NCBI GenBank assembly: GCA_947504725.1
Contig: CANNHN010000003.1
Location: forward strand, 152,945-216,944
Length of the DNA: 64,000 nucleotides
Reading direction: 5' to 3'
Source of the DNA: Bacteroidota bacterium
GTDB taxonomy: Bacteria; Bacteroidota; Bacteroidia; 2-12-FULL-35-15
Below are positions 1-64,000 of the stretch, piece after piece. Within the stretch, counting starts at the first letter, position 1. Each line of letters opens with the position of its first letter. Position numbers and translations under genes: made by a program. The notes under the pieces were generated by a model. That model made no database searches, was not told the DNA's origin, and worked only from the letters and a program-made list of their open reading frames with translations.

Positions 1-178
1 GAGTCTTTAAAACAGTGAGTAAATCGAGTGTGGTGTTATCTATGTGATTTGGGCCGTCATCAAAAGTGAGTAGAACTGGTTTGAAACCGGAACTTCCTTT
101 TAGGTTTGGTCGAACGATAGAATAACGCTGAATAGGAAGGATAGAAGAGACCGAGCTGATGTTTTTTAAAACTCTCAT
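1..178 (-). CDS. polysaccharide deacetylase (NodB-like), N-terminal part, cut by window edge
   Basis: The first 59 residues of a minus-strand gene are present and the rest lies outside the window. Translation from the ATG at 178-176 gives MRVLKNISSV followed, near residues 38-44, by TFDDGPN. This is the first conserved motif of the NodB/CE4 polysaccharide deacetylase family, in which the two Asp residues supply the catalytic base and a metal ligand. Members remove N- or O-acetyl groups from peptidoglycan, chitin-like or exopolysaccharides. The start codon overlaps the stop of the upstream GNAT gene as ATGA, so the two are probably translationally coupled. No signal peptide is apparent in the visible part. 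The family call rests on a single motif. Confidence 0.8.
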   Translation of the reverse strand, partial: MRVLKNISSVSSILPIQRYSIVRPNLKGSSGFKPVLLTFDDGPNHIDNTTLDLLTVLKT

Positions 179-678
179 TTTCTTCTTACAGCATATATTA
201 ATTCGTCTTTATATTCTCCATTCTTGAAAAGAGTTTTTTCAAATTTTCCTTCAAAGGTAAATCCTGCTTTTCCCAATACGCTTTGAGATGCTTCATTTGT
301 TCCATACGGACGTGCAAAAATGCGAGTGATGTCGAAATTTAAAAACCCATAGTCTACAATTTGTACAATAGCTTTTGTGATAATGCCATTGCCCCAAAAT
401 GGTTCTCCTAACCAATAACCTAATTCTGCATTTTTACGATGAACATCTTCTTGCGGATGAATGCCAATTCCACCGCAGGCTTCACCGTTAATATCAATTG
501 CAAAAATATTTGTTGGAGTGTTTTTTGTTGCGAATTCAATAAAATTTTTGCCGTTTTCCTTGGTGTATGGATGCGGAAACTTATCGGTCATATTAGCTGC
601 AATCTTCGGATTGTTTGCATACTTAACCAAACTGTCTAAATCATTTATTGTAAATGGGCGAAGGGTGAAGTGCATCAT
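175..678 (-). CDS. GNAT N-acetyltransferase, RimJ/RimL type
   Basis: This 167-residue protein has the layout of RimJ/RimL-like GNATs. The N-terminal segment begins FTLRPFTINDLDSL, a central AELGYWLGEPFWGNGI stretch around residues 85-100 forms the acetyl-CoA binding turn, and NEASQSVLGKAGF near residue 128 is the typical motif B. Such enzymes transfer acetyl from acetyl-CoA to alpha-amino groups of proteins or to small amines; the substrate cannot be read from sequence. Its ATG overlaps the stop codon of the upstream secreted-protein gene by one base (TAATG), and its own stop overlaps the deacetylase start, so three genes look like one operon. A second ATG follows immediately and could also be used. 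Confidence 0.88.
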   Translation of the reverse strand: MMHFTLRPFTINDLDSLVKYANNPKIAANMTDKFPHPYTKENGKNFIEFATKNTPTNIFAIDINGEACGGIGIHPQEDVHRKNAELGYWLGEPFWGNGIITKAIVQIVDYGFLNFDITRIFARPYGTNEASQSVLGKAGFTFEGKFEKTLFKNGEYKDELIYAVRRK

Positions 679-1373
679 TATTTATGATTTTCATCTAACG
701 CTAATTTTTTATCTCTCATCGCTAATTCCCATCCAGCAGGGAAAATAGCATTGTTGTCTTGTGTCATTGCTTTCATTATTTCCATCACACGCCTTTGAAT
801 CTGAGGAGAGATTTCATAAAATTCTTTATCAACTTTTGTATTTCGTTGAGAATCCAATTCCCCATTTTGATGTCTGATTCCACATTTTTTGTTCTCATAA
901 TAAATGAGAATTTTTAATCTACCATCACCCGTTGAATTAATTCCAGAAGTGCCATAAGTAATAATTGGTTCAATTATTTTATCTCCGTTAATATCATTTA
1001 ACTCAATGTATTTACTCCAAAACCAAATAGACTTTTCCTCTGAAACTTCATTTTTCTTTAATCTAAAATCGTTGATCGTCCATTGAATAGTAAGTTTGCT
1101 TGAATCTGCCTTAATGTTAAAAGCCTTTATTGTATCATTTATGAGTTTGTCACCCAATTTGTTTTCAGTAAGTACTAAATAATGCTTTCCTAATTTGTCG
1201 TTGTATTCATAAGCTCTAAAAATCGGAAATCGAATTCCTAATTCCTTCTTTATTGCAGCAGTAAAAACTGTTTGAACGATAGAATCAGTTAAGACTTTAC
1301 TTTCTACGATCGGTTTTTGTCCGAAAGTAAATTGAGGAAACAAGAAGAATATAAGAATGTAAATAGATTTCAT
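678..1373 (-). CDS. secreted protein of unknown function (possibly M949_RS01915-like family)
   Basis: This 231-residue protein starts with a clear signal peptide (MKSIYILIFFLFPQFTFGQ, cleavage probably after FGQ). The mature part contains DINGDKIIEPIITYGTSGIN and a following LKILIYYENKKCGIRHQNGE stretch, ending in a segment with AIFPAGW. The overall pattern resembles a Bacteroidota family labelled M949_RS01915 surface polysaccharide biosynthesis protein in public annotation; I recall that name from memory and could not test it. No catalytic motif is recognisable. It is the first gene of a tightly overlapping minus-strand group with the GNAT and deacetylase genes. The function is unknown. Confidence 0.7.
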   Translation of the reverse strand: MKSIYILIFFLFPQFTFGQKPIVESKVLTDSIVQTVFTAAIKKELGIRFPIFRAYEYNDKLGKHYLVLTENKLGDKLINDTIKAFNIKADSSKLTIQWTINDFRLKKNEVSEEKSIWFWSKYIELNDINGDKIIEPIITYGTSGINSTGDGRLKILIYYENKKCGIRHQNGELDSQRNTKVDKEFYEISPQIQRRVMEIMKAMTQDNNAIFPAGWELAMRDKKLALDENHK

Positions 1374-1400
1374 TTTGTGATTATTTAATTACTAATATAC

Positions 1401-1434
1401 AAAAAAAACGCCCTCCAATTTGGAAAGCGTTTTC
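1401..1434 (-). terminator. intrinsic terminator of gdhA
   Basis: The arms AAAACGC (1405-1411) and GCGTTTT (1427-1433) enclose an inner TCCAA/TTGGA stem. Read on the minus strand the hairpin is followed by a run of eight T. It lies 50 bases past the glutamate dehydrogenase stop. Confidence 0.85.
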
Positions 1435-1483
1435 TAATAGTGATTTGAGTTCATCCTCCTGTCCCTTTTGAAGGGGGACAAAA

Positions 1484-2752
1484 TTAATAGTGTCCTCTTG
1501 CTTTTATACCCAACTCTACTTTTTTCAAAGCAGTGATATAAGCACCAATTCGCATAGTGGTTTTATATTGTTGTCCGTTGTTCCAAACACTTTCGAAAGC
1601 CAGTGACATTGAGGCATCGTGTTTTGTATTTACTTCATCTTCCGACCAATAATAACCTTGGTTATTTTGTACCCACTCGAAATAAGAAACAGTTACACCA
1701 CCACCATTTGCCAAAATATCTGGAACTACGATAATTCCTTTTTCTTGTAAAACGTGATCTGCTTCAGCTGTTGTTGGTCCGTTTGCACCTTCAACAATTA
1801 ATTTAGCTTTAACGTTATGAGCAACATCTTCAGTGATTACATTTTGTAAAGCCGCAGGAACTAAAACATCTACGTTAGCAGTTAAAAGTTCAGCTGCTTT
1901 AATTTCAACTCCACCTGTAAATCCTTTTAATACGTTTCCGTTAGCTTTAGCATAATCCAAAGCCGCTTTGATATCGATTCCTTTTTCGTTCCAAAGTGTT
2001 GCCGTATGATCACCAATTGCACAAACCTTAATTCCTTGTTCAAACAAGAAACGAGCAGCATGTGAACCAACATTACCAAAACCTTGTACTGCACAAGTTG
2101 ATTTTTTAGGATCCATGTTCATCTTTTTCAAAGCAGCCATAGTTGCAACCATTACACCGCGACCAGTTGCCGCATCACGACCTAATGAACCACCTAAACC
2201 AACTGGTTTTCCAGTTGTAACACCGGGAAAATTACCACGATGAACTTTGTTGTATGCTTCTACTAACCAAGCCATTTCTCTTCCGCTTGTTCCCATATCT
2301 GGAGCAGGAATATCTCTGGTTGGACCAAATACATCTGCTAAAGCAACTGTATATGCTTTTGTTAATCTTTCTAATTCTCCAATACTCATTTTGCGTGGAT
2401 CACATTTGATTCCACCTTTCGCACCGCCATAAGGCAAGTTGGCTACAGCACATTTGAATGTCATCCATGCCGAAAGTGCTTTTACTTCGTCATCACAAAC
2501 ATCCATTGCATAACGGATTCCACCTTTTGATGGCCCTAATACAGTTGAATGAACTGTTCTATACCCTTCAAAAACTTGTAATTTCCCATCATCCATTACT
2601 ACTGGAAGACTCACTTTTACTTGTTTCTGTGGATTTCTTAATACTGAGGTAACTTCTTCTGATAAACCATAAATCTTTGCCGCCACGTCAAGTCTGGCAA
2701 GAACTGCATCAAACATACTGTCGTGACTTTCTACTGTTGTCTTAGTTGTCAT
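1484..2752 (-). CDS. gdhA: Glu/Leu/Phe/Val family dehydrogenase, probably glutamate dehydrogenase
   Basis: This 422-residue protein is of the usual length for hexameric type I Glu dehydrogenases. The substrate-domain motif PYGGAKGG at residues 107-114 carries the catalytic lysine, PDMGT follows near 151, and the nucleotide-binding glycine motif GFGNVG is at about 224-229. The enzyme interconverts glutamate and 2-oxoglutarate plus ammonium with NAD(P)H, linking nitrogen assimilation to the TCA cycle. Leucine or valine dehydrogenase is less likely because those proteins are shorter, about 350 residues. It is a single-gene unit with its own terminator. The 150-base upstream gap before cdsA shows no convincing TAnnTTTG promoter element. 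Confidence 0.93.
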   Translation of the reverse strand: MTTKTTVESHDSMFDAVLARLDVAAKIYGLSEEVTSVLRNPQKQVKVSLPVVMDDGKLQVFEGYRTVHSTVLGPSKGGIRYAMDVCDDEVKALSAWMTFKCAVANLPYGGAKGGIKCDPRKMSIGELERLTKAYTVALADVFGPTRDIPAPDMGTSGREMAWLVEAYNKVHRGNFPGVTTGKPVGLGGSLGRDAATGRGVMVATMAALKKMNMDPKKSTCAVQGFGNVGSHAARFLFEQGIKVCAIGDHTATLWNEKGIDIKAALDYAKANGNVLKGFTGGVEIKAAELLTANVDVLVPAALQNVITEDVAHNVKAKLIVEGANGPTTAEADHVLQEKGIIVVPDILANGGGVTVSYFEWVQNNQGYYWSEDEVNTKHDASMSLAFESVWNNGQQYKTTMRIGAYITALKKVELGIKARGHY

Positions 2753-2902
2753 AAATTTTTATGTTCGGTTCCGTATTTTTAGAGAGTCGGAACGCATTAA
2801 AGTCTGCGAATTTAAGTAAAATTATAAACTAACTAAAATGTAATCGTTAAAAGTAAGGTTTGATTCGCCTAAAATAGCTTTTTTACCCCTTTTTTAATGT
2901 TT

Positions 2903-3730
2903 TTATGGGTATAAGTGGTGGAAATACTGCGACAGATATAAATAGGTGAATACAAATGGGGTAGCCATAAGCAGACTGTCAAATCGGTCCAGAATTCCGC
3001 CATGACCAGGCAATAGTTTACCCGAATCCTTCACATTTTTGCTTCTTTTGTACAAAGATTCCACCAAATCGCCCAAAGTTCCAATAACTATTAGAATAGC
3101 GGCAATAACCATCCAATCGATAATACTGAAACCAGTATACCATTTTGAGATGATAAATACCACTATGTAGCTCGCAATTGCTCCTCCGATGCTTCCTTCC
3201 CACGATTTCCCCGGTGATACTCTTGGAAATAGTTTTCTTTTTCCAAATGCCGATCCAGCCAAATAAGCACCCGAATCATTGCTCCAAAGGATGAAAAAGA
3301 AGCCAAACAGCAATTCGTAGCTATATGTTCCTGTATATGTTACCAAATAGTTTAATAATGAAAATGGAACAGCTACGTATACAATTCCTAAAATGGTAAA
3401 AGCTATGTTTCGAAAAGGATTTGTTGCTTTTGTGTATAGCTCTGCTATAAAGATTAAAAACACTAACGGAATATTGATTATTAATAAGTGTGCATCATAA
3501 CCCATGCAAACAATTGCTGTGGTTACAAAAATACTTCCTCCTACAATTGTCCCGATATATTTTTGTGGTTTGTTTTCTCCTTTTTCAGAAAGTTTATAAA
3601 ATTCCCAAACGCCTAAAATTGTTACAACAAAAAATAAAATAGAGAAGGAGAGTTGATTGTAATAAGTACAGCCCAAAAGAACTGCAACAAATGCACCAGC
3701 GGTAAGAGTACGTTTAAAAAAGTTGTTCAT
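2903..3730 (-). CDS. cdsA: phosphatidate cytidylyltransferase
   Basis: This integral membrane protein of 275 residues has about eight hydrophobic segments. Near the C-terminus is the CdsA signature, with SLYKRSKNVKDSG followed by LLPGHGGILDRFDS (about residues 227-255), where Lys, Asp and the HGG-DR residues bind CTP and Mg. SPGKSWEGSIGG lies around residue 168. It makes CDP-diacylglycerol from phosphatidate and CTP at the inner membrane, the branch point for phosphatidylethanolamine and phosphatidylglycerol synthesis. It is the last gene of the rsfS-ftsH-LUD-cdsA group, an order recurrent in Bacteroidota. A structured repeat separates it from the LUD gene. Confidence 0.95.
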   Translation of the reverse strand: MNNFFKRTLTAGAFVAVLLGCTYYNQLSFSILFFVVTILGVWEFYKLSEKGENKPQKYIGTIVGGSIFVTTAIVCMGYDAHLLIINIPLVFLIFIAELYTKATNPFRNIAFTILGIVYVAVPFSLLNYLVTYTGTYSYELLFGFFFILWSNDSGAYLAGSAFGKRKLFPRVSPGKSWEGSIGGAIASYIVVFIISKWYTGFSIIDWMVIAAILIVIGTLGDLVESLYKRSKNVKDSGKLLPGHGGILDRFDSLLMATPFVFTYLYLSQYFHHLYP

Positions 3731-3734
3731 TTTT

Positions 3735-3835
3735 TCGTTACGTCATCCCGTGCTACGACACGGGATCTGTTAATTAGTAATTCGAGTCTTTATCGAGAGA
3801 TACCGTGTCGCGGCATGGTATGGCAGTTGCGATAA
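3735..3835. repeat. intergenic REP-like element with two inverted copies
   Basis: The first unit contains ATCCCGTG-CTACGA-CACGGGAT (about 3746-3767). A second, diverged unit in inverse orientation (about 3801-3826) contains ATACCGTG and CATGGTAT. The reverse complement of the second unit aligns to the first with roughly 22 of 27 identities by eye. GTCATCCCGTG recurs at 56265, so this belongs to a dispersed family. It fills the gap between cdsA and the LUD gene and could form one long hairpin or two short ones in the transcript. Confidence 0.75.
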
Positions 3836-3849
3836 TGGCACGTTGCCTT

Positions 3850-4503
3850 CTAATCACTATGCACATCATCAATCAAAAAAACAAATATTTCTTTTGGTCC
3901 GTGTGCGCCTTGTACTAATGTTTTTTCAATATCGGCTGTTTTGCTAGGGCCGGTAATTGTTGAAATCATCGATGGTAGTTTATCGCTATATTTTTCTTTT
4001 ATAAATTTCAACCCATCTTTGATATTGTCCATTAATTGAGAAGTGTATGCAACAACAATGTGAAAGTTGGCATACACGGGTAATTTTCTTCCTGATGCTT
4101 GTTTGGACGTAATCATTACACTTCCTGTTCGTGCAATTAAACATTCGCATAGTGTAATACCAATATCGGTTGCTAATAAATCTTCTTCTTTGTCAGAGAA
4201 TTTTATTTTTGCTTTTTTTAGGATGTCTTTTATTTTTGGTTCCAAACAAAATAAATGTTTCCATTCATTGTCTTTTATAATCCAATCAAAGTTCTCGATG
4301 AATTCAGCTTCGTTTTCGCAAAAAATAAATTTCCCATTGAGTGCTGTGAAATTTTGTGCGAATTGCATTTCAAGAGATTCTTCTGAAGCAGTAAATATTT
4401 CAGAATCGGTGTCAATGTCACCAATCTCTTGAGAAGATTTATGAATCAACGCCTTTCGGATTTTTTTTAAAATTTTCTCTTTAGAAGTAGTACTGTCGCG
4501 CAT
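3850..4503 (-). CDS. LUD domain protein (LutC/YkgG-like)
   Basis: This 217-residue protein ends with the LUD-domain pattern: ATDIGITLCECLIARTGSVM in the middle, then a segment with HIVVAYTSQLMDNI, and a C-terminal TGPSKTADIEKTLVQGAHGP. In LutABC systems the LutC subunit takes part in L-lactate oxidation with iron-sulfur partners. No lutA or lutB lies nearby; the gene sits between ftsH and cdsA, the normal place for this stand-alone paralogue in Bacteroidota. Its role is therefore unclear and may not concern lactate. The first part (residues 1-60) is charged and poorly conserved in appearance. The family call is firm, the function is not. Confidence 0.85.
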   Translation of the reverse strand: MRDSTTSKEKILKKIRKALIHKSSQEIGDIDTDSEIFTASEESLEMQFAQNFTALNGKFIFCENEAEFIENFDWIIKDNEWKHLFCLEPKIKDILKKAKIKFSDKEEDLLATDIGITLCECLIARTGSVMITSKQASGRKLPVYANFHIVVAYTSQLMDNIKDGLKFIKEKYSDKLPSMISTITGPSKTADIEKTLVQGAHGPKEIFVFLIDDVHSD

Positions 4504-4516
4504 AATAGTTGGAACG

Positions 4517-4540
4517 CCCTTCGACTCCGCTCAGGGTGAC
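4517..4540. repeat. dispersed CTTCGACTCCG repeat, copy 1
   Basis: CCTTCGACTCCGCTCAGG followed by GTGAC lies just upstream of the LUD start. It matches positions 45083-45106 at about 21 of 24 bases. CCT and AGG ends can pair. It belongs to a small intergenic repeat type that I know from many bacterial genomes. Confidence 0.6.
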
Positions 4541-4568
4541 AATTAATTAATACTAATCTGTGTGTTAT

Positions 4569-4600
4569 AAAAAGGGAACGTCTTTCGACATTCCCTTTTT
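4569..4600 (-). terminator. terminator after ftsH
   Basis: A perfect inverted repeat, AAAAAGGGAA (4569-4578) and TTCCCTTTTT (4591-4600), sits 20 bases beyond the ftsH stop. Both flanks are T/A tracts, so it could work in either direction. Transcripts of rsfS-ftsH probably end here in part, with read-through to the LUD gene and cdsA. Confidence 0.75.
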
Positions 4601-4619
4601 ATTTTATTTATTGATCAAC

Positions 4620-6722
4620 CTAAAATAAAGTGTTTATTGGTTTTTCAGGTTCTGTATCTTTTTTCTCTTCTGCCTTTTTTTCTTCTGCTTTTGGTTCTTC
4701 TTTTTTCTCTTCTACTTTTGTTTCTGATTTTACTTCTGCACTTGGAGAGATATGAGAATCTGCTTTTATTAATGGTAATTCTTCTTTATCAAAAGGACGT
4801 TTACCAAAAATAAGTTCTAAATCTTCTTTGAAGATAACTTCCTTATCCAATAACTTTTCAGCCAATAGCGTAAGCAAATGTTTGTTTTTTGAAAGAATAT
4901 CTTTCGCTCTGATATAAGCGGTTTCAATCATCTTGCTAACTTCTTCATCAATAATTTGTGCAGTACGTTCGCTGTAGGGTTTAGTGAAACCATATTCGTT
5001 AGCCCCTGTTGAGTCGTAATAACTTATGTTGCCAAGCTTAGCGTTTAGTCCATATACGGTAATCATAGCGTGTGCTTGCTTCGTTACTTTTTCTAAGTCG
5101 CTCAAAGCGCCTGTAGAAATTTTTCCAAAAATAATTTCTTCTGCAGCTCTTCCACCAAGTGTTGCGCACATTTCATCCAACAATTGTTCTGTAGTTGTAA
5201 TTTGACGTTCTTCTGGCAAATACCAAGCAGCACCCAATGAACGTCCGCGAGGAACGATGGTTACTTTTATCAATGGATGGGCATGTTCTAACAACCAACT
5301 TGTTGCAGCATGTCCCGCTTCATGATAAGCAATAACTTTTTTCTCATGGACAGAAATGATTTTATTTTTCTTTTCCAATCCGCCAATGATACGATCAACA
5401 GCATCAAGAAAGTCTTGTTTTTGAATTACAGTTTTGTCGTGACGTGCAGCAATTAAAGCTGCTTCATTACAAATGTTCGCGATATCAGCACCAGAAAAAC
5501 CTGGAGTTTGTTTTGCGAGGAAATCAATATCCACAGTTGCATCTAATTTTAATGGTTTTAAATGCACTTTAAAAATGTCTTTACGTTCATTTAAATCTGG
5601 CATGTCAACGTAAATTTGTCTATCGAAACGACCAGCACGCATTAAGGCTCTATCTAAAATATCAGCACGGTTGGTAGCAGCTAAAATAATTACTCCGCTA
5701 TTTGTACCAAAGCCATCCATCTCTGTTAATAATTGATTTAAGGTGTTTTCGCGTTCATCATTTCCTCCTTGTGCTGGATTTTTTCCGCGTGCTCTACCAA
5801 TGGCGTCAATCTCATCAATGAAAATAATACATGGAGATTTTTCTTTTGCTTGTCGAAACAAATCACGTACACGTGAGGCTCCAACTCCAACAAACATTTC
5901 CACAAAATCAGAACCAGACAATGAGAAAAATGGAACTTTTGCTTCACCTGCAACAGCCTTTGCTAAAAGGGTTTTACCAGTTCCTGGAGGGCCTACTAAT
6001 AATGCACCTTTTGGAATTTTTGCACCAAGTGCCGTGTATTTTTTCGGATTTTTAAGAAAGTCAACAATTTCTTTAATTTCTACTTTTGCTCCTTCTAAAC
6101 CAGCAACATCGTTAAAGGTGATGTTCACATTTGTGTTTTTATCAAACAAAGTTGCTTTTGATTTTCCGATGTTGAATATCTGTCCGCCACCGCCTCCGCC
6201 ACCCATTCGTCTCATGATAATAATCCAAATTACTATCATTAATACAATAGGAATTAACCAGCCCAACGCATCTGTCCATGATGTACGATTCTCACTTTGA
6301 GCATCGATTCTTTCAGAAGGAAGAAAATCTTTTTGTGCTTCGTTTATGCGTAAGTTAAATTGGTCTTCAGTAGATATGTTTACTTTGTAATGTGGTCCAT
6401 CTTTTAACTTTTCAAGTTTATCTGCGGCATATTGTGGTTGAGTGAAGAATTCTTTTTTGATTGAAATTTCCGCATATTTCTCATTAGGAATGAGCACAAT
6501 TTTTTGAACGTGATGTTGTTTAAGCATCGTTTCAATAAATTCATTTGTGCTTTTTTCTTTTAAAGGAGCAGATGCAAATACTACTTGCATAAGAATTATA
6601 GCAACTGCTATAATTCCATAAATCCAATAAAAATTAAATGGGTTTTTTGGAATAGTAGGCTTTTTTGGAAATTTACTTTTCTCAGAAGAGTTGTTATCCG
6701 ATGATTTTTCTTGCTCGCTCAT
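4620..6722 (-). CDS. ftsH: ATP-dependent zinc metalloprotease FtsH
   Basis: This 700-residue membrane protease has transmembrane segments near residues 33-50 and 153-170 flanking a periplasmic domain, then a glycine-rich linker. The AAA domain has Walker A GPPGTGKT (244-251), Walker [12 protein letters not shown] (299-309) and the second region of homology with [11 protein letters not shown]. The peptidase motif HEAGH is at 467-471, and the third zinc ligand is likely Asp in GALSDLEK. The Lys/Glu-rich tail (about 655-695) is low complexity. It degrades misassembled membrane proteins and selected regulators at the inner membrane. It is 18 bases downstream of rsfS and in the same operon. Confidence 0.97.
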
Positions 6723-6740
6723 TTATGTCTTTCTAAATAT

Positions 6741-7370
6741 TTATTTATCAAATGCAATTTGCGTTACTTCAGCATCAGCCCATAACGATTCTAAATTATA
6801 AAAATTACGAACTTCTGTTTGAAAAATGTGCACAACTACAGTAACGTAATCGACTAAAATCCATTCTGAATTTTCAAATCCTTCTTTACGATATGGGCGT
6901 TCGCCTGTTAATTTTTTTACCATTACTTCAACAGAGCCAGCAATCGCATTTACTTGCGTGCTTGAATCAGCTTGGCAAATAATAAAATAATCACATACTC
7001 TATTGTGAACATCTTGTAAGTTTAGAACAGAAATATTTCTTCCCTTCACTTCCAATATACCTTCAACAATTGCATCAGCAAGAAGTTCAGTTGGACTTTT
7101 AGTTTTTTTAGATTCTGGTTTCGAAACAGCTTTAGTTGCTATTTTCGTTGGCTTAGAAATTACTTTTTTTGTTACAACAGCTTTTTGCGGAGCAGTTTTT
7201 TTAGGTGAAACAGCTTTCGTGGTAGTTGTTTTTTTTGCAGCCTTTTTTACTGTTGCTTTTGCAACTTTTGTAGCGACTTTCTTTGCTGGTGTTTTTGCAA
7301 CTTTCTTTTCTTTTGCTGATGTCTTCTTTACAGCTGCTTTTTTTACTGGTGCTACTTTCTTTTTCGCCAT
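6741..7370 (-). CDS. rsfS: ribosome silencing factor RsfS with Lys/Ala-rich N-terminal tail
   Basis: Residues about 90-209 form the RsfS/Iojap domain: LLADAIVEGILEVKG, then a segment with VCDYFIICQADSSTQVNAIA, and later PYRKEGFENSEWILVDYVTV. The family binds ribosomal protein uL14 and prevents subunit joining under starvation. Typical RsfS proteins are 105-135 residues; here about 88 extra residues precede the domain, made almost only of Lys, Ala, Thr, Val and Pro with repeated AKK/KKA patterns, like histone H1 or bacterial Hc1/AlgP tails. The ATG at 7370 is used because the reading frame is continuous and the tail has normal codons; a later start would need non-ATG initiation. It is the first gene of the ftsH operon and divergent from birA. 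Confidence 0.93.
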   Translation of the reverse strand: MAKKKVAPVKKAAVKKTSAKEKKVAKTPAKKVATKVAKATVKKAAKKTTTTKAVSPKKTAPQKAVVTKKVISKPTKIATKAVSKPESKKTKSPTELLADAIVEGILEVKGRNISVLNLQDVHNRVCDYFIICQADSSTQVNAIAGSVEVMVKKLTGERPYRKEGFENSEWILVDYVTVVVHIFQTEVRNFYNLESLWADAEVTQIAFDK

Positions 7371-7449
7371 TGACGGATATATCTATTTTATTACTTTCTT
7401 TGCTAAATGATTATTCACAAAAATAATCAAATCTTTCGCAAAACTCTCA

Positions 7450-8217
7450 ATGAAAACATTATTTGTAGGGCAAAATAGCATTCATGTTGAGTCGGTTGAT
7501 TCTACCAACAGTTATGCCAGTGAAATGTTACGCCAAATTGAGCTCTCTGAAGGCAGTATAATATATACTTTTGAGCAGTTAAATGGGCGTGGACAAAGAG
7601 GAAATACTTGGGAGAGCGAACCCCTTAAAAACGTGGCTTTGAGCCTTGTTTTGTATCCTAAGTTTTTGGCAATTGAGAAGCAGTTTCTACTCACTAAAAT
7701 CACCTCTTTAGCGGTCGCTGACTTAATGGCAGAATTGCTTAAAGATGTCATTAATCCTAAGGAAATTAAAATAAAGTGGCCCAATGATATTTATGTAAAT
7801 ACAAAGAAAATTGCAGGAATATTGATTGAAAACACCTTAAAAGAGGTGTCAATAGTTAGCTCGATTATCGGAATTGGTATTAATATAAATCAACAGAATT
7901 TCAATTCTGTTAATGCCGTTTCGCTTGCGATGCTTTCTAATAAAGACTTTGATCTGATATATGTAATTGAGCGTTTGTGCGTTTATTTGGAAGCACGGTA
8001 CTTACAGTTAAAGTCGAATAAGTTTGAGCAGATTGATAAAGCCTATATGGAGCGATTGTACCTAAACGGTGCCTGGGCAAACTTTGTGTTTTCAGAAACA
8101 GTTTTTGAAGGTAAAATCAATGGAGTTTCTAAATTAGGAAAGCTACAAATTGAGATGAAAAGTGGTGAAACAAAGGAGTTTGATTTAAAAGAAGTTGCTT
8201 TTGCAGACAATGTATAA
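7450..8217 (+). CDS. birA: biotin--[acetyl-CoA-carboxylase] ligase
   Basis: This 255-residue protein has the catalytic biotin/lipoate ligase fold. GRGQRGNTW (46-54) is the biotinyl-AMP loop, KWPNDIYV is at 109-116 and KKIAGILIE follows. It activates biotin with ATP and transfers it to the lysine of BCCP-type domains such as that of acetyl-CoA carboxylase. There is no N-terminal winged helix, so it is a group I enzyme that cannot repress biotin genes. The short C-terminal domain (ELKEVAFAD region) matches the SH3-like cap. It is transcribed away from rsfS with 79 bases between the two starts. Confidence 0.95.
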   Translation: MKTLFVGQNSIHVESVDSTNSYASEMLRQIELSEGSIIYTFEQLNGRGQRGNTWESEPLKNVALSLVLYPKFLAIEKQFLLTKITSLAVADLMAELLKDVINPKEIKIKWPNDIYVNTKKIAGILIENTLKEVSIVSSIIGIGININQQNFNSVNAVSLAMLSNKDFDLIYVIERLCVYLEARYLQLKSNKFEQIDKAYMERLYLNGAWANFVFSETVFEGKINGVSKLGKLQIEMKSGETKEFDLKEVAFADNV

Positions 8218-8284
8218 TGGTTGATGGGAGATGAAAGATGTGAAATGTATGATGTAATGATGGATTTTAATGGCATCAACCATT
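8216..8284. repeat. 11-bp inverted repeat after birA
   Basis: AATGGTTGATG (8216-8226) and CATCAACCATT (8274-8284) are exact reverse complements around a spacer rich in GATG/AATG. The element starts at the last codon of birA and occupies the gap to the convergent SRPBCC gene. It may act as an inefficient bidirectional terminator, though it has no T tract. Confidence 0.55.
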
Positions 8285-8311
8285 TACCATTTTCCCTTTT
8301 CCATCTTCCCT

Positions 8312-8716
8312 TTACTTAATATCCTTCATTTTATGTGCTAGCATATTGAAGAAATTTCCCAATGGCTTTTCTACCATCATTTTAATCATTGGGTTCATGT
8401 CTGACTCAAAAGTTAATTGTCCGATGCAGTTGCTAGCATCTTTTTCGGTTATCAAAACAAATAATTTAAATTCAAAAGGAACTTTCCCGTGAGAGGTAAT
8501 GGTGATTTTAGAAACAGGCGTTTTTTCAATTATTTTCATTCCAATGTTTGCCATTCCATTAATTGTAAAAGAACACTCCTCGGAAGTCGATGTCCAGTTT
8601 GTAACTTGAGAGGGCATGAGTGCTTGAAAGTTATTAAAGTCGCTTAAATAGTTGAATATTTTTTCAGCAGAGTTTGAAATTTCTACTTTTTCGCTTTCTA
8701 TTTTAGTTATGGACAT
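8312..8716 (-). CDS. SRPBCC (START-like) family protein
   Basis: This 134-residue protein has the coenzyme Q-binding/polyketide cyclase-like SRPBCC layout. The N-terminal strand-helix VEISNSAEKIFNYLSDFNNF is followed by a beta-rich core (TSTSEECSFTINGMANIG, KITITSHGKV) and a long C-terminal helix with ending NFFNMLAHKMKDI. The family binds hydrophobic ligands in a helix-grip cavity; no catalytic residues can be assigned. It lies directly downstream of pyrE (48-base gap) on the same strand and may be co-transcribed. This SRPBCC-next-to-pyrE arrangement fits what I remember from Bacteroidota genomes. Ligand and role are unknown. Confidence 0.8.
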   Translation of the reverse strand: MSITKIESEKVEISNSAEKIFNYLSDFNNFQALMPSQVTNWTSTSEECSFTINGMANIGMKIIEKTPVSKITITSHGKVPFEFKLFVLITEKDASNCIGQLTFESDMNPMIKMMVEKPLGNFFNMLAHKMKDIK

Positions 8717-8763
8717 AGTGTTTGAAAATTGAAAAATTATAAATTGAAAAATTTAGTTTTTTA

Positions 8764-9432
8764 CTATTTTTTCTTTTTTGTTGCAGGTTGAGCAATTCCC
8801 CATTCTGCAGGATTCTCTCTCCATGCTTTAAGAGATAATAAATCTTTATCCGTTATGTAATTTGATTGTAATGCTTGTGCAATCATTGTGTCATAATTAC
8901 TTAAAGTAACTAACTCACATTTTGCTTTTTTGAAATTTTCTAACGCATTAGTGAATCCGTAGGTAAAAATTGCTGCCATTCCTTTCACATCACACCCTGC
9001 TTCACGTAAAGCCTCAACCGCCTTTAAGCTACTTCCACCTGTGGATATTAAATCTTCAATTACAACTACCGACTGTCCTTTTTCAACAATTCCTTCAATC
9101 ATATTTGTTAATCCATGCTTTTTTGCTTCTGATCTAACATATACAAACGGCAATCCCATTTCTTGAGCTACAAGTGCCCCTTGGGCAATACCACCTGTAG
9201 CTACGCCAGCTATTACATCTGGTTTACCGAATTTTTCTAAAATAGCATCTACAAACTGTTGGCGAATATACGTTCGTACTTGCGGAAAAGACAAAGTAAC
9301 TCTATTGTCACAATAAATTGGCGATTTCCATCCAGATGCCCAGGTATAAGGATTTTGAGGTTGTAACTTTACAGCTTTTACTTGTAATAAAAATTCTGCA
9401 ACCTTTAATGCAGATTCATCATTCTTCTTCAT
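8764..9432 (-). CDS. pyrE: orotate phosphoribosyltransferase
   Basis: This protein of about 222 residues starts at the ATG at 9432. An in-frame upstream start at 9465 would add 11 residues unlike the family, and a promoter element lies between the two. The PRPP-binding loop VVVIEDLISTGGSSL is at about residues 122-136, and TWASGWKSPIYCDNR near 30-44 matches the OPRTase N-terminal substrate loop. It joins orotate to PRPP to make orotidine 5'-phosphate in pyrimidine synthesis. The short Lys-rich C-terminal tail (ATKKKK) is unremarkable. The gene is divergent from the NUDIX gene. Confidence 0.95.
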   Translation of the reverse strand: MKKNDESALKVAEFLLQVKAVKLQPQNPYTWASGWKSPIYCDNRVTLSFPQVRTYIRQQFVDAILEKFGKPDVIAGVATGGIAQGALVAQEMGLPFVYVRSEAKKHGLTNMIEGIVEKGQSVVVIEDLISTGGSSLKAVEALREAGCDVKGMAAIFTYGFTNALENFKKAKCELVTLSNYDTMIAQALQSNYITDKDLLSLKAWRENPAEWGIAQPATKKKK

Positions 9433-9436
9433 TCGG

Positions 9437-9465
9437 CAAAAATAAACTAAATTTGTTATGCGCAA
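9437..9465 (-). promoter_or_regulatory. predicted pyrE promoter (TTG-N18-TAnnTTTG)
   Basis: On the minus strand TTG (9465-9463) is followed after 18 bases by TATTTTTG (9444-9437), matching the Bacteroidota housekeeping consensus. The final G lies only four bases before the pyrE ATG, which implies a leaderless or near-leaderless transcript. Confidence 0.55.
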
Positions 9466-9492
9466 TCTATTTATTAATTAACAAAATTAGCA

Positions 9493-10101
9493 ATGGTAAA
9501 AGTGTTTTATTCTAACAAGACTATCTATTTGACTAGCAATCTAATGGATTACCATCAGAAGGAGGATACAGTTTTGGTTAGGATTCATTCCTTAGACGAG
9601 CTACAGTTGATGCATGATGAATTGATAGATAAAAATCAATTTACTGAGGTTTATTTTTATCATGAAAATGAAAAATTGCTTTTGTCAAGTTTTTCTTTAA
9701 GATATAAGGTAATTGAAGCAGCAGGAGGCTTAGTGAAAAATAAGAATGGGGAGTATCTTTTTATTTTCAGAAATGGAAAATGGGATTTACCAAAAGGTAA
9801 ATTAGAAAAAAAGGAAACCATTAAGGATGCCGCAATAAGAGAAGTGGAGGAGGAATGTGGCGTTGGCAAGCTGAAAATAGTGAAAGAGTTAGAATCAACA
9901 TATCATATTTATCAAATTGAGGGAAAGTCAATTTTAAAACGAACGTATTGGTTTGATATGATCTGTGGAGATGAATCGAAATTGATTCCACAAACAGAAG
10001 AAGGTATAACTGAAGTTAAATGGATTTCGAAAAATAAGTTGGAGGAAGTATATAGCAATACGTTTGAGTCTATTAAAGAAGTTTTAAAATCTATTATCTA
10101 A
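9493..10101 (+). CDS. NUDIX hydrolase
   Basis: This 202-residue protein contains the complete Nudix box GX5EX7REUXEEXGU at residues 102-124, with catalytic REVEEE (about 117-122). The first 70 residues are an unassigned N-terminal extension (YSNKTIYLTSN and a DELQLMHDELI helix) that probably aids substrate choice or dimerisation. Nudix enzymes cleave nucleoside diphosphates linked to another moiety; the exact substrate (for example a dinucleoside polyphosphate, NADH or an oxidised nucleotide) cannot be told. It is transcribed divergently from pyrE and ends 4 bases inside the convergent thioredoxin-like gene. Confidence 0.88.
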   Translation: MVKVFYSNKTIYLTSNLMDYHQKEDTVLVRIHSLDELQLMHDELIDKNQFTEVYFYHENEKLLLSSFSLRYKVIEAAGGLVKNKNGEYLFIFRNGKWDLPKGKLEKKETIKDAAIREVEEECGVGKLKIVKELESTYHIYQIEGKSILKRTYWFDMICGDESKLIPQTEEGITEVKWISKNKLEEVYSNTFESIKEVLKSII

Positions 10102-11522
10102 CGATTCTGCTTTTCACCAATGCCATGAACCTTTGCCTTTGGCTTTGTGATATCATAGAATGCTCGATCAATATCTTCGTCAGGACTTTCAGCAGGCACT
10201 TGAATAAATTTACCATCTGGACTAATTAAAAAATAAGTCGGCAAGGATTTTATTTCATAATCAGATTTCAATTTCCCTAAAGAATTATCGCTTAAAAATA
10301 ACCAATTATATTTTGGGTTTTTTGCCTGAAAGTTTTTTAAGTCTGCATTCGTTTTATCTACTGAGATACTTACAAAACTAATTCTGTCGCCATACGTTTT
10401 AAGGAACGAAGGAATGATTTTCATTTGTTGTTGACAAGCTGTACAATTAATATCATAAAACATTAAGTACACATATTTGTTAGTTCGCAATTCATCAAGG
10501 CTGTGTGTGGCTCCTGTCTTGTCAGGTAATTCGAAAAATGGTGCTTGTCCTCCTTTTTGTAATTTTGAAAATGAATTTAAAATAGTATGAGTAATTTTTT
10601 TATGCTCTTCTATTTTTGTTTCTTGCGCCACTTGTTGAAGAATAGCTACCACGCTTGGCTTTTTAAAGGAGTTGTCATAATATGCTTCATACAATCCTTT
10701 GATTAAAACCAATTCACGTAGTGTATCGTTTTGTAAAAATTCATCTCGTTTTAAAACTTCCATTGTTCCAGCAAAACTTCCTCTGTCGTTTATCTGAAAT
10801 GTCATTGGTGTTCCTAATTTCGACATGGAAAAGTCTTGAATTTTTTGTTTAAAAAAATCATTAAAAAAAAGCATGTACTCTGGATTGTTATACAGGATAG
10901 GCTTTTGAGATAGATATTCTGTAAATAATTTTTTCTCACTCACTTTTGTTTTTTGTTCAAGTGAGGCAATTGTATATGTAATATAATTTTTGAAATAAGA
11001 ATTGTTAACTGTCGAATAGAATTCTTTTGTGGCAATTTTAAAAGAATCAATTTTTGCTTTGGGTGTTCGCTTTAAAAACGCAATATAGTCGTTAGTTAAA
11101 AAATCATCAAAACGTTTGTCATAATCCATCGTCAAGGAGTTGATTTCAGTTTTGCTTTTTAATTTGATGGATAATTTTACATCGTGCTCTAAATTCTGGT
11201 TATGGTAAGTTGTAGAATCGGGCGGCATAAAAATTACTTCGTAATTACCTTTTGGTTCAATATACATAGTAGAAACATTTTTATTCACTTTTAAAGTGAT
11301 GTATTGAATGTTCTTGCTGTTAAATTCAATCGTAAAATTTCCTAAAGAATCAATTACCGAATAAGTCAATTGTTTTTGAGTATTGGCAATGTAATCGCTG
11401 TTAACCCAAACCCCAATTTCTTGATACTCATAAGATTTTGCAGCACCTTTTATAATCACATTTTGAGCGTGTGACAAAATGGATAGAAATAGAATGAATA
11501 CAATGCTATAAGATTTATACAT
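10098..11522 (-). CDS. TlpA-like thioredoxin-fold protein with long N-terminal domain
   Basis: This exported protein of 474 residues has a signal peptide (first about 19 residues, ending SHAQ), a beta-rich domain similar to the DUF4369-type N-termini of Bacteroidota TlpA proteins, a helical middle, and a C-terminal thioredoxin fold from about residue 325. The redox centre CTAC is at 360-363 (DINCTACQQQMKII), followed by KTNADLKNF and the conserved cis-proline in SLPTYFLI. It probably acts as a periplasmic thiol-disulfide oxidoreductase or in cytochrome c-type maturation. It is downstream of coaD on the same strand and overlaps the NUDIX gene end by 4 bases. Confidence 0.85.
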   Translation of the reverse strand: MYKSYSIVFILFLSILSHAQNVIIKGAAKSYEYQEIGVWVNSDYIANTQKQLTYSVIDSLGNFTIEFNSKNIQYITLKVNKNVSTMYIEPKGNYEVIFMPPDSTTYHNQNLEHDVKLSIKLKSKTEINSLTMDYDKRFDDFLTNDYIAFLKRTPKAKIDSFKIATKEFYSTVNNSYFKNYITYTIASLEQKTKVSEKKLFTEYLSQKPILYNNPEYMLFFNDFFKQKIQDFSMSKLGTPMTFQINDRGSFAGTMEVLKRDEFLQNDTLRELVLIKGLYEAYYDNSFKKPSVVAILQQVAQETKIEEHKKITHTILNSFSKLQKGGQAPFFELPDKTGATHSLDELRTNKYVYLMFYDINCTACQQQMKIIPSFLKTYGDRISFVSISVDKTNADLKNFQAKNPKYNWLFLSDNSLGKLKSDYEIKSLPTYFLISPDGKFIQVPAESPDEDIDRAFYDITKPKAKVHGIGEKQNR

Positions 11523-11550
11523 GATTCGCTCGGAATGACAAATTTTGTGC

Positions 11551-12024
11551 CTAATTAGGTGCTTTTACTTCAATCCCTTTCGGAACAAAGGGAGATGCGT
11601 CACCACCGTTTCTGATGATATCACGCACAATTGTCGAATTTATTGCAGAAAGCTCTGGAATTGGCAAAATAAAAACGGTTTCAATTTCCGGAGCCATTAC
11701 ATTGTTGTTTTGAGCAATGGATTTTTCAAATTCAAAATCAGCTGAAGTACGTAATCCACGAAGAATAAATTTCGCATTCACCTTTTTACAAAAATCGATT
11801 GTTAATCCTGTATAAGATTCAATGCGAACTTTAGGTTCATTGGCAAACACTTGTTTGATCCATTTTTCACGTTGTTCAAGTGAAAAGTAGTTTTGTTTGC
11901 TGCTGTTTTTTCCAATAGCAATGATGATTTCATCAAAGAGTGGTAATGCTCTTCGTAAAATGTTCTCATGTCCTTTTGTAATTGGATCAAATGAGCCAGG
12001 AAAGATTGCAATGCGTTTGTTCAT
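11551..12024 (-). CDS. coaD: phosphopantetheine adenylyltransferase
   Basis: This 157-residue protein is of standard CoaD length. FPGSFDPITKGHENI at residues 8-22 carries the T/HxGH nucleotidyltransferase motif, and the C-terminal SAINSTIVRDII matches the ISSTxVR-type motif. It adenylates 4'-phosphopantetheine to dephospho-CoA, the penultimate step of coenzyme A synthesis. It stands between rsmD and the TlpA-like gene in a minus-strand group; the rsmD-coaD pairing is widespread in bacteria. Confidence 0.96.
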   Translation of the reverse strand: MNKRIAIFPGSFDPITKGHENILRRALPLFDEIIIAIGKNSSKQNYFSLEQREKWIKQVFANEPKVRIESYTGLTIDFCKKVNAKFILRGLRTSADFEFEKSIAQNNNVMAPEIETVFILPIPELSAINSTIVRDIIRNGGDASPFVPKGIEVKAPN

Positions 12025-12069
12025 TCTTACTTGGATTAATTACAACGAATTTACGAAAACTTTTGAAGA

Positions 12070-12612
12070 CTAATCAACGGTATTCTCAAATATGGCAAAA
12101 TTCACATTACCATAACTGCGGTGTTCTTTAAAATGTGGCAGTTTAGATAAATCGGTATGCGGACCATGTTCCACAATCAACCAGCCGTTTGGTTTTAAAA
12201 GATTGTTTGCAAATACCAATTCTGGCAACACATGAAAATTTTCCATATCGTATGGTGGATCGCAAAAAATAATGTGATGTTGGGAGCTAGCTCTTTTTAG
12301 AAATGCGAATGCATCCGACTTGATGACTTTCACCACATCCATCTTGAATTCGGAAATTGTTTTTTTGACAAATTCGCAACAACTGTAATTGTTGTCTACG
12401 CTGGTAATGTCGCCACAACCACGAGATGCAAATTCAAAGGTGATGTTTCCTGTTCCGCAGAACAAGTCCAAGATTTTTAATCCATCAAATTCAAAATGGT
12501 TGTTTAAAATATTGAAGATGCTTTCTTTAGCGAAATCGGTTGTTGGTCGAACAGGTAGACTTTTGGGAGGATGAATCACTCTTCCTTTATGCGTTCCGCC
12601 AATAATTCGCAT
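12070..12612 (-). CDS. rsmD: 16S rRNA (guanine(966)-N(2))-methyltransferase
   Basis: This 180-residue SAM-dependent methyltransferase shows the N-terminal MRIIGGTHKGR and RPTTDFAKESIFNIL blocks, the SAM-binding DLFCGTGNITFEFASRG and the catalytic IFCDPPYD, all diagnostic of RsmD. It methylates G966 of 16S rRNA in the small subunit. Its ATG overlaps the stop of the DUF3822 gene by one base (TAATG), so the two are translationally coupled; coaD follows 45 bases downstream. Confidence 0.95.
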   Translation of the reverse strand: MRIIGGTHKGRVIHPPKSLPVRPTTDFAKESIFNILNNHFEFDGLKILDLFCGTGNITFEFASRGCGDITSVDNNYSCCEFVKKTISEFKMDVVKVIKSDAFAFLKRASSQHHIIFCDPPYDMENFHVLPELVFANNLLKPNGWLIVEHGPHTDLSKLPHFKEHRSYGNVNFAIFENTVD

Positions 12613-13487
12613 TAAGCTAGATAACTATTAAAAAGTGTGAAGTAAGAATGTTTTGGTAATGTTTGCAACTGATAGCTGAAATCGGTGCTGTCGGCACGTT
12701 CTCCAAATTTAATGGTTCGGATGTATTTATTTGCAAACGTATAGATGGAAGAAGATTTTTCAATTTCACCAATAAAAAGGGTGTCTATTTTTTCTGGATT
12801 TAATTGCAATTGCTCGTAAACAAACAAAAGATAATAAATGAAATCTTCAGGTGATTGATAATTAAAGGTATTGTAAAAAATCAAATTTTTTCCGTCAATC
12901 AATATCGTTTCAAATTGTGTGCTTTGAACATGCACGTACATTTTTTTTCCTGTTTGGTTTTTGTTGTTCGCTACTAATGTATCAATTAGCGTGCTGGAAA
13001 CGTGATGGTAGTTGATGTTATTAAACTGCGAATCCAATTTAGCTTTTATCGATAATGGAATCGCAAAAACATTTTTTGCATCTAAACTTTTGATTTCATC
13101 AACAACTACAAATTCGTCTCCTTCTAAAGAAGCATTGAATTTTAAATACATTCTTTTTCTCTCTTCTTCAAAAAGAGCATTCGGAACTAAAGTTGAAAGG
13201 TTGTTAACAATAGAACAAGAAACGGATTGAAATTTATGATTTACAAGTTTAGATTCTTTAATAAGTATGTCGATTAAATCAGCAACACCATCAAAGTTAT
13301 GAACGTTGGATACAGCGTATTTTTCTAAAGCGATGTATTTGTTTTTTTGTTTGTCAAGAATGCTCACTAAAATATCACTTGTGCCAACTTGCAAGAGCAA
13401 TTGATACGATGCCGTTTTTTTTGCATCAAATGCTTCATCGATGAAAGAATGAAGCTGTGTGATTTTATTTTTTATTTCGGTAGACAT
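12612..13487 (-). CDS. DUF3822 family protein
   Basis: This protein of about 291 residues starts at the ATG at 13487 (MSTEIKNKITQL). An upstream in-frame start at 13529 would overlap the divergent helicase gene's upstream region and add a non-conserved segment. DUF3822 proteins are Bacteroidota-specific, of unknown function, and typically sit next to rsmD as here; the strands ILVSILDKQKNKYIALEKY and the middle segment with YVHVQSTQFETILIDGKNLI suggest an actin/ASKHA-like fold, which is an inference. No active-site motif is visible. Confidence 0.8.
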   Translation of the reverse strand: MSTEIKNKITQLHSFIDEAFDAKKTASYQLLLQVGTSDILVSILDKQKNKYIALEKYAVSNVHNFDGVADLIDILIKESKLVNHKFQSVSCSIVNNLSTLVPNALFEEERKRMYLKFNASLEGDEFVVVDEIKSLDAKNVFAIPLSIKAKLDSQFNNINYHHVSSTLIDTLVANNKNQTGKKMYVHVQSTQFETILIDGKNLIFYNTFNYQSPEDFIYYLLFVYEQLQLNPEKIDTLFIGEIEKSSSIYTFANKYIRTIKFGERADSTDFSYQLQTLPKHSYFTLFNSYLA

Positions 13488-13493
13488 TGAATG

Positions 13494-13501
13494 CAAAGAT
13501 A
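13494..13501 (-). promoter_or_regulatory. candidate -7 element for the DUF3822-rsmD operon
   Basis: The minus strand reads TATCTTTG at 13501-13494, an exact TAnnTTTG. The G is six bases upstream of the ATG at 13487, predicting an extremely short leader. The only upstream TTTG is 25 bases away, longer than usual, so the call is weak. Confidence 0.4.
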
Positions 13502-13531
13502 TGTAAATTCGCATATATTCAGCCCTCAAAA

Positions 13532-14959
13532 ATGAAGTTAGAAGAGTTTAACAAGATATTATTACAGAGTTTTCCATTTGAAACTACTCCAGGGCAGAGA
13601 ATATTATTTACAAAGCTTTCGGAGTTTATTCTGAATAAAAATTCGGATCAAATATTTGTTTTAAAAGGGTATGCCGGGACAGGCAAAACCACTACAGTGC
13701 GTTCGTTGGTGGAGAGTTTGCCAGCGTTAGGCGGCAAAACTGTTTTGTTGGCACCAACTGGAAGAGCGGCAAAGGTGCTTTCAAATTACACAAGAAAACA
13801 AGCCTTTACAATTCATAAAAAAATATATTATCGTAAGCCTGATAATGATGGAGGCATGGCGTTTACACTTCAACAAAATTTACATGCCGATACAATTTTT
13901 ATTGTAGATGAGGCATCTATGATCTCGAATTCAGGTGGATTAACTACGGGGGGGAACTTTGGTGGCGGCAGTTTGCTTGATGATTTGATTTCGTACGTTT
14001 TTAATGGCAATAATTGCAAGCTAATATTTATTGGTGATACTGCCCAATTACCACCTGTAGGTTTGGATGTAAGTCCTGCACTTGACATCGATTTTTTAAA
14101 AGCGTCTTATTATTTTCAACTCGATTGGCATGAATTAACAGAAGTTGTACGTCAAACGGAGAACTCTGGAATATTATCCAATGCTACTGCAATTAGAAAT
14201 CAGATTAATGCCAGATTGGATGGTAAGCCACATTTCCAATTGGATGATTTTAAAGACATTGTTCGTTTGGGTGGAGATGAATTGGAAGATGCTTTGAATA
14301 GCGCTTATTCCAAATATGGAGCAGAAGAAACGATGGTGATTTGTCGTTCAAATAAAAGAGCAAATATTTTCAATCAACAAATCAGAGCAAGAATTCGTTG
14401 GCAAGAAAATGAATTATCGTCCGGAGATTTAATGATGGTAGTTAAAAATAATTATTTCTGGTTGCCTGATGAATCGAAAGCTGGATTTATTGCAAACGGA
14501 GACATTGTTGAATTAATGAGCATTGGTAAAATTCAGGAAATGCATGGATTTAAATTCGCAGATGTCCGAATGCGAATGATAGATTACCCAGATGAGCCTG
14601 AGTTGGAAACTCGATTACTGTTAGATACGATTATGAGTGAGGCACCATCACTTTCACAAGAAGACAACAAGCGGTTGTATAATTCTGTATCTGCAGATTA
14701 TGGTGATATTGCTGATAGGAGAATGCGTTTGAAAAAAGTAAAAGAAGATGGTTTTTTTAATGCTTTACAAGTTAAGTTCGCATATGCTGTAACATGTCAC
14801 AAAGCGCAGGGTGGACAATGGCCATGTGTATTTGTAGAACAAGGCTATTTGACAGATGAGATGATAAATACGGAGTATATGCGTTGGTTGTACACAGCAG
14901 TATCGAGAGCTTCCGAGAAATTGTATTTGGTGAATTTTAATAAAGATTTTTTTGATTAA
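13532..14959 (+). CDS. RecD-like ATP-dependent DNA helicase (AAA/UvrD-C)
   Basis: This SF1 helicase of about 475 residues starts at the ATG at 13532 (MKLEEFNKILLQ); an in-frame TTG at 13487 is less likely. Walker A GYAGTGKT is at 46-53, Walker B is DEASM, IFIGDTAQLPPVG forms motif III, and the C-terminal VTCHKAQGGQWP and RWLYTAVSRASEKLYLV are the UvrD-C/RecD motifs. It lacks the long N-terminal region of RecD2, so it is a short RecD-like enzyme common in Bacteroidota. It presumably translocates 5'-3' on single-stranded DNA; no RecB or RecC partner is nearby. It is divergent from DUF3822. Confidence 0.88.
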   Translation: MKLEEFNKILLQSFPFETTPGQRILFTKLSEFILNKNSDQIFVLKGYAGTGKTTTVRSLVESLPALGGKTVLLAPTGRAAKVLSNYTRKQAFTIHKKIYYRKPDNDGGMAFTLQQNLHADTIFIVDEASMISNSGGLTTGGNFGGGSLLDDLISYVFNGNNCKLIFIGDTAQLPPVGLDVSPALDIDFLKASYYFQLDWHELTEVVRQTENSGILSNATAIRNQINARLDGKPHFQLDDFKDIVRLGGDELEDALNSAYSKYGAEETMVICRSNKRANIFNQQIRARIRWQENELSSGDLMMVVKNNYFWLPDESKAGFIANGDIVELMSIGKIQEMHGFKFADVRMRMIDYPDEPELETRLLLDTIMSEAPSLSQEDNKRLYNSVSADYGDIADRRMRLKKVKEDGFFNALQVKFAYAVTCHKAQGGQWPCVFVEQGYLTDEMINTEYMRWLYTAVSRASEKLYLVNFNKDFFD

Positions 14960-15360
14960 TTCTGCTCTTCTGTTTCAAATGAAGAACCAATTTTGACATT
15001 GAACTTCGGCCAGTCAATTGTTTTTCCGTTTTTTTCTTTCACTTTAATTTCTGTAAAAAACAGAGTTGTTCCTTTATCAATTCGAGTAATTCGATTTTGC
15101 ATTGTTTTTGATAATGTGGTTCCAACTATTTTTTCTTCGTAGGCAATTCCTTGAATCGTAAGCATCAAATTAAAGGATACTACTGCTGAATCTAAAATAT
15201 TCCCGTAGTTGTCTTTCCCTATTAAACGATTGTTAACATTGTCGAACAGAACAGCATAAACATTGCCTTTTTTTTGAACTTTTATAGTGCCGTGGTTTTC
15301 TTCTTGAGCGGTTGCCCAAAATGTTAGAATGACGAAAGTAATTGAAAAGATTTTTTTCAT
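14956..15360 (-). CDS. small secreted protein of unknown function
   Basis: This 134-residue protein has a signal peptide (MKKIFSITFVILTFWATAQ). The mature part is mainly beta-strand forming (IKVQKKGNVYAVLFDNVNNR and later GKTIDWPKFNVKIG). I recognise no family; the pattern recalls small secreted GldM-like or immunoglobulin-like beta domains, but this is only an impression. It is convergent with the helicase gene, overlapping it by 4 bases, and lies downstream of the DUF3078 gene on the same strand beyond a terminator, so it is probably its own unit. Confidence 0.65.
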   Translation of the reverse strand: MKKIFSITFVILTFWATAQEENHGTIKVQKKGNVYAVLFDNVNNRLIGKDNYGNILDSAVVSFNLMLTIQGIAYEEKIVGTTLSKTMQNRITRIDKGTTLFFTEIKVKEKNGKTIDWPKFNVKIGSSFETEEQN

Positions 15361-15410
15361 TTAAATGTACAATGCAAATATAAGGCCAATGGATGAATTA
15401 AAAAGAATTA

Positions 15411-15440
15411 AAAATCCTCTTCTGATTGGAAGAGGATTTT
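15411..15440 (-). terminator. terminator of the DUF3078 gene
   Basis: AAAATCCTCT (15411-15420) and AGAGGATTTT (15431-15440) form a perfect stem with a 10-base loop, followed on the minus strand by further T. It begins four bases beyond the stop codon of the DUF3078 gene. Confidence 0.85.
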
Positions 15441-15444
15441 TAAT

Positions 15445-16386
15445 TTAAAATTTATAAGAGAAGCCAACCGCTAAAACCTGTTTGAATTGTAAGCGAGGAC
15501 CTGTTCTCGTAACAGGAAGTCCATTCGCATCATCTTCTGTGACTGGGACTGGAATGTCATGGTCGTAAATCAAGTTGGTGCTTATGCTAGCGGATAGATA
15601 TTTGTTGACTTTTAATCCAAGGATGTTTTCCCAGTTAACATCAATGTTTTGCGGGTTGTATAAATAATTAGAGAATAATTCTAATTTGGTCGAGAAGTTT
15701 ACATTCTTAAAGATGTCTTTTTTGAAAGTGAATTTCAAGTATCCTCCGAATTCACTTCTTACCATTTGACCAGCTTTTGTTTTTACACCAGCGGTATCAA
15801 ATTCTGCTTTTTCAACACCATAAGCTCCAGCATCGGCTAATTTTTGATCAGCTACAATTGTTGTTTTAGATGTTACGGGTGAAACGAATAAAGATAAATA
15901 GTTGTTTGGTTTATAATCAAAGCCGACTGCACCTAAAATATAGGCAGGAGATAAAAAGCGAGAAATAACGGTTGTGTCATTTGGGAAGTTGTATCCAGAA
16001 GCGAACTGACTTTTAAAGTTAAGTAATGCAGAATAAAAGAGCTTACTTTCTTTTATATGGCGACCATATTTTGAAGAAAAATCTATTTTATCTTCGTTCT
16101 TTCTCAAAGGAGCTTTTCCACTTTGAATCATACCATAAGCCAAATCTAGTGTATTGTCCCAAGTTGTTTTGTCTTTTTTGTAATTTGCATAAACACTTAA
16201 CAATACAGTTGCTGATAAAGCGTTTTCTCCACCCGCAGCCCAATTAGTAAAGCTTGACTGAGCAAAGTTTATTCCACCAACACCACCTTTTGTCCACAAT
16301 TTAGCAGGTTTAGTCGTATCTGGAGTTTGAGCAAATGAGCATCCATAAGCTAGAATTGCTCCTAGCATCAAAATTGTTTTTTTCAT
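15445..16386 (-). CDS. DUF3078 outer-membrane-like protein
   Basis: This protein of 313 residues has a signal peptide (first about 19 residues, ending CSFAQ). The mature N-terminus WTKGGVGGINFAQSSFTNWA, then GGENALSATV, is the hallmark of Bacteroidota DUF3078 proteins. Alternating hydrophobic strands and the terminal aromatic VGFSYKF fit an outer-membrane beta-barrel. Its function is unknown. It has its own terminator downstream and follows mscL by 14 bases, so it may be co-transcribed with mscL. Confidence 0.86.
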   Translation of the reverse strand: MKKTILMLGAILAYGCSFAQTPDTTKPAKLWTKGGVGGINFAQSSFTNWAAGGENALSATVLLSVYANYKKDKTTWDNTLDLAYGMIQSGKAPLRKNEDKIDFSSKYGRHIKESKLFYSALLNFKSQFASGYNFPNDTTVISRFLSPAYILGAVGFDYKPNNYLSLFVSPVTSKTTIVADQKLADAGAYGVEKAEFDTAGVKTKAGQMVRSEFGGYLKFTFKKDIFKNVNFSTKLELFSNYLYNPQNIDVNWENILGLKVNKYLSASISTNLIYDHDIPVPVTEDDANGLPVTRTGPRLQFKQVLAVGFSYKF

Positions 16387-16399
16387 AATCGAGTAGAAA

Positions 16400-16768
16400 T
16401 TATTTTTTTAGTAAATCCCGGATTTCTGTAAGTAATTCTTCTTGAGTTGGACCTGAAGGTGCAGGAGCCGCTTCTTCTTTCTTTTTAGAAGCTGCGTTCA
16501 TTCCTTTTACGATCAGAAACAAAACAAAAGCGATAACGATAAAAGAAATAAATGCAGCTATAAATTTACCTAACAATATTCCCCCTGGAGCCCATGTTTC
16601 AATTGTTGCAGCACCAGCAGCTTTTAGTGCAGGTTGTAATAACAATGGTGTAATAATGTCTTCAACAAGTGATTTGATTATGGCACCAAATGCGCCACCA
16701 ATGATAACACCCACAGCAAGGTCTACTACATTGCCTCTCATGATGAAAGCTTTAAATTCTTTTAGCAT
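16400..16768 (-). CDS. mscL: large-conductance mechanosensitive channel
   Basis: This protein of about 122 residues starts at the ATG at 16768 ([20 protein letters not shown]), which fits the conserved MscL N-terminus; an in-frame ATG at 16816 would add 16 untypical residues. It has TM1 with [22 protein letters not shown]2 with [17 protein letters not shown], and a short C-terminal helix ([13 protein letters not shown]) with a Pro/Ala linker. It forms a homopentameric pore in the inner membrane that opens on osmotic downshock. Confidence 0.95.
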
Positions 16769-16821
16769 TTTTTTATTTTTTAGTTTAAAATCGCGCAAAT
16801 ATAGAATAAATGCCATAATAA

Positions 16822-16850
16822 AAAAGACGCATTAGATAAATGCGTCTTTT
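16822..16850 (-). terminator. terminator of icd
   Basis: GACGCAT (16826-16832) pairs with ATGCGTC (16840-16846), with A and T tracts extending the stem on both sides. It lies 21 bases past the icd stop and ahead of mscL. Confidence 0.85.
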
Positions 16851-16870
16851 TATGCGATAAGTGATAAATA

Positions 16871-18103
16871 TTACTTTCCTAATTTTGCTTTTAAGTTTGT
16901 ATCCAAAGCAGATAAAAACTCTTCAGTATACAAATAGTGTTTGCCATGTTCTACTTTGTTGCCATGTATACAAACAGCTAAATCTTTAGTCATTTTACCT
17001 GATTCAACAGTCTCCACACAAACTTGTTCCAATGCTTGGCAGAAGTTGATCAATTCTTGATTGTTGTCTAGTTTTCCACGGAACTCTAATCCACGTGTCC
17101 AAGCAAAAATAGATGCAATTGGATTTGTAGAAGTAGGTTTTCCAGCTTGGTGATCGCGGTAGTGACGAGTTACTGTTCCGTGAGCAGCTTCTGCTTCCAT
17201 TGTTTTTCCATCTGGTGTAACCAATACAGAAGTCATTAATCCCAATGAGCCAAATCCTTGAGCAACAGTATCTGATTGAACATCTCCGTCATAGTTTTTA
17301 CATGCCCAAACGAAATTTCCATTCCATTTTAAAGCTGAAGCAACCATGTCGTCAATTAAACGGTGTTCGTATGTGATTCCTGCAGCAGCATATTTTGCCT
17401 TATAATCAGCTTGATAAATTTCTTCAAAAATATCTTTAAAGCGACCATCGTATTTTTTTAAGATGGTATTTTTTGTAGATAAATATAATGGCCATCCTTT
17501 CGATAATGCTGTATTGAAGCAAGAGTGAGCAAACCCTCTGATTGATTCATCTGTGTTATACATTGTTAATGCAACACCATCGCCTTTGAAATTAAATACT
17601 TCAAATGATTGAGGAGCGCTTCCATCTTCTGGAGTAAAACTCACCGTCAATTTTCCTTTTCCTTTAGTAACGAAATCTGTTGCACGGTATTGGTCACCAA
17701 ATGCATGACGACCTATACAAATTGGTGCTGTCCAGTTTGGAACCAATCGAGGAACATTTTTACAAACGATTGGCTCACGGAAAACTGTACCATCCAAAAT
17801 GTTACGGATAGTTCCATTTGGTGATTTCCACATTTGTTTTAATTTGAATTCAACAACGCGTTCTTCATCGGGAGTGATAGTAGCACATTTGATACCTACG
17901 CTATATTTTTTAATTGCTTCAGCCGAATCAATTGTTACTTGATCGTTTGTTGCATCACGGTGTTCAACACCTAAGTCGTAATATTTAATATCCAAATCCA
18001 AATAAGGAAGGATTAATTTGTCTTTAATGAATTTCCAAATGATGCGAGTCATTTCATCGCCATCCAATTCAACTACTGGGTTAGCTACTTTAATTTTGCT
18101 CAT
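16871..18103 (-). CDS. icd: NADP-dependent isocitrate dehydrogenase (eukaryotic-like homodimeric type)
   Basis: This 410-residue enzyme belongs to the IDH1-like type II subfamily. It begins [18 protein letters not shown], and has [20 protein letters not shown] (substrate serine and arginines), [30 protein letters not shown] and [14 protein letters not shown] with the NADP-selecting residues. It converts isocitrate to 2-oxoglutarate with NADPH formation in the TCA cycle. There is no phosphorylation loop like that of E. coli Icd. It is a single-gene unit; the upstream gap (18104-18171) is short. Confidence 0.96.
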
Positions 18104-18177
18104 GATAATGAATGTTTATAGGTTTTTTAGAGTGCATTTTTTTAACGAGTTACAAATATAGCATTTTGGATGAAAAA

Positions 18178-18206
18178 AAGAGCCAAAACTTACAGTCTTG
18201 ACTCTT
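18178..18206 (-). terminator. terminator of the M16 peptidase gene
   Basis: AAGAGCCAAAAC (18178-18189) can pair along its full length, with G-T wobbles, to GTCTTGACTCTT (18195-18206), with a five-base loop. Seven T follow on the minus strand. It lies 22 bases beyond the peptidase stop. Confidence 0.85.
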
Positions 18207-18228
18207 ATCGCTTAAAATTATTGCTAAA

Positions 18229-21132
18229 CTAGTATCCAAATATGTCTTCTAGTGTTAAAAAAGTCACTTTCCCGTATTTTTCAAGGGTTGGAATGTTTAA
18301 ACTTTCTTTTTTTCCAATTACGAGAATTGTATATTTTTTATTTTTAATATGTGATTCTTCAAAGGATTTTAGTTGTTCAAATGTAATGAGTGGAACTTGC
18401 TTATAGATATCCTTGCGAATATCATAAGTAAGATCCAGTTTTTGAGCGTTTTCATAATTAAATAAAATATTCGCTTTTGTGATTCTCTCAGATCTAATAC
18501 TTTGAATGATGGATTGTTTGGATGCGTTGAAATTGCTTTCAGATTGAGGCATTTGGTTTACTAATTCCATCATTCCTTTCATTGCTTCGGGTAGTTTGTC
18601 TGCTTGTGTTCCAATATAAGAAAAAACATAATTGTTGTCTATTTTCTTTCGAGCAGAACTGTAATTAGAATACACCGAATATGCCAAAGCTTGTGATTCT
18701 CTCATTTCTTGAAAAACGATAGATGACATTCCGCCTCCAAAATATTCATTAAATAAACGAACATTTGGCACTTCTGATTGATTGTATTTGCCATCTTCAG
18801 AAATAAAAATTACTTCCGCTTGTTTCATGTCATAGTCTACAGCAAATACATTAGTGTTTGCTTCTAGTTCCTGAAATTTAACTGGTAACGGTGTTGGTTT
18901 TATTGCTTCTGGTGTTTTGTGTAACTTGTCTAATTTGGAAACTACTTCTTCAATAGTATTACTTCCATAGTACAAAATTCGATGTTGGTACGAAGTAACA
19001 TCTTTGATAATTGAAATTAATTCTTCTGATTTTAAATTTTTTAATTCTGTCGAAGATAAAATGTTCGTATAAGCAGAAGTTTTGCCATATTTCCCATAAG
19101 ACGTCAAGGCTCCAAATAAAATTTCTCCTTTGTCTAATTTTGAGTCATCTCGTCTTTTTTCAATATCGGAAATAACGTTCAGTAATGCAGCATCATTCGG
19201 TTTTGCATTCGCTAATAAGTTCTCGAAAAGTATAGTTGCTTTCTCAAAACTTTCTTCAAGCCCACTCAGACTAACCCATGTTTCATCCTCGCCAACATAT
19301 ACATTAAAAGAGCATCCTAGCTTGTAAAACTCTTGTTGAACTTGAGCCGCTGAGAGTTCATTTGTTCCGAGATATTTTAAATAGTTAATTGCAACATCTG
19401 TTTTTTTATTGTTATTAGAACCCATATCTAAAACATAGTACATGTCAAATGTTTTATTTTCATTGTTAGGTGTATATAAAACAGGAATACCACTTTTTAA
19501 TTTTGCTTTTTTTACATCCTTGTCGTAATCAAGAAATGCTGGTTCAATGTCTATTATTGGAGTCGAAATTATGTTTTTTACAAATTCACTTTGGTCGTCA
19601 CGATTAACACTAACTGGAGTAATTATTGGTTTCTCAACTTTTTGAACAGACTTGTCTTCACCAGTCTTTTTATAAACTATCACATAATTGTTTTTATATT
19701 TTGCTTTTACAAAATCAACAATTTCCTGTTTAGTAATTTTTGATAAACGATCAATTGTAGTAATCGATTCCTTCCAAGGTCTTCCTGAGATGAATGAGTT
19801 TACTAAGGCATCAGCTCTGGCGCTATTGTATTCAAACATTTTGGTTTGCTGTAATTTCATATCGTTAATTATAGCCGTTAGCAACCAATCAGGGAAGTCA
19901 CCTTTTTTTATGTTCTCGATTTGTGCTAGCAATAAATCTTTTACTTGTTCTAAGGATTGACCATCTTTTGGACTACCATTAATTATATGAGCTGAATAGT
20001 CTTTAAATACCATTTCAAATGCTCCAGCTTCCAATACTTTTTGTTGTTGATTCAAATTTAAATCAATTAAACCGGCTTTACCATTTGATAAAATTTTATT
20101 TACGAGCATTATTTTGTCTGCATCGTTGCTGCCAGCTCCTGCAAATCTATATCCAATCATTACATTTTCTGCATCAGGACCAATTACATTTTTGACTATT
20201 GGAATTGTAATTGATTTTTCAATAAAAGGAATGTAAGCTGGAATTGGTTTGCTTTTCCAAGAACCAAATTTTTCATCAATCATTTTAATGGTTGCGTCAG
20301 GGTCCAAATCACCAGATAAGCATATTGCCATATTGTTTGGAACATAATATGTATTGAAATATTTTTTTATTTCAGTTAAAGAAGGATTTTTTAAATGACT
20401 TATTTCTCCAATAGTAGTTTGAGATCCATAGGTATTGTTTGGGAATAACCCTTTAAATAAAGCTTCCCAAGATTTTTCATCATCATTATCTAATCCGCGA
20501 TTTTTTTCTTCGTATACTGCTTCTAATTCGGTATGAAATAATCGTAATACTGGATTTCTGAAACGTTCCGCTTCAATTGTTGTCCATTTGTCTAATTGAT
20601 TGGAAGGGATATCGTTCACATATACTGTTTGTTCTAGCCATGTATATGCATTGGTTCCTTTTGCTCCTAAATTAGATAACATTTTGTCGTATTCATTAGC
20701 GATTGCAAATGTGGAAGCATACCCAGAAATACTATCAATTTTATGATAAATTGCTTTTCGCTGTACTGGATTTTTTGTTTTTCGATAAACTTCAAATAGT
20801 TTTTCAATCTTATCTAATTCTATTTTCTCTTTCGCGTAATCTTTACTTCCATATTTATCTGTGCCTTTAAATAGCATATGCTCCAAATAATGTGCTAGTC
20901 CGGTAAATTGACTCGGGTCATTTTTGCTGCCAGCTCGAGTTGCAATATAGGTTTGAATGCGTGGTGCATTTTTATAAACTGTTAAATAAATAGTAAGTCC
21001 ATTTTCTAAATGGTAGATTCTAGTATTTAAGGGATCGCCAGTAAAATTTTCAAATGTGTAAACTTTTTGAGCATTTGAAGTGAAGGTAAAGATGCAAAAA
21101 AGGAAGACTAAAGAAGCAATGACTTTTTTCAT
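18229..21132 (-). CDS. M16 family zinc peptidase, two-domain (pitrilysin/insulinase-like)
   Basis: This protein of about 967 residues starts at the ATG at 21132, giving a standard signal peptide (MKKVIASLVFLFCIFTFTSNAQ); an in-frame upstream start at 21186 would bury it. The N-half has the inverted zinc motif HYLEH at 81-85 (HYLEHMLFKGT), and the distal Glu is likely in the ELEAVYEEKNRG segment. A second, catalytically silent M16 domain in the C-half contains FNEYFGGGMSSIVFQEMRES. Both halves in one chain give the closed-clam architecture that degrades short unfolded peptides in the periplasm. It lies just downstream of lhgO (107-base gap). Confidence 0.9.
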   Translation of the reverse strand: MKKVIASLVFLFCIFTFTSNAQKVYTFENFTGDPLNTRIYHLENGLTIYLTVYKNAPRIQTYIATRAGSKNDPSQFTGLAHYLEHMLFKGTDKYGSKDYAKEKIELDKIEKLFEVYRKTKNPVQRKAIYHKIDSISGYASTFAIANEYDKMLSNLGAKGTNAYTWLEQTVYVNDIPSNQLDKWTTIEAERFRNPVLRLFHTELEAVYEEKNRGLDNDDEKSWEALFKGLFPNNTYGSQTTIGEISHLKNPSLTEIKKYFNTYYVPNNMAICLSGDLDPDATIKMIDEKFGSWKSKPIPAYIPFIEKSITIPIVKNVIGPDAENVMIGYRFAGAGSNDADKIMLVNKILSNGKAGLIDLNLNQQQKVLEAGAFEMVFKDYSAHIINGSPKDGQSLEQVKDLLLAQIENIKKGDFPDWLLTAIINDMKLQQTKMFEYNSARADALVNSFISGRPWKESITTIDRLSKITKQEIVDFVKAKYKNNYVIVYKKTGEDKSVQKVEKPIITPVSVNRDDQSEFVKNIISTPIIDIEPAFLDYDKDVKKAKLKSGIPVLYTPNNENKTFDMYYVLDMGSNNNKKTDVAINYLKYLGTNELSAAQVQQEFYKLGCSFNVYVGEDETWVSLSGLEESFEKATILFENLLANAKPNDAALLNVISDIEKRRDDSKLDKGEILFGALTSYGKYGKTSAYTNILSSTELKNLKSEELISIIKDVTSYQHRILYYGSNTIEEVVSKLDKLHKTPEAIKPTPLPVKFQELEANTNVFAVDYDMKQAEVIFISEDGKYNQSEVPNVRLFNEYFGGGMSSIVFQEMRESQALAYSVYSNYSSARKKIDNNYVFSYIGTQADKLPEAMKGMMELVNQMPQSESNFNASKQSIIQSIRSERITKANILFNYENAQKLDLTYDIRKDIYKQVPLITFEQLKSFEESHIKNKKYTILVIGKKESLNIPTLEKYGKVTFLTLEDIFGY

Positions 21133-21239
21133 TTTTGTTGATTTGATTTGAAGTAAATGTATAATAAATATTGTCTTGATTTTCAATTCGAATGGTAGCT
21201 TGTTTTGTGTTAGTTAGCTTATAACTTGTTTTTATATTT

Positions 21240-22460
21240 TTATAATAGGTTAAAATGTTTGGTTGCCATTTGTTCAATAGCTGTTCCAATAGCTAACGAA
21301 GAAGTTGCTGCCGGAGATGGCGCATTCAAAACATGAATAGCGTTCCCATTTACTTCTATAATAAAATCGTCACTCATTTCTCCTTCTGGCTTTAATGCCA
21401 TAGCTCTTACTCCCGCACGACCTGGTTTTAAGTCGTCCATTTCTAAGGATGGAATTAATGTTCTTAATCTTTTTAAGAAAAACGTTTTAGAGAATGCTCC
21501 TCGGTATTCATCCACTCCAAACTTCATGTTTTTTGCAAAAAACTTCCAAGTTCCAAAAAAACCAAAAGCTTCTGCCGTATCTTTTAATGAGAAATCTGTT
21601 TTTCCGTATCCTTCGCGTTTGAAAACAAATACGGCATTAGGTCCGCATTCTGTTCCTCCTTGAATCATGCGGGTGAAGTGCACGCCTAGGAAAGGATATT
21701 TTGGATTTGGAACCGGGTAGACTAAGTTTTTTACTTTGCTCAATCCCTTGTCCGTTAAATCATAATAATCGCCACGGAAACCAACTATAGCAGTATCAAT
21801 TTTTGCGCCTTCTTTTTTTGCAATTCTATCACTTTGTAAACCGGCACAAGTAATAACATAAGTTCCTCTGAATTTATCTTTTTGAGTAATTACATCGGTA
21901 TAACCTTCGTGTTTTTCAAATGCTTTTACTTCTTGTTCTGTAAGGACTTTGCTTTGTGGAAATTTTGCATGAATCAGTTCAACATATTTTCGGGAGACAT
22001 CTGCATAATCGATAATTCCTGTACACGGCACCCAAAGTCCTTCTATTCCAACTACATAAGGCTCAATTTCTTTGATACTTTTCGCATCAATTTTTTCAAT
22101 TCCTTCTACACCATTTGCCAATCCATTATTAAGTACTTTATTCATATGAGCCAATTCCGATGCATCAGTAGCAACCACAATTTTTCCACAAATATCGTGT
22201 GGAATTTTATGTTCTTTCGCAAATGCAACCAATTCTCTTCTTCCATCCACACAATTTTTTGCTTTATATGAACCTGGTTTGTAATACAAGCCAGAGTGGA
22301 TGACACCCGAGTTGTGTCCCGTTTGGTGAGCTGCCACTTCTTTCTCTTTTTCAAGAACAAGAATTTTTTTGTTAGGGTATTTTAAATTGATTTTGTATGC
22401 AGACGCTAATCCTACAATTCCTCCACCAACAATTATTATATCGTATTGATTGTTTTCCAC
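21240..22460 (-). CDS. lhgO: L-2-hydroxyglutarate oxidase (FAD-dependent)
   Basis: This 406-residue flavoprotein has an N-terminal dinucleotide fold DIIIVGGGIVGLASAYKI, then HQTGHNSGVIHSGLYYKPGS, which is the LhgO/L2HGDH signature. The C-terminal HVLNAPSPAATSSLAIG closes the FAD domain. It oxidises L-2-hydroxyglutarate to 2-oxoglutarate. The start is GTG at 22460-22458 (MENNQYDI); no ATG in frame precedes the FAD motif. The genes on both sides are unrelated in function, although 2-oxoglutarate is also the product of the nearby icd and gdhA enzymes. Confidence 0.93.
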   Translation of the reverse strand: MENNQYDIIIVGGGIVGLASAYKINLKYPNKKILVLEKEKEVAAHQTGHNSGVIHSGLYYKPGSYKAKNCVDGRRELVAFAKEHKIPHDICGKIVVATDASELAHMNKVLNNGLANGVEGIEKIDAKSIKEIEPYVVGIEGLWVPCTGIIDYADVSRKYVELIHAKFPQSKVLTEQEVKAFEKHEGYTDVITQKDKFRGTYVITCAGLQSDRIAKKEGAKIDTAIVGFRGDYYDLTDKGLSKVKNLVYPVPNPKYPFLGVHFTRMIQGGTECGPNAVFVFKREGYGKTDFSLKDTAEAFGFFGTWKFFAKNMKFGVDEYRGAFSKTFFLKRLRTLIPSLEMDDLKPGRAGVRAMALKPEGEMSDDFIIEVNGNAIHVLNAPSPAATSSLAIGTAIEQMATKHFNLL

Positions 22461-22628
22461 TTGTATTAAATTTTTGTAAAATTAATGAATAGTTCGAGCA
22501 AAATATTTTTATTTTAAAGCATTTTAACAGTCAAATGTAATTTAAAGAAGCAGAAATTGTTCTCTCATGTTTCTATTACATTAACAGAATCTTAATCAAT
22601 TCCATTTTGTATAATGACTTGCGAAATC

Positions 22629-22662
22629 TTTGATTTATAAATGAAATATATTTTTATATTTG
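22629..22662 (+). promoter_or_regulatory. promoter of the glycine-rich T9SS cargo gene
   Basis: TTTG (22629-22632) and TATATTTG (22655-22662) are separated by 22 bases, within the range of Bacteroidota promoters. The predicted leader to the ATG at 22702 is about 35 bases. The rest of the 241-base divergent region toward lhgO is AT-rich with no other clear structure. Confidence 0.65.
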
Positions 22663-22701
22663 CAAAATATTAGAATTATAAATTAATCAAAACTCGATTG
22701 T

Positions 22702-24759
22702 ATGAAAAAATGTTTTACTCTTTTACTTTCATTTACAGCTGGATTCACAGTTGTTAATGGACAGATTACGACATTCTCTTTCACTGGAGGTCTTCAAACG
22801 TATACAGTTCCTGCGGGGGTAACCTCTTTAACTGTAAGTGCTTGGGGTGCACAAGGTGGTAGTGGAGCTATTGGTGGTGGCGGTGTTGCTGGCGGTGTTG
22901 GCGGACTTGGTGCTTATGCTACTGGGACTTTAGCAGTTACTCCTGGTCAAGTGCTTAATATTTTTGTTGGGGGCCAAGGTGCTACTCCAACTGGCGGATT
23001 TAATGGTGGTGGAAGTGGTGGAAGTACAAATGCAGGTGGAGGCGGAGGCGCTTCTGACATCAGAGTTGGTGGAACTGCAGAAGTAAATCGTGTATTAGTT
23101 GCTGGCGGTGCTGGTGGCGGTGGTCGCGGTGGATGTGATGAAGGATCTGCTACAACTGGTGGAATTGGTGGATTTGGCGCATTAGCAAGTGCTGGTGTTG
23201 GTCAAAACGGATTTGATTCACCTACTTCTGGTGGAGTTGCTGGTGGTGGTAAAGGCGGAAATTTTTCTGCTGTTCAAGGTGCTGGTGGACCTGCTGGTGT
23301 TGGTTGTGGTGGATTTTTAGGTGCTCCTGGTGGAACTGCTTCAACAGGTACTGGAGCAAATGGTGGAGCAGGACAAACATGTTGTTGCAGCTCTTCTAAC
23401 TCTATCCCTGGTGGTGGAGGTGGAGGTGGTGGATTCATCGGTGGCGGTGGAGGCGGAGGCGGCTCTGCAGGTACTACTGGATGTTCTGGAAATTCAAAAG
23501 GTGCTGGTGCTGGTGGCGGTGGCGGAAGCAACTTTCTTGGCGGAGTAACTAGTGGAGTTTCAAATGATGGAATTTGGTTAGGTAATGGACAAGTAACAAT
23601 TTTGGTTCCTGTAATGGCAATGTCAACAATGGGATCTCCAATTTTATGTAATGGTGGAACAACTACAATAACTGTAACAGCAATGTATGGTGATGGTGTT
23701 TATACTGGAACTGGTACATTTACAGTAGGTGCTGGAACTCATGTATATACAGTAACTGATGGTTTAGGCGGTTCTTCAACAACAACTATAATTGTTACAG
23801 AGCCAAGTGCAATTGTATCAAGTGCGGTAGCTACAAATGTTTCTTGTTTTGGATTATCAAATGGAGCAGTTGATGTAACTGTATCAGGTGGAACTCCAGG
23901 TTATACTTTCTTGTGGAGTCCAGGTGGTGCAACTACTGAAGATTTAACAGGTTTAGCTGCAGGTACTTATACTGGAGTTTTAACGGATGCAAATGGTTGC
24001 ACTGATGGCGGTCCAATTACAATTACTCAACCAGCTGTTTTAGCTGCAGTAGTTTCAACATCAACAAATCCTACAACTTGTTCAGGAACAAATGGAATGG
24101 TTGATATCGCTGTAACAGGTGGAACAACAGGTTATACTTTCCTTTGGAGCAATGCTGCAACTACAGAAGATTTATCTGCGGTAGCTTCTGGATCATATTC
24201 TGTAACAGTTACTGATGCGAATGGTTGTACTGCAACTACGTCTTCTGTAACATTAACAAACCCAGCTGGTCCAACTGTAGCTCTTGTAATTGCAACAGAT
24301 TCAGTATGTCTTTCATCAGGTGTTTTAACTTTAACTGGTGGAACACCAGCAGGTGGAACATATTCTGGTGCAGGAGTAACGGCAGGTGTTTTTAATCCTT
24401 CAACAGCAGGGGTAGGTTCTGCAACAATTACATATTCTTATACTGATGCAACAACACTTTGTTCTGCAACATCAACTGATGTAATCGTTGTTGATGCTTG
24501 TACAGGTATCACAACCTATTCAGAAGCAGGTGTAATAAACGTTTATCCAAATCCAACAAATGGAATGTTGTATGTTTCTACAACTAATGGTGAAAATGTA
24601 ATCACATTGTTTGATATTTTAGGAAATCAAATTTCTAAGGTACAATCTACTTCTGCTAAAACTCAAGTAGATATGAGAAATCTAAATAGTGGAGTGTATT
24701 TTATTCGTGTAGAAAACAACAAAGCTGTTAGCACAGTTAGAGTTGTAAGAACTAAATAA
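22702..24759 (+). CDS. secreted glycine-rich protein with SprB-like repeats and type A T9SS sorting domain
   Basis: This 685-residue protein has a signal peptide (MKKCFTLLLSFTAGFTVVNGQ). Residues about 22-300 form a glycine-rich domain of the type found in ALK-like receptors (PF12810-like): it opens TFSFTGGLQTYTVPAGVTSL, and contains GGGGGASDIRVGG and RVLVAGGAGGGG. Next come two SprB-like modules (one with VSCFGLSNGAVDVTVSGGTP, one with TCSGTNGMVDIAVTGG) and a short CSATSTDVIVVD domain. The C-terminus VINVYPNPTNGMLYVS...GVYFIRV is a type A sorting domain, so T9SS exports it and it is anchored or released at the surface. It has its own promoter and terminator, and is likely a surface adhesin or matrix protein. 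Confidence 0.9.
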   Translation: MKKCFTLLLSFTAGFTVVNGQITTFSFTGGLQTYTVPAGVTSLTVSAWGAQGGSGAIGGGGVAGGVGGLGAYATGTLAVTPGQVLNIFVGGQGATPTGGFNGGGSGGSTNAGGGGGASDIRVGGTAEVNRVLVAGGAGGGGRGGCDEGSATTGGIGGFGALASAGVGQNGFDSPTSGGVAGGGKGGNFSAVQGAGGPAGVGCGGFLGAPGGTASTGTGANGGAGQTCCCSSSNSIPGGGGGGGGFIGGGGGGGGSAGTTGCSGNSKGAGAGGGGGSNFLGGVTSGVSNDGIWLGNGQVTILVPVMAMSTMGSPILCNGGTTTITVTAMYGDGVYTGTGTFTVGAGTHVYTVTDGLGGSSTTTIIVTEPSAIVSSAVATNVSCFGLSNGAVDVTVSGGTPGYTFLWSPGGATTEDLTGLAAGTYTGVLTDANGCTDGGPITITQPAVLAAVVSTSTNPTTCSGTNGMVDIAVTGGTTGYTFLWSNAATTEDLSAVASGSYSVTVTDANGCTATTSSVTLTNPAGPTVALVIATDSVCLSSGVLTLTGGTPAGGTYSGAGVTAGVFNPSTAGVGSATITYSYTDATTLCSATSTDVIVVDACTGITTYSEAGVINVYPNPTNGMLYVSTTNGENVITLFDILGNQISKVQSTSAKTQVDMRNLNSGVYFIRVENNKAVSTVRVVRTK

Positions 24760-24780
24760 TTACAATAAATTTTAATCAAA

Positions 24781-24814
24781 AAAGCCTCCTATAGAAATAT
24801 AGGGGGCTTTTTTT
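24781..24814 (+). terminator. terminator after the glycine-rich cargo gene
   Basis: AAAGCCTCCTAT (24781-24792) pairs with ATAGGGGGCTTT (24799-24810), with one G-T wobble, followed by a T run. It is 21 bases beyond the stop. Confidence 0.88.
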
Positions 24815-24837
24815 ATTTTCTTCAGTTCTCATTTGCA

Positions 24838-24866
24838 TTGTCTGTATCTAAAAATCCTTAAATTTG
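24838..24866 (+). promoter_or_regulatory. promoter of pdhB
   Basis: TTG (24838-24840), 18 bases, then TAAATTTG (24859-24866), an exact TAnnTTTG. The predicted leader to the ATG at 24890 is about 20 bases. Confidence 0.6.
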
Positions 24867-24889
24867 TCATTCAATAAAATTTAAACAAA

Positions 24890-25873
24890 ATGAGAGTAAT
24901 AGAATTTCGTGAAGCACTTCGTGAAGCAATGAGTGAAGAAATGCGTAGAGATGAAAAGGTATATTTGATGGGTGAAGAAGTTGCTGAATATAACGGTGCA
25001 TACAAAGTAAGTAAAGGAATGCTTGCGGAGTTTGGTGAAAAACGTGTAATAGATACGCCCATTGCGGAGCTTGGTTTTACAGGTATTGCAATTGGTTCAG
25101 CAGTAAATGGTTTACGTCCTATTGTTGAGTTTATGACCTTTAACTTTTCATTGGTGGCAATTGATCAAATAATCAATTCAGCAGCAAAAATGATGAGCAT
25201 GAGTGGTGGGCAATTTCCTGTTCCTATTGTTTTTAGAGGTGCAACAGCATCAGCTGGTATGTTGAGTTCTCAGCATTCCCAGGCATTTGACAACTGGTAT
25301 GCAAACACTCCAGGTTTAAAAGTAATAGTTCCATCCAATCCATATGATGCAAAAGGTCTTTTGAAATCAGCCATTCGCGACAATGATCCAGTTATTTTTA
25401 TGGAGAGTGAGCAAATGTATGGTGATAAAGGAGAAGTGCCAGAAGGCGAATATTTGATTCCTATTGGTGTTGCAGATATCAAACGCGAAGGAAAAGATGT
25501 AACCATTGTTTCTTTCGGAAAAATTATGAAACAAGCAATGGCTGCGGCAGTTGAATTAGAAAAAGAAGGAATAAGTGTAGAGGTAATTGATTTAAGAACC
25601 ATTCGTCCAATTGATTATGCAACAGTTATTAAATCGGTTAAGAAAACAAATCGTTTGGTAATTGTTGAAGAAGCTTGGCCATTGGGTTCAATTGCAACTG
25701 AAGTTGCATTTAAAGTTCAGAAAGATGCATTTGATTATTTGGATGCTCCTGTATTAAGAATCACAACAGCAGATGTTCCATTGCCTTATGCTCCTACATT
25801 AATTGAAGCGTCATTGCCAAATGTCGAGAGAGTAGTGAAAGCGGTTAAGGAAGTGATGTATGTTAAGAAATAG
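24890..25873 (+). CDS. pdhB: pyruvate dehydrogenase E1 component, beta subunit
   Basis: This 327-residue protein shows the transketolase-like pyrimidine-binding domain (residues about 1-180: EALREAMSEEMRRDEKVYLMGEEV..., DTPIAELGFTGIAIGSA, VEFMTFNFSLVAIDQI) and the C-terminal transketolase domain (IDLRTIRPIDYATVIKS, VIVEEAWPLGS). With the alpha subunit it decarboxylates pyruvate using thiamine diphosphate. No pdhA or E2 gene is adjacent, as is common in Bacteroidota. It is a single-gene unit, embedded between T9SS cargo genes. A branched-chain 2-oxoacid E1 beta is the alternative, but the sequence pattern fits PdhB. Confidence 0.93.
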   Translation: MRVIEFREALREAMSEEMRRDEKVYLMGEEVAEYNGAYKVSKGMLAEFGEKRVIDTPIAELGFTGIAIGSAVNGLRPIVEFMTFNFSLVAIDQIINSAAKMMSMSGGQFPVPIVFRGATASAGMLSSQHSQAFDNWYANTPGLKVIVPSNPYDAKGLLKSAIRDNDPVIFMESEQMYGDKGEVPEGEYLIPIGVADIKREGKDVTIVSFGKIMKQAMAAAVELEKEGISVEVIDLRTIRPIDYATVIKSVKKTNRLVIVEEAWPLGSIATEVAFKVQKDAFDYLDAPVLRITTADVPLPYAPTLIEASLPNVERVVKAVKEVMYVKK

Positions 25874-26038
25874 TTCACTGGTTCATTAGTTGAGCTGTGT
25901 GTATTCTGTGTATGTATTTTTAGAAAATGTAAATTAAAAAAGCCCGAAGAAATTAATTTCTTCGGGCTTTTATTCTAAGTACTTAACCCGCAGAACGGGT
26001 AATACATACCAATGAACTAATGAACCAGTGAACTATTT
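25868..26038. repeat. 24-bp perfect inverted repeat holding both convergent stop codons
   Basis: The left arm (25868-25891) includes the TAG of pdhB and begins AAATAGTTCACTGGTTCATT. The right arm (26015-26038) is its exact reverse complement and includes the TAG of the minus-strand 1353-residue protein gene. The central part holds the bidirectional terminator at 25939-25970. Both gene ends share the sequence AAATAG plus the following 18 bases. Confidence 0.9.
25939..25970. terminator. bidirectional terminator between pdhB and the large cargo gene
   Basis: A 32-base perfect palindrome, AAAGCCCGAAGAAATT and its reverse complement, has A and T tracts outside the stem on both sides. It can stop transcription from pdhB and from the convergent minus-strand gene. 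Confidence 0.9.
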
Positions 26039-29000
26039 AACTATTGTAACCGTTCCAATGTAATTGTGTTTTTTATCAAACACGTCAGTCAATTTCACTT
26101 TCCAAACGTAAACATCTTGTTGAGCCATTTCATCGCCATGGTTTGCTTTTCCATCCCATTGCTTGTTGATATCATCTGTATACCAAATCATGTTTCCCCA
26201 ACGGTCAAAAATAAATATTTCGTATTTTTTTATTCCTACACCTTGCCCTTGGAAAAAATCATTTACTCCATCACCATTAGGTGTGAATGCGTTTGGTATA
26301 AAGAAAGTAAATTCAGGATCAATAACGATTGTATGGGATACATCATCAGTACATCCATTTCCATCAACAACAGTTAAGGTAACAATGTATGATCCCGAAA
26401 AAGCATTTGGGAAATCGTGAGAGGGATTTGTAGCGTTTGAATTTGCAGAACCATCACCAAAGTTCCAGTCCCAGCTAGTGATTGGTGAAGTCGAACTCGA
26501 TTGATCAGTGAAATTAACAGTTGGTTCTAAAATGTTTGCAGGATTTGGAGATGCAGTAAATTCTGCAACTGGGTTAGCAAATACTGTAATGTAATTGATG
26601 TATGTATCAGATGAAGTACAACCACCTATACTTGAAGTAACTGTTAGACCAACAGTAAATGTTGCATCAGTTGTTCCTAAATTTGTATAGCAATGTATTG
26701 GAGGATTTTGTCCTACAAAAGTTGACCCGTCTCCAAATGTCCAGTTCCAAGTAGCAATTGTTCCACCTGCAACAGAAGATGCATCCGTAAATGTGACACA
26801 AACTGGAGAGCATCCTGAAAGAAGATCACCGCTAAATAATACAACAGGTAATGGTAAAACAGTTACTGTAACAGTTGCAGTAACAGCTGGAGAACATCCA
26901 TCAGTAACAGTAACCGTATATATTGTTGTGCTAGCGGGTGATGCAGATGGATTTGAAATTGTTGCATTACTTAATCCGGTAGCTGGAGACCAAGAATAAA
27001 CATATGGTCCGCCAGATCCGTTAGCACCCGTAGCGGTAATTATTGTTGATCCACCTGGGCAAATTGAAACAGCGGGTGACACAACTACTGAAAGTGGTGG
27101 ATTTACAGTGACAGTTACGTTTACTGGTGCAGCTGCACAACCATTTACATCTGTTGCATTTACTGTATATACAGTTGTTCCTACAGGAGATGCATTCGGA
27201 TTTGCAATGTTCGTAAAATCTAAACCGGCAGGTGGAGTCCAGGTATAAGCGTATGGTGCACCGTTTCCTCCTGAAGCTGAAGCAACAAGATTTGTTGTTC
27301 CTCCGAAACAAATTGTTGGAGATACTATTGGAGCAATTACAACAATTGTTGGTTGCGTGATGGTTACTGAAGTCGTTGCTGTACATCCATTTGCATCAGT
27401 AATTGTACAAGTATATGAACCTGCGCACAATCCAGTTGCAATAGCAGTTGCTTGAGCAGGAACAGTATTCCATGAATACACATATCCACCGCCAATTGTA
27501 CCGCCCGCTCCAGCTGCAGTAGCCGTTCCATCACAAATTCCATTGCATGTAGCTGCTGTTGACCCCGTTATTGATCCTGTTAATATTGTAGGTTCAATTA
27601 CAGTAGCGGTTCCTGAAGTAGTACAACCCCAAGCATCGGTAACTGTAACAGTATACGTTCCAATACATAATGGACTACATGAAGCTGCAGCGCAACCCGA
27701 AGACCAAGCATAGGTAAATGCTGGTGTTCCACCAGCAGGAATAACAATTGTCTGTCCGTTGCAAGCTCCGTTACACGTCACATCAATTCCCGCTAATGCT
27801 AATGTAATTTCAGGATCAGAATAAATAGTAACATCATCTGTACCCACGCAACCACTTGGATCGGTAATCGTAACCGTATAAAGAGTTGTAGTTCCTGGAT
27901 TTGCAACAGGGTTAAAAATTGTTGTACTACTTAATCCGGCAGCTGGAGACCATAAGAACGAATAGCCAGCTCCATTTGGAGTCGCATTTAATGTTGTGTT
28001 ACCTCCAAAACAAATTGTATCATTTAAACCTGCATTTACAACTAATCCAGCAGCGATTGTAACAGTTACAGGAGTTAATGGACTCGTACAGCCCAGTATT
28101 GTAGTTTGAACGTAGTAAGTTGTGGTAACTGTTAGCAATGGAGTAGTGAAACTTGCACCAGTAAATAATAATGTTCCAGCTGGAGCATCAAACCATTCGT
28201 AAGTTCCGCCTGGTGCAGTTGCAGTTAAGGTAGCAGTATTGTTTGTACAGATAGTCACACCTAACGCTGTTGGAGCAGGAGGTGTAGGGTTAATGGTAAT
28301 GGTATATGCGTTTGGGGTACCAAGACAACCTGCTACTGTAGGTGTTACAGTAATGGTGGCTGTTATGGCAGCTCCTCCTAAATTTGTACCTGTGAATGCA
28401 GGAGTATTTCCTACACCAGATGCTGCTAATCCAATTGCAGTATTTGAATTTGTCCAAGTAAATGTTCCACCTGCTGGCGTGCTCGTAAAAGTAGCTGCAC
28501 CAATATTAGCTCCATTACAAACAGTAATGTTAGCCGGAACGGTAACAGTTGGTGGAGGATTGATTACGACAACAACTGTTGACGAGGCAGTACAACCACC
28601 AGATGATGCAACAACTGTATATGTTCCTGCTGCTAATGCAGTAACCCCTGCTAAGCTAGGATTTTGTATGAGCGAAGTAAATGCATTTGGGCCAGTCCAT
28701 GAATATGTTGCACCTGCAACTGCCGCAGCTGTTAAGTTTAAAGTTGCTCCTATACAAAGCGGGCTGTTGCTTCCTGCTGTAGGAGTAGCAATTACACCAC
28801 CTCCAGCTGTAACTGTTACGGTGTTTGTAACTTGACAACTAAGCGCTGTATTAACAACGGTAACGGTGTATGTTCCAGGAGCTAAGCCTGTAGCTGTATT
28901 TGCACCAGCTACCCCTGTTGTTGAAGAAACGGTTGCTCCAACAGAATTTGTCCAAACATAATTGTATGGTCCGGAAACGCCTACAGGAGTTGCAGTTGCA

Positions 29001-30094
29001 GTTCCATCGTTACCAACACATGAAGTAGGAGTAGAAGCCATAGTTGGAACACAACATGAACCAACTGCAGGTAATACAGAAGCAGGGTCGTCTAAACAAC
29101 CCGCATTGTTCCAAGATCCTGATTCTCCATCTCCACTTGTGTTAACCGTAACAGAAAGATTCGAACCGGGAGAACAACCTGGAGCTACTGTTAAACTGAA
29201 ACAAAAATTCCATGTTCCTGCACCTTGCACTCCCGTACAATTGTCACCAAAATTATTTCCTGGATTACCATCTGCGGGCGTATAATCGTAATAGAATCCA
29301 GCTGGGTAAGGTACTCCAGTAGCTGTTCCTGTACATCCTCCGGGATAATATGCCCAAGTTCCTGTTCCAAGCGTACAAGAAGGGGGAGGTGTAGTTGTGA
29401 TGCTTCCTGCAACCCAACCTGAACCAAAAGCTACTTGGACACCATGAAGCCAGTTTGTATTTATTTGAGTGTATTGTCCAACATGATAGCAAAAGTTAAC
29501 TACTTGACCTGGAGTATACATTCCATTAACTGGAAGAGGTGTAGCTGTAAAAGTAGAGGCATTCATACAGTCAGCACAATCCTTGTTATTACGGATAATA
29601 ATATTAAAAGTACCTGTCTGCCCCGTTCCACCGCTAATTTGTAAATAATAAGTTGTTCCAGGAACCATTTGTTCAACAGTTAATGTTGCTGTACTGGCAG
29701 TTCCAACCGCACATCCTCCAATTGCTCCTCCTAATGCCGCACACGTTCCTGAATACATTGCAATGTTTACCGTTGAAAATGTAGCATTAACAGTAATAAC
29801 AGCTTGGTAACTACTTGCTGTAAATGTATACCATACATCATTCGCTGGAACAGACATTGCACCTCCTGCACAGCCAGGTTGGTATATATAAGGACTAGCA
29901 GGAGTAGCACCTACAAGTGTACCTGGAACATTTACTGTAGCTCCAAGTTGTGGAGCAGTTCCTGAACATGCAGCAGGTGTTGGTAAAGTACCAATCGCTT
30001 GAGCCGTTGCACAATTGTCATTCGCTGGTTGAGCAAATGCTTGTTTGCTTATTAAGCTTACAAGGACAATAAATGCGAATATTAATTTTTTCAT
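26033..30094 (-). CDS. very large secreted protein with Ig/PKD modules and type B (gliding-motility-associated) T9SS C-terminus
   Basis: This 1353-residue protein has a signal peptide (first about 21 residues, ending AFAQ). Residues about 24-170 form a pre-peptidase-like beta domain (DNCATAQAIG, VWYTFTASSYQAVITV). A cysteine-rich region follows, then about ten Ig/SprB-like modules with TxxCNGxCNG-type motifs, and two PKD domains (WNWTFGDGSTFVGQ and WDWNFGDGSANSN). The terminal 90 residues, FFIPNAFTPNGDGVNDFF to GTVTIVK, are the gliding-motility-associated (CHU_C) type B sorting domain, so T9SS exports it and PorP/SprF-like partners handle it. Its role is probably adhesion or the surface matrix. 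The shared blocks with the genes at 30721 and 36873 are noted separately. Confidence 0.92.
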   Translation of the reverse strand: MKKLIFAFIVLVSLISKQAFAQPANDNCATAQAIGTLPTPAACSGTAPQLGATVNVPGTLVGATPASPYIYQPGCAGGAMSVPANDVWYTFTASSYQAVITVNATFSTVNIAMYSGTCAALGGAIGGCAVGTASTATLTVEQMVPGTTYYLQISGGTGQTGTFNIIIRNNKDCADCMNASTFTATPLPVNGMYTPGQVVNFCYHVGQYTQINTNWLHGVQVAFGSGWVAGSITTTPPPSCTLGTGTWAYYPGGCTGTATGVPYPAGFYYDYTPADGNPGNNFGDNCTGVQGAGTWNFCFSLTVAPGCSPGSNLSVTVNTSGDGESGSWNNAGCLDDPASVLPAVGSCCVPTMASTPTSCVGNDGTATATPVGVSGPYNYVWTNSVGATVSSTTGVAGANTATGLAPGTYTVTVVNTALSCQVTNTVTVTAGGGVIATPTAGSNSPLCIGATLNLTAAAVAGATYSWTGPNAFTSLIQNPSLAGVTALAAGTYTVVASSGGCTASSTVVVVINPPPTVTVPANITVCNGANIGAATFTSTPAGGTFTWTNSNTAIGLAASGVGNTPAFTGTNLGGAAITATITVTPTVAGCLGTPNAYTITINPTPPAPTALGVTICTNNTATLTATAPGGTYEWFDAPAGTLLFTGASFTTPLLTVTTTYYVQTTILGCTSPLTPVTVTIAAGLVVNAGLNDTICFGGNTTLNATPNGAGYSFLWSPAAGLSSTTIFNPVANPGTTTLYTVTITDPSGCVGTDDVTIYSDPEITLALAGIDVTCNGACNGQTIVIPAGGTPAFTYAWSSGCAAASCSPLCIGTYTVTVTDAWGCTTSGTATVIEPTILTGSITGSTAATCNGICDGTATAAGAGGTIGGGYVYSWNTVPAQATAIATGLCAGSYTCTITDANGCTATTSVTITQPTIVVIAPIVSPTICFGGTTNLVASASGGNGAPYAYTWTPPAGLDFTNIANPNASPVGTTVYTVNATDVNGCAAAPVNVTVTVNPPLSVVVSPAVSICPGGSTIITATGANGSGGPYVYSWSPATGLSNATISNPSASPASTTIYTVTVTDGCSPAVTATVTVTVLPLPVVLFSGDLLSGCSPVCVTFTDASSVAGGTIATWNWTFGDGSTFVGQNPPIHCYTNLGTTDATFTVGLTVTSSIGGCTSSDTYINYITVFANPVAEFTASPNPANILEPTVNFTDQSSSTSPITSWDWNFGDGSANSNATNPSHDFPNAFSGSYIVTLTVVDGNGCTDDVSHTIVIDPEFTFFIPNAFTPNGDGVNDFFQGQGVGIKKYEIFIFDRWGNMIWYTDDINKQWDGKANHGDEMAQQDVYVWKVKLTDVFDKKHNYIGTVTIVK

Positions 30095-30132
30095 TTGAGT
30101 TGGGTTAGAGAGAATTTAGAGAGAATGTTTTG

Positions 30133-30516
30133 TTAATGAGATTTACCAGATACATGATGCTCTTCCATTATGAAATTATTTGGTCCTAATGAAAAAACAG
30201 GAATGTCTCTTGTTGTTGCAAAATTTTCAGGGTAGTCTGATAAATTTAAAGGGCGAACTGTAGAGTTTATTTCAGTAGCTGAAAACAATTCCACTTTCAC
30301 ACCTGTGTTAAATTCTATTGTGTGACGTGTATTTTTTAAGCGATGATATTTCATATCAGAATTATTCATTGCAGCAATGTATGGTTGAGTGTCGGTAACA
30401 CTAGCATTGCTAGTGATTGCGTAGGTTTGACCTTGAATTTCTTGCGCGTTTATAACAGCGCTAAAGAAAATTCCAATAAACAATAAAACAATTTTCAGTA
30501 AGATGTTAGTTTTCAT
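30133..30516 (-). CDS. small secreted protein of unknown function between two giant cargo genes
   Basis: This protein of about 127 residues starts at the ATG at 30516 (MKTNILLKIVLLFIGIFFSA), a good signal peptide ending INAQ; an in-frame ATG at 30537 lies upstream. The mature part has no recognisable motif: it includes a beta-like segment HTIEFNTGVKVELFSATEIN, and the C-terminus is His-rich (EEHHVSGKSH). It sits 39 bases upstream of the 1353-residue protein's start on the same strand, so it is probably co-transcribed with it. It could be an accessory to that cargo protein, but nothing shows this directly. Confidence 0.7.
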   Translation of the reverse strand: MKTNILLKIVLLFIGIFFSAVINAQEIQGQTYAITSNASVTDTQPYIAAMNNSDMKYHRLKNTRHTIEFNTGVKVELFSATEINSTVRPLNLSDYPENFATTRDIPVFSLGPNNFIMEEHHVSGKSH

Positions 30517-30665
30517 TTTGTTATGTTTAAAATTCATTTTTTACGAAGTAAGTAAAAATACTTCAAGATTACAAATCCATTTTGTAAGTATAATTAGTAT
30601 TCGATTTCCTTTTCTTACTTGTTTAGATGACAAAATTAGAAAAATAGTTGCATCAATTTAAAAGT

Positions 30666-30699
30666 AAAAGCCCTCCCAATTTGATTTGGGAGGGCTTTT
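30666..30699 (-). terminator. terminator of the 1200-residue cargo gene
   Basis: AAAAGCCCTCCCAA (30666-30679) and TTGGGAGGGCTTTT (30686-30699) form a 14-bp perfect stem with a 6-base loop. It lies 22 bases past the stop at 30721. Confidence 0.9.
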
Positions 30700-30720
30700 G
30701 ATCTGGGTTTAACCGAATGC

Positions 30721-33700
30721 TTACTTAACAATTGTAACAGTTCCAGTGTATTTATGTTTTTTGTCTTTGTTGTCAGTAATCTTAACAGCGTATATATATA
30801 CATCTTCTTGAGCAAGATCTTTTCCATGATTCGCTACTCCATTCCAATGTTTGTTAATATCATCTGTGAAGAAAATCATATTTCCCCAACGATCAAAAAT
30901 CATCATTTCAAATTTTTTGATGTAATCCCCTTTACCATAAAACTCATCATTGATACCATCTCCGTTTGGAGAAAAAGCATTTGGAATAAAGAACGTGAAT
31001 TCTGGATCAACTATAATGCAAACGTTTGTAGAGTCGATACATCCAAAATTACTAGTTACCAAAAGTGTAGCGCAAAATGTTCCCGCTTCTGTGAATGTAT
31101 GAGTAGGGTTTTGCAACGTGCTTGTGCTGTCAGAAGTTGATGAAAAAGAATCACCAAAATTCCAATTCCATCCAGATATAAAACCTGTTGATACAGTTGA
31201 TTCATCCGTATAAGCAATTGTAGGGTTGATGATACTTGTTTCCAATGGAGCGCTAAAATCTGCATTTGGCGTAGGATGCACCGTAATGTAATTATTAACT
31301 GTAGATGTAGAAGAACATCCTCCTAAAGTAGAAGTAACAGTTAAAGTAACATTATAGCTTCCAGCAATAGCATAACAATTTGTTGGAGCATTTGTACTTG
31401 CAGTATTTCCATCACCAAAATCCCAAGCCCAAGTTGCAATACCACCACCAAGAACTGTAGAGTTGTCAGTAAAGTTTGCACAATGTGGTTCACATCCTGA
31501 AGTGATTGGAGCGCTGAAAGCTACTACTGGTAAAGGTAATACAGTGATGGTAACAGTAGCTGTTGCTGTAGGTGAACAACCATCACTAGCCGTTACAGTA
31601 TAAGTTGTCGTAACAGCAGGTGAGACAGAAACTGGACTTCCTGATCCTGTTCCAGCCGGAGCCCAAGTATAAGTATACGGTCCGCCATTACCAAATGAAC
31701 CTAGTGCGGAAATGTTAGCTGATGCACCTGGACAAATAGAAGCAGTACCGCTAGCCACCACGTTAAGTGCTGGATTCACTGTAACTGTAACGTTGACAGG
31801 AGCAGCAGGACAACCATTTACATCTGTAGCGTTTACTGTATAAATAGTAGTAGCCGCAGGAGTAGAAGTAGGGTTAGCAATGTTTGTAAAATCTAATCCT
31901 GCTGGAGGAGTCCAAGTATAAGAATATGCACCGCCATTTCCACCAGAAGCAGAAGCAGTAATCATTGTGCTGCCACCTGTACAAACAGTACCAGGAGCAA
32001 TCGGAGCAATTACAACTAGAGTAGGCTCCGTAATAGTAGCAGTTGTTGTAGCGGTACAGCCATTTGCATCCGTAATTGTGCAAGTATATGTACCAGCACA
32101 TAATGCAGTAGCAGTAGCAGTTGCTTGAGCAGGAACCGTATTCCAAGAATATGAATATCCAGCTCCAATTGTACCACCCGCTCCAGCAGCAGTAGCCGTT
32201 CCATCACATACCCCATTACAAGAAGTAGGAGTAGTAGCCGTAATGCTAGCGGTTAATAAAGTAGGTTCAATTATAGCAGCAGTTCCTGAAGTAGTACAAC
32301 CCCAAGCATCGGTAACAGTAACAGTATAGGTTCCAATACATAAAGGACTGCAAGAAGCAGCAGCACAGCCCGAAGACCAAGCATAGGTATAAGCTGGTGT
32401 TCCACCAGCAGGAATAACAATTGTTTGTCCGTTACAAGCACCGTTACAAGTCACATCAATACCAGCCAATGCTAATGTAATTTGTGGGTCAGCATAAACG
32501 GTAACAGAACCTGTTCCTGCACATCCACTCGCATCAGTAACAAGAACAGAATACAATGTAGTAGTAGCAGGAGATGCAGTAGGAGTAGCGGTAGTCGCCC
32601 CAACAAGTGTAGCTGCCGGAGTCCAGTTGTAGGTAAATCCAGCACCAGTAGGTGTTACACCAAGTGCAGCGCTACCTCCAAAACAAACTGTATCATCCAA
32701 ACCAGCATTTACCAAAAGTCCTGAGTTAACAGTAACCGTTGCAACTGCAGTTGAAGTACATCCTAAAGAAGTTCCTGTAACAGTATAAGTAGTTGTAGTT
32801 ATTGGAGTTGCATCACCAGTATTAACACCCGTAACAGTCACGCCCGCTGTCCAAACATAACTTGTTGCACCACCAGCAATTAAGTTGGCAGTAAACGTTG
32901 GACAAATACTTGGTGAGTTAACAGTTGTAACTGGAATAGGATTTACAGTTACTGTTGCAATAGCAGTAGAGGTACAACCTGCTGTACTTCCCGTAACAGT
33001 ATAAGTAGTCGTAATAATAGGAGATGCATCTGCAGTAGCAACTCCTGTTGGAGTTGCTCCCGCTGTCCATGCATAAGATGTAGCTCCTGCGCCAGTTAAT
33101 GTTGCCGTTTGACCAGCACAAATGGTTGGTGAATTAACTGAAACTGGTGCACCAGGACTAACTGTTACAGTCGCAATTGCGCTGCTAGTACAACCTGCAG
33201 TTGTTCCAGTAACCGTGTATGTTGTAGTAACTAATGGTGCTGCATCAGCTGTATTCACACCTGTAGAAGTTGCACCTGCAGACCAAACATAAGAAGTTGC
33301 ACCACCAGCTGTTAAATTAGCAGTTTGTCCGGGACAAATAGTTGGAGAATTTACTGTAACAGTGGGTGCAGGGTTGATGGTTATACAAACAATATTGGAA
33401 TAAACAGGTGCACCGCAACCACTTACTTCTGCTCGAAAGCAAGTATTAGCTGTCATTCCAGCTGTTGTAAAAGTAGCAGTTGTAGCTCCTCCAATATTTG
33501 TCCATGGCCCACCAGCTACTGGCGCACTTTGCCATTGAATTCCTCCAACACTTCCAACCAATGAAAGGTTGACTGGCAATCCGGAACAGACGGATGCAGG
33601 CGCAACAGCAGCAACACCTGCTATTGGTGCAGGAACAACGTTGATGGTCATGCTTACGTTTGCAATTTGATTGCTGCAATCATCCATAACAGCACATGTA

Positions 33701-34323
33701 TATGTTGTTGTAACGGCTGGACAAACTGTAATTGAAGGTGTTGTAGCTCCAGTACTCCAAGTGTATACTACTGCAATTAAGCAACCACCTGTTGGTGTAG
33801 CAGTAATAGTAGAACAACTCCCAGCACAAATATTATTTGCTGAAGCGTTAACAGTAGCTGTAAATGTTGGCAATGCCCCAGGAGCAACGAATGTTTGTGT
33901 TGGACACCATGGGCCAACCGATCCATTATGATTCTCACGCATACGGTACTGATAAGTATTACCTGGACAAAGACCTGCATAAGGAATAAAAACACCTCCA
34001 TAATTTTGAACAATACAGCTTGGCTTCAGCATTTGGGCGCTTTGATAAAACGGATAAGTTCCAAGTGGTCCCCAGAATCCTGGAGCAAAAGCTGAAGCAT
34101 TAAACGCTTCGCCAATGCATCGAACTTCCACATCTAGCCAATATACTGCACAACCACAAGTAGGTGAGTCGGATGCCGCATCAACTGTAATTCCAGTCGG
34201 AGAAAAGGTTTGTTGAGTAAAGTTCACAAGAGCAATTGCATGACATGCATTTACTTCTTTTGTTGAAAACACAGTCATAAGAACTAGTGTGAACGTAAAG
34301 AGAGCAGTCTTAAAAAATTTCAT
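30721..34323 (-). CDS. large secreted protein with Ig-like repeats and type B T9SS C-terminus
   Basis: This 1200-residue protein has a signal peptide (first about 26 residues, ending VNACHA or similar). The Cys-rich N-terminal domain contains SPTCGCAVYWLDVEVRC and CPGNTYQYRMRENHNGS, resembling a fibronectin-like fold. It is followed by Ig-like modules, including three near-repeats starting VNSPTICPGQTANL, VNSPTICAGQTATL and VNSPSICPTFTANL, then SprB-type cysteine modules (VTCNGACNGQTIV), two PKD domains (WAWDFGDGNTASTN, WNWNFGDSFSSTSD) and the CHU_C-type end FFIPNAFSPNGDGINDEFYG to TGTVTIVK. It is secreted by T9SS and has its own terminator. Most of its C-terminal half closely matches the protein at 36873. 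Confidence 0.92.
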   Translation of the reverse strand: MKFFKTALFTFTLVLMTVFSTKEVNACHAIALVNFTQQTFSPTGITVDAASDSPTCGCAVYWLDVEVRCIGEAFNASAFAPGFWGPLGTYPFYQSAQMLKPSCIVQNYGGVFIPYAGLCPGNTYQYRMRENHNGSVGPWCPTQTFVAPGALPTFTATVNASANNICAGSCSTITATPTGGCLIAVVYTWSTGATTPSITVCPAVTTTYTCAVMDDCSNQIANVSMTINVVPAPIAGVAAVAPASVCSGLPVNLSLVGSVGGIQWQSAPVAGGPWTNIGGATTATFTTAGMTANTCFRAEVSGCGAPVYSNIVCITINPAPTVTVNSPTICPGQTANLTAGGATSYVWSAGATSTGVNTADAAPLVTTTYTVTGTTAGCTSSAIATVTVSPGAPVSVNSPTICAGQTATLTGAGATSYAWTAGATPTGVATADASPIITTTYTVTGSTAGCTSTAIATVTVNPIPVTTVNSPSICPTFTANLIAGGATSYVWTAGVTVTGVNTGDATPITTTTYTVTGTSLGCTSTAVATVTVNSGLLVNAGLDDTVCFGGSAALGVTPTGAGFTYNWTPAATLVGATTATPTASPATTTLYSVLVTDASGCAGTGSVTVYADPQITLALAGIDVTCNGACNGQTIVIPAGGTPAYTYAWSSGCAAASCSPLCIGTYTVTVTDAWGCTTSGTAAIIEPTLLTASITATTPTSCNGVCDGTATAAGAGGTIGAGYSYSWNTVPAQATATATALCAGTYTCTITDANGCTATTTATITEPTLVVIAPIAPGTVCTGGSTMITASASGGNGGAYSYTWTPPAGLDFTNIANPTSTPAATTIYTVNATDVNGCPAAPVNVTVTVNPALNVVASGTASICPGASANISALGSFGNGGPYTYTWAPAGTGSGSPVSVSPAVTTTYTVTASDGCSPTATATVTITVLPLPVVAFSAPITSGCEPHCANFTDNSTVLGGGIATWAWDFGDGNTASTNAPTNCYAIAGSYNVTLTVTSTLGGCSSTSTVNNYITVHPTPNADFSAPLETSIINPTIAYTDESTVSTGFISGWNWNFGDSFSSTSDSTSTLQNPTHTFTEAGTFCATLLVTSNFGCIDSTNVCIIVDPEFTFFIPNAFSPNGDGINDEFYGKGDYIKKFEMMIFDRWGNMIFFTDDINKHWNGVANHGKDLAQEDVYIYAVKITDNKDKKHKYTGTVTIVK
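31790..32700 (-). repeat. module block nearly identical to 37940-38880
   Basis: Roughly 900 bases inside the 1200-residue gene match the corresponding block of the 1590-residue gene, with only scattered differences by eye. A stretch around 32110-32460 is almost unbroken against 38240-38600. A more diverged copy is in the 1353-residue gene at about 27110-28030. The block encodes SprB-like modules with TCNGACNG and TSCNGVCDG. The limits are approximate. Confidence 0.8.
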
Positions 34324-34442
34324 AATGTTGGGAGTTGTTTAGTTATTAAACAGATGTTCGCTTTTCCCTAAAAGTTGCATTGGTTAATAAAGAAAAGTGG
34401 TCTTATTTTATTAACAAATTGTAAAGGAGTTGTGAATTCTTG

Positions 34443-36791
34443 TTAGTGGGATTTAACAAGTTTGTAAGTAGCTGATTTTGAGCTCGAAATTAACATTATG
34501 GAATAAACTCCATTTGGAAGATTTTCTAAATTGCTCAATTCGATAGTTCCATTGGTGAATAAAGTTGTTTTTCTTATTTCTTGTCCAAGAAAATCATATA
34601 TAATTAGAACGTATTTTCCAGAAGAAATTCCTGTGATAATAGCTTTGTCGTTTGCTGGATTTGGATACAGAAAACTATTTGAATTTAGATTGTAATTATA
34701 AGTATTCGTTAGTATGGATGTGCTATCTATATGCCAAACAAACGCATCTACATCTGCACTTTTAATTGTTTGAAAAGCACCTGCTGTGACAGGGAAATCA
34801 GCACTGTAAGTGTTTCCTGAAATAGCGATTTTTTGTCCCTGTACTTCGCAAATATCATAGGCATAATCAGCACTATTACCTCCATTTAAATTTGATAGTT
34901 CAACAGTTCCAGTAGAATCAAAAGTCATATAAACGATATCTGATCCTCCATTGTTTATTGTATCAAATTTATTTCCGACAATTGGAAAATCGCTCGAGCT
35001 TGTTTCACCGCAAACAGTAATTTTTTGATTTGTATTTACAATCATTCCTCTTCCTGTATCCCAAGCTGAGCCTCCTGCATAAGTCAACCATCTTAAGTTT
35101 CCGGAAGCATTAAAACTGCCCACTGATAAATCTCGAACTCCATTCATGGTGGTTTGGAAAGCGCCTGCAGTAATCGGAAAGTCGTTGCTGGTGCTATACC
35201 CCGTGAAATAAATGTTGTTTGAATTGTCGCAAGCTAAACCATATATGTCTTCATTCCCAACGCCACCTAGGTATGTCGACCAGGTTTTGTTTCCTGTACT
35301 ATCATATTTTGCAACAAATGCATCGCTTCCTCCCATTAAAAAGTTTTGATATGAGGTAATATCCACAGGGAAATTTGTGCTATAAGTATCACCAGCAACA
35401 ATTACATTTCCTATGGAATCAAATTGGATGGCGTGAGCATCTTCACTGTTTAATCCTCCTAAATAAGTACTCCATATTCTGTTTCCAGTGCTATCAAATT
35501 TTGCTATAAAACTATCCAGTGCTCCACCAAATAGTGGTTGCCATGCACTTGCTGATACTGGAAAATCGTTACTGCTTGTAAACCCTCCAAGTGCAATGTT
35601 TCCTCTTTTATCCATATCCATGCTAATTGCAAAATCTCCTCCAGTTCCCCCAATAAATGTTCCCCATAAAAAAATTCCATTGGCATCAAATTGTGTGATA
35701 AAAGCATCTACAACACCTGAAAAAGTTGAACTAAATACTCCACTTGTACTAACAAATAAATCATTGCTGTAGGTGTAGCCTGATAATGTTGGCTTTCCAG
35801 ATGGGCTAACCTTTAATCGATACCCAAAATCGTTTTGACTTCCGCCATAATAGGTTGACCATATTCGTTGGCCTGTAGCGTTAAATTTGAAAATATAGGC
35901 ATCGTAGTTTGCATTTATACTTGGTTGAAATGATCCTGCTGTAGTTGGGAAATCTAAACTTGATGTGTATCCTGAAATGTAAATGTTGCCATTGTTGTCG
36001 CCACTAACTCCATAACATTCATCCGCATCTCCACCGCCAGCAAAGGATATCCAAGGGTCAATGACAATCGATTGACAGTTTTTTGGAACTGATGCAGTAT
36101 AAACGATTGTGTGTTCATTGATGGTGATGTTGCACTTATTTTCTTCGCGAATTATTTTTTTATTTTTTTTAACATCTGCATAAACCAATGGAAACTGTTC
36201 GGTTAATTCTCCTAATGGAGTTTCAATAATTAATAGTTCTTTGGAGTTTTTTTTGTCGAAACTTTTTCTTGCAGTTGTTCCAATTAATTCAAATGAAAAT
36301 TGTACTTCAGTAGTTAATGGATTTTCAAAAACGATATCGTATTTTAATCCTTTGTCAGGGTGGTTGTAAAACACAATGGATGTTGCATTTGAAATATTCT
36401 TGTAAATAATTCTATCGAATTGATTTGCCGAAAAATGTTTACCGTTTTTGTAAAAGTTTAATTTTTCTGATTGTTCTTTTCCTTTTTCAAGTATAATTTC
36501 CGATGAGCTATTGATTTTATAATCATATCGAAAAACATTTATTTTATTTTCGATTAACATATCATTGAACATTTTTTTGTCTGTTTTTTCAAATAAAACA
36601 AATGCAATTCTGTCTTTTAAGAAATAAGCTGTTCCACCATCAATGGAAGTGTAAAATAAAATTTGTTCACAAGATGGAAGTGCTTGGTTGATTTGCCCTT
36701 TATTCTCAATGATGCTGGAAGCAAATATTGGTAAAGAATGCAGAAAGGCTAAAAGAAAAAATATAATTTTTTGTGGAGTCTTTGAATTCAT
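34443..36791 (-). CDS. SBBP-repeat beta-propeller secreted protein with type A T9SS sorting domain
   Basis: This 782-residue protein has a signal peptide (residues about 1-25). Residues 25-240 are the N-terminal domain typical of SBBP-repeat proteins (starting IIENKGQINQALPSCEQILF). From about 250 come roughly eight SBBP repeats of the kind WSTYYGGSQNDFGYRLKVSP and WSTYLGGVGNEDIYGLACD, each with YxGG and DFP, which build a beta-propeller. The end, SFLYPNPANDKAIITGISSG to NGVYSIMLISS, is a type A sorting domain. It is probably exported and surface-attached; its binding target is unknown. It lies between two type B cargo genes on the same strand. Confidence 0.9.
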   Translation of the reverse strand: MNSKTPQKIIFFLLAFLHSLPIFASSIIENKGQINQALPSCEQILFYTSIDGGTAYFLKDRIAFVLFEKTDKKMFNDMLIENKINVFRYDYKINSSSEIILEKGKEQSEKLNFYKNGKHFSANQFDRIIYKNISNATSIVFYNHPDKGLKYDIVFENPLTTEVQFSFELIGTTARKSFDKKNSKELLIIETPLGELTEQFPLVYADVKKNKKIIREENKCNITINEHTIVYTASVPKNCQSIVIDPWISFAGGGDADECYGVSGDNNGNIYISGYTSSLDFPTTAGSFQPSINANYDAYIFKFNATGQRIWSTYYGGSQNDFGYRLKVSPSGKPTLSGYTYSNDLFVSTSGVFSSTFSGVVDAFITQFDANGIFLWGTFIGGTGGDFAISMDMDKRGNIALGGFTSSNDFPVSASAWQPLFGGALDSFIAKFDSTGNRIWSTYLGGLNSEDAHAIQFDSIGNVIVAGDTYSTNFPVDITSYQNFLMGGSDAFVAKYDSTGNKTWSTYLGGVGNEDIYGLACDNSNNIYFTGYSTSNDFPITAGAFQTTMNGVRDLSVGSFNASGNLRWLTYAGGSAWDTGRGMIVNTNQKITVCGETSSSDFPIVGNKFDTINNGGSDIVYMTFDSTGTVELSNLNGGNSADYAYDICEVQGQKIAISGNTYSADFPVTAGAFQTIKSADVDAFVWHIDSTSILTNTYNYNLNSNSFLYPNPANDKAIITGISSGKYVLIIYDFLGQEIRKTTLFTNGTIELSNLENLPNGVYSIMLISSSKSATYKLVKSH

Positions 36792-36821
36792 CTTTCTTTA
36801 TTACGTTCTAAAAGTAATGAA

Positions 36822-36851
36822 AAATCCGCTCCGAATTTTCGAAGCGGATTT
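36822..36851 (-). terminator. terminator of the 1590-residue cargo gene
   Basis: AAATCCGCT (36822-36830) and AGCGGATTT (36843-36851) enclose a further CGAA/TTCG stem. It lies 21 bases past the stop at 36873. Confidence 0.85.
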
Positions 36852-36872
36852 CTATTGTTTTAGAACAAATTG

Positions 36873-39800
36873 TTATTTAACAATCGTTACTGTTCCTGTG
36901 TATTTGTGCTTTTTGTCTTTGTGGTCTGTGATTTTAACTGAATATACATATACATCTTGTTGCGCTACATCTTTTCCGTGATTTGCAATTCCATCCCAAT
37001 GTTTGTTGATATCATCAGTAAAGAAAATCATATTTCCCCAACGATCGAAAATCATCATTTCAAACTTTTTGATGTTATCACCTTTTCCATAGAACTCATC
37101 ATTAATTCCGTCAGCATTTGGTGAAAATGCATTCGGGATAAAGAATGTAAATTCTGGTTCGATTACAATACATACTTGTGTGTTGTCTGTACATCCAAAG
37201 TTACTAGTCACAGTAAGTGAAGCACAATATGTACCTGCTTCTGTAAATATATGAGAAGGATTTTGTAATGTACTAGCGTTGTCTGTTAAAGAAGAAAAAG
37301 AATCTCCAAAACTCCAATCCCAGTTGGTAATACTACCAGTGGAAATACTAGAGTTATCGGTATACTGTACTTCTGGATTAATGATGCTGGTAGATAATGG
37401 AGCAGTAAAATCTGCAACAGGATTTGGATGTACAGTAACATAACCAACAACAGTAGAAGTAGAAGAACATCCTCCTAAAGTAGAAGTAGTAGTTAATGTA
37501 ACATTATAACTTCCAGCAATTGCATAGCAATTAGTAGGAGTAGCTGTAGTAGCGGTATTTCCATCTCCGAAGCTCCAAGCCCAAGTAGCGATAGCGCCAC
37601 CAGCAACAGTAGAATTATCAGTAAAGTTTACACACAAAGGTGCACAGCCCGATGTGATAGGAGCGCTAAATGCAACCACTGGTAAAGGTAAAACGGTAAT
37701 AGTAACAGTAGAAGTCGCAGTAGGCGAACATCCATCACTAGCAGTAACCGTATAAGTAGTAGTAGCAGCAGGAGAAACCGAAACCGGTGTTCCAGCAGCG
37801 GTACCAGCAGGTAGCCATGTGTAGGTATATGGTCCTCCAGATCCTAATGATGCTAAAGCAGAAATATTAGCAGAAGCACCTGGGCAAATAGAAGCAGTAC
37901 CACTAGCCAACACCGTAAGTGGAGGATTCACAGTAACGGTAACAGTAACTGGTGCAGCAGGACAACCATTTGCATCAGTAGCATTTACAGTATAAGTAGT
38001 AGTTCCAACAGGCGTTACAATTACAGTTGATGTAGTTCCTGTTCCTGCAGGGAACCAAACATAACTATATGTTCCTAGATTTCCACCCGAAGCAGAAGCA
38101 GTAAGAGTAGTAGTTCCACCAAAACAAATCGTAGCAGATGCAATTGGCGCAGTCACCACTAAAGTAGGTTCAGTAATAGTAGCGGTAATAGTAGCAGTAC
38201 ACGCATTTGCATCTGTAATTGTACAAGTATAAGTACCAGCACATAATCCAGTAGCAGTAGCAGTTGCTTGAGCAGGAACCGTATTCCAAGAATATGAATA
38301 TCCAGCTCCAATTGTACCACCCGCTCCAGCAGCAGTAGCAGTACCATCACATACCCCATTACAAGAAGTAGGAGTAGTAGCAGTAATACTAGCGGTTAAT
38401 AAAGTAGGTTCAATCACAGTAGCCGTTCCTGAAGTAGTACAACCCCAAGCATCGGTAACAGTAACAGTATAGGTTCCAATACATAACGGACTGCAAGAAG
38501 CAGCAGCACAGCCCGAAGACCAAGCATAGGTATAAGCTGGTGTTCCACCAGCAGGAATAACAATTGTTTGTCCGTTACAAGCACCATTACAAGTCACATC
38601 AATACCAGCTAATGCTAATGTAATTTGAGGATCAGCATAAAGGGTAACAGAACCTGTACCTGTACATCCACTCGCATCAGTAACAAGAACAGAATACAAT
38701 GTAGTAGCAGCAGGAGATGCAGTAGGAGTAGCCGTGGTAGCCCCAACAAGTGTCGCTGCCGGAGTCCAGTTGTATGTATATCCAGCACCAGTAGGTGTAA
38801 CACCAAGTACAGCGCTACCTCCAAAACAAATGGTGTCATTTAATCCTGCATTAACAATTAGTCCTGGATTAACAGTAACCGTAGCAATTGCAGTAGAAGA
38901 ACAACCAAGAGAAGTTCCTGTAACCGTATACGTAGTAGTAACAGCAGGAGTAGCGTCCGCTGTGTTCACTCCAGTAGAAGTAGCACCAGCGCTCCATACA
39001 TAAGTAGTAGCACCACCAGCAATTAAGTTAGCGGTAAATGTTGGACAAATAGAAGGCGAATTAACGGTAGTAACTGGAATAGGATTAACAGTGATTGTAG
39101 CAACAGCAGATGAAGTACAACCAAGAGAAGTTCCTGTAACAGTATACGATGTAGTTGTTGAAGGAGCATCCGTAATTGGATTAGTAACAGCACCTGTTGA
39201 CCAAGCATATGTTGTAGCACCAGCAGCTGTTAATGTTGCAGTAACTCCATCACAAATTGTTAGTGAGTTAACAGTTGTTACTGGTAATGGATTAACGGTT
39301 ACCGTTGCGATGGCGGTGCCTGTACAACCAGCCGTTGTGCCAGTAACCGTGTAAGAAGTTGTAGTAGCAGGAGTTATGTTAATTGGATTTGTAACAGCAC
39401 CTGTTGACCAAGAATAAGTTGTTCCACCTGTTCCTGTTAGGGTTGCTGTAGCACCTGCACAAATAGTAGGTGAATTTACAGAAACAACCATTCCAGAAGC
39501 AATTGTAACAGTTGCAACAGCTGAAGATGTGCATGTTAATGATGTTCCAGTAACGGTATAAGAAGTAGTAGTAGCTGGAGTAACATTAATTGGATTGGTA
39601 ACTGCACCGGTTGACCAAGCATAAGTCGTAGCACCTGCACCAGTTAATGTTGCAGTTCCACCTGGACAAATTGTTGGTGAATTAACTGTAGTAACAGGGA
39701 TAGGATTTACAGTGATTGTAGCGACCGCAGAAGAAGTACAACCAAGAGAAGTTCCAGTAACGGTATACGATGTAGTTGTTGAAGGAGCATCCGTAATTGG

Positions 39801-41645
39801 ATTTGTTGTAGCGCCCGTTGACCAAGCATATGTTGCAGCACCAGCAGCAGTTAAGGTCGCAGTAGCACCAACACAAATGGTTGGAGAATTTACTGTTGTA
39901 GTTGGTAAAGGATTAACTGTTATAGTAGTCGTTGCAGTTCCAGTACAACCACCCACAGCAGTTCCAGTTACAGTATAAGATGTTGTAGTTCCGGGCGTAA
40001 CGTTTAATGGATTAACAGTAGAGCCAGTATTCCAAAGATATGTACTTGCACCCGTTGCCGTAAGTGTTGCAGTGCCTCCATTACAAATCGTTGGTGTGTT
40101 AACGGCAATGGCTACGCTAGCTCCAATGGTAACTGTAGCAATAGCAGTAGACGTACAGCCTCCAAAAGCAGTTCCCGTAACAGTATACGAAGTTGCAGTA
40201 GCAGGAGTAACAGTTATTGGGTTGGTAGTTGCACCCGTTGACCAAGTATATGTCGTAGCACCTGCTCCAGTTAATGTTGCAGTTCCGCCTGGACAAATTG
40301 AAGGTGAATTTACGGTTGTTATAGGAAGAGGATTTACAGTTATAGTATAAGTACTTGTTGGGCCAACACAACCAGCCGCAGAAGTAGGAGTGATTGTAAT
40401 TGTCCCCATTATTGGAGCTCCACCAGCATTGGTTGCGGTAAATGCGAGAACGCTACTAGTTCCACTAGCAACTAAACCAATTGCAGGATTTGAATTTGTC
40501 CAAGTAAATGTTACACCTGCAGGAGTACCTGCAAGAGTATTAAGAGGTACAGCTGCTCCAGCACAATATGTTTGATTTGCCTCAGGAGTTACAGTAGGCA
40601 AAGGGTTTACAGTAACAGTTGCTATAGCTGTTCCGGTGCAAGCTGCAGTTGTTGCAGTAACAGTATAAGAAGTTGTAGTTGCAGGAGAAACAATGATAGG
40701 ATTTGTAGTTGCACCATTTGACCAAGCGTAAGTTGTACCACCAGTTGCAGTTAAAGTAGCTGTTGCTCCTGCACAAATCGTAGGAGAATTTACAGTAGGA
40801 GCAAGGGCTCCTGATGTATATGTAATTGTTACAGAACCTGGTCCTGTATTATTTCCGACAGTACATCCGCCACCGGGAGGAATTAAGCTAGAGCCACCGC
40901 CACCGCCACCGCCACCTAGCGGTGAAGATCCAAAACAATCGCTTCCACCACCGCCACCGCCATAGTAGCCACCGCCACCACCGCCACCGGGTCCAAGGTT
41001 AAAACAAGGATCTGGTCCACCAGCTCCACCGGTACCTAAAGTGCCTGCTGTTCCTGCTGTTCCACTTGCAATCCAAGGAGGACCAGCGGTTCCGCCTCCA
41101 GCCGCAGTGCCACCACCACCACCCAAACCAAAAGAGGCAATGCCAGCTGTTCCTGCAGGACATCCACCGGCACCACCGGCACCATTAGCATCCCCACCAC
41201 CAATTCCACCGCCACCACCAGCAACAATAAATCTATTTCCAAGTCCATAAGGTGCAATTCGAATATCAGATGCGCCACCGCCACCACAGGATGCGTTTGA
41301 AGCTGCACCGCCAGCAGTCGATCCTGCGCCACCACCGCCAAATGCAGTGCCGGGACATGGCCCAACACAGCCCACATTGATTTGTAATACTTGTCCAGGA
41401 GTTACTGCAATTGTAGCTGTAACTGTAGCGCCTAAACCACCGGTTCCACCTGCAGAAGCGCCTCCACCTTGAGCTCCTTCTAAAATAACATTTATAGATG
41501 TAACACAAGGAGGAACAGTCCAATTTACTGGTGCTCCAGTACAACCAAATGCTACAGTGGTTTGCGAAAAACTATTTGTTGATGCGAATACTGTAATCGT
41601 TATAATTAACAGGCTATGCAAAAGGGTTTTGAGAGTAGTATTCAT
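36873..41645 (-). CDS. giant secreted protein: glycine-rich domain, tandem Ig-like repeats, PKD, type B T9SS C-terminus
   Basis: This 1590-residue protein has a signal peptide (first about 27 residues, ending SFSQ). Residues about 30-280 form a glycine-rich ALK-like domain with GASDIRIAPYGLGNRFIVAG, like the one in the gene at 22702. Next are about eight Ig-like repeats of 66-70 residues, each with a VNSPTIC-type start, an AWSTGA core and a TSYTVTGT end, interrupted once by a different 90-residue module (ANQTYCAGAAVPLNTLAGTP). SprB-like cysteine modules, two PKD domains (WAWSFGDGNTATTA, WDWSFGDSFSSLTD) and the CHU_C end (AFSPNADGINDEF to GTVTIVK) complete it. It is a likely cell-surface adhesin exported by T9SS. 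Confidence 0.93.
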   Translation of the reverse strand: MNTTLKTLLHSLLIITITVFASTNSFSQTTVAFGCTGAPVNWTVPPCVTSINVILEGAQGGGASAGGTGGLGATVTATIAVTPGQVLQINVGCVGPCPGTAFGGGGAGSTAGGAASNASCGGGGASDIRIAPYGLGNRFIVAGGGGGIGGGDANGAGGAGGCPAGTAGIASFGLGGGGGTAAGGGTAGPPWIASGTAGTAGTLGTGGAGGPDPCFNLGPGGGGGGGYYGGGGGGSDCFGSSPLGGGGGGGGSSLIPPGGGCTVGNNTGPGSVTITYTSGALAPTVNSPTICAGATATLTATGGTTYAWSNGATTNPIIVSPATTTSYTVTATTAACTGTAIATVTVNPLPTVTPEANQTYCAGAAVPLNTLAGTPAGVTFTWTNSNPAIGLVASGTSSVLAFTATNAGGAPIMGTITITPTSAAGCVGPTSTYTITVNPLPITTVNSPSICPGGTATLTGAGATTYTWSTGATTNPITVTPATATSYTVTGTAFGGCTSTAIATVTIGASVAIAVNTPTICNGGTATLTATGASTYLWNTGSTVNPLNVTPGTTTSYTVTGTAVGGCTGTATTTITVNPLPTTTVNSPTICVGATATLTAAGAATYAWSTGATTNPITDAPSTTTSYTVTGTSLGCTSSAVATITVNPIPVTTVNSPTICPGGTATLTGAGATTYAWSTGAVTNPINVTPATTTSYTVTGTSLTCTSSAVATVTIASGMVVSVNSPTICAGATATLTGTGGTTYSWSTGAVTNPINITPATTTSYTVTGTTAGCTGTAIATVTVNPLPVTTVNSLTICDGVTATLTAAGATTYAWSTGAVTNPITDAPSTTTSYTVTGTSLGCTSSAVATITVNPIPVTTVNSPSICPTFTANLIAGGATTYVWSAGATSTGVNTADATPAVTTTYTVTGTSLGCSSTAIATVTVNPGLIVNAGLNDTICFGGSAVLGVTPTGAGYTYNWTPAATLVGATTATPTASPAATTLYSVLVTDASGCTGTGSVTLYADPQITLALAGIDVTCNGACNGQTIVIPAGGTPAYTYAWSSGCAAASCSPLCIGTYTVTVTDAWGCTTSGTATVIEPTLLTASITATTPTSCNGVCDGTATAAGAGGTIGAGYSYSWNTVPAQATATATGLCAGTYTCTITDANACTATITATITEPTLVVTAPIASATICFGGTTTLTASASGGNLGTYSYVWFPAGTGTTSTVIVTPVGTTTYTVNATDANGCPAAPVTVTVTVNPPLTVLASGTASICPGASANISALASLGSGGPYTYTWLPAGTAAGTPVSVSPAATTTYTVTASDGCSPTATSTVTITVLPLPVVAFSAPITSGCAPLCVNFTDNSTVAGGAIATWAWSFGDGNTATTATPTNCYAIAGSYNVTLTTTSTLGGCSSTSTVVGYVTVHPNPVADFTAPLSTSIINPEVQYTDNSSISTGSITNWDWSFGDSFSSLTDNASTLQNPSHIFTEAGTYCASLTVTSNFGCTDNTQVCIVIEPEFTFFIPNAFSPNADGINDEFYGKGDNIKKFEMMIFDRWGNMIFFTDDINKHWDGIANHGKDVAQQDVYVYSVKITDHKDKKHKYTGTVTIVK
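38870..40800 (-). repeat. tandem Ig-like repeat array in the 1590-residue gene
   Basis: Units of about 200 bases recur, each recognisable by the minus-strand coding of a VNSPTIC-like start and a VTVNP-like end. I count eight, interrupted by a different module at about 40330-40600. Some neighbouring units are nearly the same at DNA level. The boundaries are approximate. Confidence 0.8.
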
Positions 41646-41765
41646 ATTTTGTTTAGTTATAGAGTATCATCAATAGCTGAATAAAAAAAGCTAGGTATAT
41701 ATAGGATGCTTAATAACAACAAATGGTTGCATAACAATTAATCTAATGTTAAGAAAAAAGTAGAA

Positions 41766-43514
41766 CTAAAATTCGAGGTCTAAATCGAACTTTTGACGAA
41801 AAGTATTGATTGTAGGATTTTTTTCTAAAAGCCTTTTGTAGCGGTCGGTTGCGGTATATAAATTGGTTTTATCTTCAAGCGTATTTATCACCAAATGAAG
41901 TTGAACAGAATAGTTGTTTAATTCTTTTCTTAAAATTCCTAAAAACACCAATTTGTCTTCATTAATCGATTCCTCAACGGATTTGTTTGTGATGGTAAAT
42001 TCAATATTAAAATCCTCTTTTAAAATAGGTTTCTTATTGAGTAAGTTAGTCGCTAAATTGGTTTTTCCTTTTTCTTTTAAACTATTCGCATATTTCTCCC
42101 AAACAGTTTCTAATTGTTGCTGCGTGAAATTACTTTTCGGTTGAGCATTAATTTGTTCCAATGTTTCAACATTTTTATCCGATTTCTTTTCGTTGTTTAA
42201 ATGCTGATTGATAGATGGAGTAGCCGTTTTTATAAGTGGCTTTTTAACAAGAGTGCCTGCTTCCGCAACTGGTGCTGCTTTTTGTGGTGGAACTGATGAT
42301 TGAATAGGTTCTCCTTTTGGTTTTTCTGTGACTGCTGAAACAGTTGGCTTTGCAGTAGTTTTGGGAGAAGATGTCTTACTTACGAGGAGTATGTCATTTT
42401 TTTTTTCGGCCTCTAGTCCAATCGAACTGAGCGAGCAAAGCTGCATTAACGCTAACTCTACCTGGAGTCGTTGATTTTTACTGGCTTTATAATTGATGTC
42501 GGTCTTGTTTAATATTGTTAGGCCTCTCACCAATAACGGCAATGTACATTTTGTAGATTGCTCTTTGTATTTATCGCGAATGTTTGTTCCTACTTCTAAA
42601 AGTTGTAACGTTTCTGGATCTTTTCCAACTAATAAGTTTCGATAATGATCACCCATTCCAGCAATGAAATTATGACCATCAAATCCGTTGTTTAAAATTT
42701 CATTAAAAGTCAATAATGCACTAGAAATATTTTCAGTTAAAATTGCATCAGTAACTTTAAAATAATAATCGTAATCTAAAATATTTAAGTTGTCGATAAC
42801 CGCTTTGTAGGTAACATTATTTCCAGCAAAACTTACTATTTGGTCAAAAATGGAACAAGCGTCACGCAAGGCTCCATCAGCCTTTTGGGCAATGATGTGC
42901 AAAGCATCTTTTTCTGCAGTGATGTTTTCATTTCCTGCAATGTAAGCTAAATGATTTGCAATATCTTCAATCTGAATTCTATTGAAATCGAAAATCTGAC
43001 AACGTGATAAAATAGTTGGAATTATTTTATGTTTTTCTGTTGTTGCTAAAATAAAAATTGCATGTTTTGGTGGCTCTTCTAATGTCTTTAAAAAAGCATT
43101 AAAAGCGGCAGACGAAAGCATATGAACCTCATCAATAATATAAACTTTATGAGTGCCTAATTGAGGAGCAAAACGCACTTGATCTACTAAGTTACGAATG
43201 TCATCCACCGAATTATTTGAAGCAGCATCTAATTCGAAAACATTCAAAGAAGCTCCGCTGTTGAACGATTCGCATGAATCACATTTATCACATGCTTCAA
43301 TTTCTGAAGTGCGATTGGTGCAATTAATTGTTTTAGCTAAAATTCGTGCACAAGTTGTTTTTCCTACTCCTCGTGGACCACAGAACAAAAACGCATGAGC
43401 AAGATGCTCCGTTTTGATGGCATTTTTTAGTGTATTGGTAATATGCGCTTGACCTACAACGGTATTAAACGTTGCTGGACGATACTTACGAGCGGATACA
43501 ATAAAATTTTCCAT
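41766..43514 (-). CDS. dnaX: DNA polymerase III subunits gamma and tau
   Basis: This protein of about 582 residues starts at the ATG at 43514 (MENFIVSARKYRPATF); a GTG four codons upstream is less likely. It has Walker A GPRGVGKT (46-53), zinc cysteines C65, C75, C78 and C81 (EACDKCDSCESF), DEVHMLS, and the SRC sensor motif near 170. Domain III ends near residue 365. Beyond it are a Pro/Lys/Thr-rich linker and a tau-specific C-terminal domain (ETVWEKYANSLKEKG...). It is the clamp-loader motor of the replicase, contacting DnaB and the core polymerase through tau. A homopolymer at codons 370-373 could yield a shortened gamma form; see the separate entry. Confidence 0.95.
   Translation of the reverse strand: MENFIVSARKYRPATFNTVVGQAHITNTLKNAIKTEHLAHAFLFCGPRGVGKTTCARILAKTINCTNRTSEIEACDKCDSCESFNSGASLNVFELDAASNNSVDDIRNLVDQVRFAPQLGTHKVYIIDEVHMLSSAAFNAFLKTLEEPPKHAIFILATTEKHKIIPTILSRCQIFDFNRIQIEDIANHLAYIAGNENITAEKDALHIIAQKADGALRDACSIFDQIVSFAGNNVTYKAVIDNLNILDYDYYFKVTDAILTENISSALLTFNEILNNGFDGHNFIAGMGDHYRNLLVGKDPETLQLLEVGTNIRDKYKEQSTKCTLPLLVRGLTILNKTDINYKASKNQRLQVELALMQLCSLSSIGLEAEKKNDILLVSKTSSPKTTAKPTVSAVTEKPKGEPIQSSVPPQKAAPVAEAGTLVKKPLIKTATPSINQHLNNEKKSDKNVETLEQINAQPKSNFTQQQLETVWEKYANSLKEKGKTNLATNLLNKKPILKEDFNIEFTITNKSVEESINEDKLVFLGILRKELNNYSVQLHLVINTLEDKTNLYTATDRYKRLLEKNPTINTFRQKFDLDLEF
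42393..42407 (-). promoter_or_regulatory. possible programmed frameshift or slippage site in dnaX
   Basis: The minus strand reads GCC GAA AAA AAA AAT GAC. The ten-base A run contains the heptamer A AAA AAA in the right phase. A shift to -1, or one extra A in the mRNA, gives GAA AAA AAA AAA TGA, which adds one lysine and then stops. The resulting product of about 373 residues would end just after clamp-loader domain III, as gamma does. A9 runs also occur in other genes of this window (for example at 60603), so the run alone is not proof. Confidence 0.5.
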
Positions 43515-43591
43515 AATTAATATCACAAAACTAAGTATTAAAATGAGATTTTTGTAAAATGTGCAAAAGTCGATTTTTGGTTGATAATTAG

Positions 43592-43730
43592 TTCAAAGTT
43601 CAAGGTTGTAAAGTCCAAAGTTTTTAAAAATAGATATTTTTGGTGTTTTAGTCACTCAAAATAGTTGTGTATTGCCCTCTTGTTTAGTGATTTAGCTAAC
43701 TTTTAACTTTGAACTTTCCAACCTTGAACT
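43592..43730. repeat. imperfect inverted repeat of a GTTCAAAGTT-type element in the dnaX-rpsF gap
   Basis: AGTTCAAGGTTGTAAAGTCC (from about 43599) and the reverse complement of about 43701-43730 agree at most positions, with a 70-base AT-rich spacer. Related short pieces lie at 51918-52008 and 59027-59046. The whole 316-base gap between the dnaX and rpsF starts (43515-43830) holds only this repeat and the rpsF promoter and leader; I see no gene in it. Confidence 0.7.
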
Positions 43731-43745
43731 ATTTTGACCTTATTT

Positions 43746-43776
43746 TTTGTCAAAAGGTCAAAATTTGCTATCTTTG
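43746..43776 (+). promoter_or_regulatory. promoter of the rpsF-rpsR-rplI operon
   Basis: TTTG (43746-43749), exactly 19 bases, then TATCTTTG (43769-43776): a textbook Bacteroidota promoter. The upstream half lies inside an inverted repeat, TTTTGACCTT (43732-43741) with AAGGTCAAAA (43754-43763). The leader contains a small hairpin at 43778-43798. Confidence 0.85.
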
Positions 43777-43830
43777 CGTCCCTTTTAGAAAAAAGGACAA
43801 ATAATTATTAACCAATTAAATTACAAAACA

Positions 43831-44175
43831 ATGCTAAAACATTATGAAACCGTCTTCATTATGACTCCCGTTTTGTCTGAAGAACAGGCAAAGGAGACGG
43901 TAAGTAAGTACAAAAAGTTACTTACAGACAATGGTTGCAAAATTGTAACCGAAAATGCTTGGGGATTGCGCAAATTGCAATATCCAATTCAAAAGAAAAC
44001 AACTGGTTTCTACCATTTGTTTGAATTTCAAGCGCCACCTACATTTGTTGCTGAACTTGAAGTTGCTTACAAACGTGACGAACGTTTATTGCGCTTCTTA
44101 ACAGTTGCTCTTGATAAGCATGCAGTTGCATATAGCTTAAAAAGTAGAAACAAAGCAAAAGCAGTAGTTGCTTAA
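43831..44175 (+). CDS. rpsF: 30S ribosomal protein S6
   Basis: This 114-residue protein has the S6 pattern throughout: [16 protein letters not shown] at the start, a central [20 protein letters not shown] and the C-terminal [17 protein letters not shown]6 binds the central domain of 16S rRNA together with S18 on the platform of the small subunit. It is first in a three-gene operon, with rpsR 26 bases downstream. In other bacteria the S6:S18 complex represses its own mRNA through a leader hairpin; whether the small hairpin here does so is unknown. Confidence 0.97.
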
Positions 44176-44201
44176 TTCATTCATCTAAAACATTTAAAAA
44201 A

Positions 44202-44468
44202 ATGGCAGACAATTCAGAAATCAGATATCTAGCTCCACCAACTGTGGATGTTAAGAAAAAGAAATACTGTCGCTTTAAAAAAAGCGGTATTAAGTATATC
44301 GATTACAAAGACCCTCAATTTTTATTGAAGTTCATCAATGAGCAAGGTAAAATTTTACCTCGTAGATTGACTGGTACATCAATTAAATATCAACGTAAAG
44401 TTTCTAAAGCAGTTAAGCGTGCTCGTCACTTAGCTTTATTGCCTTATGTTGCTGACATGATGAAATAA
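44202..44468 (+). CDS. rpsR: 30S ribosomal protein S18
   Basis: This 88-residue basic protein has [20 protein letters not shown], then [18 protein letters not shown], and [20 protein letters not shown] followed by LLPY, all standard S18 blocks. The single early cysteine (CRFKK) is the residue that can bind zinc in some lineages, but no full zinc motif is present. It partners S6 on the 30S platform. It is the second gene of the operon, 85 bases ahead of rplI. Confidence 0.97.
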
Positions 44469-44553
44469 AGTTAATGTTTGTGGTTATGTTATTGAAAAAT
44501 AATTAAGCGCTCACAATTGACAAATAACAATTAACGAAAAACGAAATTTTAAA

Positions 44554-45000
44554 ATGGAAGTAATTTTAAAAACTGACGTTAAAAACCTTGGATACAAGGA
44601 TGACGTTGTAAATGTAAAACCTGGTTACGGAAGAAATTTTTTGATTCCTAAGAACCTTGCACAAATGGCGACTGTTTCATCTAAAAAGATGTTGACAGAA
44701 ACTGTTAAGCAAAGAGCGTTTAAAGAACAAAAAGTAATTGCAGCTGCAGAGGCGTCTGTTGCTAAGTTGAAAGACTTAGTTGTAAAAGTTGGAGCAAAAG
44801 TAGGTGAGTCTGGAAAAATTTTCGGTTCAGTTACTACAGTTCAAGTTGCTGATGCAATGAAAAAATTAGGATACGATGTGGATCGTAAAAATATTACAAT
44901 GAACGAAGATGCCATTAAAACGGTTGGTACGTACACTGCAAATGTTCGTTTCCACAAAGAAGTTGTTGGAACAATTACTTTTGAAGTAGTTCAAGAATAA
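44554..45000 (+). CDS. rplI: 50S ribosomal protein L9
   Basis: This 148-residue protein has the diagnostic L9 N-domain: VKNLGYKDDVVNVKPGYGRN followed by FLIPKNLA, then the long connecting helix and the C-terminal domain (GKIFGSVTTVQVADAMKKLG). L9 sits at the base of the L1 stalk and spans neighbouring ribosomes in polysomes. It is the last gene of the operon, followed 18 bases later by a strong terminator. Confidence 0.97.
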   Translation: MEVILKTDVKNLGYKDDVVNVKPGYGRNFLIPKNLAQMATVSSKKMLTETVKQRAFKEQKVIAAAEASVAKLKDLVVKVGAKVGESGKIFGSVTTVQVADAMKKLGYDVDRKNITMNEDAIKTVGTYTANVRFHKEVVGTITFEVVQE

Positions 45001-45017
45001 TTTTTTCTCAATGAAAT

Positions 45018-45055
45018 AAAAAGGCAATTCAAATTTTTTTGAGTTGCCTTTTTTT
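45018..45055 (+). terminator. terminator of the ribosomal operon
   Basis: AAAAAGGCAA (45018-45027) and TTGCCTTTTT (45044-45053), with an inner TCAAA/TTTGA stem, end in a seven-T tract. Confidence 0.9.
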
Positions 45056-45082
45056 GTGCTATTTATCTTTGCGATTCCTTTT

Positions 45083-45172
45083 CCTTCGACTCCGTTCAGG
45101 ATGACGGGGATAGAAGAGTTGAACTCGATAAGCACTTTTTATTCCCCTTTGGAGAAGGGGGCTAGGGGGATT
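45083..45172. repeat. two adjacent dispersed repeats before the MazG-like gene
   Basis: TCCTTCGACTCCGTTCAGGA with following TGAC (45083-45106) is copy 2 of the element at 4517. It is followed by a CCCCTTTGGAGAAGGGG hairpin and GCTAGGGGGATT (about 45144-45172). The latter resembles a widespread Bacteroidota intergenic sequence, and a shorter relative lies at 1458-1478. Confidence 0.6.
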
Positions 45173-45196
45173 GATTCTATGAAATACATTAAACCA

Positions 45197-45532
45197 ATGA
45201 GCGAATTAACCATAAAACAAACACAGAAAAACGTTGACGACTGGATTAAACTCCACGGTGTTCGCTATTTTTCGGAACTCACCAACATGGCTATCCTTAC
45301 TGAGGAAGTAGGAGAAGTAGCTCGAATCATTGCACGTGAATACGGTGAACAATCGTTTAAGAAAAAAGACAAAGAAAAAGAATTGGCCGATGAACTAGCT
45401 GATGTTCTTTTTGTTCTTATTTGTTTGGCTAACCAAACAGGAATTGATTTGAATAAAGCGTTGGAGAAAAATCTTGAGAAAAAAACGAAACGAGATAAAA
45501 CACGTCACAAGAAAAATAAAAAATTAAAATAA
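45197..45532 (+). CDS. MazG-like nucleotide pyrophosphohydrolase
   Basis: This protein of about 111 residues has the family start MSELTIKQTQKNVDDWIKLH at the ATG at 45197; another ATG at 45179 is possible. The all-alpha NTP pyrophosphatase core shows the EEVGEVARIIAREYG and ADELADVLFVLICLANQTG motifs, whose Glu and Asp bind magnesium. Such enzymes hydrolyse (d)NTPs to monophosphates, often cleaning up non-canonical nucleotides. The Lys-rich tail (KKTKRDKTRHKKNKKLK) is unusual in charge but short. It precedes the DUF3857 gene on the same strand by 47 bases. Confidence 0.88.
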   Translation: MSELTIKQTQKNVDDWIKLHGVRYFSELTNMAILTEEVGEVARIIAREYGEQSFKKKDKEKELADELADVLFVLICLANQTGIDLNKALEKNLEKKTKRDKTRHKKNKKLK

Positions 45533-45579
45533 AAAACACATTCCCTTTTTATAGATTTCTCTACTCTAAAATATAGCTT

Positions 45580-48500
45580 ATGAAAAAACTAAAATCAGTT
45601 TTACTTTTGTTATTTATTATTGTTACCAAAATAAATTATGCCACTGCCGATGATTTAAAAAAAGGATGGGATGTATTTCTTTTAAACAATAGAGCAGAAG
45701 CAGTGAATCTCTTTAAACTAGCAGCAAAAGATCCTGCAACAAAATCTGAGGCTAGTTTGGCATTGTCTATTCTCGCTCGTGATAATGGTAACTCTGAAGA
45801 AGCTTTTAAGTATTTCATCGATTTCTATAAAGCAGCTGAAAATCCATATCCTTATGTGTTTGGCTTGTGGACAACCTCATGCATAAATGGTAGCTACTCA
45901 AAGAAGAATAAAGAACAAGTTGCATTTTTAAAACAAGTTTCTGTTGACCCTCGAGCAAATCAGTCGATGCAAGCTTTGGCAAATGCAATGCTTGGTTACC
46001 ATTTTCAAAAAAGCAATGATTACAAATCAGCTAATCTTTATTTTAGTAAAATAAATGTGGTGCAGTTTAGTCAAGTTGCTGGGCAATTTGAAAATGTTTC
46101 AGGAAGTGGTTTTAATAAAAATTTTGGTGTGCTGGAAAATCCATCAGCTTCTGCAGTATTTAAAAACAAAGTGGGTTCAGATGTTAAGTGGTTTAATCTG
46201 AAATATACACGTAACGATAAATGGTTAGATTTTGCATATAATTTTGATAGTGATGATGCCGTGTGTTATGCCCAATCGTTTTTAAATAGTCCTTTAGATC
46301 AAGAAGTGATTTTGCGTGCAGGTGCATCAGGTGCTGTTAAAATATGGGTAAACGATTTGTTGGTTAGTTCCATAATGGATGAACAAAATACCGATATGGA
46401 TATTTATGGTTACAAAGTAAAATTAAACAAAGGCTATAATCGAATTTTAGTGCAAGTAGGGAAAAGTGAATTGAATAGGTCTAATTTCATTATGCGTTTG
46501 TTTGATTTAAATGAAAATGTATTAACTGGAATTACATATGCGTCTGAAGCGCAACCATTTTCGAAAGCAGCACCATATGAAATTTCAAGTGTGCCTTTTT
46601 TTGCAGAAACCTTTTTCGCAGAAAAACTAAAAAAAGATCCTGAAAACATTTTATCGTTATTAATAATGGGTGAAATTCATTTGCGAAATGATAAAGCCTA
46701 TGAAGCAAGAAAAGTGTTTTCTCAAGCGATTGCGATCGCTCCGAAAAGCACATTCATTAAAGAACGATTGATTGAATGTTATTCACGAGATCAGAACGTG
46801 ACACTTCTTACAAAAGCAGTTGAAAGTATTAAAACCAATGATTCCGAAAGTTATTATGCTCTTCGCGAATTTTATTCAGATGCAGTAGATAAAGAAGATT
46901 ATGATGAAGCTGAAAAGTTAGTAGCTAAGATTGTTAAGCTTTATGGAACAAGCCTTACGACAGACGTTTTGGATTTAGACATTTATGTGAAACGTAAAAA
47001 ATTCGACAACATCGTTTCTGTTGGGAAAGCTATGTATGATAAATATCCTGATTATTGGGAAATTGTCAACTTGAAATATACGATTGAAGTTAGTGTCAAC
47101 AAAGACAAGGATAAAGCAACAGATATACTTGTTAAATATTTAAAAACAAATAATAATGAAGCCGCCTCTAATATTTTGTCGAGTGATTATTTTCAAAAAG
47201 GAAATATTCAAAAAGGTTTTGATATACATCTAAAACGAACAGAGGAGTACCCCTATGCTACTGGATATTACGGTGATATGGCAGATTTGTACTTTTCTAA
47301 ACAGGATTATGCAACGTCTGAAAAGTGGCTAAAAAAAGTTTTGGAAATTTGTCCTTACAATGGTTATTACTGGAACCAATTAGGGAAAATATATGAGGCA
47401 ATGAATAAAACAGAAGATGCAAAAATGGCATTTTCGAAATGTATTTACTATTCTCCTACTAATTACGAAGCACAACGTTTGTTGAGGAAAATGCAAGAGA
47501 AAAAAGATCTGTTTGGTTATTTTCCTGAAATTGACATCAATAAATTATTTGTGAATTCCCCTCCAGCAAAAGATTTTCCAGAAGACAATAGTATTGTTCT
47601 CTTAAATGAAATCCAACGTATTGTCTATCCAGAAGGAGCTACAGAACAAAAAACGGATATCTTGATAAAAATATTTAATCAAGCAGGAATTGATGCTTGG
47701 AAATCTTATGTTGTTTCTTATAATGAATACACACAGCGTTTCATTATTGAAAAAGGTGAAGTAATTAAAAGTGATGGCAACAAAGTGAAGGCAGAGACAA
47801 ATGGCAATGAATTGGTTTTTACGTCTTTAGAAATAGGTGATGCCATTCATATTACATATCGTATTGAAGATTATGTTTTTGGGCAAATGGCTTCACATTT
47901 TACCGATAGATTTAATTTGAATTATAGCATTCCTGTTGGATTGTGTAAATATAGTTTGATTGTTCCAGAAGCAAAAAAATTCAATTACAAAGTCATAAAT
48001 AGCGATATACAGCCAGCAGTAAGTTTACCTGAAGCAGGATATAAAATGTACGTATTTGAAAAGTCTGGTTTGCCAGGTTTAAAAGGAGAGCCTTATATGC
48101 CAACATTAGATGATGTTGGAATGACGGTGGATATTTCTTCTATTCCTGATTGGAAATTTATCAGTAATTGGTATGCAGATTTGGCAAATACAAAAGCAAA
48201 ATCGGATTACGAATTGAAAGAAGCTGTTGCTGATGTTTTTAAAGATCAACCTAAAACGTTAACTGAATTGCAAAAATCAAAATTGATTTATGATTATATC
48301 GAAAAGAATGTAAGTTATAGTAGTGTTTCTTTTTTGCAAGGTGCTTTTATTCCACAAAAGGCTTCCCGTACTTTAAATACAAAGCTGGGCGACTGTAAAG
48401 ATGTATCAACATTATTTGTAGCTATGTGTAGAGAAGTTGGCGTGACAGCTAATTTGGTGTTGGTGAGTACACGTGATAATGGGGATAATTATTTAGTTCA

Positions 48501-49338
48501 ACCAAATGTTGGATTCAATCATTGCATTGCACATTTGATGGCAGATGGAAAAGAGTATTTTATTGAACTAACAGATAATAAGCTTTCGTTTTCCACATTA
48601 GGTAATTCGTTAATTAACTCCACGATTCTTCAAATACCAACCGAAACAAAAAAAGTTTCTGGTGAATTAGAGAAATTGAAAACGCAAAACAGAATACCCA
48701 ATCATATCATTCGTACAGCAAATATTTCGTTTAACAATAACGATTTGCAAGTTTCTCGTAATACCTATAGAACGGGTGTGTTTGCTGACGGCACACGTTA
48801 TGATTATGCTGAACTAGGAAAAGAAGAACAACTGAAAACGATGAATCAGTCCATCTCTTCCGATTTTACTACGCCTGTTAAATTAACGGAACTGAATTTT
48901 TCTGATTTATCAATTTTATCAGATACCGTAAATTATAAGTTGGCTTTTACAGTAAGTAATGCTTTGATGGAAGTTGCTGGAATGAAAATCATTAAATTAC
49001 CTTGGTCCGAATCGTATTCAAGTTTGGATTTTTTAAGTTTAGAAAAAAGAACTTTTGCTTTCAATATTTGGGATTTTTCTGCCATGGAGAGTGCTTCTGA
49101 GGAATTATCTATTGAATTACCTAAAGGGAAAGTTTTAGCAGAAATGCCGAAATCGGTGGTGATTAATAATTCTTTGATAAGTTATAATTTAACTTTTAAG
49201 ATGTTAGGTGCAAAATTAGTTGCTACTCGTGTGATGAAATATAATAAGGAAATTGTGAGTCCGGAGGAATACGCAAGTTTCAAAGAAACATTTACAAAAA
49301 TTTCAGAAGCAGATGCAAGACAAGTAGCGTTTAAGTAG
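45580..49338 (+). CDS. large exported DUF3857/transglutaminase-like protein with TPR region
   Basis: This 1252-residue protein has a signal peptide (MKKLKSVLLLLFIIVTKINY...). Residues about 25-640 are helical with TPR-like pairs (EDYDEAEKLVAKIVKLYG, YATSEKWLKKVLEICPYNGY). DUF3857 (about 680-880) follows, then a transglutaminase-like domain with Cys939 (KLGDCKDVSTLF), His981 (FNHCIAHL) and Asp999 (ELTDN), an intact papain-like triad. A beta-rich C-terminal domain ends the chain. Such proteins are common in Bacteroidota periplasm; the substrate is unknown, with peptide or amide bond cleavage or crosslinking possible. It is probably in a unit with the MazG-like gene. Confidence 0.86.
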   Translation: MKKLKSVLLLLFIIVTKINYATADDLKKGWDVFLLNNRAEAVNLFKLAAKDPATKSEASLALSILARDNGNSEEAFKYFIDFYKAAENPYPYVFGLWTTSCINGSYSKKNKEQVAFLKQVSVDPRANQSMQALANAMLGYHFQKSNDYKSANLYFSKINVVQFSQVAGQFENVSGSGFNKNFGVLENPSASAVFKNKVGSDVKWFNLKYTRNDKWLDFAYNFDSDDAVCYAQSFLNSPLDQEVILRAGASGAVKIWVNDLLVSSIMDEQNTDMDIYGYKVKLNKGYNRILVQVGKSELNRSNFIMRLFDLNENVLTGITYASEAQPFSKAAPYEISSVPFFAETFFAEKLKKDPENILSLLIMGEIHLRNDKAYEARKVFSQAIAIAPKSTFIKERLIECYSRDQNVTLLTKAVESIKTNDSESYYALREFYSDAVDKEDYDEAEKLVAKIVKLYGTSLTTDVLDLDIYVKRKKFDNIVSVGKAMYDKYPDYWEIVNLKYTIEVSVNKDKDKATDILVKYLKTNNNEAASNILSSDYFQKGNIQKGFDIHLKRTEEYPYATGYYGDMADLYFSKQDYATSEKWLKKVLEICPYNGYYWNQLGKIYEAMNKTEDAKMAFSKCIYYSPTNYEAQRLLRKMQEKKDLFGYFPEIDINKLFVNSPPAKDFPEDNSIVLLNEIQRIVYPEGATEQKTDILIKIFNQAGIDAWKSYVVSYNEYTQRFIIEKGEVIKSDGNKVKAETNGNELVFTSLEIGDAIHITYRIEDYVFGQMASHFTDRFNLNYSIPVGLCKYSLIVPEAKKFNYKVINSDIQPAVSLPEAGYKMYVFEKSGLPGLKGEPYMPTLDDVGMTVDISSIPDWKFISNWYADLANTKAKSDYELKEAVADVFKDQPKTLTELQKSKLIYDYIEKNVSYSSVSFLQGAFIPQKASRTLNTKLGDCKDVSTLFVAMCREVGVTANLVLVSTRDNGDNYLVQPNVGFNHCIAHLMADGKEYFIELTDNKLSFSTLGNSLINSTILQIPTETKKVSGELEKLKTQNRIPNHIIRTANISFNNNDLQVSRNTYRTGVFADGTRYDYAELGKEEQLKTMNQSISSDFTTPVKLTELNFSDLSILSDTVNYKLAFTVSNALMEVAGMKIIKLPWSESYSSLDFLSLEKRTFAFNIWDFSAMESASEELSIELPKGKVLAEMPKSVVINNSLISYNLTFKMLGAKLVATRVMKYNKEIVSPEEYASFKETFTKISEADARQVAFK

Positions 49339-49354
49339 ATTGTAGCTGAATGTC

Positions 49355-49507
49355 TAGCCGCTATGCTCCGCCAAGTGACATAGAATGCGGTTAGGCTCCA
49401 GTAAAACAATTATATTTTGGAATTTTTTGTTAAAAGTAAGCAGAGCTTACTATTATAAAAGTCACTAGGCAGAGCCTAGCGCCTTCTTGGAGAAAAGTAT
49501 TGTTTTA
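49355..49507. repeat. structured palindromic element after the DUF3857 gene
   Basis: Outer arms TAAAACAAT (49402-49410) and ATTGTTTTA (49499-49507) enclose two hairpins with the same AGA loop: AGTAAGC-AGA-GCTTACT (about 49436-49452) and CTAGGC-AGA-GCCTAG (about 49465-49479). Just upstream, TAGCCGC and GCGGTTA form another stem (about 49357-49395). No protein is encoded. Confidence 0.7.
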
Positions 49508-49538
49508 TGAATAGCTATATTTGTAACATATTTAAATC

Positions 49539-49877
49539 CTAGAATAACATCTCCACAGTTCCACCCAGCAGAACAAGTACTCCTATTACCCAAAAAATAT
49601 AAGAGAAAAATTTCATTTCGATCCACATAAATTGATTTTCATAATCCATGATATGCTTTTCGCCTTTATCGTCATAGTAGTAATCATTACAAACATAATT
49701 GTTCCAAAATCCAGAAATTAGAATAGCTATACCTAGCACTACTTGATAAACATTTCCATGAAACTTGTGCTCAAAAAAATTTTCCTCAACTGCTTTTGTT
49801 AAAAGAGTAGATACTATTAGAGGTGTAATCGCAAATACTGGCACAAGAATTCCTTTTCCTTTATATTGAAAATGCAT
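49539..49877 (-). CDS. small membrane protein of unknown function
   Basis: This 112-residue protein has three likely membrane segments: near residues 8-30 (LVPVFAITPLIVSTLL), 46-62 (VLGIAILISGFW) and 93-110 (YIFWVIGVLVLLGGTVEML). Between the second and third is a polar segment with YYYDDKGEKHIMDYENQFMW. It matches no family that I can name; it resembles small Bacteroidota proteins annotated hypothetical. It lies between a palindromic element and a GNAT gene on the same strand, 24 bases after the latter, so it may be co-transcribed with it. Confidence 0.65.
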   Translation of the reverse strand: MHFQYKGKGILVPVFAITPLIVSTLLTKAVEENFFEHKFHGNVYQVVLGIAILISGFWNNYVCNDYYYDDKGEKHIMDYENQFMWIEMKFFSYIFWVIGVLVLLGGTVEMLF

Positions 49878-49901
49878 GATTTTAGTTAGTGTAAATTTTC
49901 A

Positions 49902-50453
49902 TTATTTCTTCTCCTTGCTATACTCATCAACTAGCTTCGAAAACATTACAGAATCTTCATATTTGCCAGTAGCAAAATAATGTTCTCTCAATACACCTTC
50001 TTTTACAAAATTATATTTTTCCATTATTCTTAGGGATGCAGTATTTCCTGTGCCGACAAGCGCCTCTATTCTATGTAAATTCAATTTTGTAAACCCATAT
50101 TCGATTATTGCACCAAGCGCTTCTGACATCAAGCCTTTTCTTTTGTAATTTTCATCTTCCATCACATAACCTATTTCTGCACGTTTGTGCTCCATATTCC
50201 AATTATGAATTCCGCATTTTCCAATAATAGAGTCAGATGATTTGTCTACTAACAGAAACAATTTAAAGCTTCTATTGTAACTGGAAAATCCGTTCTTGTG
50301 TTTGTTTTCTTCTTTTAAAAAATCTTCTTCGGAGCGATGACCCAATATTTTTTTTATTTCTTCTTTTGAATTAGTTTCAAAAATAGATTTCATATCATCA
50401 GGAGAAAGTCCTTTGAGGATAAGATTTTTTGTTTTTATTGTTTCGAAATTCAT
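49902..50453 (-). CDS. GNAT N-acetyltransferase, RimJ/RimL type
   Basis: This 183-residue protein has the GNAT core: KTKNLILKGLSPDDMKSIFE at the start, HKRAEIGYVMEDENYKRKGL (acetyl-CoA pyrophosphate loop), EALGAIIEYGFTKLNLHRIE and NTASLRIMEKYNFVKEG. This is the same subfamily as the protein encoded at 175-678, but the two are not close copies. The acetyl acceptor (ribosomal protein, antibiotic or small amine) cannot be told. The ATG at 50453 is preceded by 41 bases to the alpha/beta hydrolase stop. Confidence 0.88.
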   Translation of the reverse strand: MNFETIKTKNLILKGLSPDDMKSIFETNSKEEIKKILGHRSEEDFLKEENKHKNGFSSYNRSFKLFLLVDKSSDSIIGKCGIHNWNMEHKRAEIGYVMEDENYKRKGLMSEALGAIIEYGFTKLNLHRIEALVGTGNTASLRIMEKYNFVKEGVLREHYFATGKYEDSVMFSKLVDEYSKEKK

Positions 50454-50494
50454 TTGAATAGTTATAATAGATGCGCTATTTAGAGATAAATATA

Positions 50495-51592
50495 TTATTT
50501 CGAAATCTTATCCAATACTTTCACTGCGTTGTCATTCTTCGGATTTAACTCCAATGATTTTTTGTAATTTTTTAATGCGAGTTGTATTTGTCCATCTTTC
50601 AGATACGCTTCTCCTAAACAATCATAAGTATTCCAGCCTAATGGATAAAGTAGAACGTTGATTTTGAATATTTCGATAGCTTTTTCTATATCTCCTTTTT
50701 CAAGATATGAATAACCCCATGAGGTGATGTCATCTTCTGAGTGCCCAAATTTTATTTCATTTTTTTTGCTTTCGTTAGCCATTATTAATGATTGGGCATA
50801 GGCTTTTTCTAGAACAGCTGCTTTTTGTTTAGGTATTAAAAATTCTGCGTATAAAGTAACGATTGCATTAATCACAAATGGTGGATTGTCCGTATGAATA
50901 GCATGCCCCACTCCGTAAGCAGAAAGCAAGGTGCGCTTTGGCGATTCAGCAACAAAATCTTTGTGGCATTTACTCCAGATTGTATCCAAATTGCCATTCT
51001 CATCCGTGTGGTCTGCTGCAAGAATATCTGTCAAAGGAATGCTTTTAGGCATTGGATTTTTTATAACTGTATTTAAAATGTCGATAATGTATTTGTTCAC
51101 CATTTCATTTTTATCTATGCTAGGCATGTTGAAATAATTGGAGAGTGAACAAATATTTGCATCATCTATGAAGACAGCAGCTTTTACATATGCTGGATTA
51201 CGCGAACCAAAATATGAGGCATACATACCGCCTAGGGAATGTCCGACTAACATCATGTTTTTATTTTCATATCCTAATTTTTGCAATGCGTTTTGCAATG
51301 CGTTTGTTTCATTCTCAAAACCGATTTCGAAATTTTTTGGTTCTTGTCCGTAACTTAATCTGTCGTAAGTAATAATTGTCGCTCCTGTTACTTCAGCAAT
51401 TTGTTTTGTGATTCCTTTCCAAACATCTGCTCCGTTTCCTAAACCAGATTCAAATAAAATTGGCGCTTCTTTTCCTTTGATAATAGTGAAGTGAAGTTTT
51501 CGTCCATTTCCGACATTGATGATTGTGTCTATGGTTTGGGCTGTGGTAATTATTGGAATGAGTCCCACAAAAATAATAATTAGTTTCTTCAT
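50495..51592 (-). CDS. exported alpha/beta hydrolase with C-terminal TPR region
   Basis: This 365-residue protein has a signal peptide (first about 19 residues, ending TTAQ). The hydrolase fold has the nucleophile elbow GHSLGG with Ser119, the oxyanion strand ESGLGNGADVW, the probable acid Asp in FIDDANICS or further on, and His in GVGHAIH. From about residue 280 the chain is TPR-like (GDIEKAIEIFKINVLLYPLG, DGQIQLALKNYKKSLELNPK). A fusion of a serine hydrolase with TPRs suggests a complex-bound esterase or peptidase; the substrate is unknown. It is first in a group with the GNAT gene and the small membrane protein. Confidence 0.85.
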   Translation of the reverse strand: MKKLIIIFVGLIPIITTAQTIDTIINVGNGRKLHFTIIKGKEAPILFESGLGNGADVWKGITKQIAEVTGATIITYDRLSYGQEPKNFEIGFENETNALQNALQKLGYENKNMMLVGHSLGGMYASYFGSRNPAYVKAAVFIDDANICSLSNYFNMPSIDKNEMVNKYIIDILNTVIKNPMPKSIPLTDILAADHTDENGNLDTIWSKCHKDFVAESPKRTLLSAYGVGHAIHTDNPPFVINAIVTLYAEFLIPKQKAAVLEKAYAQSLIMANESKKNEIKFGHSEDDITSWGYSYLEKGDIEKAIEIFKINVLLYPLGWNTYDCLGEAYLKDGQIQLALKNYKKSLELNPKNDNAVKVLDKISK

Positions 51593-51623
51593 TTTATGAT
51601 ATGCTTTCTGTAAATATAAACAA

Positions 51624-51654
51624 AAAAAATCCAGACGATAAGTCTGGATTTTTT
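51624..51654 (-). terminator. terminator of atpD-atpC
   Basis: AAAAAATCCAGAC (51624-51636) and GTCTGGATTTTTT (51642-51654) form a 13-bp perfect stem with a 5-base loop, 26 bases past the atpC stop. It can work in both directions. Confidence 0.9.
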
Positions 51655-51679
51655 TGAGTAGTCTATTTTGCTCCGTGTA

Positions 51680-51919
51680 TTAAGACTCAGCCAATATAAT
51701 CACTTTATTATTTTGAACTTCTACAACACCGCCATTGATTTCAAAATTTTCAACATTTTTTTTTGAATCCGTCACTCTTACTGTCCCTTTTTTTAAAGAC
51801 GCAATAATAGGAGCGTGGTTATTTAAGATTCCAAAAGAGCCATCAGCACCGGGAAGCTTAACTGAATCCACTTCACCGCTGTATACTTTTTTGTCTGGTG
51901 TTATTATTTCTAAAAACAT
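51680..51919 (-). CDS. atpC: F1-ATPase epsilon subunit, short form
   Basis: This 79-residue protein contains only the N-terminal beta-sandwich of epsilon (MFLEIITPDKKVYSGEVDSV, DGSFGILNNHAPIIASLKKG). It lacks the C-terminal helical hairpin that inhibits ATP hydrolysis in E. coli and Bacillus; full-length epsilon subunits are about 130-140 residues. Short forms are known in Bacteroidota. It follows atpD by 88 bases and shares its terminator. The beta and epsilon genes are apart from the other ATP synthase genes, a usual arrangement in this phylum. Confidence 0.92.
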   Translation of the reverse strand: MFLEIITPDKKVYSGEVDSVKLPGADGSFGILNNHAPIIASLKKGTVRVTDSKKNVENFEINGGVVEVQNNKVIILAES

Positions 51920-52007
51920 AGTTTAAAGTTTTAAAGTTCAATGCCCAAAGTTTTTTATAAAATTTGAATGTCCTAAAGTATATAACTTTCAAACTTTAAA
52001 CTTTGAA

Positions 52008-52008
<1 letters not shown>
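51918..52008. repeat. AACTTTAAACTTTGAACT-type repeat between atpD and atpC
   Basis: AGTTTAAAGTTTTAAAGTTC (from 51919) and the inversely oriented CAAACTTTAAACTTTGAACT (about 51987-52007) flank a short AT-rich centre. Relatives lie in the dnaX-rpsF gap and inside the TPP riboswitch. Confidence 0.6.
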
Positions 52009-53531
<1,523 letters not shown>

Positions 53532-53726
53532 TTAATTTTAAAAATTCGAGTGCGAAATTACGTAATTTTATTCATCTAAAAAATCGATTTTTAACTTTTT
53601 TATAATTAAATTTGATGCTTTAAATCATACTGGATTTTTGTAGAAAAGATAAGCGATTTAGACCCTGATTTTATAGGCAATTATCGAAATCTGTTAGCTT
53701 TTTGTATGATAAATATCATTGATTGA

Positions 53727-54656
53727 ATGAAGGTTTATACCAATATTGAAGATTTTAAGGACGTAAAAAATCCAATCGTTACAACTGGCACATTTGATGG
53801 AGTTCATTTAGGACACCAAAAAATTATTTCCCGACTAAAAGATGTTGCTCAAAAACACCAAGGCGAAACTGTTTTGCTTACCTTTTATCCTCATCCTCGA
53901 ATGGTGCTTTTTCCTGAAGACAATGATCTGAAACTATTGAATTCACAGGAAGAGAAGATTAAATTGCTTGAAAAATATGGGGTAGATCACCTAATAATTT
54001 ACCCATTTACGAAAGAGTTCTCTCGCTTAAGCTCTGTTGAATTTGTTCGGAACATTATCGTGAATACTATCCATACGAAAAAGCTCATTATTGGCTATAA
54101 TCATCATTTTGGTCGAAATCGAGAGGGTTCTTTCGAACATTTAAAAGAGTTTGGGCCAATTTATGGTTTTGAGGTAGAAGAAATTCCAGCAAAAGATATC
54201 GATACAATTGAAGTGAGCTCTACAAAAATTAGAAATTCGCTATCATCTGGGGATGTAGAAGTAGCAAACAGCTATTTAGGCCATATTTATTCAATCACCG
54301 GAAAGGTTATTAAGGGCGATCAACGTGGTCGGTCAATCGGCTATCCAACAGCCAATATTTCAATTGAAGATAAGTATAAACTTATTCCCGCGGATGGTGT
54401 TTATGCTGTAAATGTTAGCTTGAATGGGAAGTTGTACGGTGGAATGTTAAACATCGGAAATAATCCTACAATTGAAGGGAAAGGGAGAAGCATAGAAGTG
54501 AATATTTTTGATTTTGATGAAACTATTTATGGCGAAGACGCAACTATTTTTTTTATTAAACGTCTTAGAGATGAAGTGAAGTTCGCAGGGATAGATGAAT
54601 TGAAAAATGCTTTAGCGATTGATAAACAAAACGCTCTAAAAATACTGACTTCTTGA
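53727..54656 (+). CDS. ribF: bifunctional riboflavin kinase / FAD synthetase
   Basis: This 309-residue protein has an N-terminal nucleotidyltransferase domain with GTFDGVHLGHQKII (about residues 21-34) and IGYNHHFGRNREGS, which adenylates FMN to FAD. The C-terminal riboflavin kinase domain has GDQRGRSIGYPTANISIEDK followed by ADGVYAV, which phosphorylates riboflavin to FMN. It is cytoplasmic and standard in length. The stop overlaps the LRR gene start by one base (TGATG), so the two are probably coupled. Confidence 0.96.
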   Translation: MKVYTNIEDFKDVKNPIVTTGTFDGVHLGHQKIISRLKDVAQKHQGETVLLTFYPHPRMVLFPEDNDLKLLNSQEEKIKLLEKYGVDHLIIYPFTKEFSRLSSVEFVRNIIVNTIHTKKLIIGYNHHFGRNREGSFEHLKEFGPIYGFEVEEIPAKDIDTIEVSSTKIRNSLSSGDVEVANSYLGHIYSITGKVIKGDQRGRSIGYPTANISIEDKYKLIPADGVYAVNVSLNGKLYGGMLNIGNNPTIEGKGRSIEVNIFDFDETIYGEDATIFFIKRLRDEVKFAGIDELKNALAIDKQNALKILTS

Positions 54657-55276
54657 TGTTTAGATCTAAATATTTCATTAAAATAAACTTTATACTACTA
54701 CTAGTATTCTGTACTAGTAAATTGTTTTCTCAAACTGTTTTGCTCGACTCCTTGACCTTGGATACGATGCGCGCTTATACCAGTTTAGAAGAAGCATTAA
54801 AAAATCCTGAAAAAGTAATTAAGTTAGAATTAAGAAGAAAGAAATTAAAATCTTTTCCAATGGAAATTTTGAAATTTCCTAATCTTCAATATTTAGATTT
54901 AACCAAAAATGATATTACAGAACTTCCAACTGAAATTTCTCAATTGCAAAATTTGCAATATTTTTCAATTTCAAAAAATGGACTTCTTGAATTCCCTCCT
55001 CAAATCGGAGAGTTGAAAAACCTTTTTTATCTGAATGCGAATCAAAATGAATTGACTTCAATTCCTGTATCAATTGGAAATTTAATCAAATTAAAAAATC
55101 TCGATTTGTGGAGCAATAATATAGATCGTTTTCCGGATGAAATAAAAGACTTGAAAAGTTTATTGGTTTTTGATTTAAGAGTTATTCTTATTCCAGATGC
55201 CCAGCAAAGTGCCATTCAAGGAATGGTTCCTCATGCGAAGGTTTATTTCTCACCTTATTGTAAATGTCAACAATAA
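54656..55276 (+). CDS. exported leucine-rich repeat protein
   Basis: This protein of about 206 residues starts at the ATG at 54656 overlapping the ribF stop; a TTG one codon earlier is also in frame. The signal peptide is residues about 1-27 (ending KLFSQ). Five LRR units of about 23 residues follow, such as KFPNLQYLDLTKNDITELPT, QLQNLQYFSISKNGLLEFPP and NLIKLKNLDLWSNNIDRFPD, giving a small solenoid. The Cys pair in the tail (YCKCQQ) may lie in the cap. The LRR surface probably mediates protein binding; its partner is unknown. Confidence 0.85.
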   Translation: MFRSKYFIKINFILLLVFCTSKLFSQTVLLDSLTLDTMRAYTSLEEALKNPEKVIKLELRRKKLKSFPMEILKFPNLQYLDLTKNDITELPTEISQLQNLQYFSISKNGLLEFPPQIGELKNLFYLNANQNELTSIPVSIGNLIKLKNLDLWSNNIDRFPDEIKDLKSLLVFDLRVILIPDAQQSAIQGMVPHAKVYFSPYCKCQQ

Positions 55277-55296
55277 AAAAGATTTCAAATTAAAAG

Positions 55297-56262
55297 ATGA
55301 TAAATTTTCACTTAGATTTTTCGATTCCCTCTTTTTCTCAAAAAATAAATTATTCCCAAACTTCCCTTTTTCTTGGATCTTGTTTTGCTGAAAATATTGG
55401 AGAGTTAATGCAAAAGCATAAATTTAAAACGACTCTCAACCCGCATGGAATTCTCTACAATCCTTCCAGTATTGCAGTTGCTTTACGTAGATATTTAAAG
55501 AATGATTGGCTTGTTGAAAAAGAATTATTTTTTGCTAACGAATGTTGGAATTCCTGGGAACACCATAGCCGATTTTCCAATCCAGATAAAATATCTTGTT
55601 TAACAGAAGTTAATAAAGCCATTTCAGAGGCGCATGTTGCCTTGAAAAATGCAGACTGGTTGCACATCACTTTTGGCTCTGCCTTTATTTATAAACGCGA
55701 CTCTCAATTGGTTGGTAATTGCCATAAACAACCTCAAAAAGAATTTGAGAAATTGATGTTGAGCACAACTGAGATTGTAAGTGAATATAAATTATTAATA
55801 AATGAGTTGATTGCTTTTAATCCGAAATTAAAAATCATTTTCACCATTAGTCCCGTGAGATATGTGCGTGATGGAGTAGTGGATAATAATTTAAGTAAAG
55901 CACGATTGATAGATTCTGTTCATCAATTGAAAAGTGAAAATGTATTATATTTCCCTTCGTATGAATTGATAATAGATGATTTGCGGGATTATCGTTTTTA
56001 TAAAGATGATTTAGTTCATCCAAATGAACAAGCCATTAATTATGTTTTTGATAAGTTTAGCAAAACAAATTTCGATTCAAATACAATCGATTTGTTAGAG
56101 AAAATTAAAGAAATTCTTTCTGCAAAAAATCACAAGTCTTTTAATGCAGATACAGAAACTCACAAAAAATTTCTAACCACTTATTTCGAGCGTTGCAAAA
56201 AACTGCAATTGGAGAATCCATTTTGGGATTTAAGCAAAGAGATAACGTATTTTTCTTGCTAA
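55297..56262 (+). CDS. GSCFA domain protein
   Basis: This 321-residue protein carries the name-giving motif SLFLGSCFAENIGELM (Ser-Cys near residues 27-28), KTTLNPHGILYNPSSIA, and WLHITFGSAFIYKRD followed by VGNCHK. The family is related to SGNH/GDSL-like hydrolases; the C-terminal PSYELIIDDLRDYRFYKDDL with VHPN resembles the D-x-x-H block of those enzymes. An esterase-like function is likely but unproven. It follows the LRR gene by 20 bases, so it is in the ribF-LRR-GSCFA unit. Confidence 0.88.
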   Translation: MINFHLDFSIPSFSQKINYSQTSLFLGSCFAENIGELMQKHKFKTTLNPHGILYNPSSIAVALRRYLKNDWLVEKELFFANECWNSWEHHSRFSNPDKISCLTEVNKAISEAHVALKNADWLHITFGSAFIYKRDSQLVGNCHKQPQKEFEKLMLSTTEIVSEYKLLINELIAFNPKLKIIFTISPVRYVRDGVVDNNLSKARLIDSVHQLKSENVLYFPSYELIIDDLRDYRFYKDDLVHPNEQAINYVFDKFSKTNFDSNTIDLLEKIKEILSAKNHKSFNADTETHKKFLTTYFERCKKLQLENPFWDLSKEITYFSC

Positions 56263-56264
56263 GG

Positions 56265-56380
56265 TCATCCCGTGTCAATTTTCGGAGCGTCATTGCGAGC
56301 CCTTTCAGAGAAAGGGTGTGGCAATCTCATACTCACATCGAAAATTAGATTGCTTCGTCCCTCGCAATGACGCTTCGATA
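56265..56380. repeat. GTCATTGCGAG-type palindromic intergenic element
   Basis: GCGTCATTGCGAG (56287-56299) and its exact reverse complement CTCGCAATGACGC (56361-56373) enclose inner stems: CCCTTT/AAAGGG with a CAGAG loop, GCAATCT/AGATTGC, and AATTTTCG/CGAAAATT. It is preceded by GTCATCCCGTG as at 3744. Elements with this wording are common in Bacteroidota intergenic regions. It lies between the convergent GSCFA and TonB-receptor genes. Confidence 0.8.
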
Positions 56381-56387
56381 GTTGCAA

Positions 56388-58847
56388 CTAAAACTTCAAA
56401 CTTAATCCTCCCATAAAATTCATTCCTGCTTGGGGATAATAAAAATTTTCAACGGTGTGTATTCCTCCCGAAATGTATCCGAAAGTATAACCATTTGATT
56501 CGTATTGTTCACTAAATATGTTGTTTATAGCTAATGTGAATGCTATTTCACGAATGTGTTTTGTTTTTAATGTGTAATTGATTCGAATATCATTTGTGAA
56601 AAATGCATCTAGTTTTCGAGAATTATTTGTTGTGTTATCTAAATATTGTTTACTCACGTATTTGCTTACAAAAGAAAGTTTCAAGTTCTTAATAAACTCA
56701 TAAGTGATAGTGCTTCCTGCAATCACATTTGGAGAAAATGCAATATCAGTTTCAGAATAAAAGTTTACACGCTGAGCAGTGCTATCGTAATTGTCTACAA
56801 ACTCTTCAAAGTTTAAAATTTTATTTTTGCTCAATGTTAGGTTCGCTTTCCAAGTTAAATTTTTCAAAATTTTAATACCAACTTCTGCTTCAATTCCTGC
56901 TCTATAGCTATTGTCGACATTCGCTCTGTTATATGCGCCAACATTATTTACTTCTCCAGTTAAAACAAGTTGATTGCGATATTCCATATAATATAAATTC
57001 ACGGCCCATTCTGCTTTTTTCACATGATGGCGATATCCTAATTCCAAATCATTTAACTTTTCTGCTTTGGGCCTGCTAGCTGGAGTAGATTGTGTAAAGT
57101 CATTTCTGCTTGGCTCTTTATTTCCAACGCTATATGATAAATAAATACTAGCATAATTGTTTAACTCGTAATGCAGTCCTATTTTGGGATTAATAAATCC
57201 GAGTGATACTGTTTGTTGAACATTTTTTAAGCTATCATCGTAACCAAGAAATGAATAGTTTACTAAACGGTATTGCAAGTCTCCATAAAATGAGAATTTT
57301 TTTGTAACGGAATAAACTACTTTTGCAAACATGTTGAAATCAATTTTACTTGCAGTGTCGTTGTAGTAGTTTTTGTGTAAAGTACTGTTTGATGCATATT
57401 GTGACCAAATTATTTCTCCGTAATGTAGTCCATCGTATTTATTCCAAGCGCCTCCAACTGTTGCAATTAATTTTTTATTACTTCTGTATGTTAATGAAAA
57501 TGTTGTTCCATAAAAATTATTATCGAGCCATTTTCTTCTTACTAAATCTGTCGTTGAAATTGTATCTGTCCCGATTATTAAATTCGCAAGTCCGTAATTG
57601 CTGTATGCTTGACTGCTTTGGTATTCTTCGTAATAACCTTTTCCTTTTGTAAAATGGAAGGCAATGTTTGCATCCCAATTGCGATTGATTTCACGAGAGA
57701 AATGTAATTGATAATAATCTTGTTTGTAATGATCAACTTGATTTTGATAGGTGAATTGGTTATAAGTTCTACTGTTAGAGTTTAATAGATTAAGTGCATC
57801 AGAAGGAGATAGCCCATTGCGAATAATGTAATCGTTCATTGCATTCACATCTCCTTTTAATCGCGATTCAGGTATTCCATTCCACGACTGATAGGTTTCT
57901 TCTAATCCCGAAAAAGTAATAAATTTTATGATTGATTTTTTGCCGTAATAAGTCGCAGCTAAATAATATGATTTTAAATCTGAACTTGCTCTATCAATAA
58001 AACCGTCTGATGAAATTTTTGATAAACGCGCGTCAAATGTAAATTTTTCATTGATTAATCCAGACCCAGCATTGACCGTGTTTTTCCAAGTGTTAAATGA
58101 GCCATATGAAGTATTGTATTCTCCATATCCTTTAGGGTTTAATTTTGTTGTTTGGATGTTTAAGCTGCCACCAAAAGCCCCAGCTCCATTTGTAGATGTT
58201 CCAACTCCTCTTTGTACTTGTATGTTGTCAATACTCGAAGCAATATCTGGCAAATCTACCCAATATGTTCCCTGTGATTCAGCATCATTTACCGGAACTC
58301 CGTTTATAGTTACATTTATTCGTGTTGCATCAATTCCTCGCATACGAATGCCTGTGTAGCCAATTCCTGCTCCAGCATCGGATGTTGTAACTACTGAAGG
58401 AAGTTGATTTAATAATATTGGCAAGTCTTGTCCTAAATTTTGTTCTTCTATTTGTGATTTGTTAATGCTGCTGTTTGCGAAAGCAGAGCGTTCATCAATT
58501 CGAGTTGCGACTACTATTATTTCGTCCATCAAAACTGTGCTTTCTTCCAGTTCAATAGTGTAGTTTACGTCTTTGTTTTCTTTTATTTTGATGGTGTCAT
58601 TTTTTGTGATGAATCCTATCATTGAAGTTCGTATTACATACGTGTCTTTTTTTAAGTTTATCACTTCATAAGTACCATCACTTTTGCTTTGTGCTGCAAT
58701 GTATGTGTTGTTGATTTGGATTATTGCTCCTGCAATACTTTCTTTAGAATTTTTATTGCTTACTTTTCCTTTAATGCTAAATTGAGCAAATGCTAATAAA
58801 GGAAATAGCAAAAGTAGCGTTGCTAAATTTTTTTTAGATTGAAACAT
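56388..58847 (-). CDS. TonB-dependent outer-membrane receptor under TPP riboswitch control (putative thiamine receptor)
   Basis: This 819-residue protein has a signal peptide (residues about 1-22), a CarboxypepD_reg-like domain (KGKVSNKNSKESIAGAIIQI), a plug domain (LGQDLPILLNQLPSVVTTSD, then TGIRMRGIDATRINVTINGV) and a beta-barrel ending in an aromatic (GGLSLKF). A TPP riboswitch lies in its leader, so its substrate is very probably thiamine or a relative; receptors of this kind are called OMR1 in Bacteroidota. Transport energy comes from TonB-ExbBD. Upstream on the same strand are a PnuC-like transporter and a kinase, which may complete the uptake route. Confidence 0.9.
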   Translation of the reverse strand: MFQSKKNLATLLLLFPLLAFAQFSIKGKVSNKNSKESIAGAIIQINNTYIAAQSKSDGTYEVINLKKDTYVIRTSMIGFITKNDTIKIKENKDVNYTIELEESTVLMDEIIVVATRIDERSAFANSSINKSQIEEQNLGQDLPILLNQLPSVVTTSDAGAGIGYTGIRMRGIDATRINVTINGVPVNDAESQGTYWVDLPDIASSIDNIQVQRGVGTSTNGAGAFGGSLNIQTTKLNPKGYGEYNTSYGSFNTWKNTVNAGSGLINEKFTFDARLSKISSDGFIDRASSDLKSYYLAATYYGKKSIIKFITFSGLEETYQSWNGIPESRLKGDVNAMNDYIIRNGLSPSDALNLLNSNSRTYNQFTYQNQVDHYKQDYYQLHFSREINRNWDANIAFHFTKGKGYYEEYQSSQAYSNYGLANLIIGTDTISTTDLVRRKWLDNNFYGTTFSLTYRSNKKLIATVGGAWNKYDGLHYGEIIWSQYASNSTLHKNYYNDTASKIDFNMFAKVVYSVTKKFSFYGDLQYRLVNYSFLGYDDSLKNVQQTVSLGFINPKIGLHYELNNYASIYLSYSVGNKEPSRNDFTQSTPASRPKAEKLNDLELGYRHHVKKAEWAVNLYYMEYRNQLVLTGEVNNVGAYNRANVDNSYRAGIEAEVGIKILKNLTWKANLTLSKNKILNFEEFVDNYDSTAQRVNFYSETDIAFSPNVIAGSTITYEFIKNLKLSFVSKYVSKQYLDNTTNNSRKLDAFFTNDIRINYTLKTKHIREIAFTLAINNIFSEQYESNGYTFGYISGGIHTVENFYYPQAGMNFMGGLSLKF

Positions 58848-58918
58848 AGTCGTTTATTATTTTTAGTTAAACCGATAGCAGCAAAGGGTAAGCAGCTACT
58901 ATAATTTTAACAAAACCA

Positions 58919-59064
58919 TTTCCCTCCGCAGGCATTACCCTGATCAGGTGCATACATAAAAACGTTTAGCGCTTTTACATATTGGGTGTAATCTCAGCCT
59001 TCAATTATCAAAATCTTGAATTTTAAATATTCAAACTTTGAACTATAATAAAAGGCACCCCTTT
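58919..59064 (-). ncRNA. TPP (THI-box) riboswitch
   Basis: Read on the minus strand, GGGGTGCC (59061-59054), GGCTGAGA, ACACCC, ACCTGATCAGGGTAATGCC and TGCGGAGGGA occur in the THI-box order. The P3 arm is replaced by a long AT-rich insert (about 59000-59050) containing an AACTTTGAACT repeat. It lies about 70 bases upstream of the TonB receptor ATG. TPP binding would be expected to reduce expression of that gene. Confidence 0.95.
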
Positions 59065-59085
59065 AAGATACTACAAAGCTATAAA

Positions 59086-59628
59086 TTAATTTTTAGTGTG
59101 CGATACAAATTTTTCAATTTCTTGTATGCAGTTTAAAAATCGTTCTTCTTTTTCCCCTTTTATGATGGAGTAATTCGCACGAATTGATTTTAGTTCTTTT
59201 TCATACCAATCGAAAAAAAACAATCTTCGATTTGGATTTTCTCTGTATTTGTCTTCTTCCCATGGTAAGTCGGGGTAAGTAAGTAGATATAAATCATATT
59301 TGTGAGGAACAATATTATTTATTATCCATTCTGGACAAGTATGAAATACATCTTCACACCATACTTTTGATAATATCAATTCTGTGTCAGCAAAAAGAAA
59401 TGTATTAGCGTAATTCATTGCCTTTTTTTCTCTTTCTAGTTGTTCTTTTGCAATAGCCAATACATCCTGTAGTGAATATTTTTCTGTAAGTGTTGATAGG
59501 TATTCGCGCGAATATTCTTTCACCCAAACGGTGTTGAATTTTTTTGCTAATAATTCGGAGAGTGTACTTTTGGCTGTGCTTTCCGGACCAATTAATGCAA
59601 TACGTATTATGTTGTTCGCTTGCGCCAT
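59086..59628 (-). CDS. NadR-like P-loop kinase with atypical Walker A
   Basis: This 180-residue protein matches the kinase domain of NadR: IRIALIGPESTAKSTLSELL at residues 8-27, then VWVKEYSREYLSTL, LQDVLAIAKEQLEREKKAMN, LFADTELILSKVWCEDVF and YDLYLLTYPDLPWEEDKYRE, whose Arg/Glu/Asp residues match the nucleoside-binding part. In the P-loop the usual Gly before Lys is Ala (GPESTAKST). NadR phosphorylates ribosylnicotinamide; next to a TPP riboswitch and a PnuC homologue it could instead phosphorylate thiamine. The gene starts 22 bases inside the PnuC-like gene, and the riboswitch begins just downstream. Confidence 0.85.
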   Translation of the reverse strand: MAQANNIIRIALIGPESTAKSTLSELLAKKFNTVWVKEYSREYLSTLTEKYSLQDVLAIAKEQLEREKKAMNYANTFLFADTELILSKVWCEDVFHTCPEWIINNIVPHKYDLYLLTYPDLPWEEDKYRENPNRRLFFFDWYEKELKSIRANYSIIKGEKEERFLNCIQEIEKFVSHTKN

Positions 59629-60209
59629 GTTAAATATCCTGTAACTGATAATATCGTGTAGATGATCGAAAGTGATGCAATCAAATAAAAACCTCTATAA
59701 GAATATAGTATAATTCCTAATGCATTAAGTAGTATCCAGAATAGCCAGTTTTGAATAATTTTTTTTGCTTGCATCCATGTAGCAATAATGCTAAAAGCTG
59801 TAATAAAGGCATCTAAATATGGTAGTGCTTGTGTTGAATAGTTTTTGGCAAAATATCCAAGAGGTAACCAAAAAACAATTCCAATTAGAATTAAAATCAG
59901 ATTTTTTTTGGTAGAAAAAGATGTAATTGTTAATTGTGATTTTTCTTGTGAACCATAAAGCCATTGATACCACCCATATATTCCGATTATAACATAAAAT
60001 ATATTCAAACCACTTTCTAAAAAAAGTTGGCCACTGAAACATAAGTAAACAAGCATCGCACTAGACGTAATTCCGAATATCCAACACCAAATGTTTTCGA
60101 AAGTGGCTAAAATAACATACGATAGTGCTGCAATAAAAATAGCCCATTCTAGTATACTTGTCTGTGTTAGCGTATCCTTAATTGAATTTATAATTTCAGA
60201 AATTGTCAT
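59607..60209 (-). CDS. PnuC-family vitamin transporter (thiamine or nicotinamide riboside)
   Basis: This 200-residue protein has seven predicted membrane segments. The family motifs are present: ENIWCWIFGITSSAMLVYLC (residues about 33-52), FYVIIGIYGWYQWL and SIIATWMQAKKIIQNWLFWI. PnuC proteins move vitamins by facilitated diffusion and rely on a cytoplasmic kinase for trapping; the kinase gene overlaps its end. PnuC takes nicotinamide riboside, whereas the PnuT branch takes thiamine and in Bacteroidota is found beside TPP-regulated receptors, so thiamine is the more likely substrate here. No riboswitch precedes this gene itself. Confidence 0.9.
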   Translation of the reverse strand: MTISEIINSIKDTLTQTSILEWAIFIAALSYVILATFENIWCWIFGITSSAMLVYLCFSGQLFLESGLNIFYVIIGIYGWYQWLYGSQEKSQLTITSFSTKKNLILILIGIVFWLPLGYFAKNYSTQALPYLDAFITAFSIIATWMQAKKIIQNWLFWILLNALGIILYSYRGFYLIASLSIIYTILSVTGYLTWRKRTT

Positions 60210-60218
60210 GAATAGAAA

Positions 60219-60854
60219 TTATTCGATTGGAATTTTCAATTCCTGAAACTTTTCTACAATGGAATTGAAAGCAGCTACTGGATTTTTTGTTTTCCAAATG
60301 CTGCTGTAAAATGCAAGTCCGTCAAAGTCTATTTCATTTGATTTTTCAATAGCGTTTAAATCAACTCCGCCACGTGCAATAATTTTAAAAGATGTTTTTG
60401 ACATTGCTGATTTTAAACTATGCTCCGTATATCCGCCCTGAAATTTACTATTTAAATTGTCGAAAATCGGACTTAAAAAAGCATAACTATAGTCAAAACG
60501 ATAGTCTTTTTCGAAAAGTTGACCGATGTTACTAAATGAAGTTGTTATAATTATGTTTGGGTTTTTAGATCGAATTAATTTTGTTAAAAACCAAGTTTTA
60601 TATTTTTTTTTGATATGAGATTTTGTTAAGTGAATTCCTCTCAAATTAAAAGTGCGTGCAAGTCCGTGGTGGGAGTGAATGATTATTCTGTTGTGAAAAT
60701 GTGACGGGATTGCGTTTATTAACTCTTTTGTTTTTTTTGTTGAAAGTTTATGTTTTCTTAAATGAAAAAAATCCAATCCTGCTTCAAATAAACTGGTTAT
60801 TATTTGTGCTTCATTTTCAATTTCGCTTGAACTAGAAATAACAATCAGTTTCAT
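60219..60854 (-). CDS. ThiE/TenI-like TIM-barrel protein (diverged thiamine phosphate synthase homologue)
   Basis: This 211-residue protein has the ThiE/TenI-like barrel: a start MKLIVISSSSEIENEAQIIT, FFHLRKHKLS (the LREK site reads LRKH), RGIHLTK, SYAFLSPIFDNLNSK (in place of GPxFxTxTK) and KIIARGGVD followed by the phosphate-loop-like FDGLAFYSSIW. The magnesium-binding Asp residues expected in the IND and GVHLGQxD motifs are missing, so normal thiamine phosphate synthase activity is doubtful. It is 4 bases from the GGGP synthase and 9 bases from the PnuC-like gene, and clearly in one operon. It may be a salvage or regulatory enzyme. Confidence 0.75.
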   Translation of the reverse strand: MKLIVISSSSEIENEAQIITSLFEAGLDFFHLRKHKLSTKKTKELINAIPSHFHNRIIIHSHHGLARTFNLRGIHLTKSHIKKKYKTWFLTKLIRSKNPNIIITTSFSNIGQLFEKDYRFDYSYAFLSPIFDNLNSKFQGGYTEHSLKSAMSKTSFKIIARGGVDLNAIEKSNEIDFDGLAFYSSIWKTKNPVAAFNSIVEKFQELKIPIE

Positions 60855-60858
60855 GATT

Positions 60859-61599
60859 TTATTTATTAAATGAATGAATTGTTTTTGCTATTGATCCAAT
60901 TAATGAGGTGTTTTTTTCAATAGCATTTCCTACAACAATTATATCGGCTCCAGCTTTACATGCTAATAGTGCTTTTTTAGGACTGTCTATTCCTCCTCCA
61001 ATAATTAATGGAATAGATATGTTTTTGCTAACTTTTTTTATCATTTCAATGGGGATGGTGTTTTGAGCTCCGCTTCCGGCATCCATGTAAATTAATTTAA
61101 AACCCAATTGTTCGCCTGCCATTGCTGTACAAACGGCAATATCATTTTTGTCTGATGGGATGGGAGTGGTGTTGCTAATGTATGATGCAGCAGTTTGTCT
61201 GCCACTTTCAATCAACATATATCCCGTTGATAAAATCTCTAAATGGCTCGCTTTTATAAGCGGTGCTGCTATAACATGTTTGCCTATTAGAAGGTCTGGG
61301 TTTCTGCCGGAAATAAGCGATAAAAGAAGAATGCTGTCAGCATTTTTGCTTATTTGTAAGTGATTGCCAGGAAAAATAACAATAGGGATAGAAGTGTTTT
61401 TTTTTATGGATTTAATGCAATTCTCAAAACTCCCATCACTTAAAATGCTCCCTCCAACCATAATGAAATCAACTCCTGCGCTTTCAGATTTAGTAATTAC
61501 GTCTATTGATTCAAACTTGTCTGGGTCGATTAATACAGCAAAGAGTTTTTTCTTTTTCTCTTTGTTTTTAACAATATTATCGTAATTCTTTTTCACCAT
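60859..61599 (-). CDS. geranylgeranylglyceryl/heptaprenylglyceryl phosphate synthase
   Basis: This protein of about 246 residues starts at the ATG at 61599 (MVKKNYDNIVKNKEKKKKLF); a TTG at 61623 is also in frame. The TIM-barrel shows FAVLIDPDKFES, VDFIMVGGSILSDG, PIVIFPGNHLQI, GYMLIESGRQTAA, YMDAGSGAQNTIP and IPLIIGGGIDSP, all typical of the PcrB/GGGPS family with sn-glycerol-1-phosphate binding. Group II members in Bacteroidota make ether-linked prenylglyceryl phosphates of archaeal type. It is first in the minus-strand cluster with the ThiE-like, PnuC-like and kinase genes. Confidence 0.9.
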   Translation of the reverse strand: MVKKNYDNIVKNKEKKKKLFAVLIDPDKFESIDVITKSESAGVDFIMVGGSILSDGSFENCIKSIKKNTSIPIVIFPGNHLQISKNADSILLLSLISGRNPDLLIGKHVIAAPLIKASHLEILSTGYMLIESGRQTAASYISNTTPIPSDKNDIAVCTAMAGEQLGFKLIYMDAGSGAQNTIPIEMIKKVSKNISIPLIIGGGIDSPKKALLACKAGADIIVVGNAIEKNTSLIGSIAKTIHSFNK

Positions 61600-61741
61600 T
61601 TTATCTTTAAAAAAGATTTTCAAGCAATATTAAATAATTCATTTGAGGAGAGCTCAATTTAATTTGAAAATTAATTTGACATTTAAATGACCATTTTTTC
61701 ATTTTTTTTATAGATATTTACAAAAATTTACAAAAAAGCGC

Positions 61742-62782
61742 ATGAAATCAACACTCATTAAAATCAAATCCGCACTTATTATTTTAGTTGCTTTGGCTTA
61801 CCAATCAACTGTAATGGCGCAAGAGACGCTATATCCATTTAGTGATAAAGGCAAATATGGGTATATTAATAAAACTGGAAAAATAGTTCTGCCAGCTCAA
61901 TTTGAATTTGCTGAAAAATTTCATGAAGGATTAGCGGTTGTGAAAGTAGGCGGTAAGCGTGGTTTTATTGATGCTACAGGTAAAATGGTTATTCCAGCTC
62001 AATTTGATCAAAAAACGGATGGATATTTTTCTGATGGTTTAGCTTGTGTCAAAGAAGGTGGTAAATATATATATATTGATAAAACCGGTAAAGTAGTTAT
62101 TACCCCTAAATGCGAGCATGCTTATAAGTTTTCCGAAGGAATTGCTCGTTTACAAATTGGTTTAAAATTCGCTTATATTGATAAAACAGGTGCTATTGTT
62201 GTTAAACCAGAATTTGATGGTGGATGGGACTTTAAAGACGGTTTAGCTCGCGTTAAAAAAGCTGGAAAATGGGGTTTTGTTGATAAAACAGGAAAAATTG
62301 TGGTTGATTTTAAATACGATGAAACATTTGAGTTCTCTGAAGGGCTAGCAAATGTTAGATTAGGAGATGATAAAACAGGTAAATGGGGATATATTGACAA
62401 TACAGGTAAAGTAGTTATTGAAATGCAATTTGACCGTGCATTTACTTTTTCTGATGGTTTAGCTTGTATTCGTATTGGAGATTATAAAAACGGTAAATTT
62501 GGATATATCGATAAAGAAGGAAAAGTAGTTATCAATCCTGTTTATTCTGGAGCTTACTTTTTTAATGATGGTTTAGCTTGTGTTAGTACTTCTCCTTTAG
62601 TTAACGGTAATTTAAAAGATGCTAAATGGCAATATATTGATAAAACAGGAAAAGCTGTTATCGCGCGTGGCGGTGATTATTATGCTGATTTTTACAAAGG
62701 GTTAGCGTATGTTAGCTATGCTGGAGTATTATCATACATTGACAAAACAGGAAAAGTTGTTTGGTCTGCTGCCGTAAAATAA
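61742..62782 (+). CDS. exported WG-repeat protein
   Basis: This 346-residue protein has a signal peptide (first about 28 residues, ending VMAQ). About nine WG beta-hairpin repeats follow, each like GKYGYINKTGKIVLPAQFEF followed by FHEGLAVVK, or KWGFVDKTGKIVVDFKYDET and FSEGLANVR. WG repeats are found in secreted and cell-surface proteins of many bacteria; their function is largely unknown, with a binding role likely. All repeats are intact and in phase. The promoter region upstream (61624-61741) is AT-rich, and a strong terminator follows. Confidence 0.9.
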   Translation: MKSTLIKIKSALIILVALAYQSTVMAQETLYPFSDKGKYGYINKTGKIVLPAQFEFAEKFHEGLAVVKVGGKRGFIDATGKMVIPAQFDQKTDGYFSDGLACVKEGGKYIYIDKTGKVVITPKCEHAYKFSEGIARLQIGLKFAYIDKTGAIVVKPEFDGGWDFKDGLARVKKAGKWGFVDKTGKIVVDFKYDETFEFSEGLANVRLGDDKTGKWGYIDNTGKVVIEMQFDRAFTFSDGLACIRIGDYKNGKFGYIDKEGKVVINPVYSGAYFFNDGLACVSTSPLVNGNLKDAKWQYIDKTGKAVIARGGDYYADFYKGLAYVSYAGVLSYIDKTGKVVWSAAVK

Positions 62783-62803
62783 TTTATATAAATATTTAAA
62801 CAT

Positions 62804-62857
62804 GTGCGAAATTTGGTTGTTATGTCAATAACAATTAATTTCGCACTTCTTTTTTAA
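62804..62857 (+). terminator. terminator of the WG-repeat gene
   Basis: GTGCGAAATT (62804-62813) pairs with AATTTCGCAC (62837-62846). TTGTTAT/ATAACAA forms an inner stem, and a T-rich tract follows. It lies 22 bases past the stop and 18 bases before the ahcY ATG. Confidence 0.85.
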
Positions 62858-62874
62858 TTAAAAATAAAACAAAA

Positions 62875-64000
62875 ATGTCAAACTCAACAGTGGAAAAATT
62901 CGAAAAATACAAAGTAAAAGACATGTCTCTAGCAGCATGGGGACGAAAAGAAATAAAATTAGCTGAGGCAGAAATGCCAGGATTAATGGCTCTTCGAGCT
63001 GAATATGGTAAGTCACAACCTTTAGCAGGTGCTCGCATCGCTGGTTGTTTGCACATGACAATTCAAACGGCTGTTTTAATAGAAACATTAACAGCTTTAG
63101 GTGCTGAGGTTACATGGTCTTCATGTAATATTTTTTCTACGCAAGATCATGCAGCAGCAGCGATTGCTGATGCCGGGATTCAAGTTTATGCTTGGAAAGG
63201 AATGAATGAAGTAGAATTTGATTGGTGCATCGAACAAACTTTGTTTTTTGGAGCAGATCGTAAGCCATTAAATATGATACTAGATGATGGTGGAGATTTA
63301 ACAAACATGGTGTTTGATAAATTCCCTGAACTGATTAAAGAAATTAAAGGTTTATCAGAAGAAACTACAACTGGAGTTCACCGTTTATACGAACGTATGA
63401 AAAACGGAACATTACACATTCCAGCAATTAACGTAAACGATTCTGTTACAAAATCAAAATTCGATAATAAATATGGTTGCCGTGAATCATTAGTTGATGC
63501 AATACGCAGAGCTACTGATTTAATGTTGGCTGGTAAAGTGGCTGTTGTAGCTGGTTATGGTGATGTTGGAAAAGGATCTGCTGAATCACTAAGCTCGCAA
63601 GGTGTTCGTGTTATTGTTACTGAAATTGATCCTATTTGTGCATTACAAGCTGCTATGGATGGATATCAAGTTCAAAAAATGGATACTGCAGTAAAAGAAG
63701 CAGACATTATTGTAACTGCAACCGGAAACAAAAATATTATTTCGGAGCGTCATTTCAGAGCGATGAAGAACAATGCTATCGTTTGTAATATTGGTCACTT
63801 CGATAACGAAATTGATATGGCTTGGTTGAACAAAACTTACGGTTCTACTAAAGACGAAATTAAACCTCAAGTAGATAAATATACAATCGATAATAAAGAC
63901 ATTATTGTTTTAGCTGAAGGTCGTTTGGTAAACTTGGGCTGTGCAACAGGTCACCCATCTTTTGTAATGAGTAATTCATTTACAAACCAAACATTGGCGC
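62875..64000 (+). CDS. ahcY: adenosylhomocysteinase (partial, continues past window)
   Basis: The first 375 residues are present, and about 60 C-terminal residues lie outside. Residues [20 protein letters not shown] near the start, [66 protein letters not shown] and the NAD site [17 protein letters not shown] are all canonical. The enzyme hydrolyses S-adenosylhomocysteine to adenosine and homocysteine, using bound NAD. Active-site Asp, Lys and His residues are as expected. The ATG at 62875 gives [20 protein letters not shown], a normal start. The terminator of the WG gene lies immediately upstream. Confidence 0.97.

Follow-up and report, generated by a model that had tools for sequence, protein, structure and literature searches.

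Many Bacteroidota are auxotrophic for vitamin B1, and the prediction of this trait rests on the enzymes ThiK, ThiM and ThiN. The locus described here raises the question whether such an auxotroph could instead trap thiamine with a kinase whose family name belongs to nicotinamide riboside salvage. The window, i.e. the whole stretch of 64,000 nucleotides that was analysed, corresponds to positions 152945-216944 of its contig, and the source genome of 3.4 Mb is 99.6% complete. The set of genes spans positions 56388-61623 of the window, all on the minus strand, and profile searches of the window located the genes named by the initial annotation where it had put them. That annotation had read the locus as thiamine uptake and salvage by a TonB receptor, a PnuC-type transporter, a NadR-like kinase and a ThiE-like protein. 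The comparative tests bear out the receptor, the transporter and the kinase as a thiamine set; the part given to the ThiE-like gene is not supported. We consider it highly probable that the locus is the thiamine uptake-and-trap set of a thiamine auxotroph, in which the kinase replaces thiamine pyrophosphokinase (TPK).

The riboswitch and its surroundings

The TPP riboswitch, described initially as clear, is real, but it is not clear to a standard search. At the RF00059 gathering score (54.3 bits, set in curation and not a structural feature) no riboswitch passes in an Rfam search of the window, and cmscan gives a match at 58904-58990 on the minus strand with 36.4 bits and an E-value of 1.4e-5. 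In an RF00059 search this match is the sole TPP riboswitch of the 3.4 Mb genome. A very long P3 and an insert in J2/4 keep the score under the Rfam cut-off; the core is intact. The upstream sequence and its fold place the P2 strand GGGGTG at 59061-59056 and give a P3 of about 57 nt, and a complete fold with P2, the long P3 and P4/P5 was obtained. The aptamer with its extended P3 (58904-59070, minus strand) is thus delimited by the RF00059 match, the fold and conservation in the genus, where the same architecture is found at the same place. The TPP-binding core (P2, CUGAGA, and P4/P5 with ACCUGAU...GCGnAGGGA) is present according to sequence, cmscan and fold. The aptamer shares with RF00059 the CUGAGA motif, the GGGGUG/CACCC pairing of P2 and the ACCUGAU...GCGGAGGGA core, and differs from it in the very long P3 and the added J2/4 hairpin.

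The canonical J2/4 spacing is 3-5 nt. Here the insert is a 34-nt hairpin of 13 bp (58950-58983, minus strand) between the 3' strand of P2 and P4, and folding inserts of 21-37 nt occur in J2/4 of 26 of the 57 distinct riboswitches that were parsed. Across 11 species both partners vary in 11 of the 13 pairs, and pairing holds in 93.7% of the cells compared to 38-54% in slid controls. As the riboswitch of the window shows, standard thresholds miss TPP aptamers that bear an extra J2/4 helix. The optional P3a helix of TPP riboswitches sits at the P2/P3 junction (Barrick and Breaker, PMC2258182), and for this reason the J2/4 hairpin is a different helix from P3a as described there.

In 32 of the 57 riboswitches a TAnnTTTG element precedes P2 by about 20 nt (range 8-35 nt), compared to 1.8% in shuffled sequences. 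In the window an element of this type, TAGCTTTG (59074-59081, minus strand), stands just past the kinase stop codon and is promoter-like, resembling a Bacteroidota-type -7 element for the riboswitch-receptor transcript. The recurrence of the element before P2 and its position here after the kinase stop make it very probable that the receptor is transcribed from its own promoter. The riboswitch would directly control only the receptor in this locus and pnuC and the kinase gene are outside its control, in agreement with the initial remark that no other gene stands immediately behind it; TAGCTTTG separates the kinase stop from the aptamer. Towards the receptor start codon a hairpin at 58866-58911 on the minus strand (outer stem GTTAAA...TTTAAC, inner stem AGTAGC/GCTGCT, fold z = -2.48) is near-identical in sequence and fold in congeners, and its loop (ACCCUUU/CUCCUUU) is complementary to AAAGGGG at the 5' end of the aptamer. 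It is a plausible expression platform, whose loop would pair with the 5' strand of the aptamer.

Receptor, channel and upstream genes

The first gene under the riboswitch (56388-58847, minus strand) encodes a TonB-dependent receptor of 819 aa with a CarboxypepD_reg-like domain, a plug and a barrel (Pfam PF13715, PF07715 and PF00593). In most of the loci that were inspected a TPP riboswitch immediately precedes a homologue of this receptor, and in one of them (L180) riboswitch, receptor, PnuC and TPK form the textbook operon, whose receptor matches that of the window at 611 bits. It is therefore probably an outer-membrane receptor of the Omr1/OMthi type, and we infer thiamine as its substrate.

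The pnuC gene (59607-60209, minus strand; 200 aa), third in the order of transcription, overlaps the start of the kinase gene. Its product has the NMN_transporter fold, scores 165.7 bits with PF04973 against a Pfam cut-off of 27.3, and is labelled a nicotinamide riboside transporter by NCBIfam above the cut-off of that model. We propose that it is a PnuT-like inner-membrane facilitator with thiamine as its presumed substrate. A PnuC tree of modest resolution groups two TPK-linked PnuCs with some kinase-linked ones, apart from the NadR-linked ones, and places the PnuC of the window in another part than the TPK-linked ones; as a test of the substrate this tree was dropped for its weak resolution.

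The second gene (60219-60854, minus strand), called ThiE-like at first, encodes a TMP/TENI-fold protein with 44 bits for PF02581 and only 29 bits for TIGR00693, where the ThiE cut-off is 145. It carries HSHH...K where ThiE has the metal and diphosphate residues ND...D, and the same HSH motif occurs in a TenI-like protein from the biosynthetic operon of a congener. The product thus resembles TenI, not ThiE, and its role as the condensing enzyme of salvage is ruled out by the residues and the TIGR00693 score; no support emerged for any part of it in salvage. The TenI-like gene tends to follow PcrB, which here is the first gene of the set (60859-61623, minus strand). By its profile matches (PF01884 143 bits, PRK04169 284 bits) the encoded protein is a PcrB/GGGPS-family prenyl-glyceryl phosphate synthase. 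The PcrB gene stays together with the TenI-like, pnuC and kinase genes as a conserved upstream neighbour and is not thought to be part of thiamine salvage.

The kinase

The kinase gene (59086-59628, minus strand; 180 aa) starts inside the end of pnuC. Its product matches PF13521 (AAA_28) with 105 bits and, according to this profile and to PDB matches, has a ribosylnicotinamide-kinase fold with Walker A, DT motif and lid. The best PDB match of the structural model (pLDDT 95.7) is the kinase domain of NadR (8x7f, TM 0.88). The protein consists of the kinase domain only and the NMN adenylyltransferase domain is absent from it; the NadR used for comparison has 329 aa and a CTP_transf_like domain. 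In a tree of 128 kinases, whose bootstrap values are rough and some of whose branches are long, a branch with support 99/98 separates 9 bifunctional NadR domains from the 119 others. All 43 riboswitch-linked kinases fall on the non-NadR side, with the linkage scattered across it. The kinases hence cluster apart from bifunctional NadR, a point on which the initial annotation had made its reading depend. NadR kinase domains carry a Thr (13/13), a Tyr (12/13) and a Gly (12/13) where the window kinase has S, V and K, and the monofunctional family is marked by a Trp (99%) and usually by a Lys and a Pro. Some kinases of the family are fused to DUF4301, to an aldose epimerase domain or to a GNAT domain; these partners give nothing consistent and were dropped as a clue to the substrate.

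Distribution of the kinase and of thiamine genes

Profile searches of the source genome detected no ThiC, no canonical ThiE and no TPK. ThiL is present, together with one TPP riboswitch, one PnuC and one kinase of the monofunctional type. The bacterium appears to be a thiamine auxotroph that imports vitamin B1. TPK (PF04263) was found neither in this genome nor in any of the 35 congeners searched. ThiC is missing in all 22 genomes of the genus with the monofunctional kinase and present in 12 of the 14 others; two congeners that have only a NadR-type kinase hold ThiC in one case (G027) and canonical ThiE in the other (G022).

The same trend is seen at greater distance. Among 99 relatives the kinase occurs in 53 genomes, all of which (53/53) have PnuC, while TPK is present in 10 of the 11 genomes with PnuC and without the kinase. 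ThiC is found in 3/53 kinase genomes compared to 32/46 others, and canonical ThiE, which tracks ThiC, is lacking in 48/53 kinase genomes. A sample of 247 genomes of the class, which overlaps with the 99 relatives and, like them, includes a few NadR-type kinases in its counts, holds the kinase in 124 genomes, ThiC in 80 and TPK in 46; the kinase coincides with ThiC in 7 genomes and with TPK in 5. Either the kinase or TPK is present in 152 of the 167 ThiC-negative genomes and in 13 of the 80 ThiC-positive ones (Fisher 3e-32, phylogeny ignored), and the kinase itself in 117 of the 167 (~70%). Eleven families contain both kinase-positive genomes without ThiC and kinase-negative genomes with ThiC, giving one contrast each and always the opposite switch. 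In four genomes of one family (f54) kinase, TPK and ThiC are found all together. The initial suggestion that the kinase stands in TPK's place is thus strengthened, since kinase presence tracks ThiC loss and TPK absence in the genus, the relatives and the class sample.

Congeners and family f37 mostly preserve the gene order SAHH, (WG,) PcrB, TenI-like, PnuC, kinase, riboswitch, receptor, LRR, RibF, ATP synthase, and this identity of order rules out a chance or artefact origin of the locus. The order is broken exactly between kinase and riboswitch in three genomes (G004, G014 and G026), and in several congeners pnuC and kinase lie far from the riboswitch and receptor. A riboswitch that follows the kinase gene within ~3.5 kb and shares its strand was found in 23 of the 53 kinase genomes of relatives and, with the class sample added, in at least 14 families as counted from the listed coordinates. 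Many Sphingobacteriaceae, and Paludibacter, have no riboswitch close to the kinase gene. The complete chromosome of Marivirga arenosa has three TPP riboswitches above the Rfam cut-off: one stands before pnuC-kinase, one before a THI5/NMT1-like gene and one before a TonB receptor. Marivirga aurantiaca has one, also above the cut-off and directly before pnuC-kinase; such direct placement was seen in these two species of a single genus. The co-occurrence of this kinase subfamily with TPP riboswitches, which the initial annotation had proposed to check, is therefore found both as adjacency in at least 14 families and directly in Marivirga. One genome (G019) holds the monofunctional pnuC-kinase pair and a separate TonB-PnuC-NadR locus that has no riboswitch.

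Discussion

We suggest that the TonB receptor, expressed from its own promoter, would carry thiamine across the outer membrane, and that thiamine would then diffuse through the inner membrane via the PnuC-family channel. The kinase, presumably co-transcribed with pnuC, would turn it into TMP, which could not leak back, and the chromosomal ThiL would convert TMP to TPP. We infer that TPP in turn shuts down the receptor through the riboswitch. On the comparative evidence the kinase has likely replaced TPK as a non-orthologous enzyme, with TMP as the product that it forms from thiamine.

One would argue that PnuC and the kinase instead take up nicotinamide riboside and form NMN from it, and merely lie beside a thiamine receptor. 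Both fold and family names derive from nicotinamide riboside systems, the riboswitch of the window does not control pnuC-kinase, and in several genomes the pair is apart from the riboswitch-receptor unit. However, the NMN adenylyltransferase domain that the nine true NadR loci encode is missing from the kinase, which belongs to a separate clade where the signature residues of NadR are lost. Nicotinamide riboside uptake also gives no reason for the mutual exclusion of the kinase with ThiC and TPK, and it fits poorly with the Marivirga riboswitches directly before pnuC-kinase and with the separate NadR locus of G019. Thus tree, residues and exclusion with TPK rule it out as the first choice, and we regard it as quite improbable.

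If the kinase were a pyrophosphokinase that converts thiamine directly to TPP, as a functional analogue of TPK, it would equally alternate with TPK across genomes. ThiL fails to discriminate here and is ruled out as proof of the TMP route, since it occurs in 97 of the 99 genomes of relatives, TPK genomes without ThiE included. However, the fold is of the NadR/thymidylate-kinase type, whose known members, to our knowledge, transfer one phosphate, and ThiL, present in nearly all genomes and in that of the window, could finish the synthesis of TPP. A one-step enzyme therefore seems unlikely to us. It is very hard to believe that the substrate is a precursor or breakdown product of thiamine (hydroxymethylpyrimidine or thiazole alcohol), although in M. 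arenosa a THI5/NMT1-like protein with a TPP riboswitch of its own is encoded next to the kinase and the TenI-like gene adjoins in the window: 48/53 kinase genomes of relatives lack canonical ThiE and with it the standard route for joining free precursors, and TPK, with which the kinase alternates, is specific for thiamine.

Returning to thiamine phosphorylation to TMP, we think it probable that the NadR-derived kinase family, unassigned so far, paired with PnuC and often next to TPP riboswitches or under their control, is the main thiamine-trapping enzyme of Bacteroidia in place of TPK. If this is true, it supplies the salvage enzyme that 117 of the 167 ThiC-negative genomes of the sample otherwise lack, many proteins annotated as "ribosylnicotinamide kinase" or "nicotinamide riboside transporter" carry the wrong name, and models of vitamin exchange have to be revised. 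The searchable open literature, with subscription papers outside it, yielded no report that ties a NadR-like kinase to thiamine.

The locus can be compared with known systems. The thiamine system of Bacteroides consists of Omr1/OMthi, PnuT and Tnr3 (PMC5613172). The window shares with it the TPP riboswitch before a TonB receptor, the PnuC-family channel and, in the role proposed for the kinase, a thiamine-phosphorylating enzyme. In contrast, this enzyme is a NadR-like P-loop kinase and the TPK (Tnr3/ThiN) gene is absent, and in the order pnuC-kinase-riboswitch-receptor the riboswitch is not at the head of all the genes. ThiK, ThiM and ThiN are the signature B1 salvage enzymes in vitamin reconstruction (PMC6593275); the window kinase would likewise be the entry of salvaged B1 into the cofactor pathway, but it belongs to an unrelated family which is not on that list. 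Therefore, next to ThiK, ThiM, ThiN and Tnr3, the NadR-like kinase would be a new replacement. With the NadR-PnuC system for nicotinamide riboside the locus shares the kinase fold, the channel family and the adjacency of the two genes, whereas its kinase stands alone as a single domain in a clade of its own, has lost the Thr, Tyr and Gly of NadR, and belongs to a family linked to TPP riboswitches and thiamine auxotrophy.

Structural features of the riboswitches and their loci

The TPP riboswitches that precede TonB receptors in this genus carry an additional covarying hairpin in J2/4, the stretch between the P2 3' strand and P4 (58950-58983 of the window, minus strand), and because of this extra hairpin their Rfam scores fall below the cut-off. 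A second, strongly conserved hairpin lies 3' of the aptamer (58866-58911, minus strand). The loop sequence of this hairpin, either CUCCUUU or CCCUUU, complements the AAAGGGG at the 5' side of the aptamer. The complementarity of these two segments suggests mutually exclusive pairing.

In two congeners (G026 and G014; locus L050, 7118-7192, and locus L052, 6775-6849) a tRNA-Arg(ACG) gene stands a few bases ahead of the riboswitch-receptor unit. No promoter element of their own was seen for the units in these two genomes, as if they were read from the tRNA promoter. Elsewhere the TonB receptor is preceded by tandem TPP riboswitch-like elements (L145, 6543-6789; L153, 6758-6947). The Marivirga arenosa locus L154 holds three TPP riboswitches within about 2.4 kb, and between its kinase and receptor there is a THI5/NMT1-like protein with a TPP riboswitch of its own (6545-7566).

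The NadR-like kinase occurs as a fusion in three families, the partners being DUF4301, an aldose 1-epimerase-like domain and a GNAT acetyltransferase domain (L066, 5769-7889; L065, 6163-7608; L165, 2221-3207). ThiL is kept in seven genomes of relatives that have thiamine pyrophosphokinase and lack both ThiC and canonical ThiE (G045, G048, G051, G073, G089, G094 and G097).

Elsewhere in the window, positions 26033-41645 encode a series of very large, repeat-rich and probably secreted proteins, several of which have the C-terminal segment FFIPNAFSPNGDG in common.
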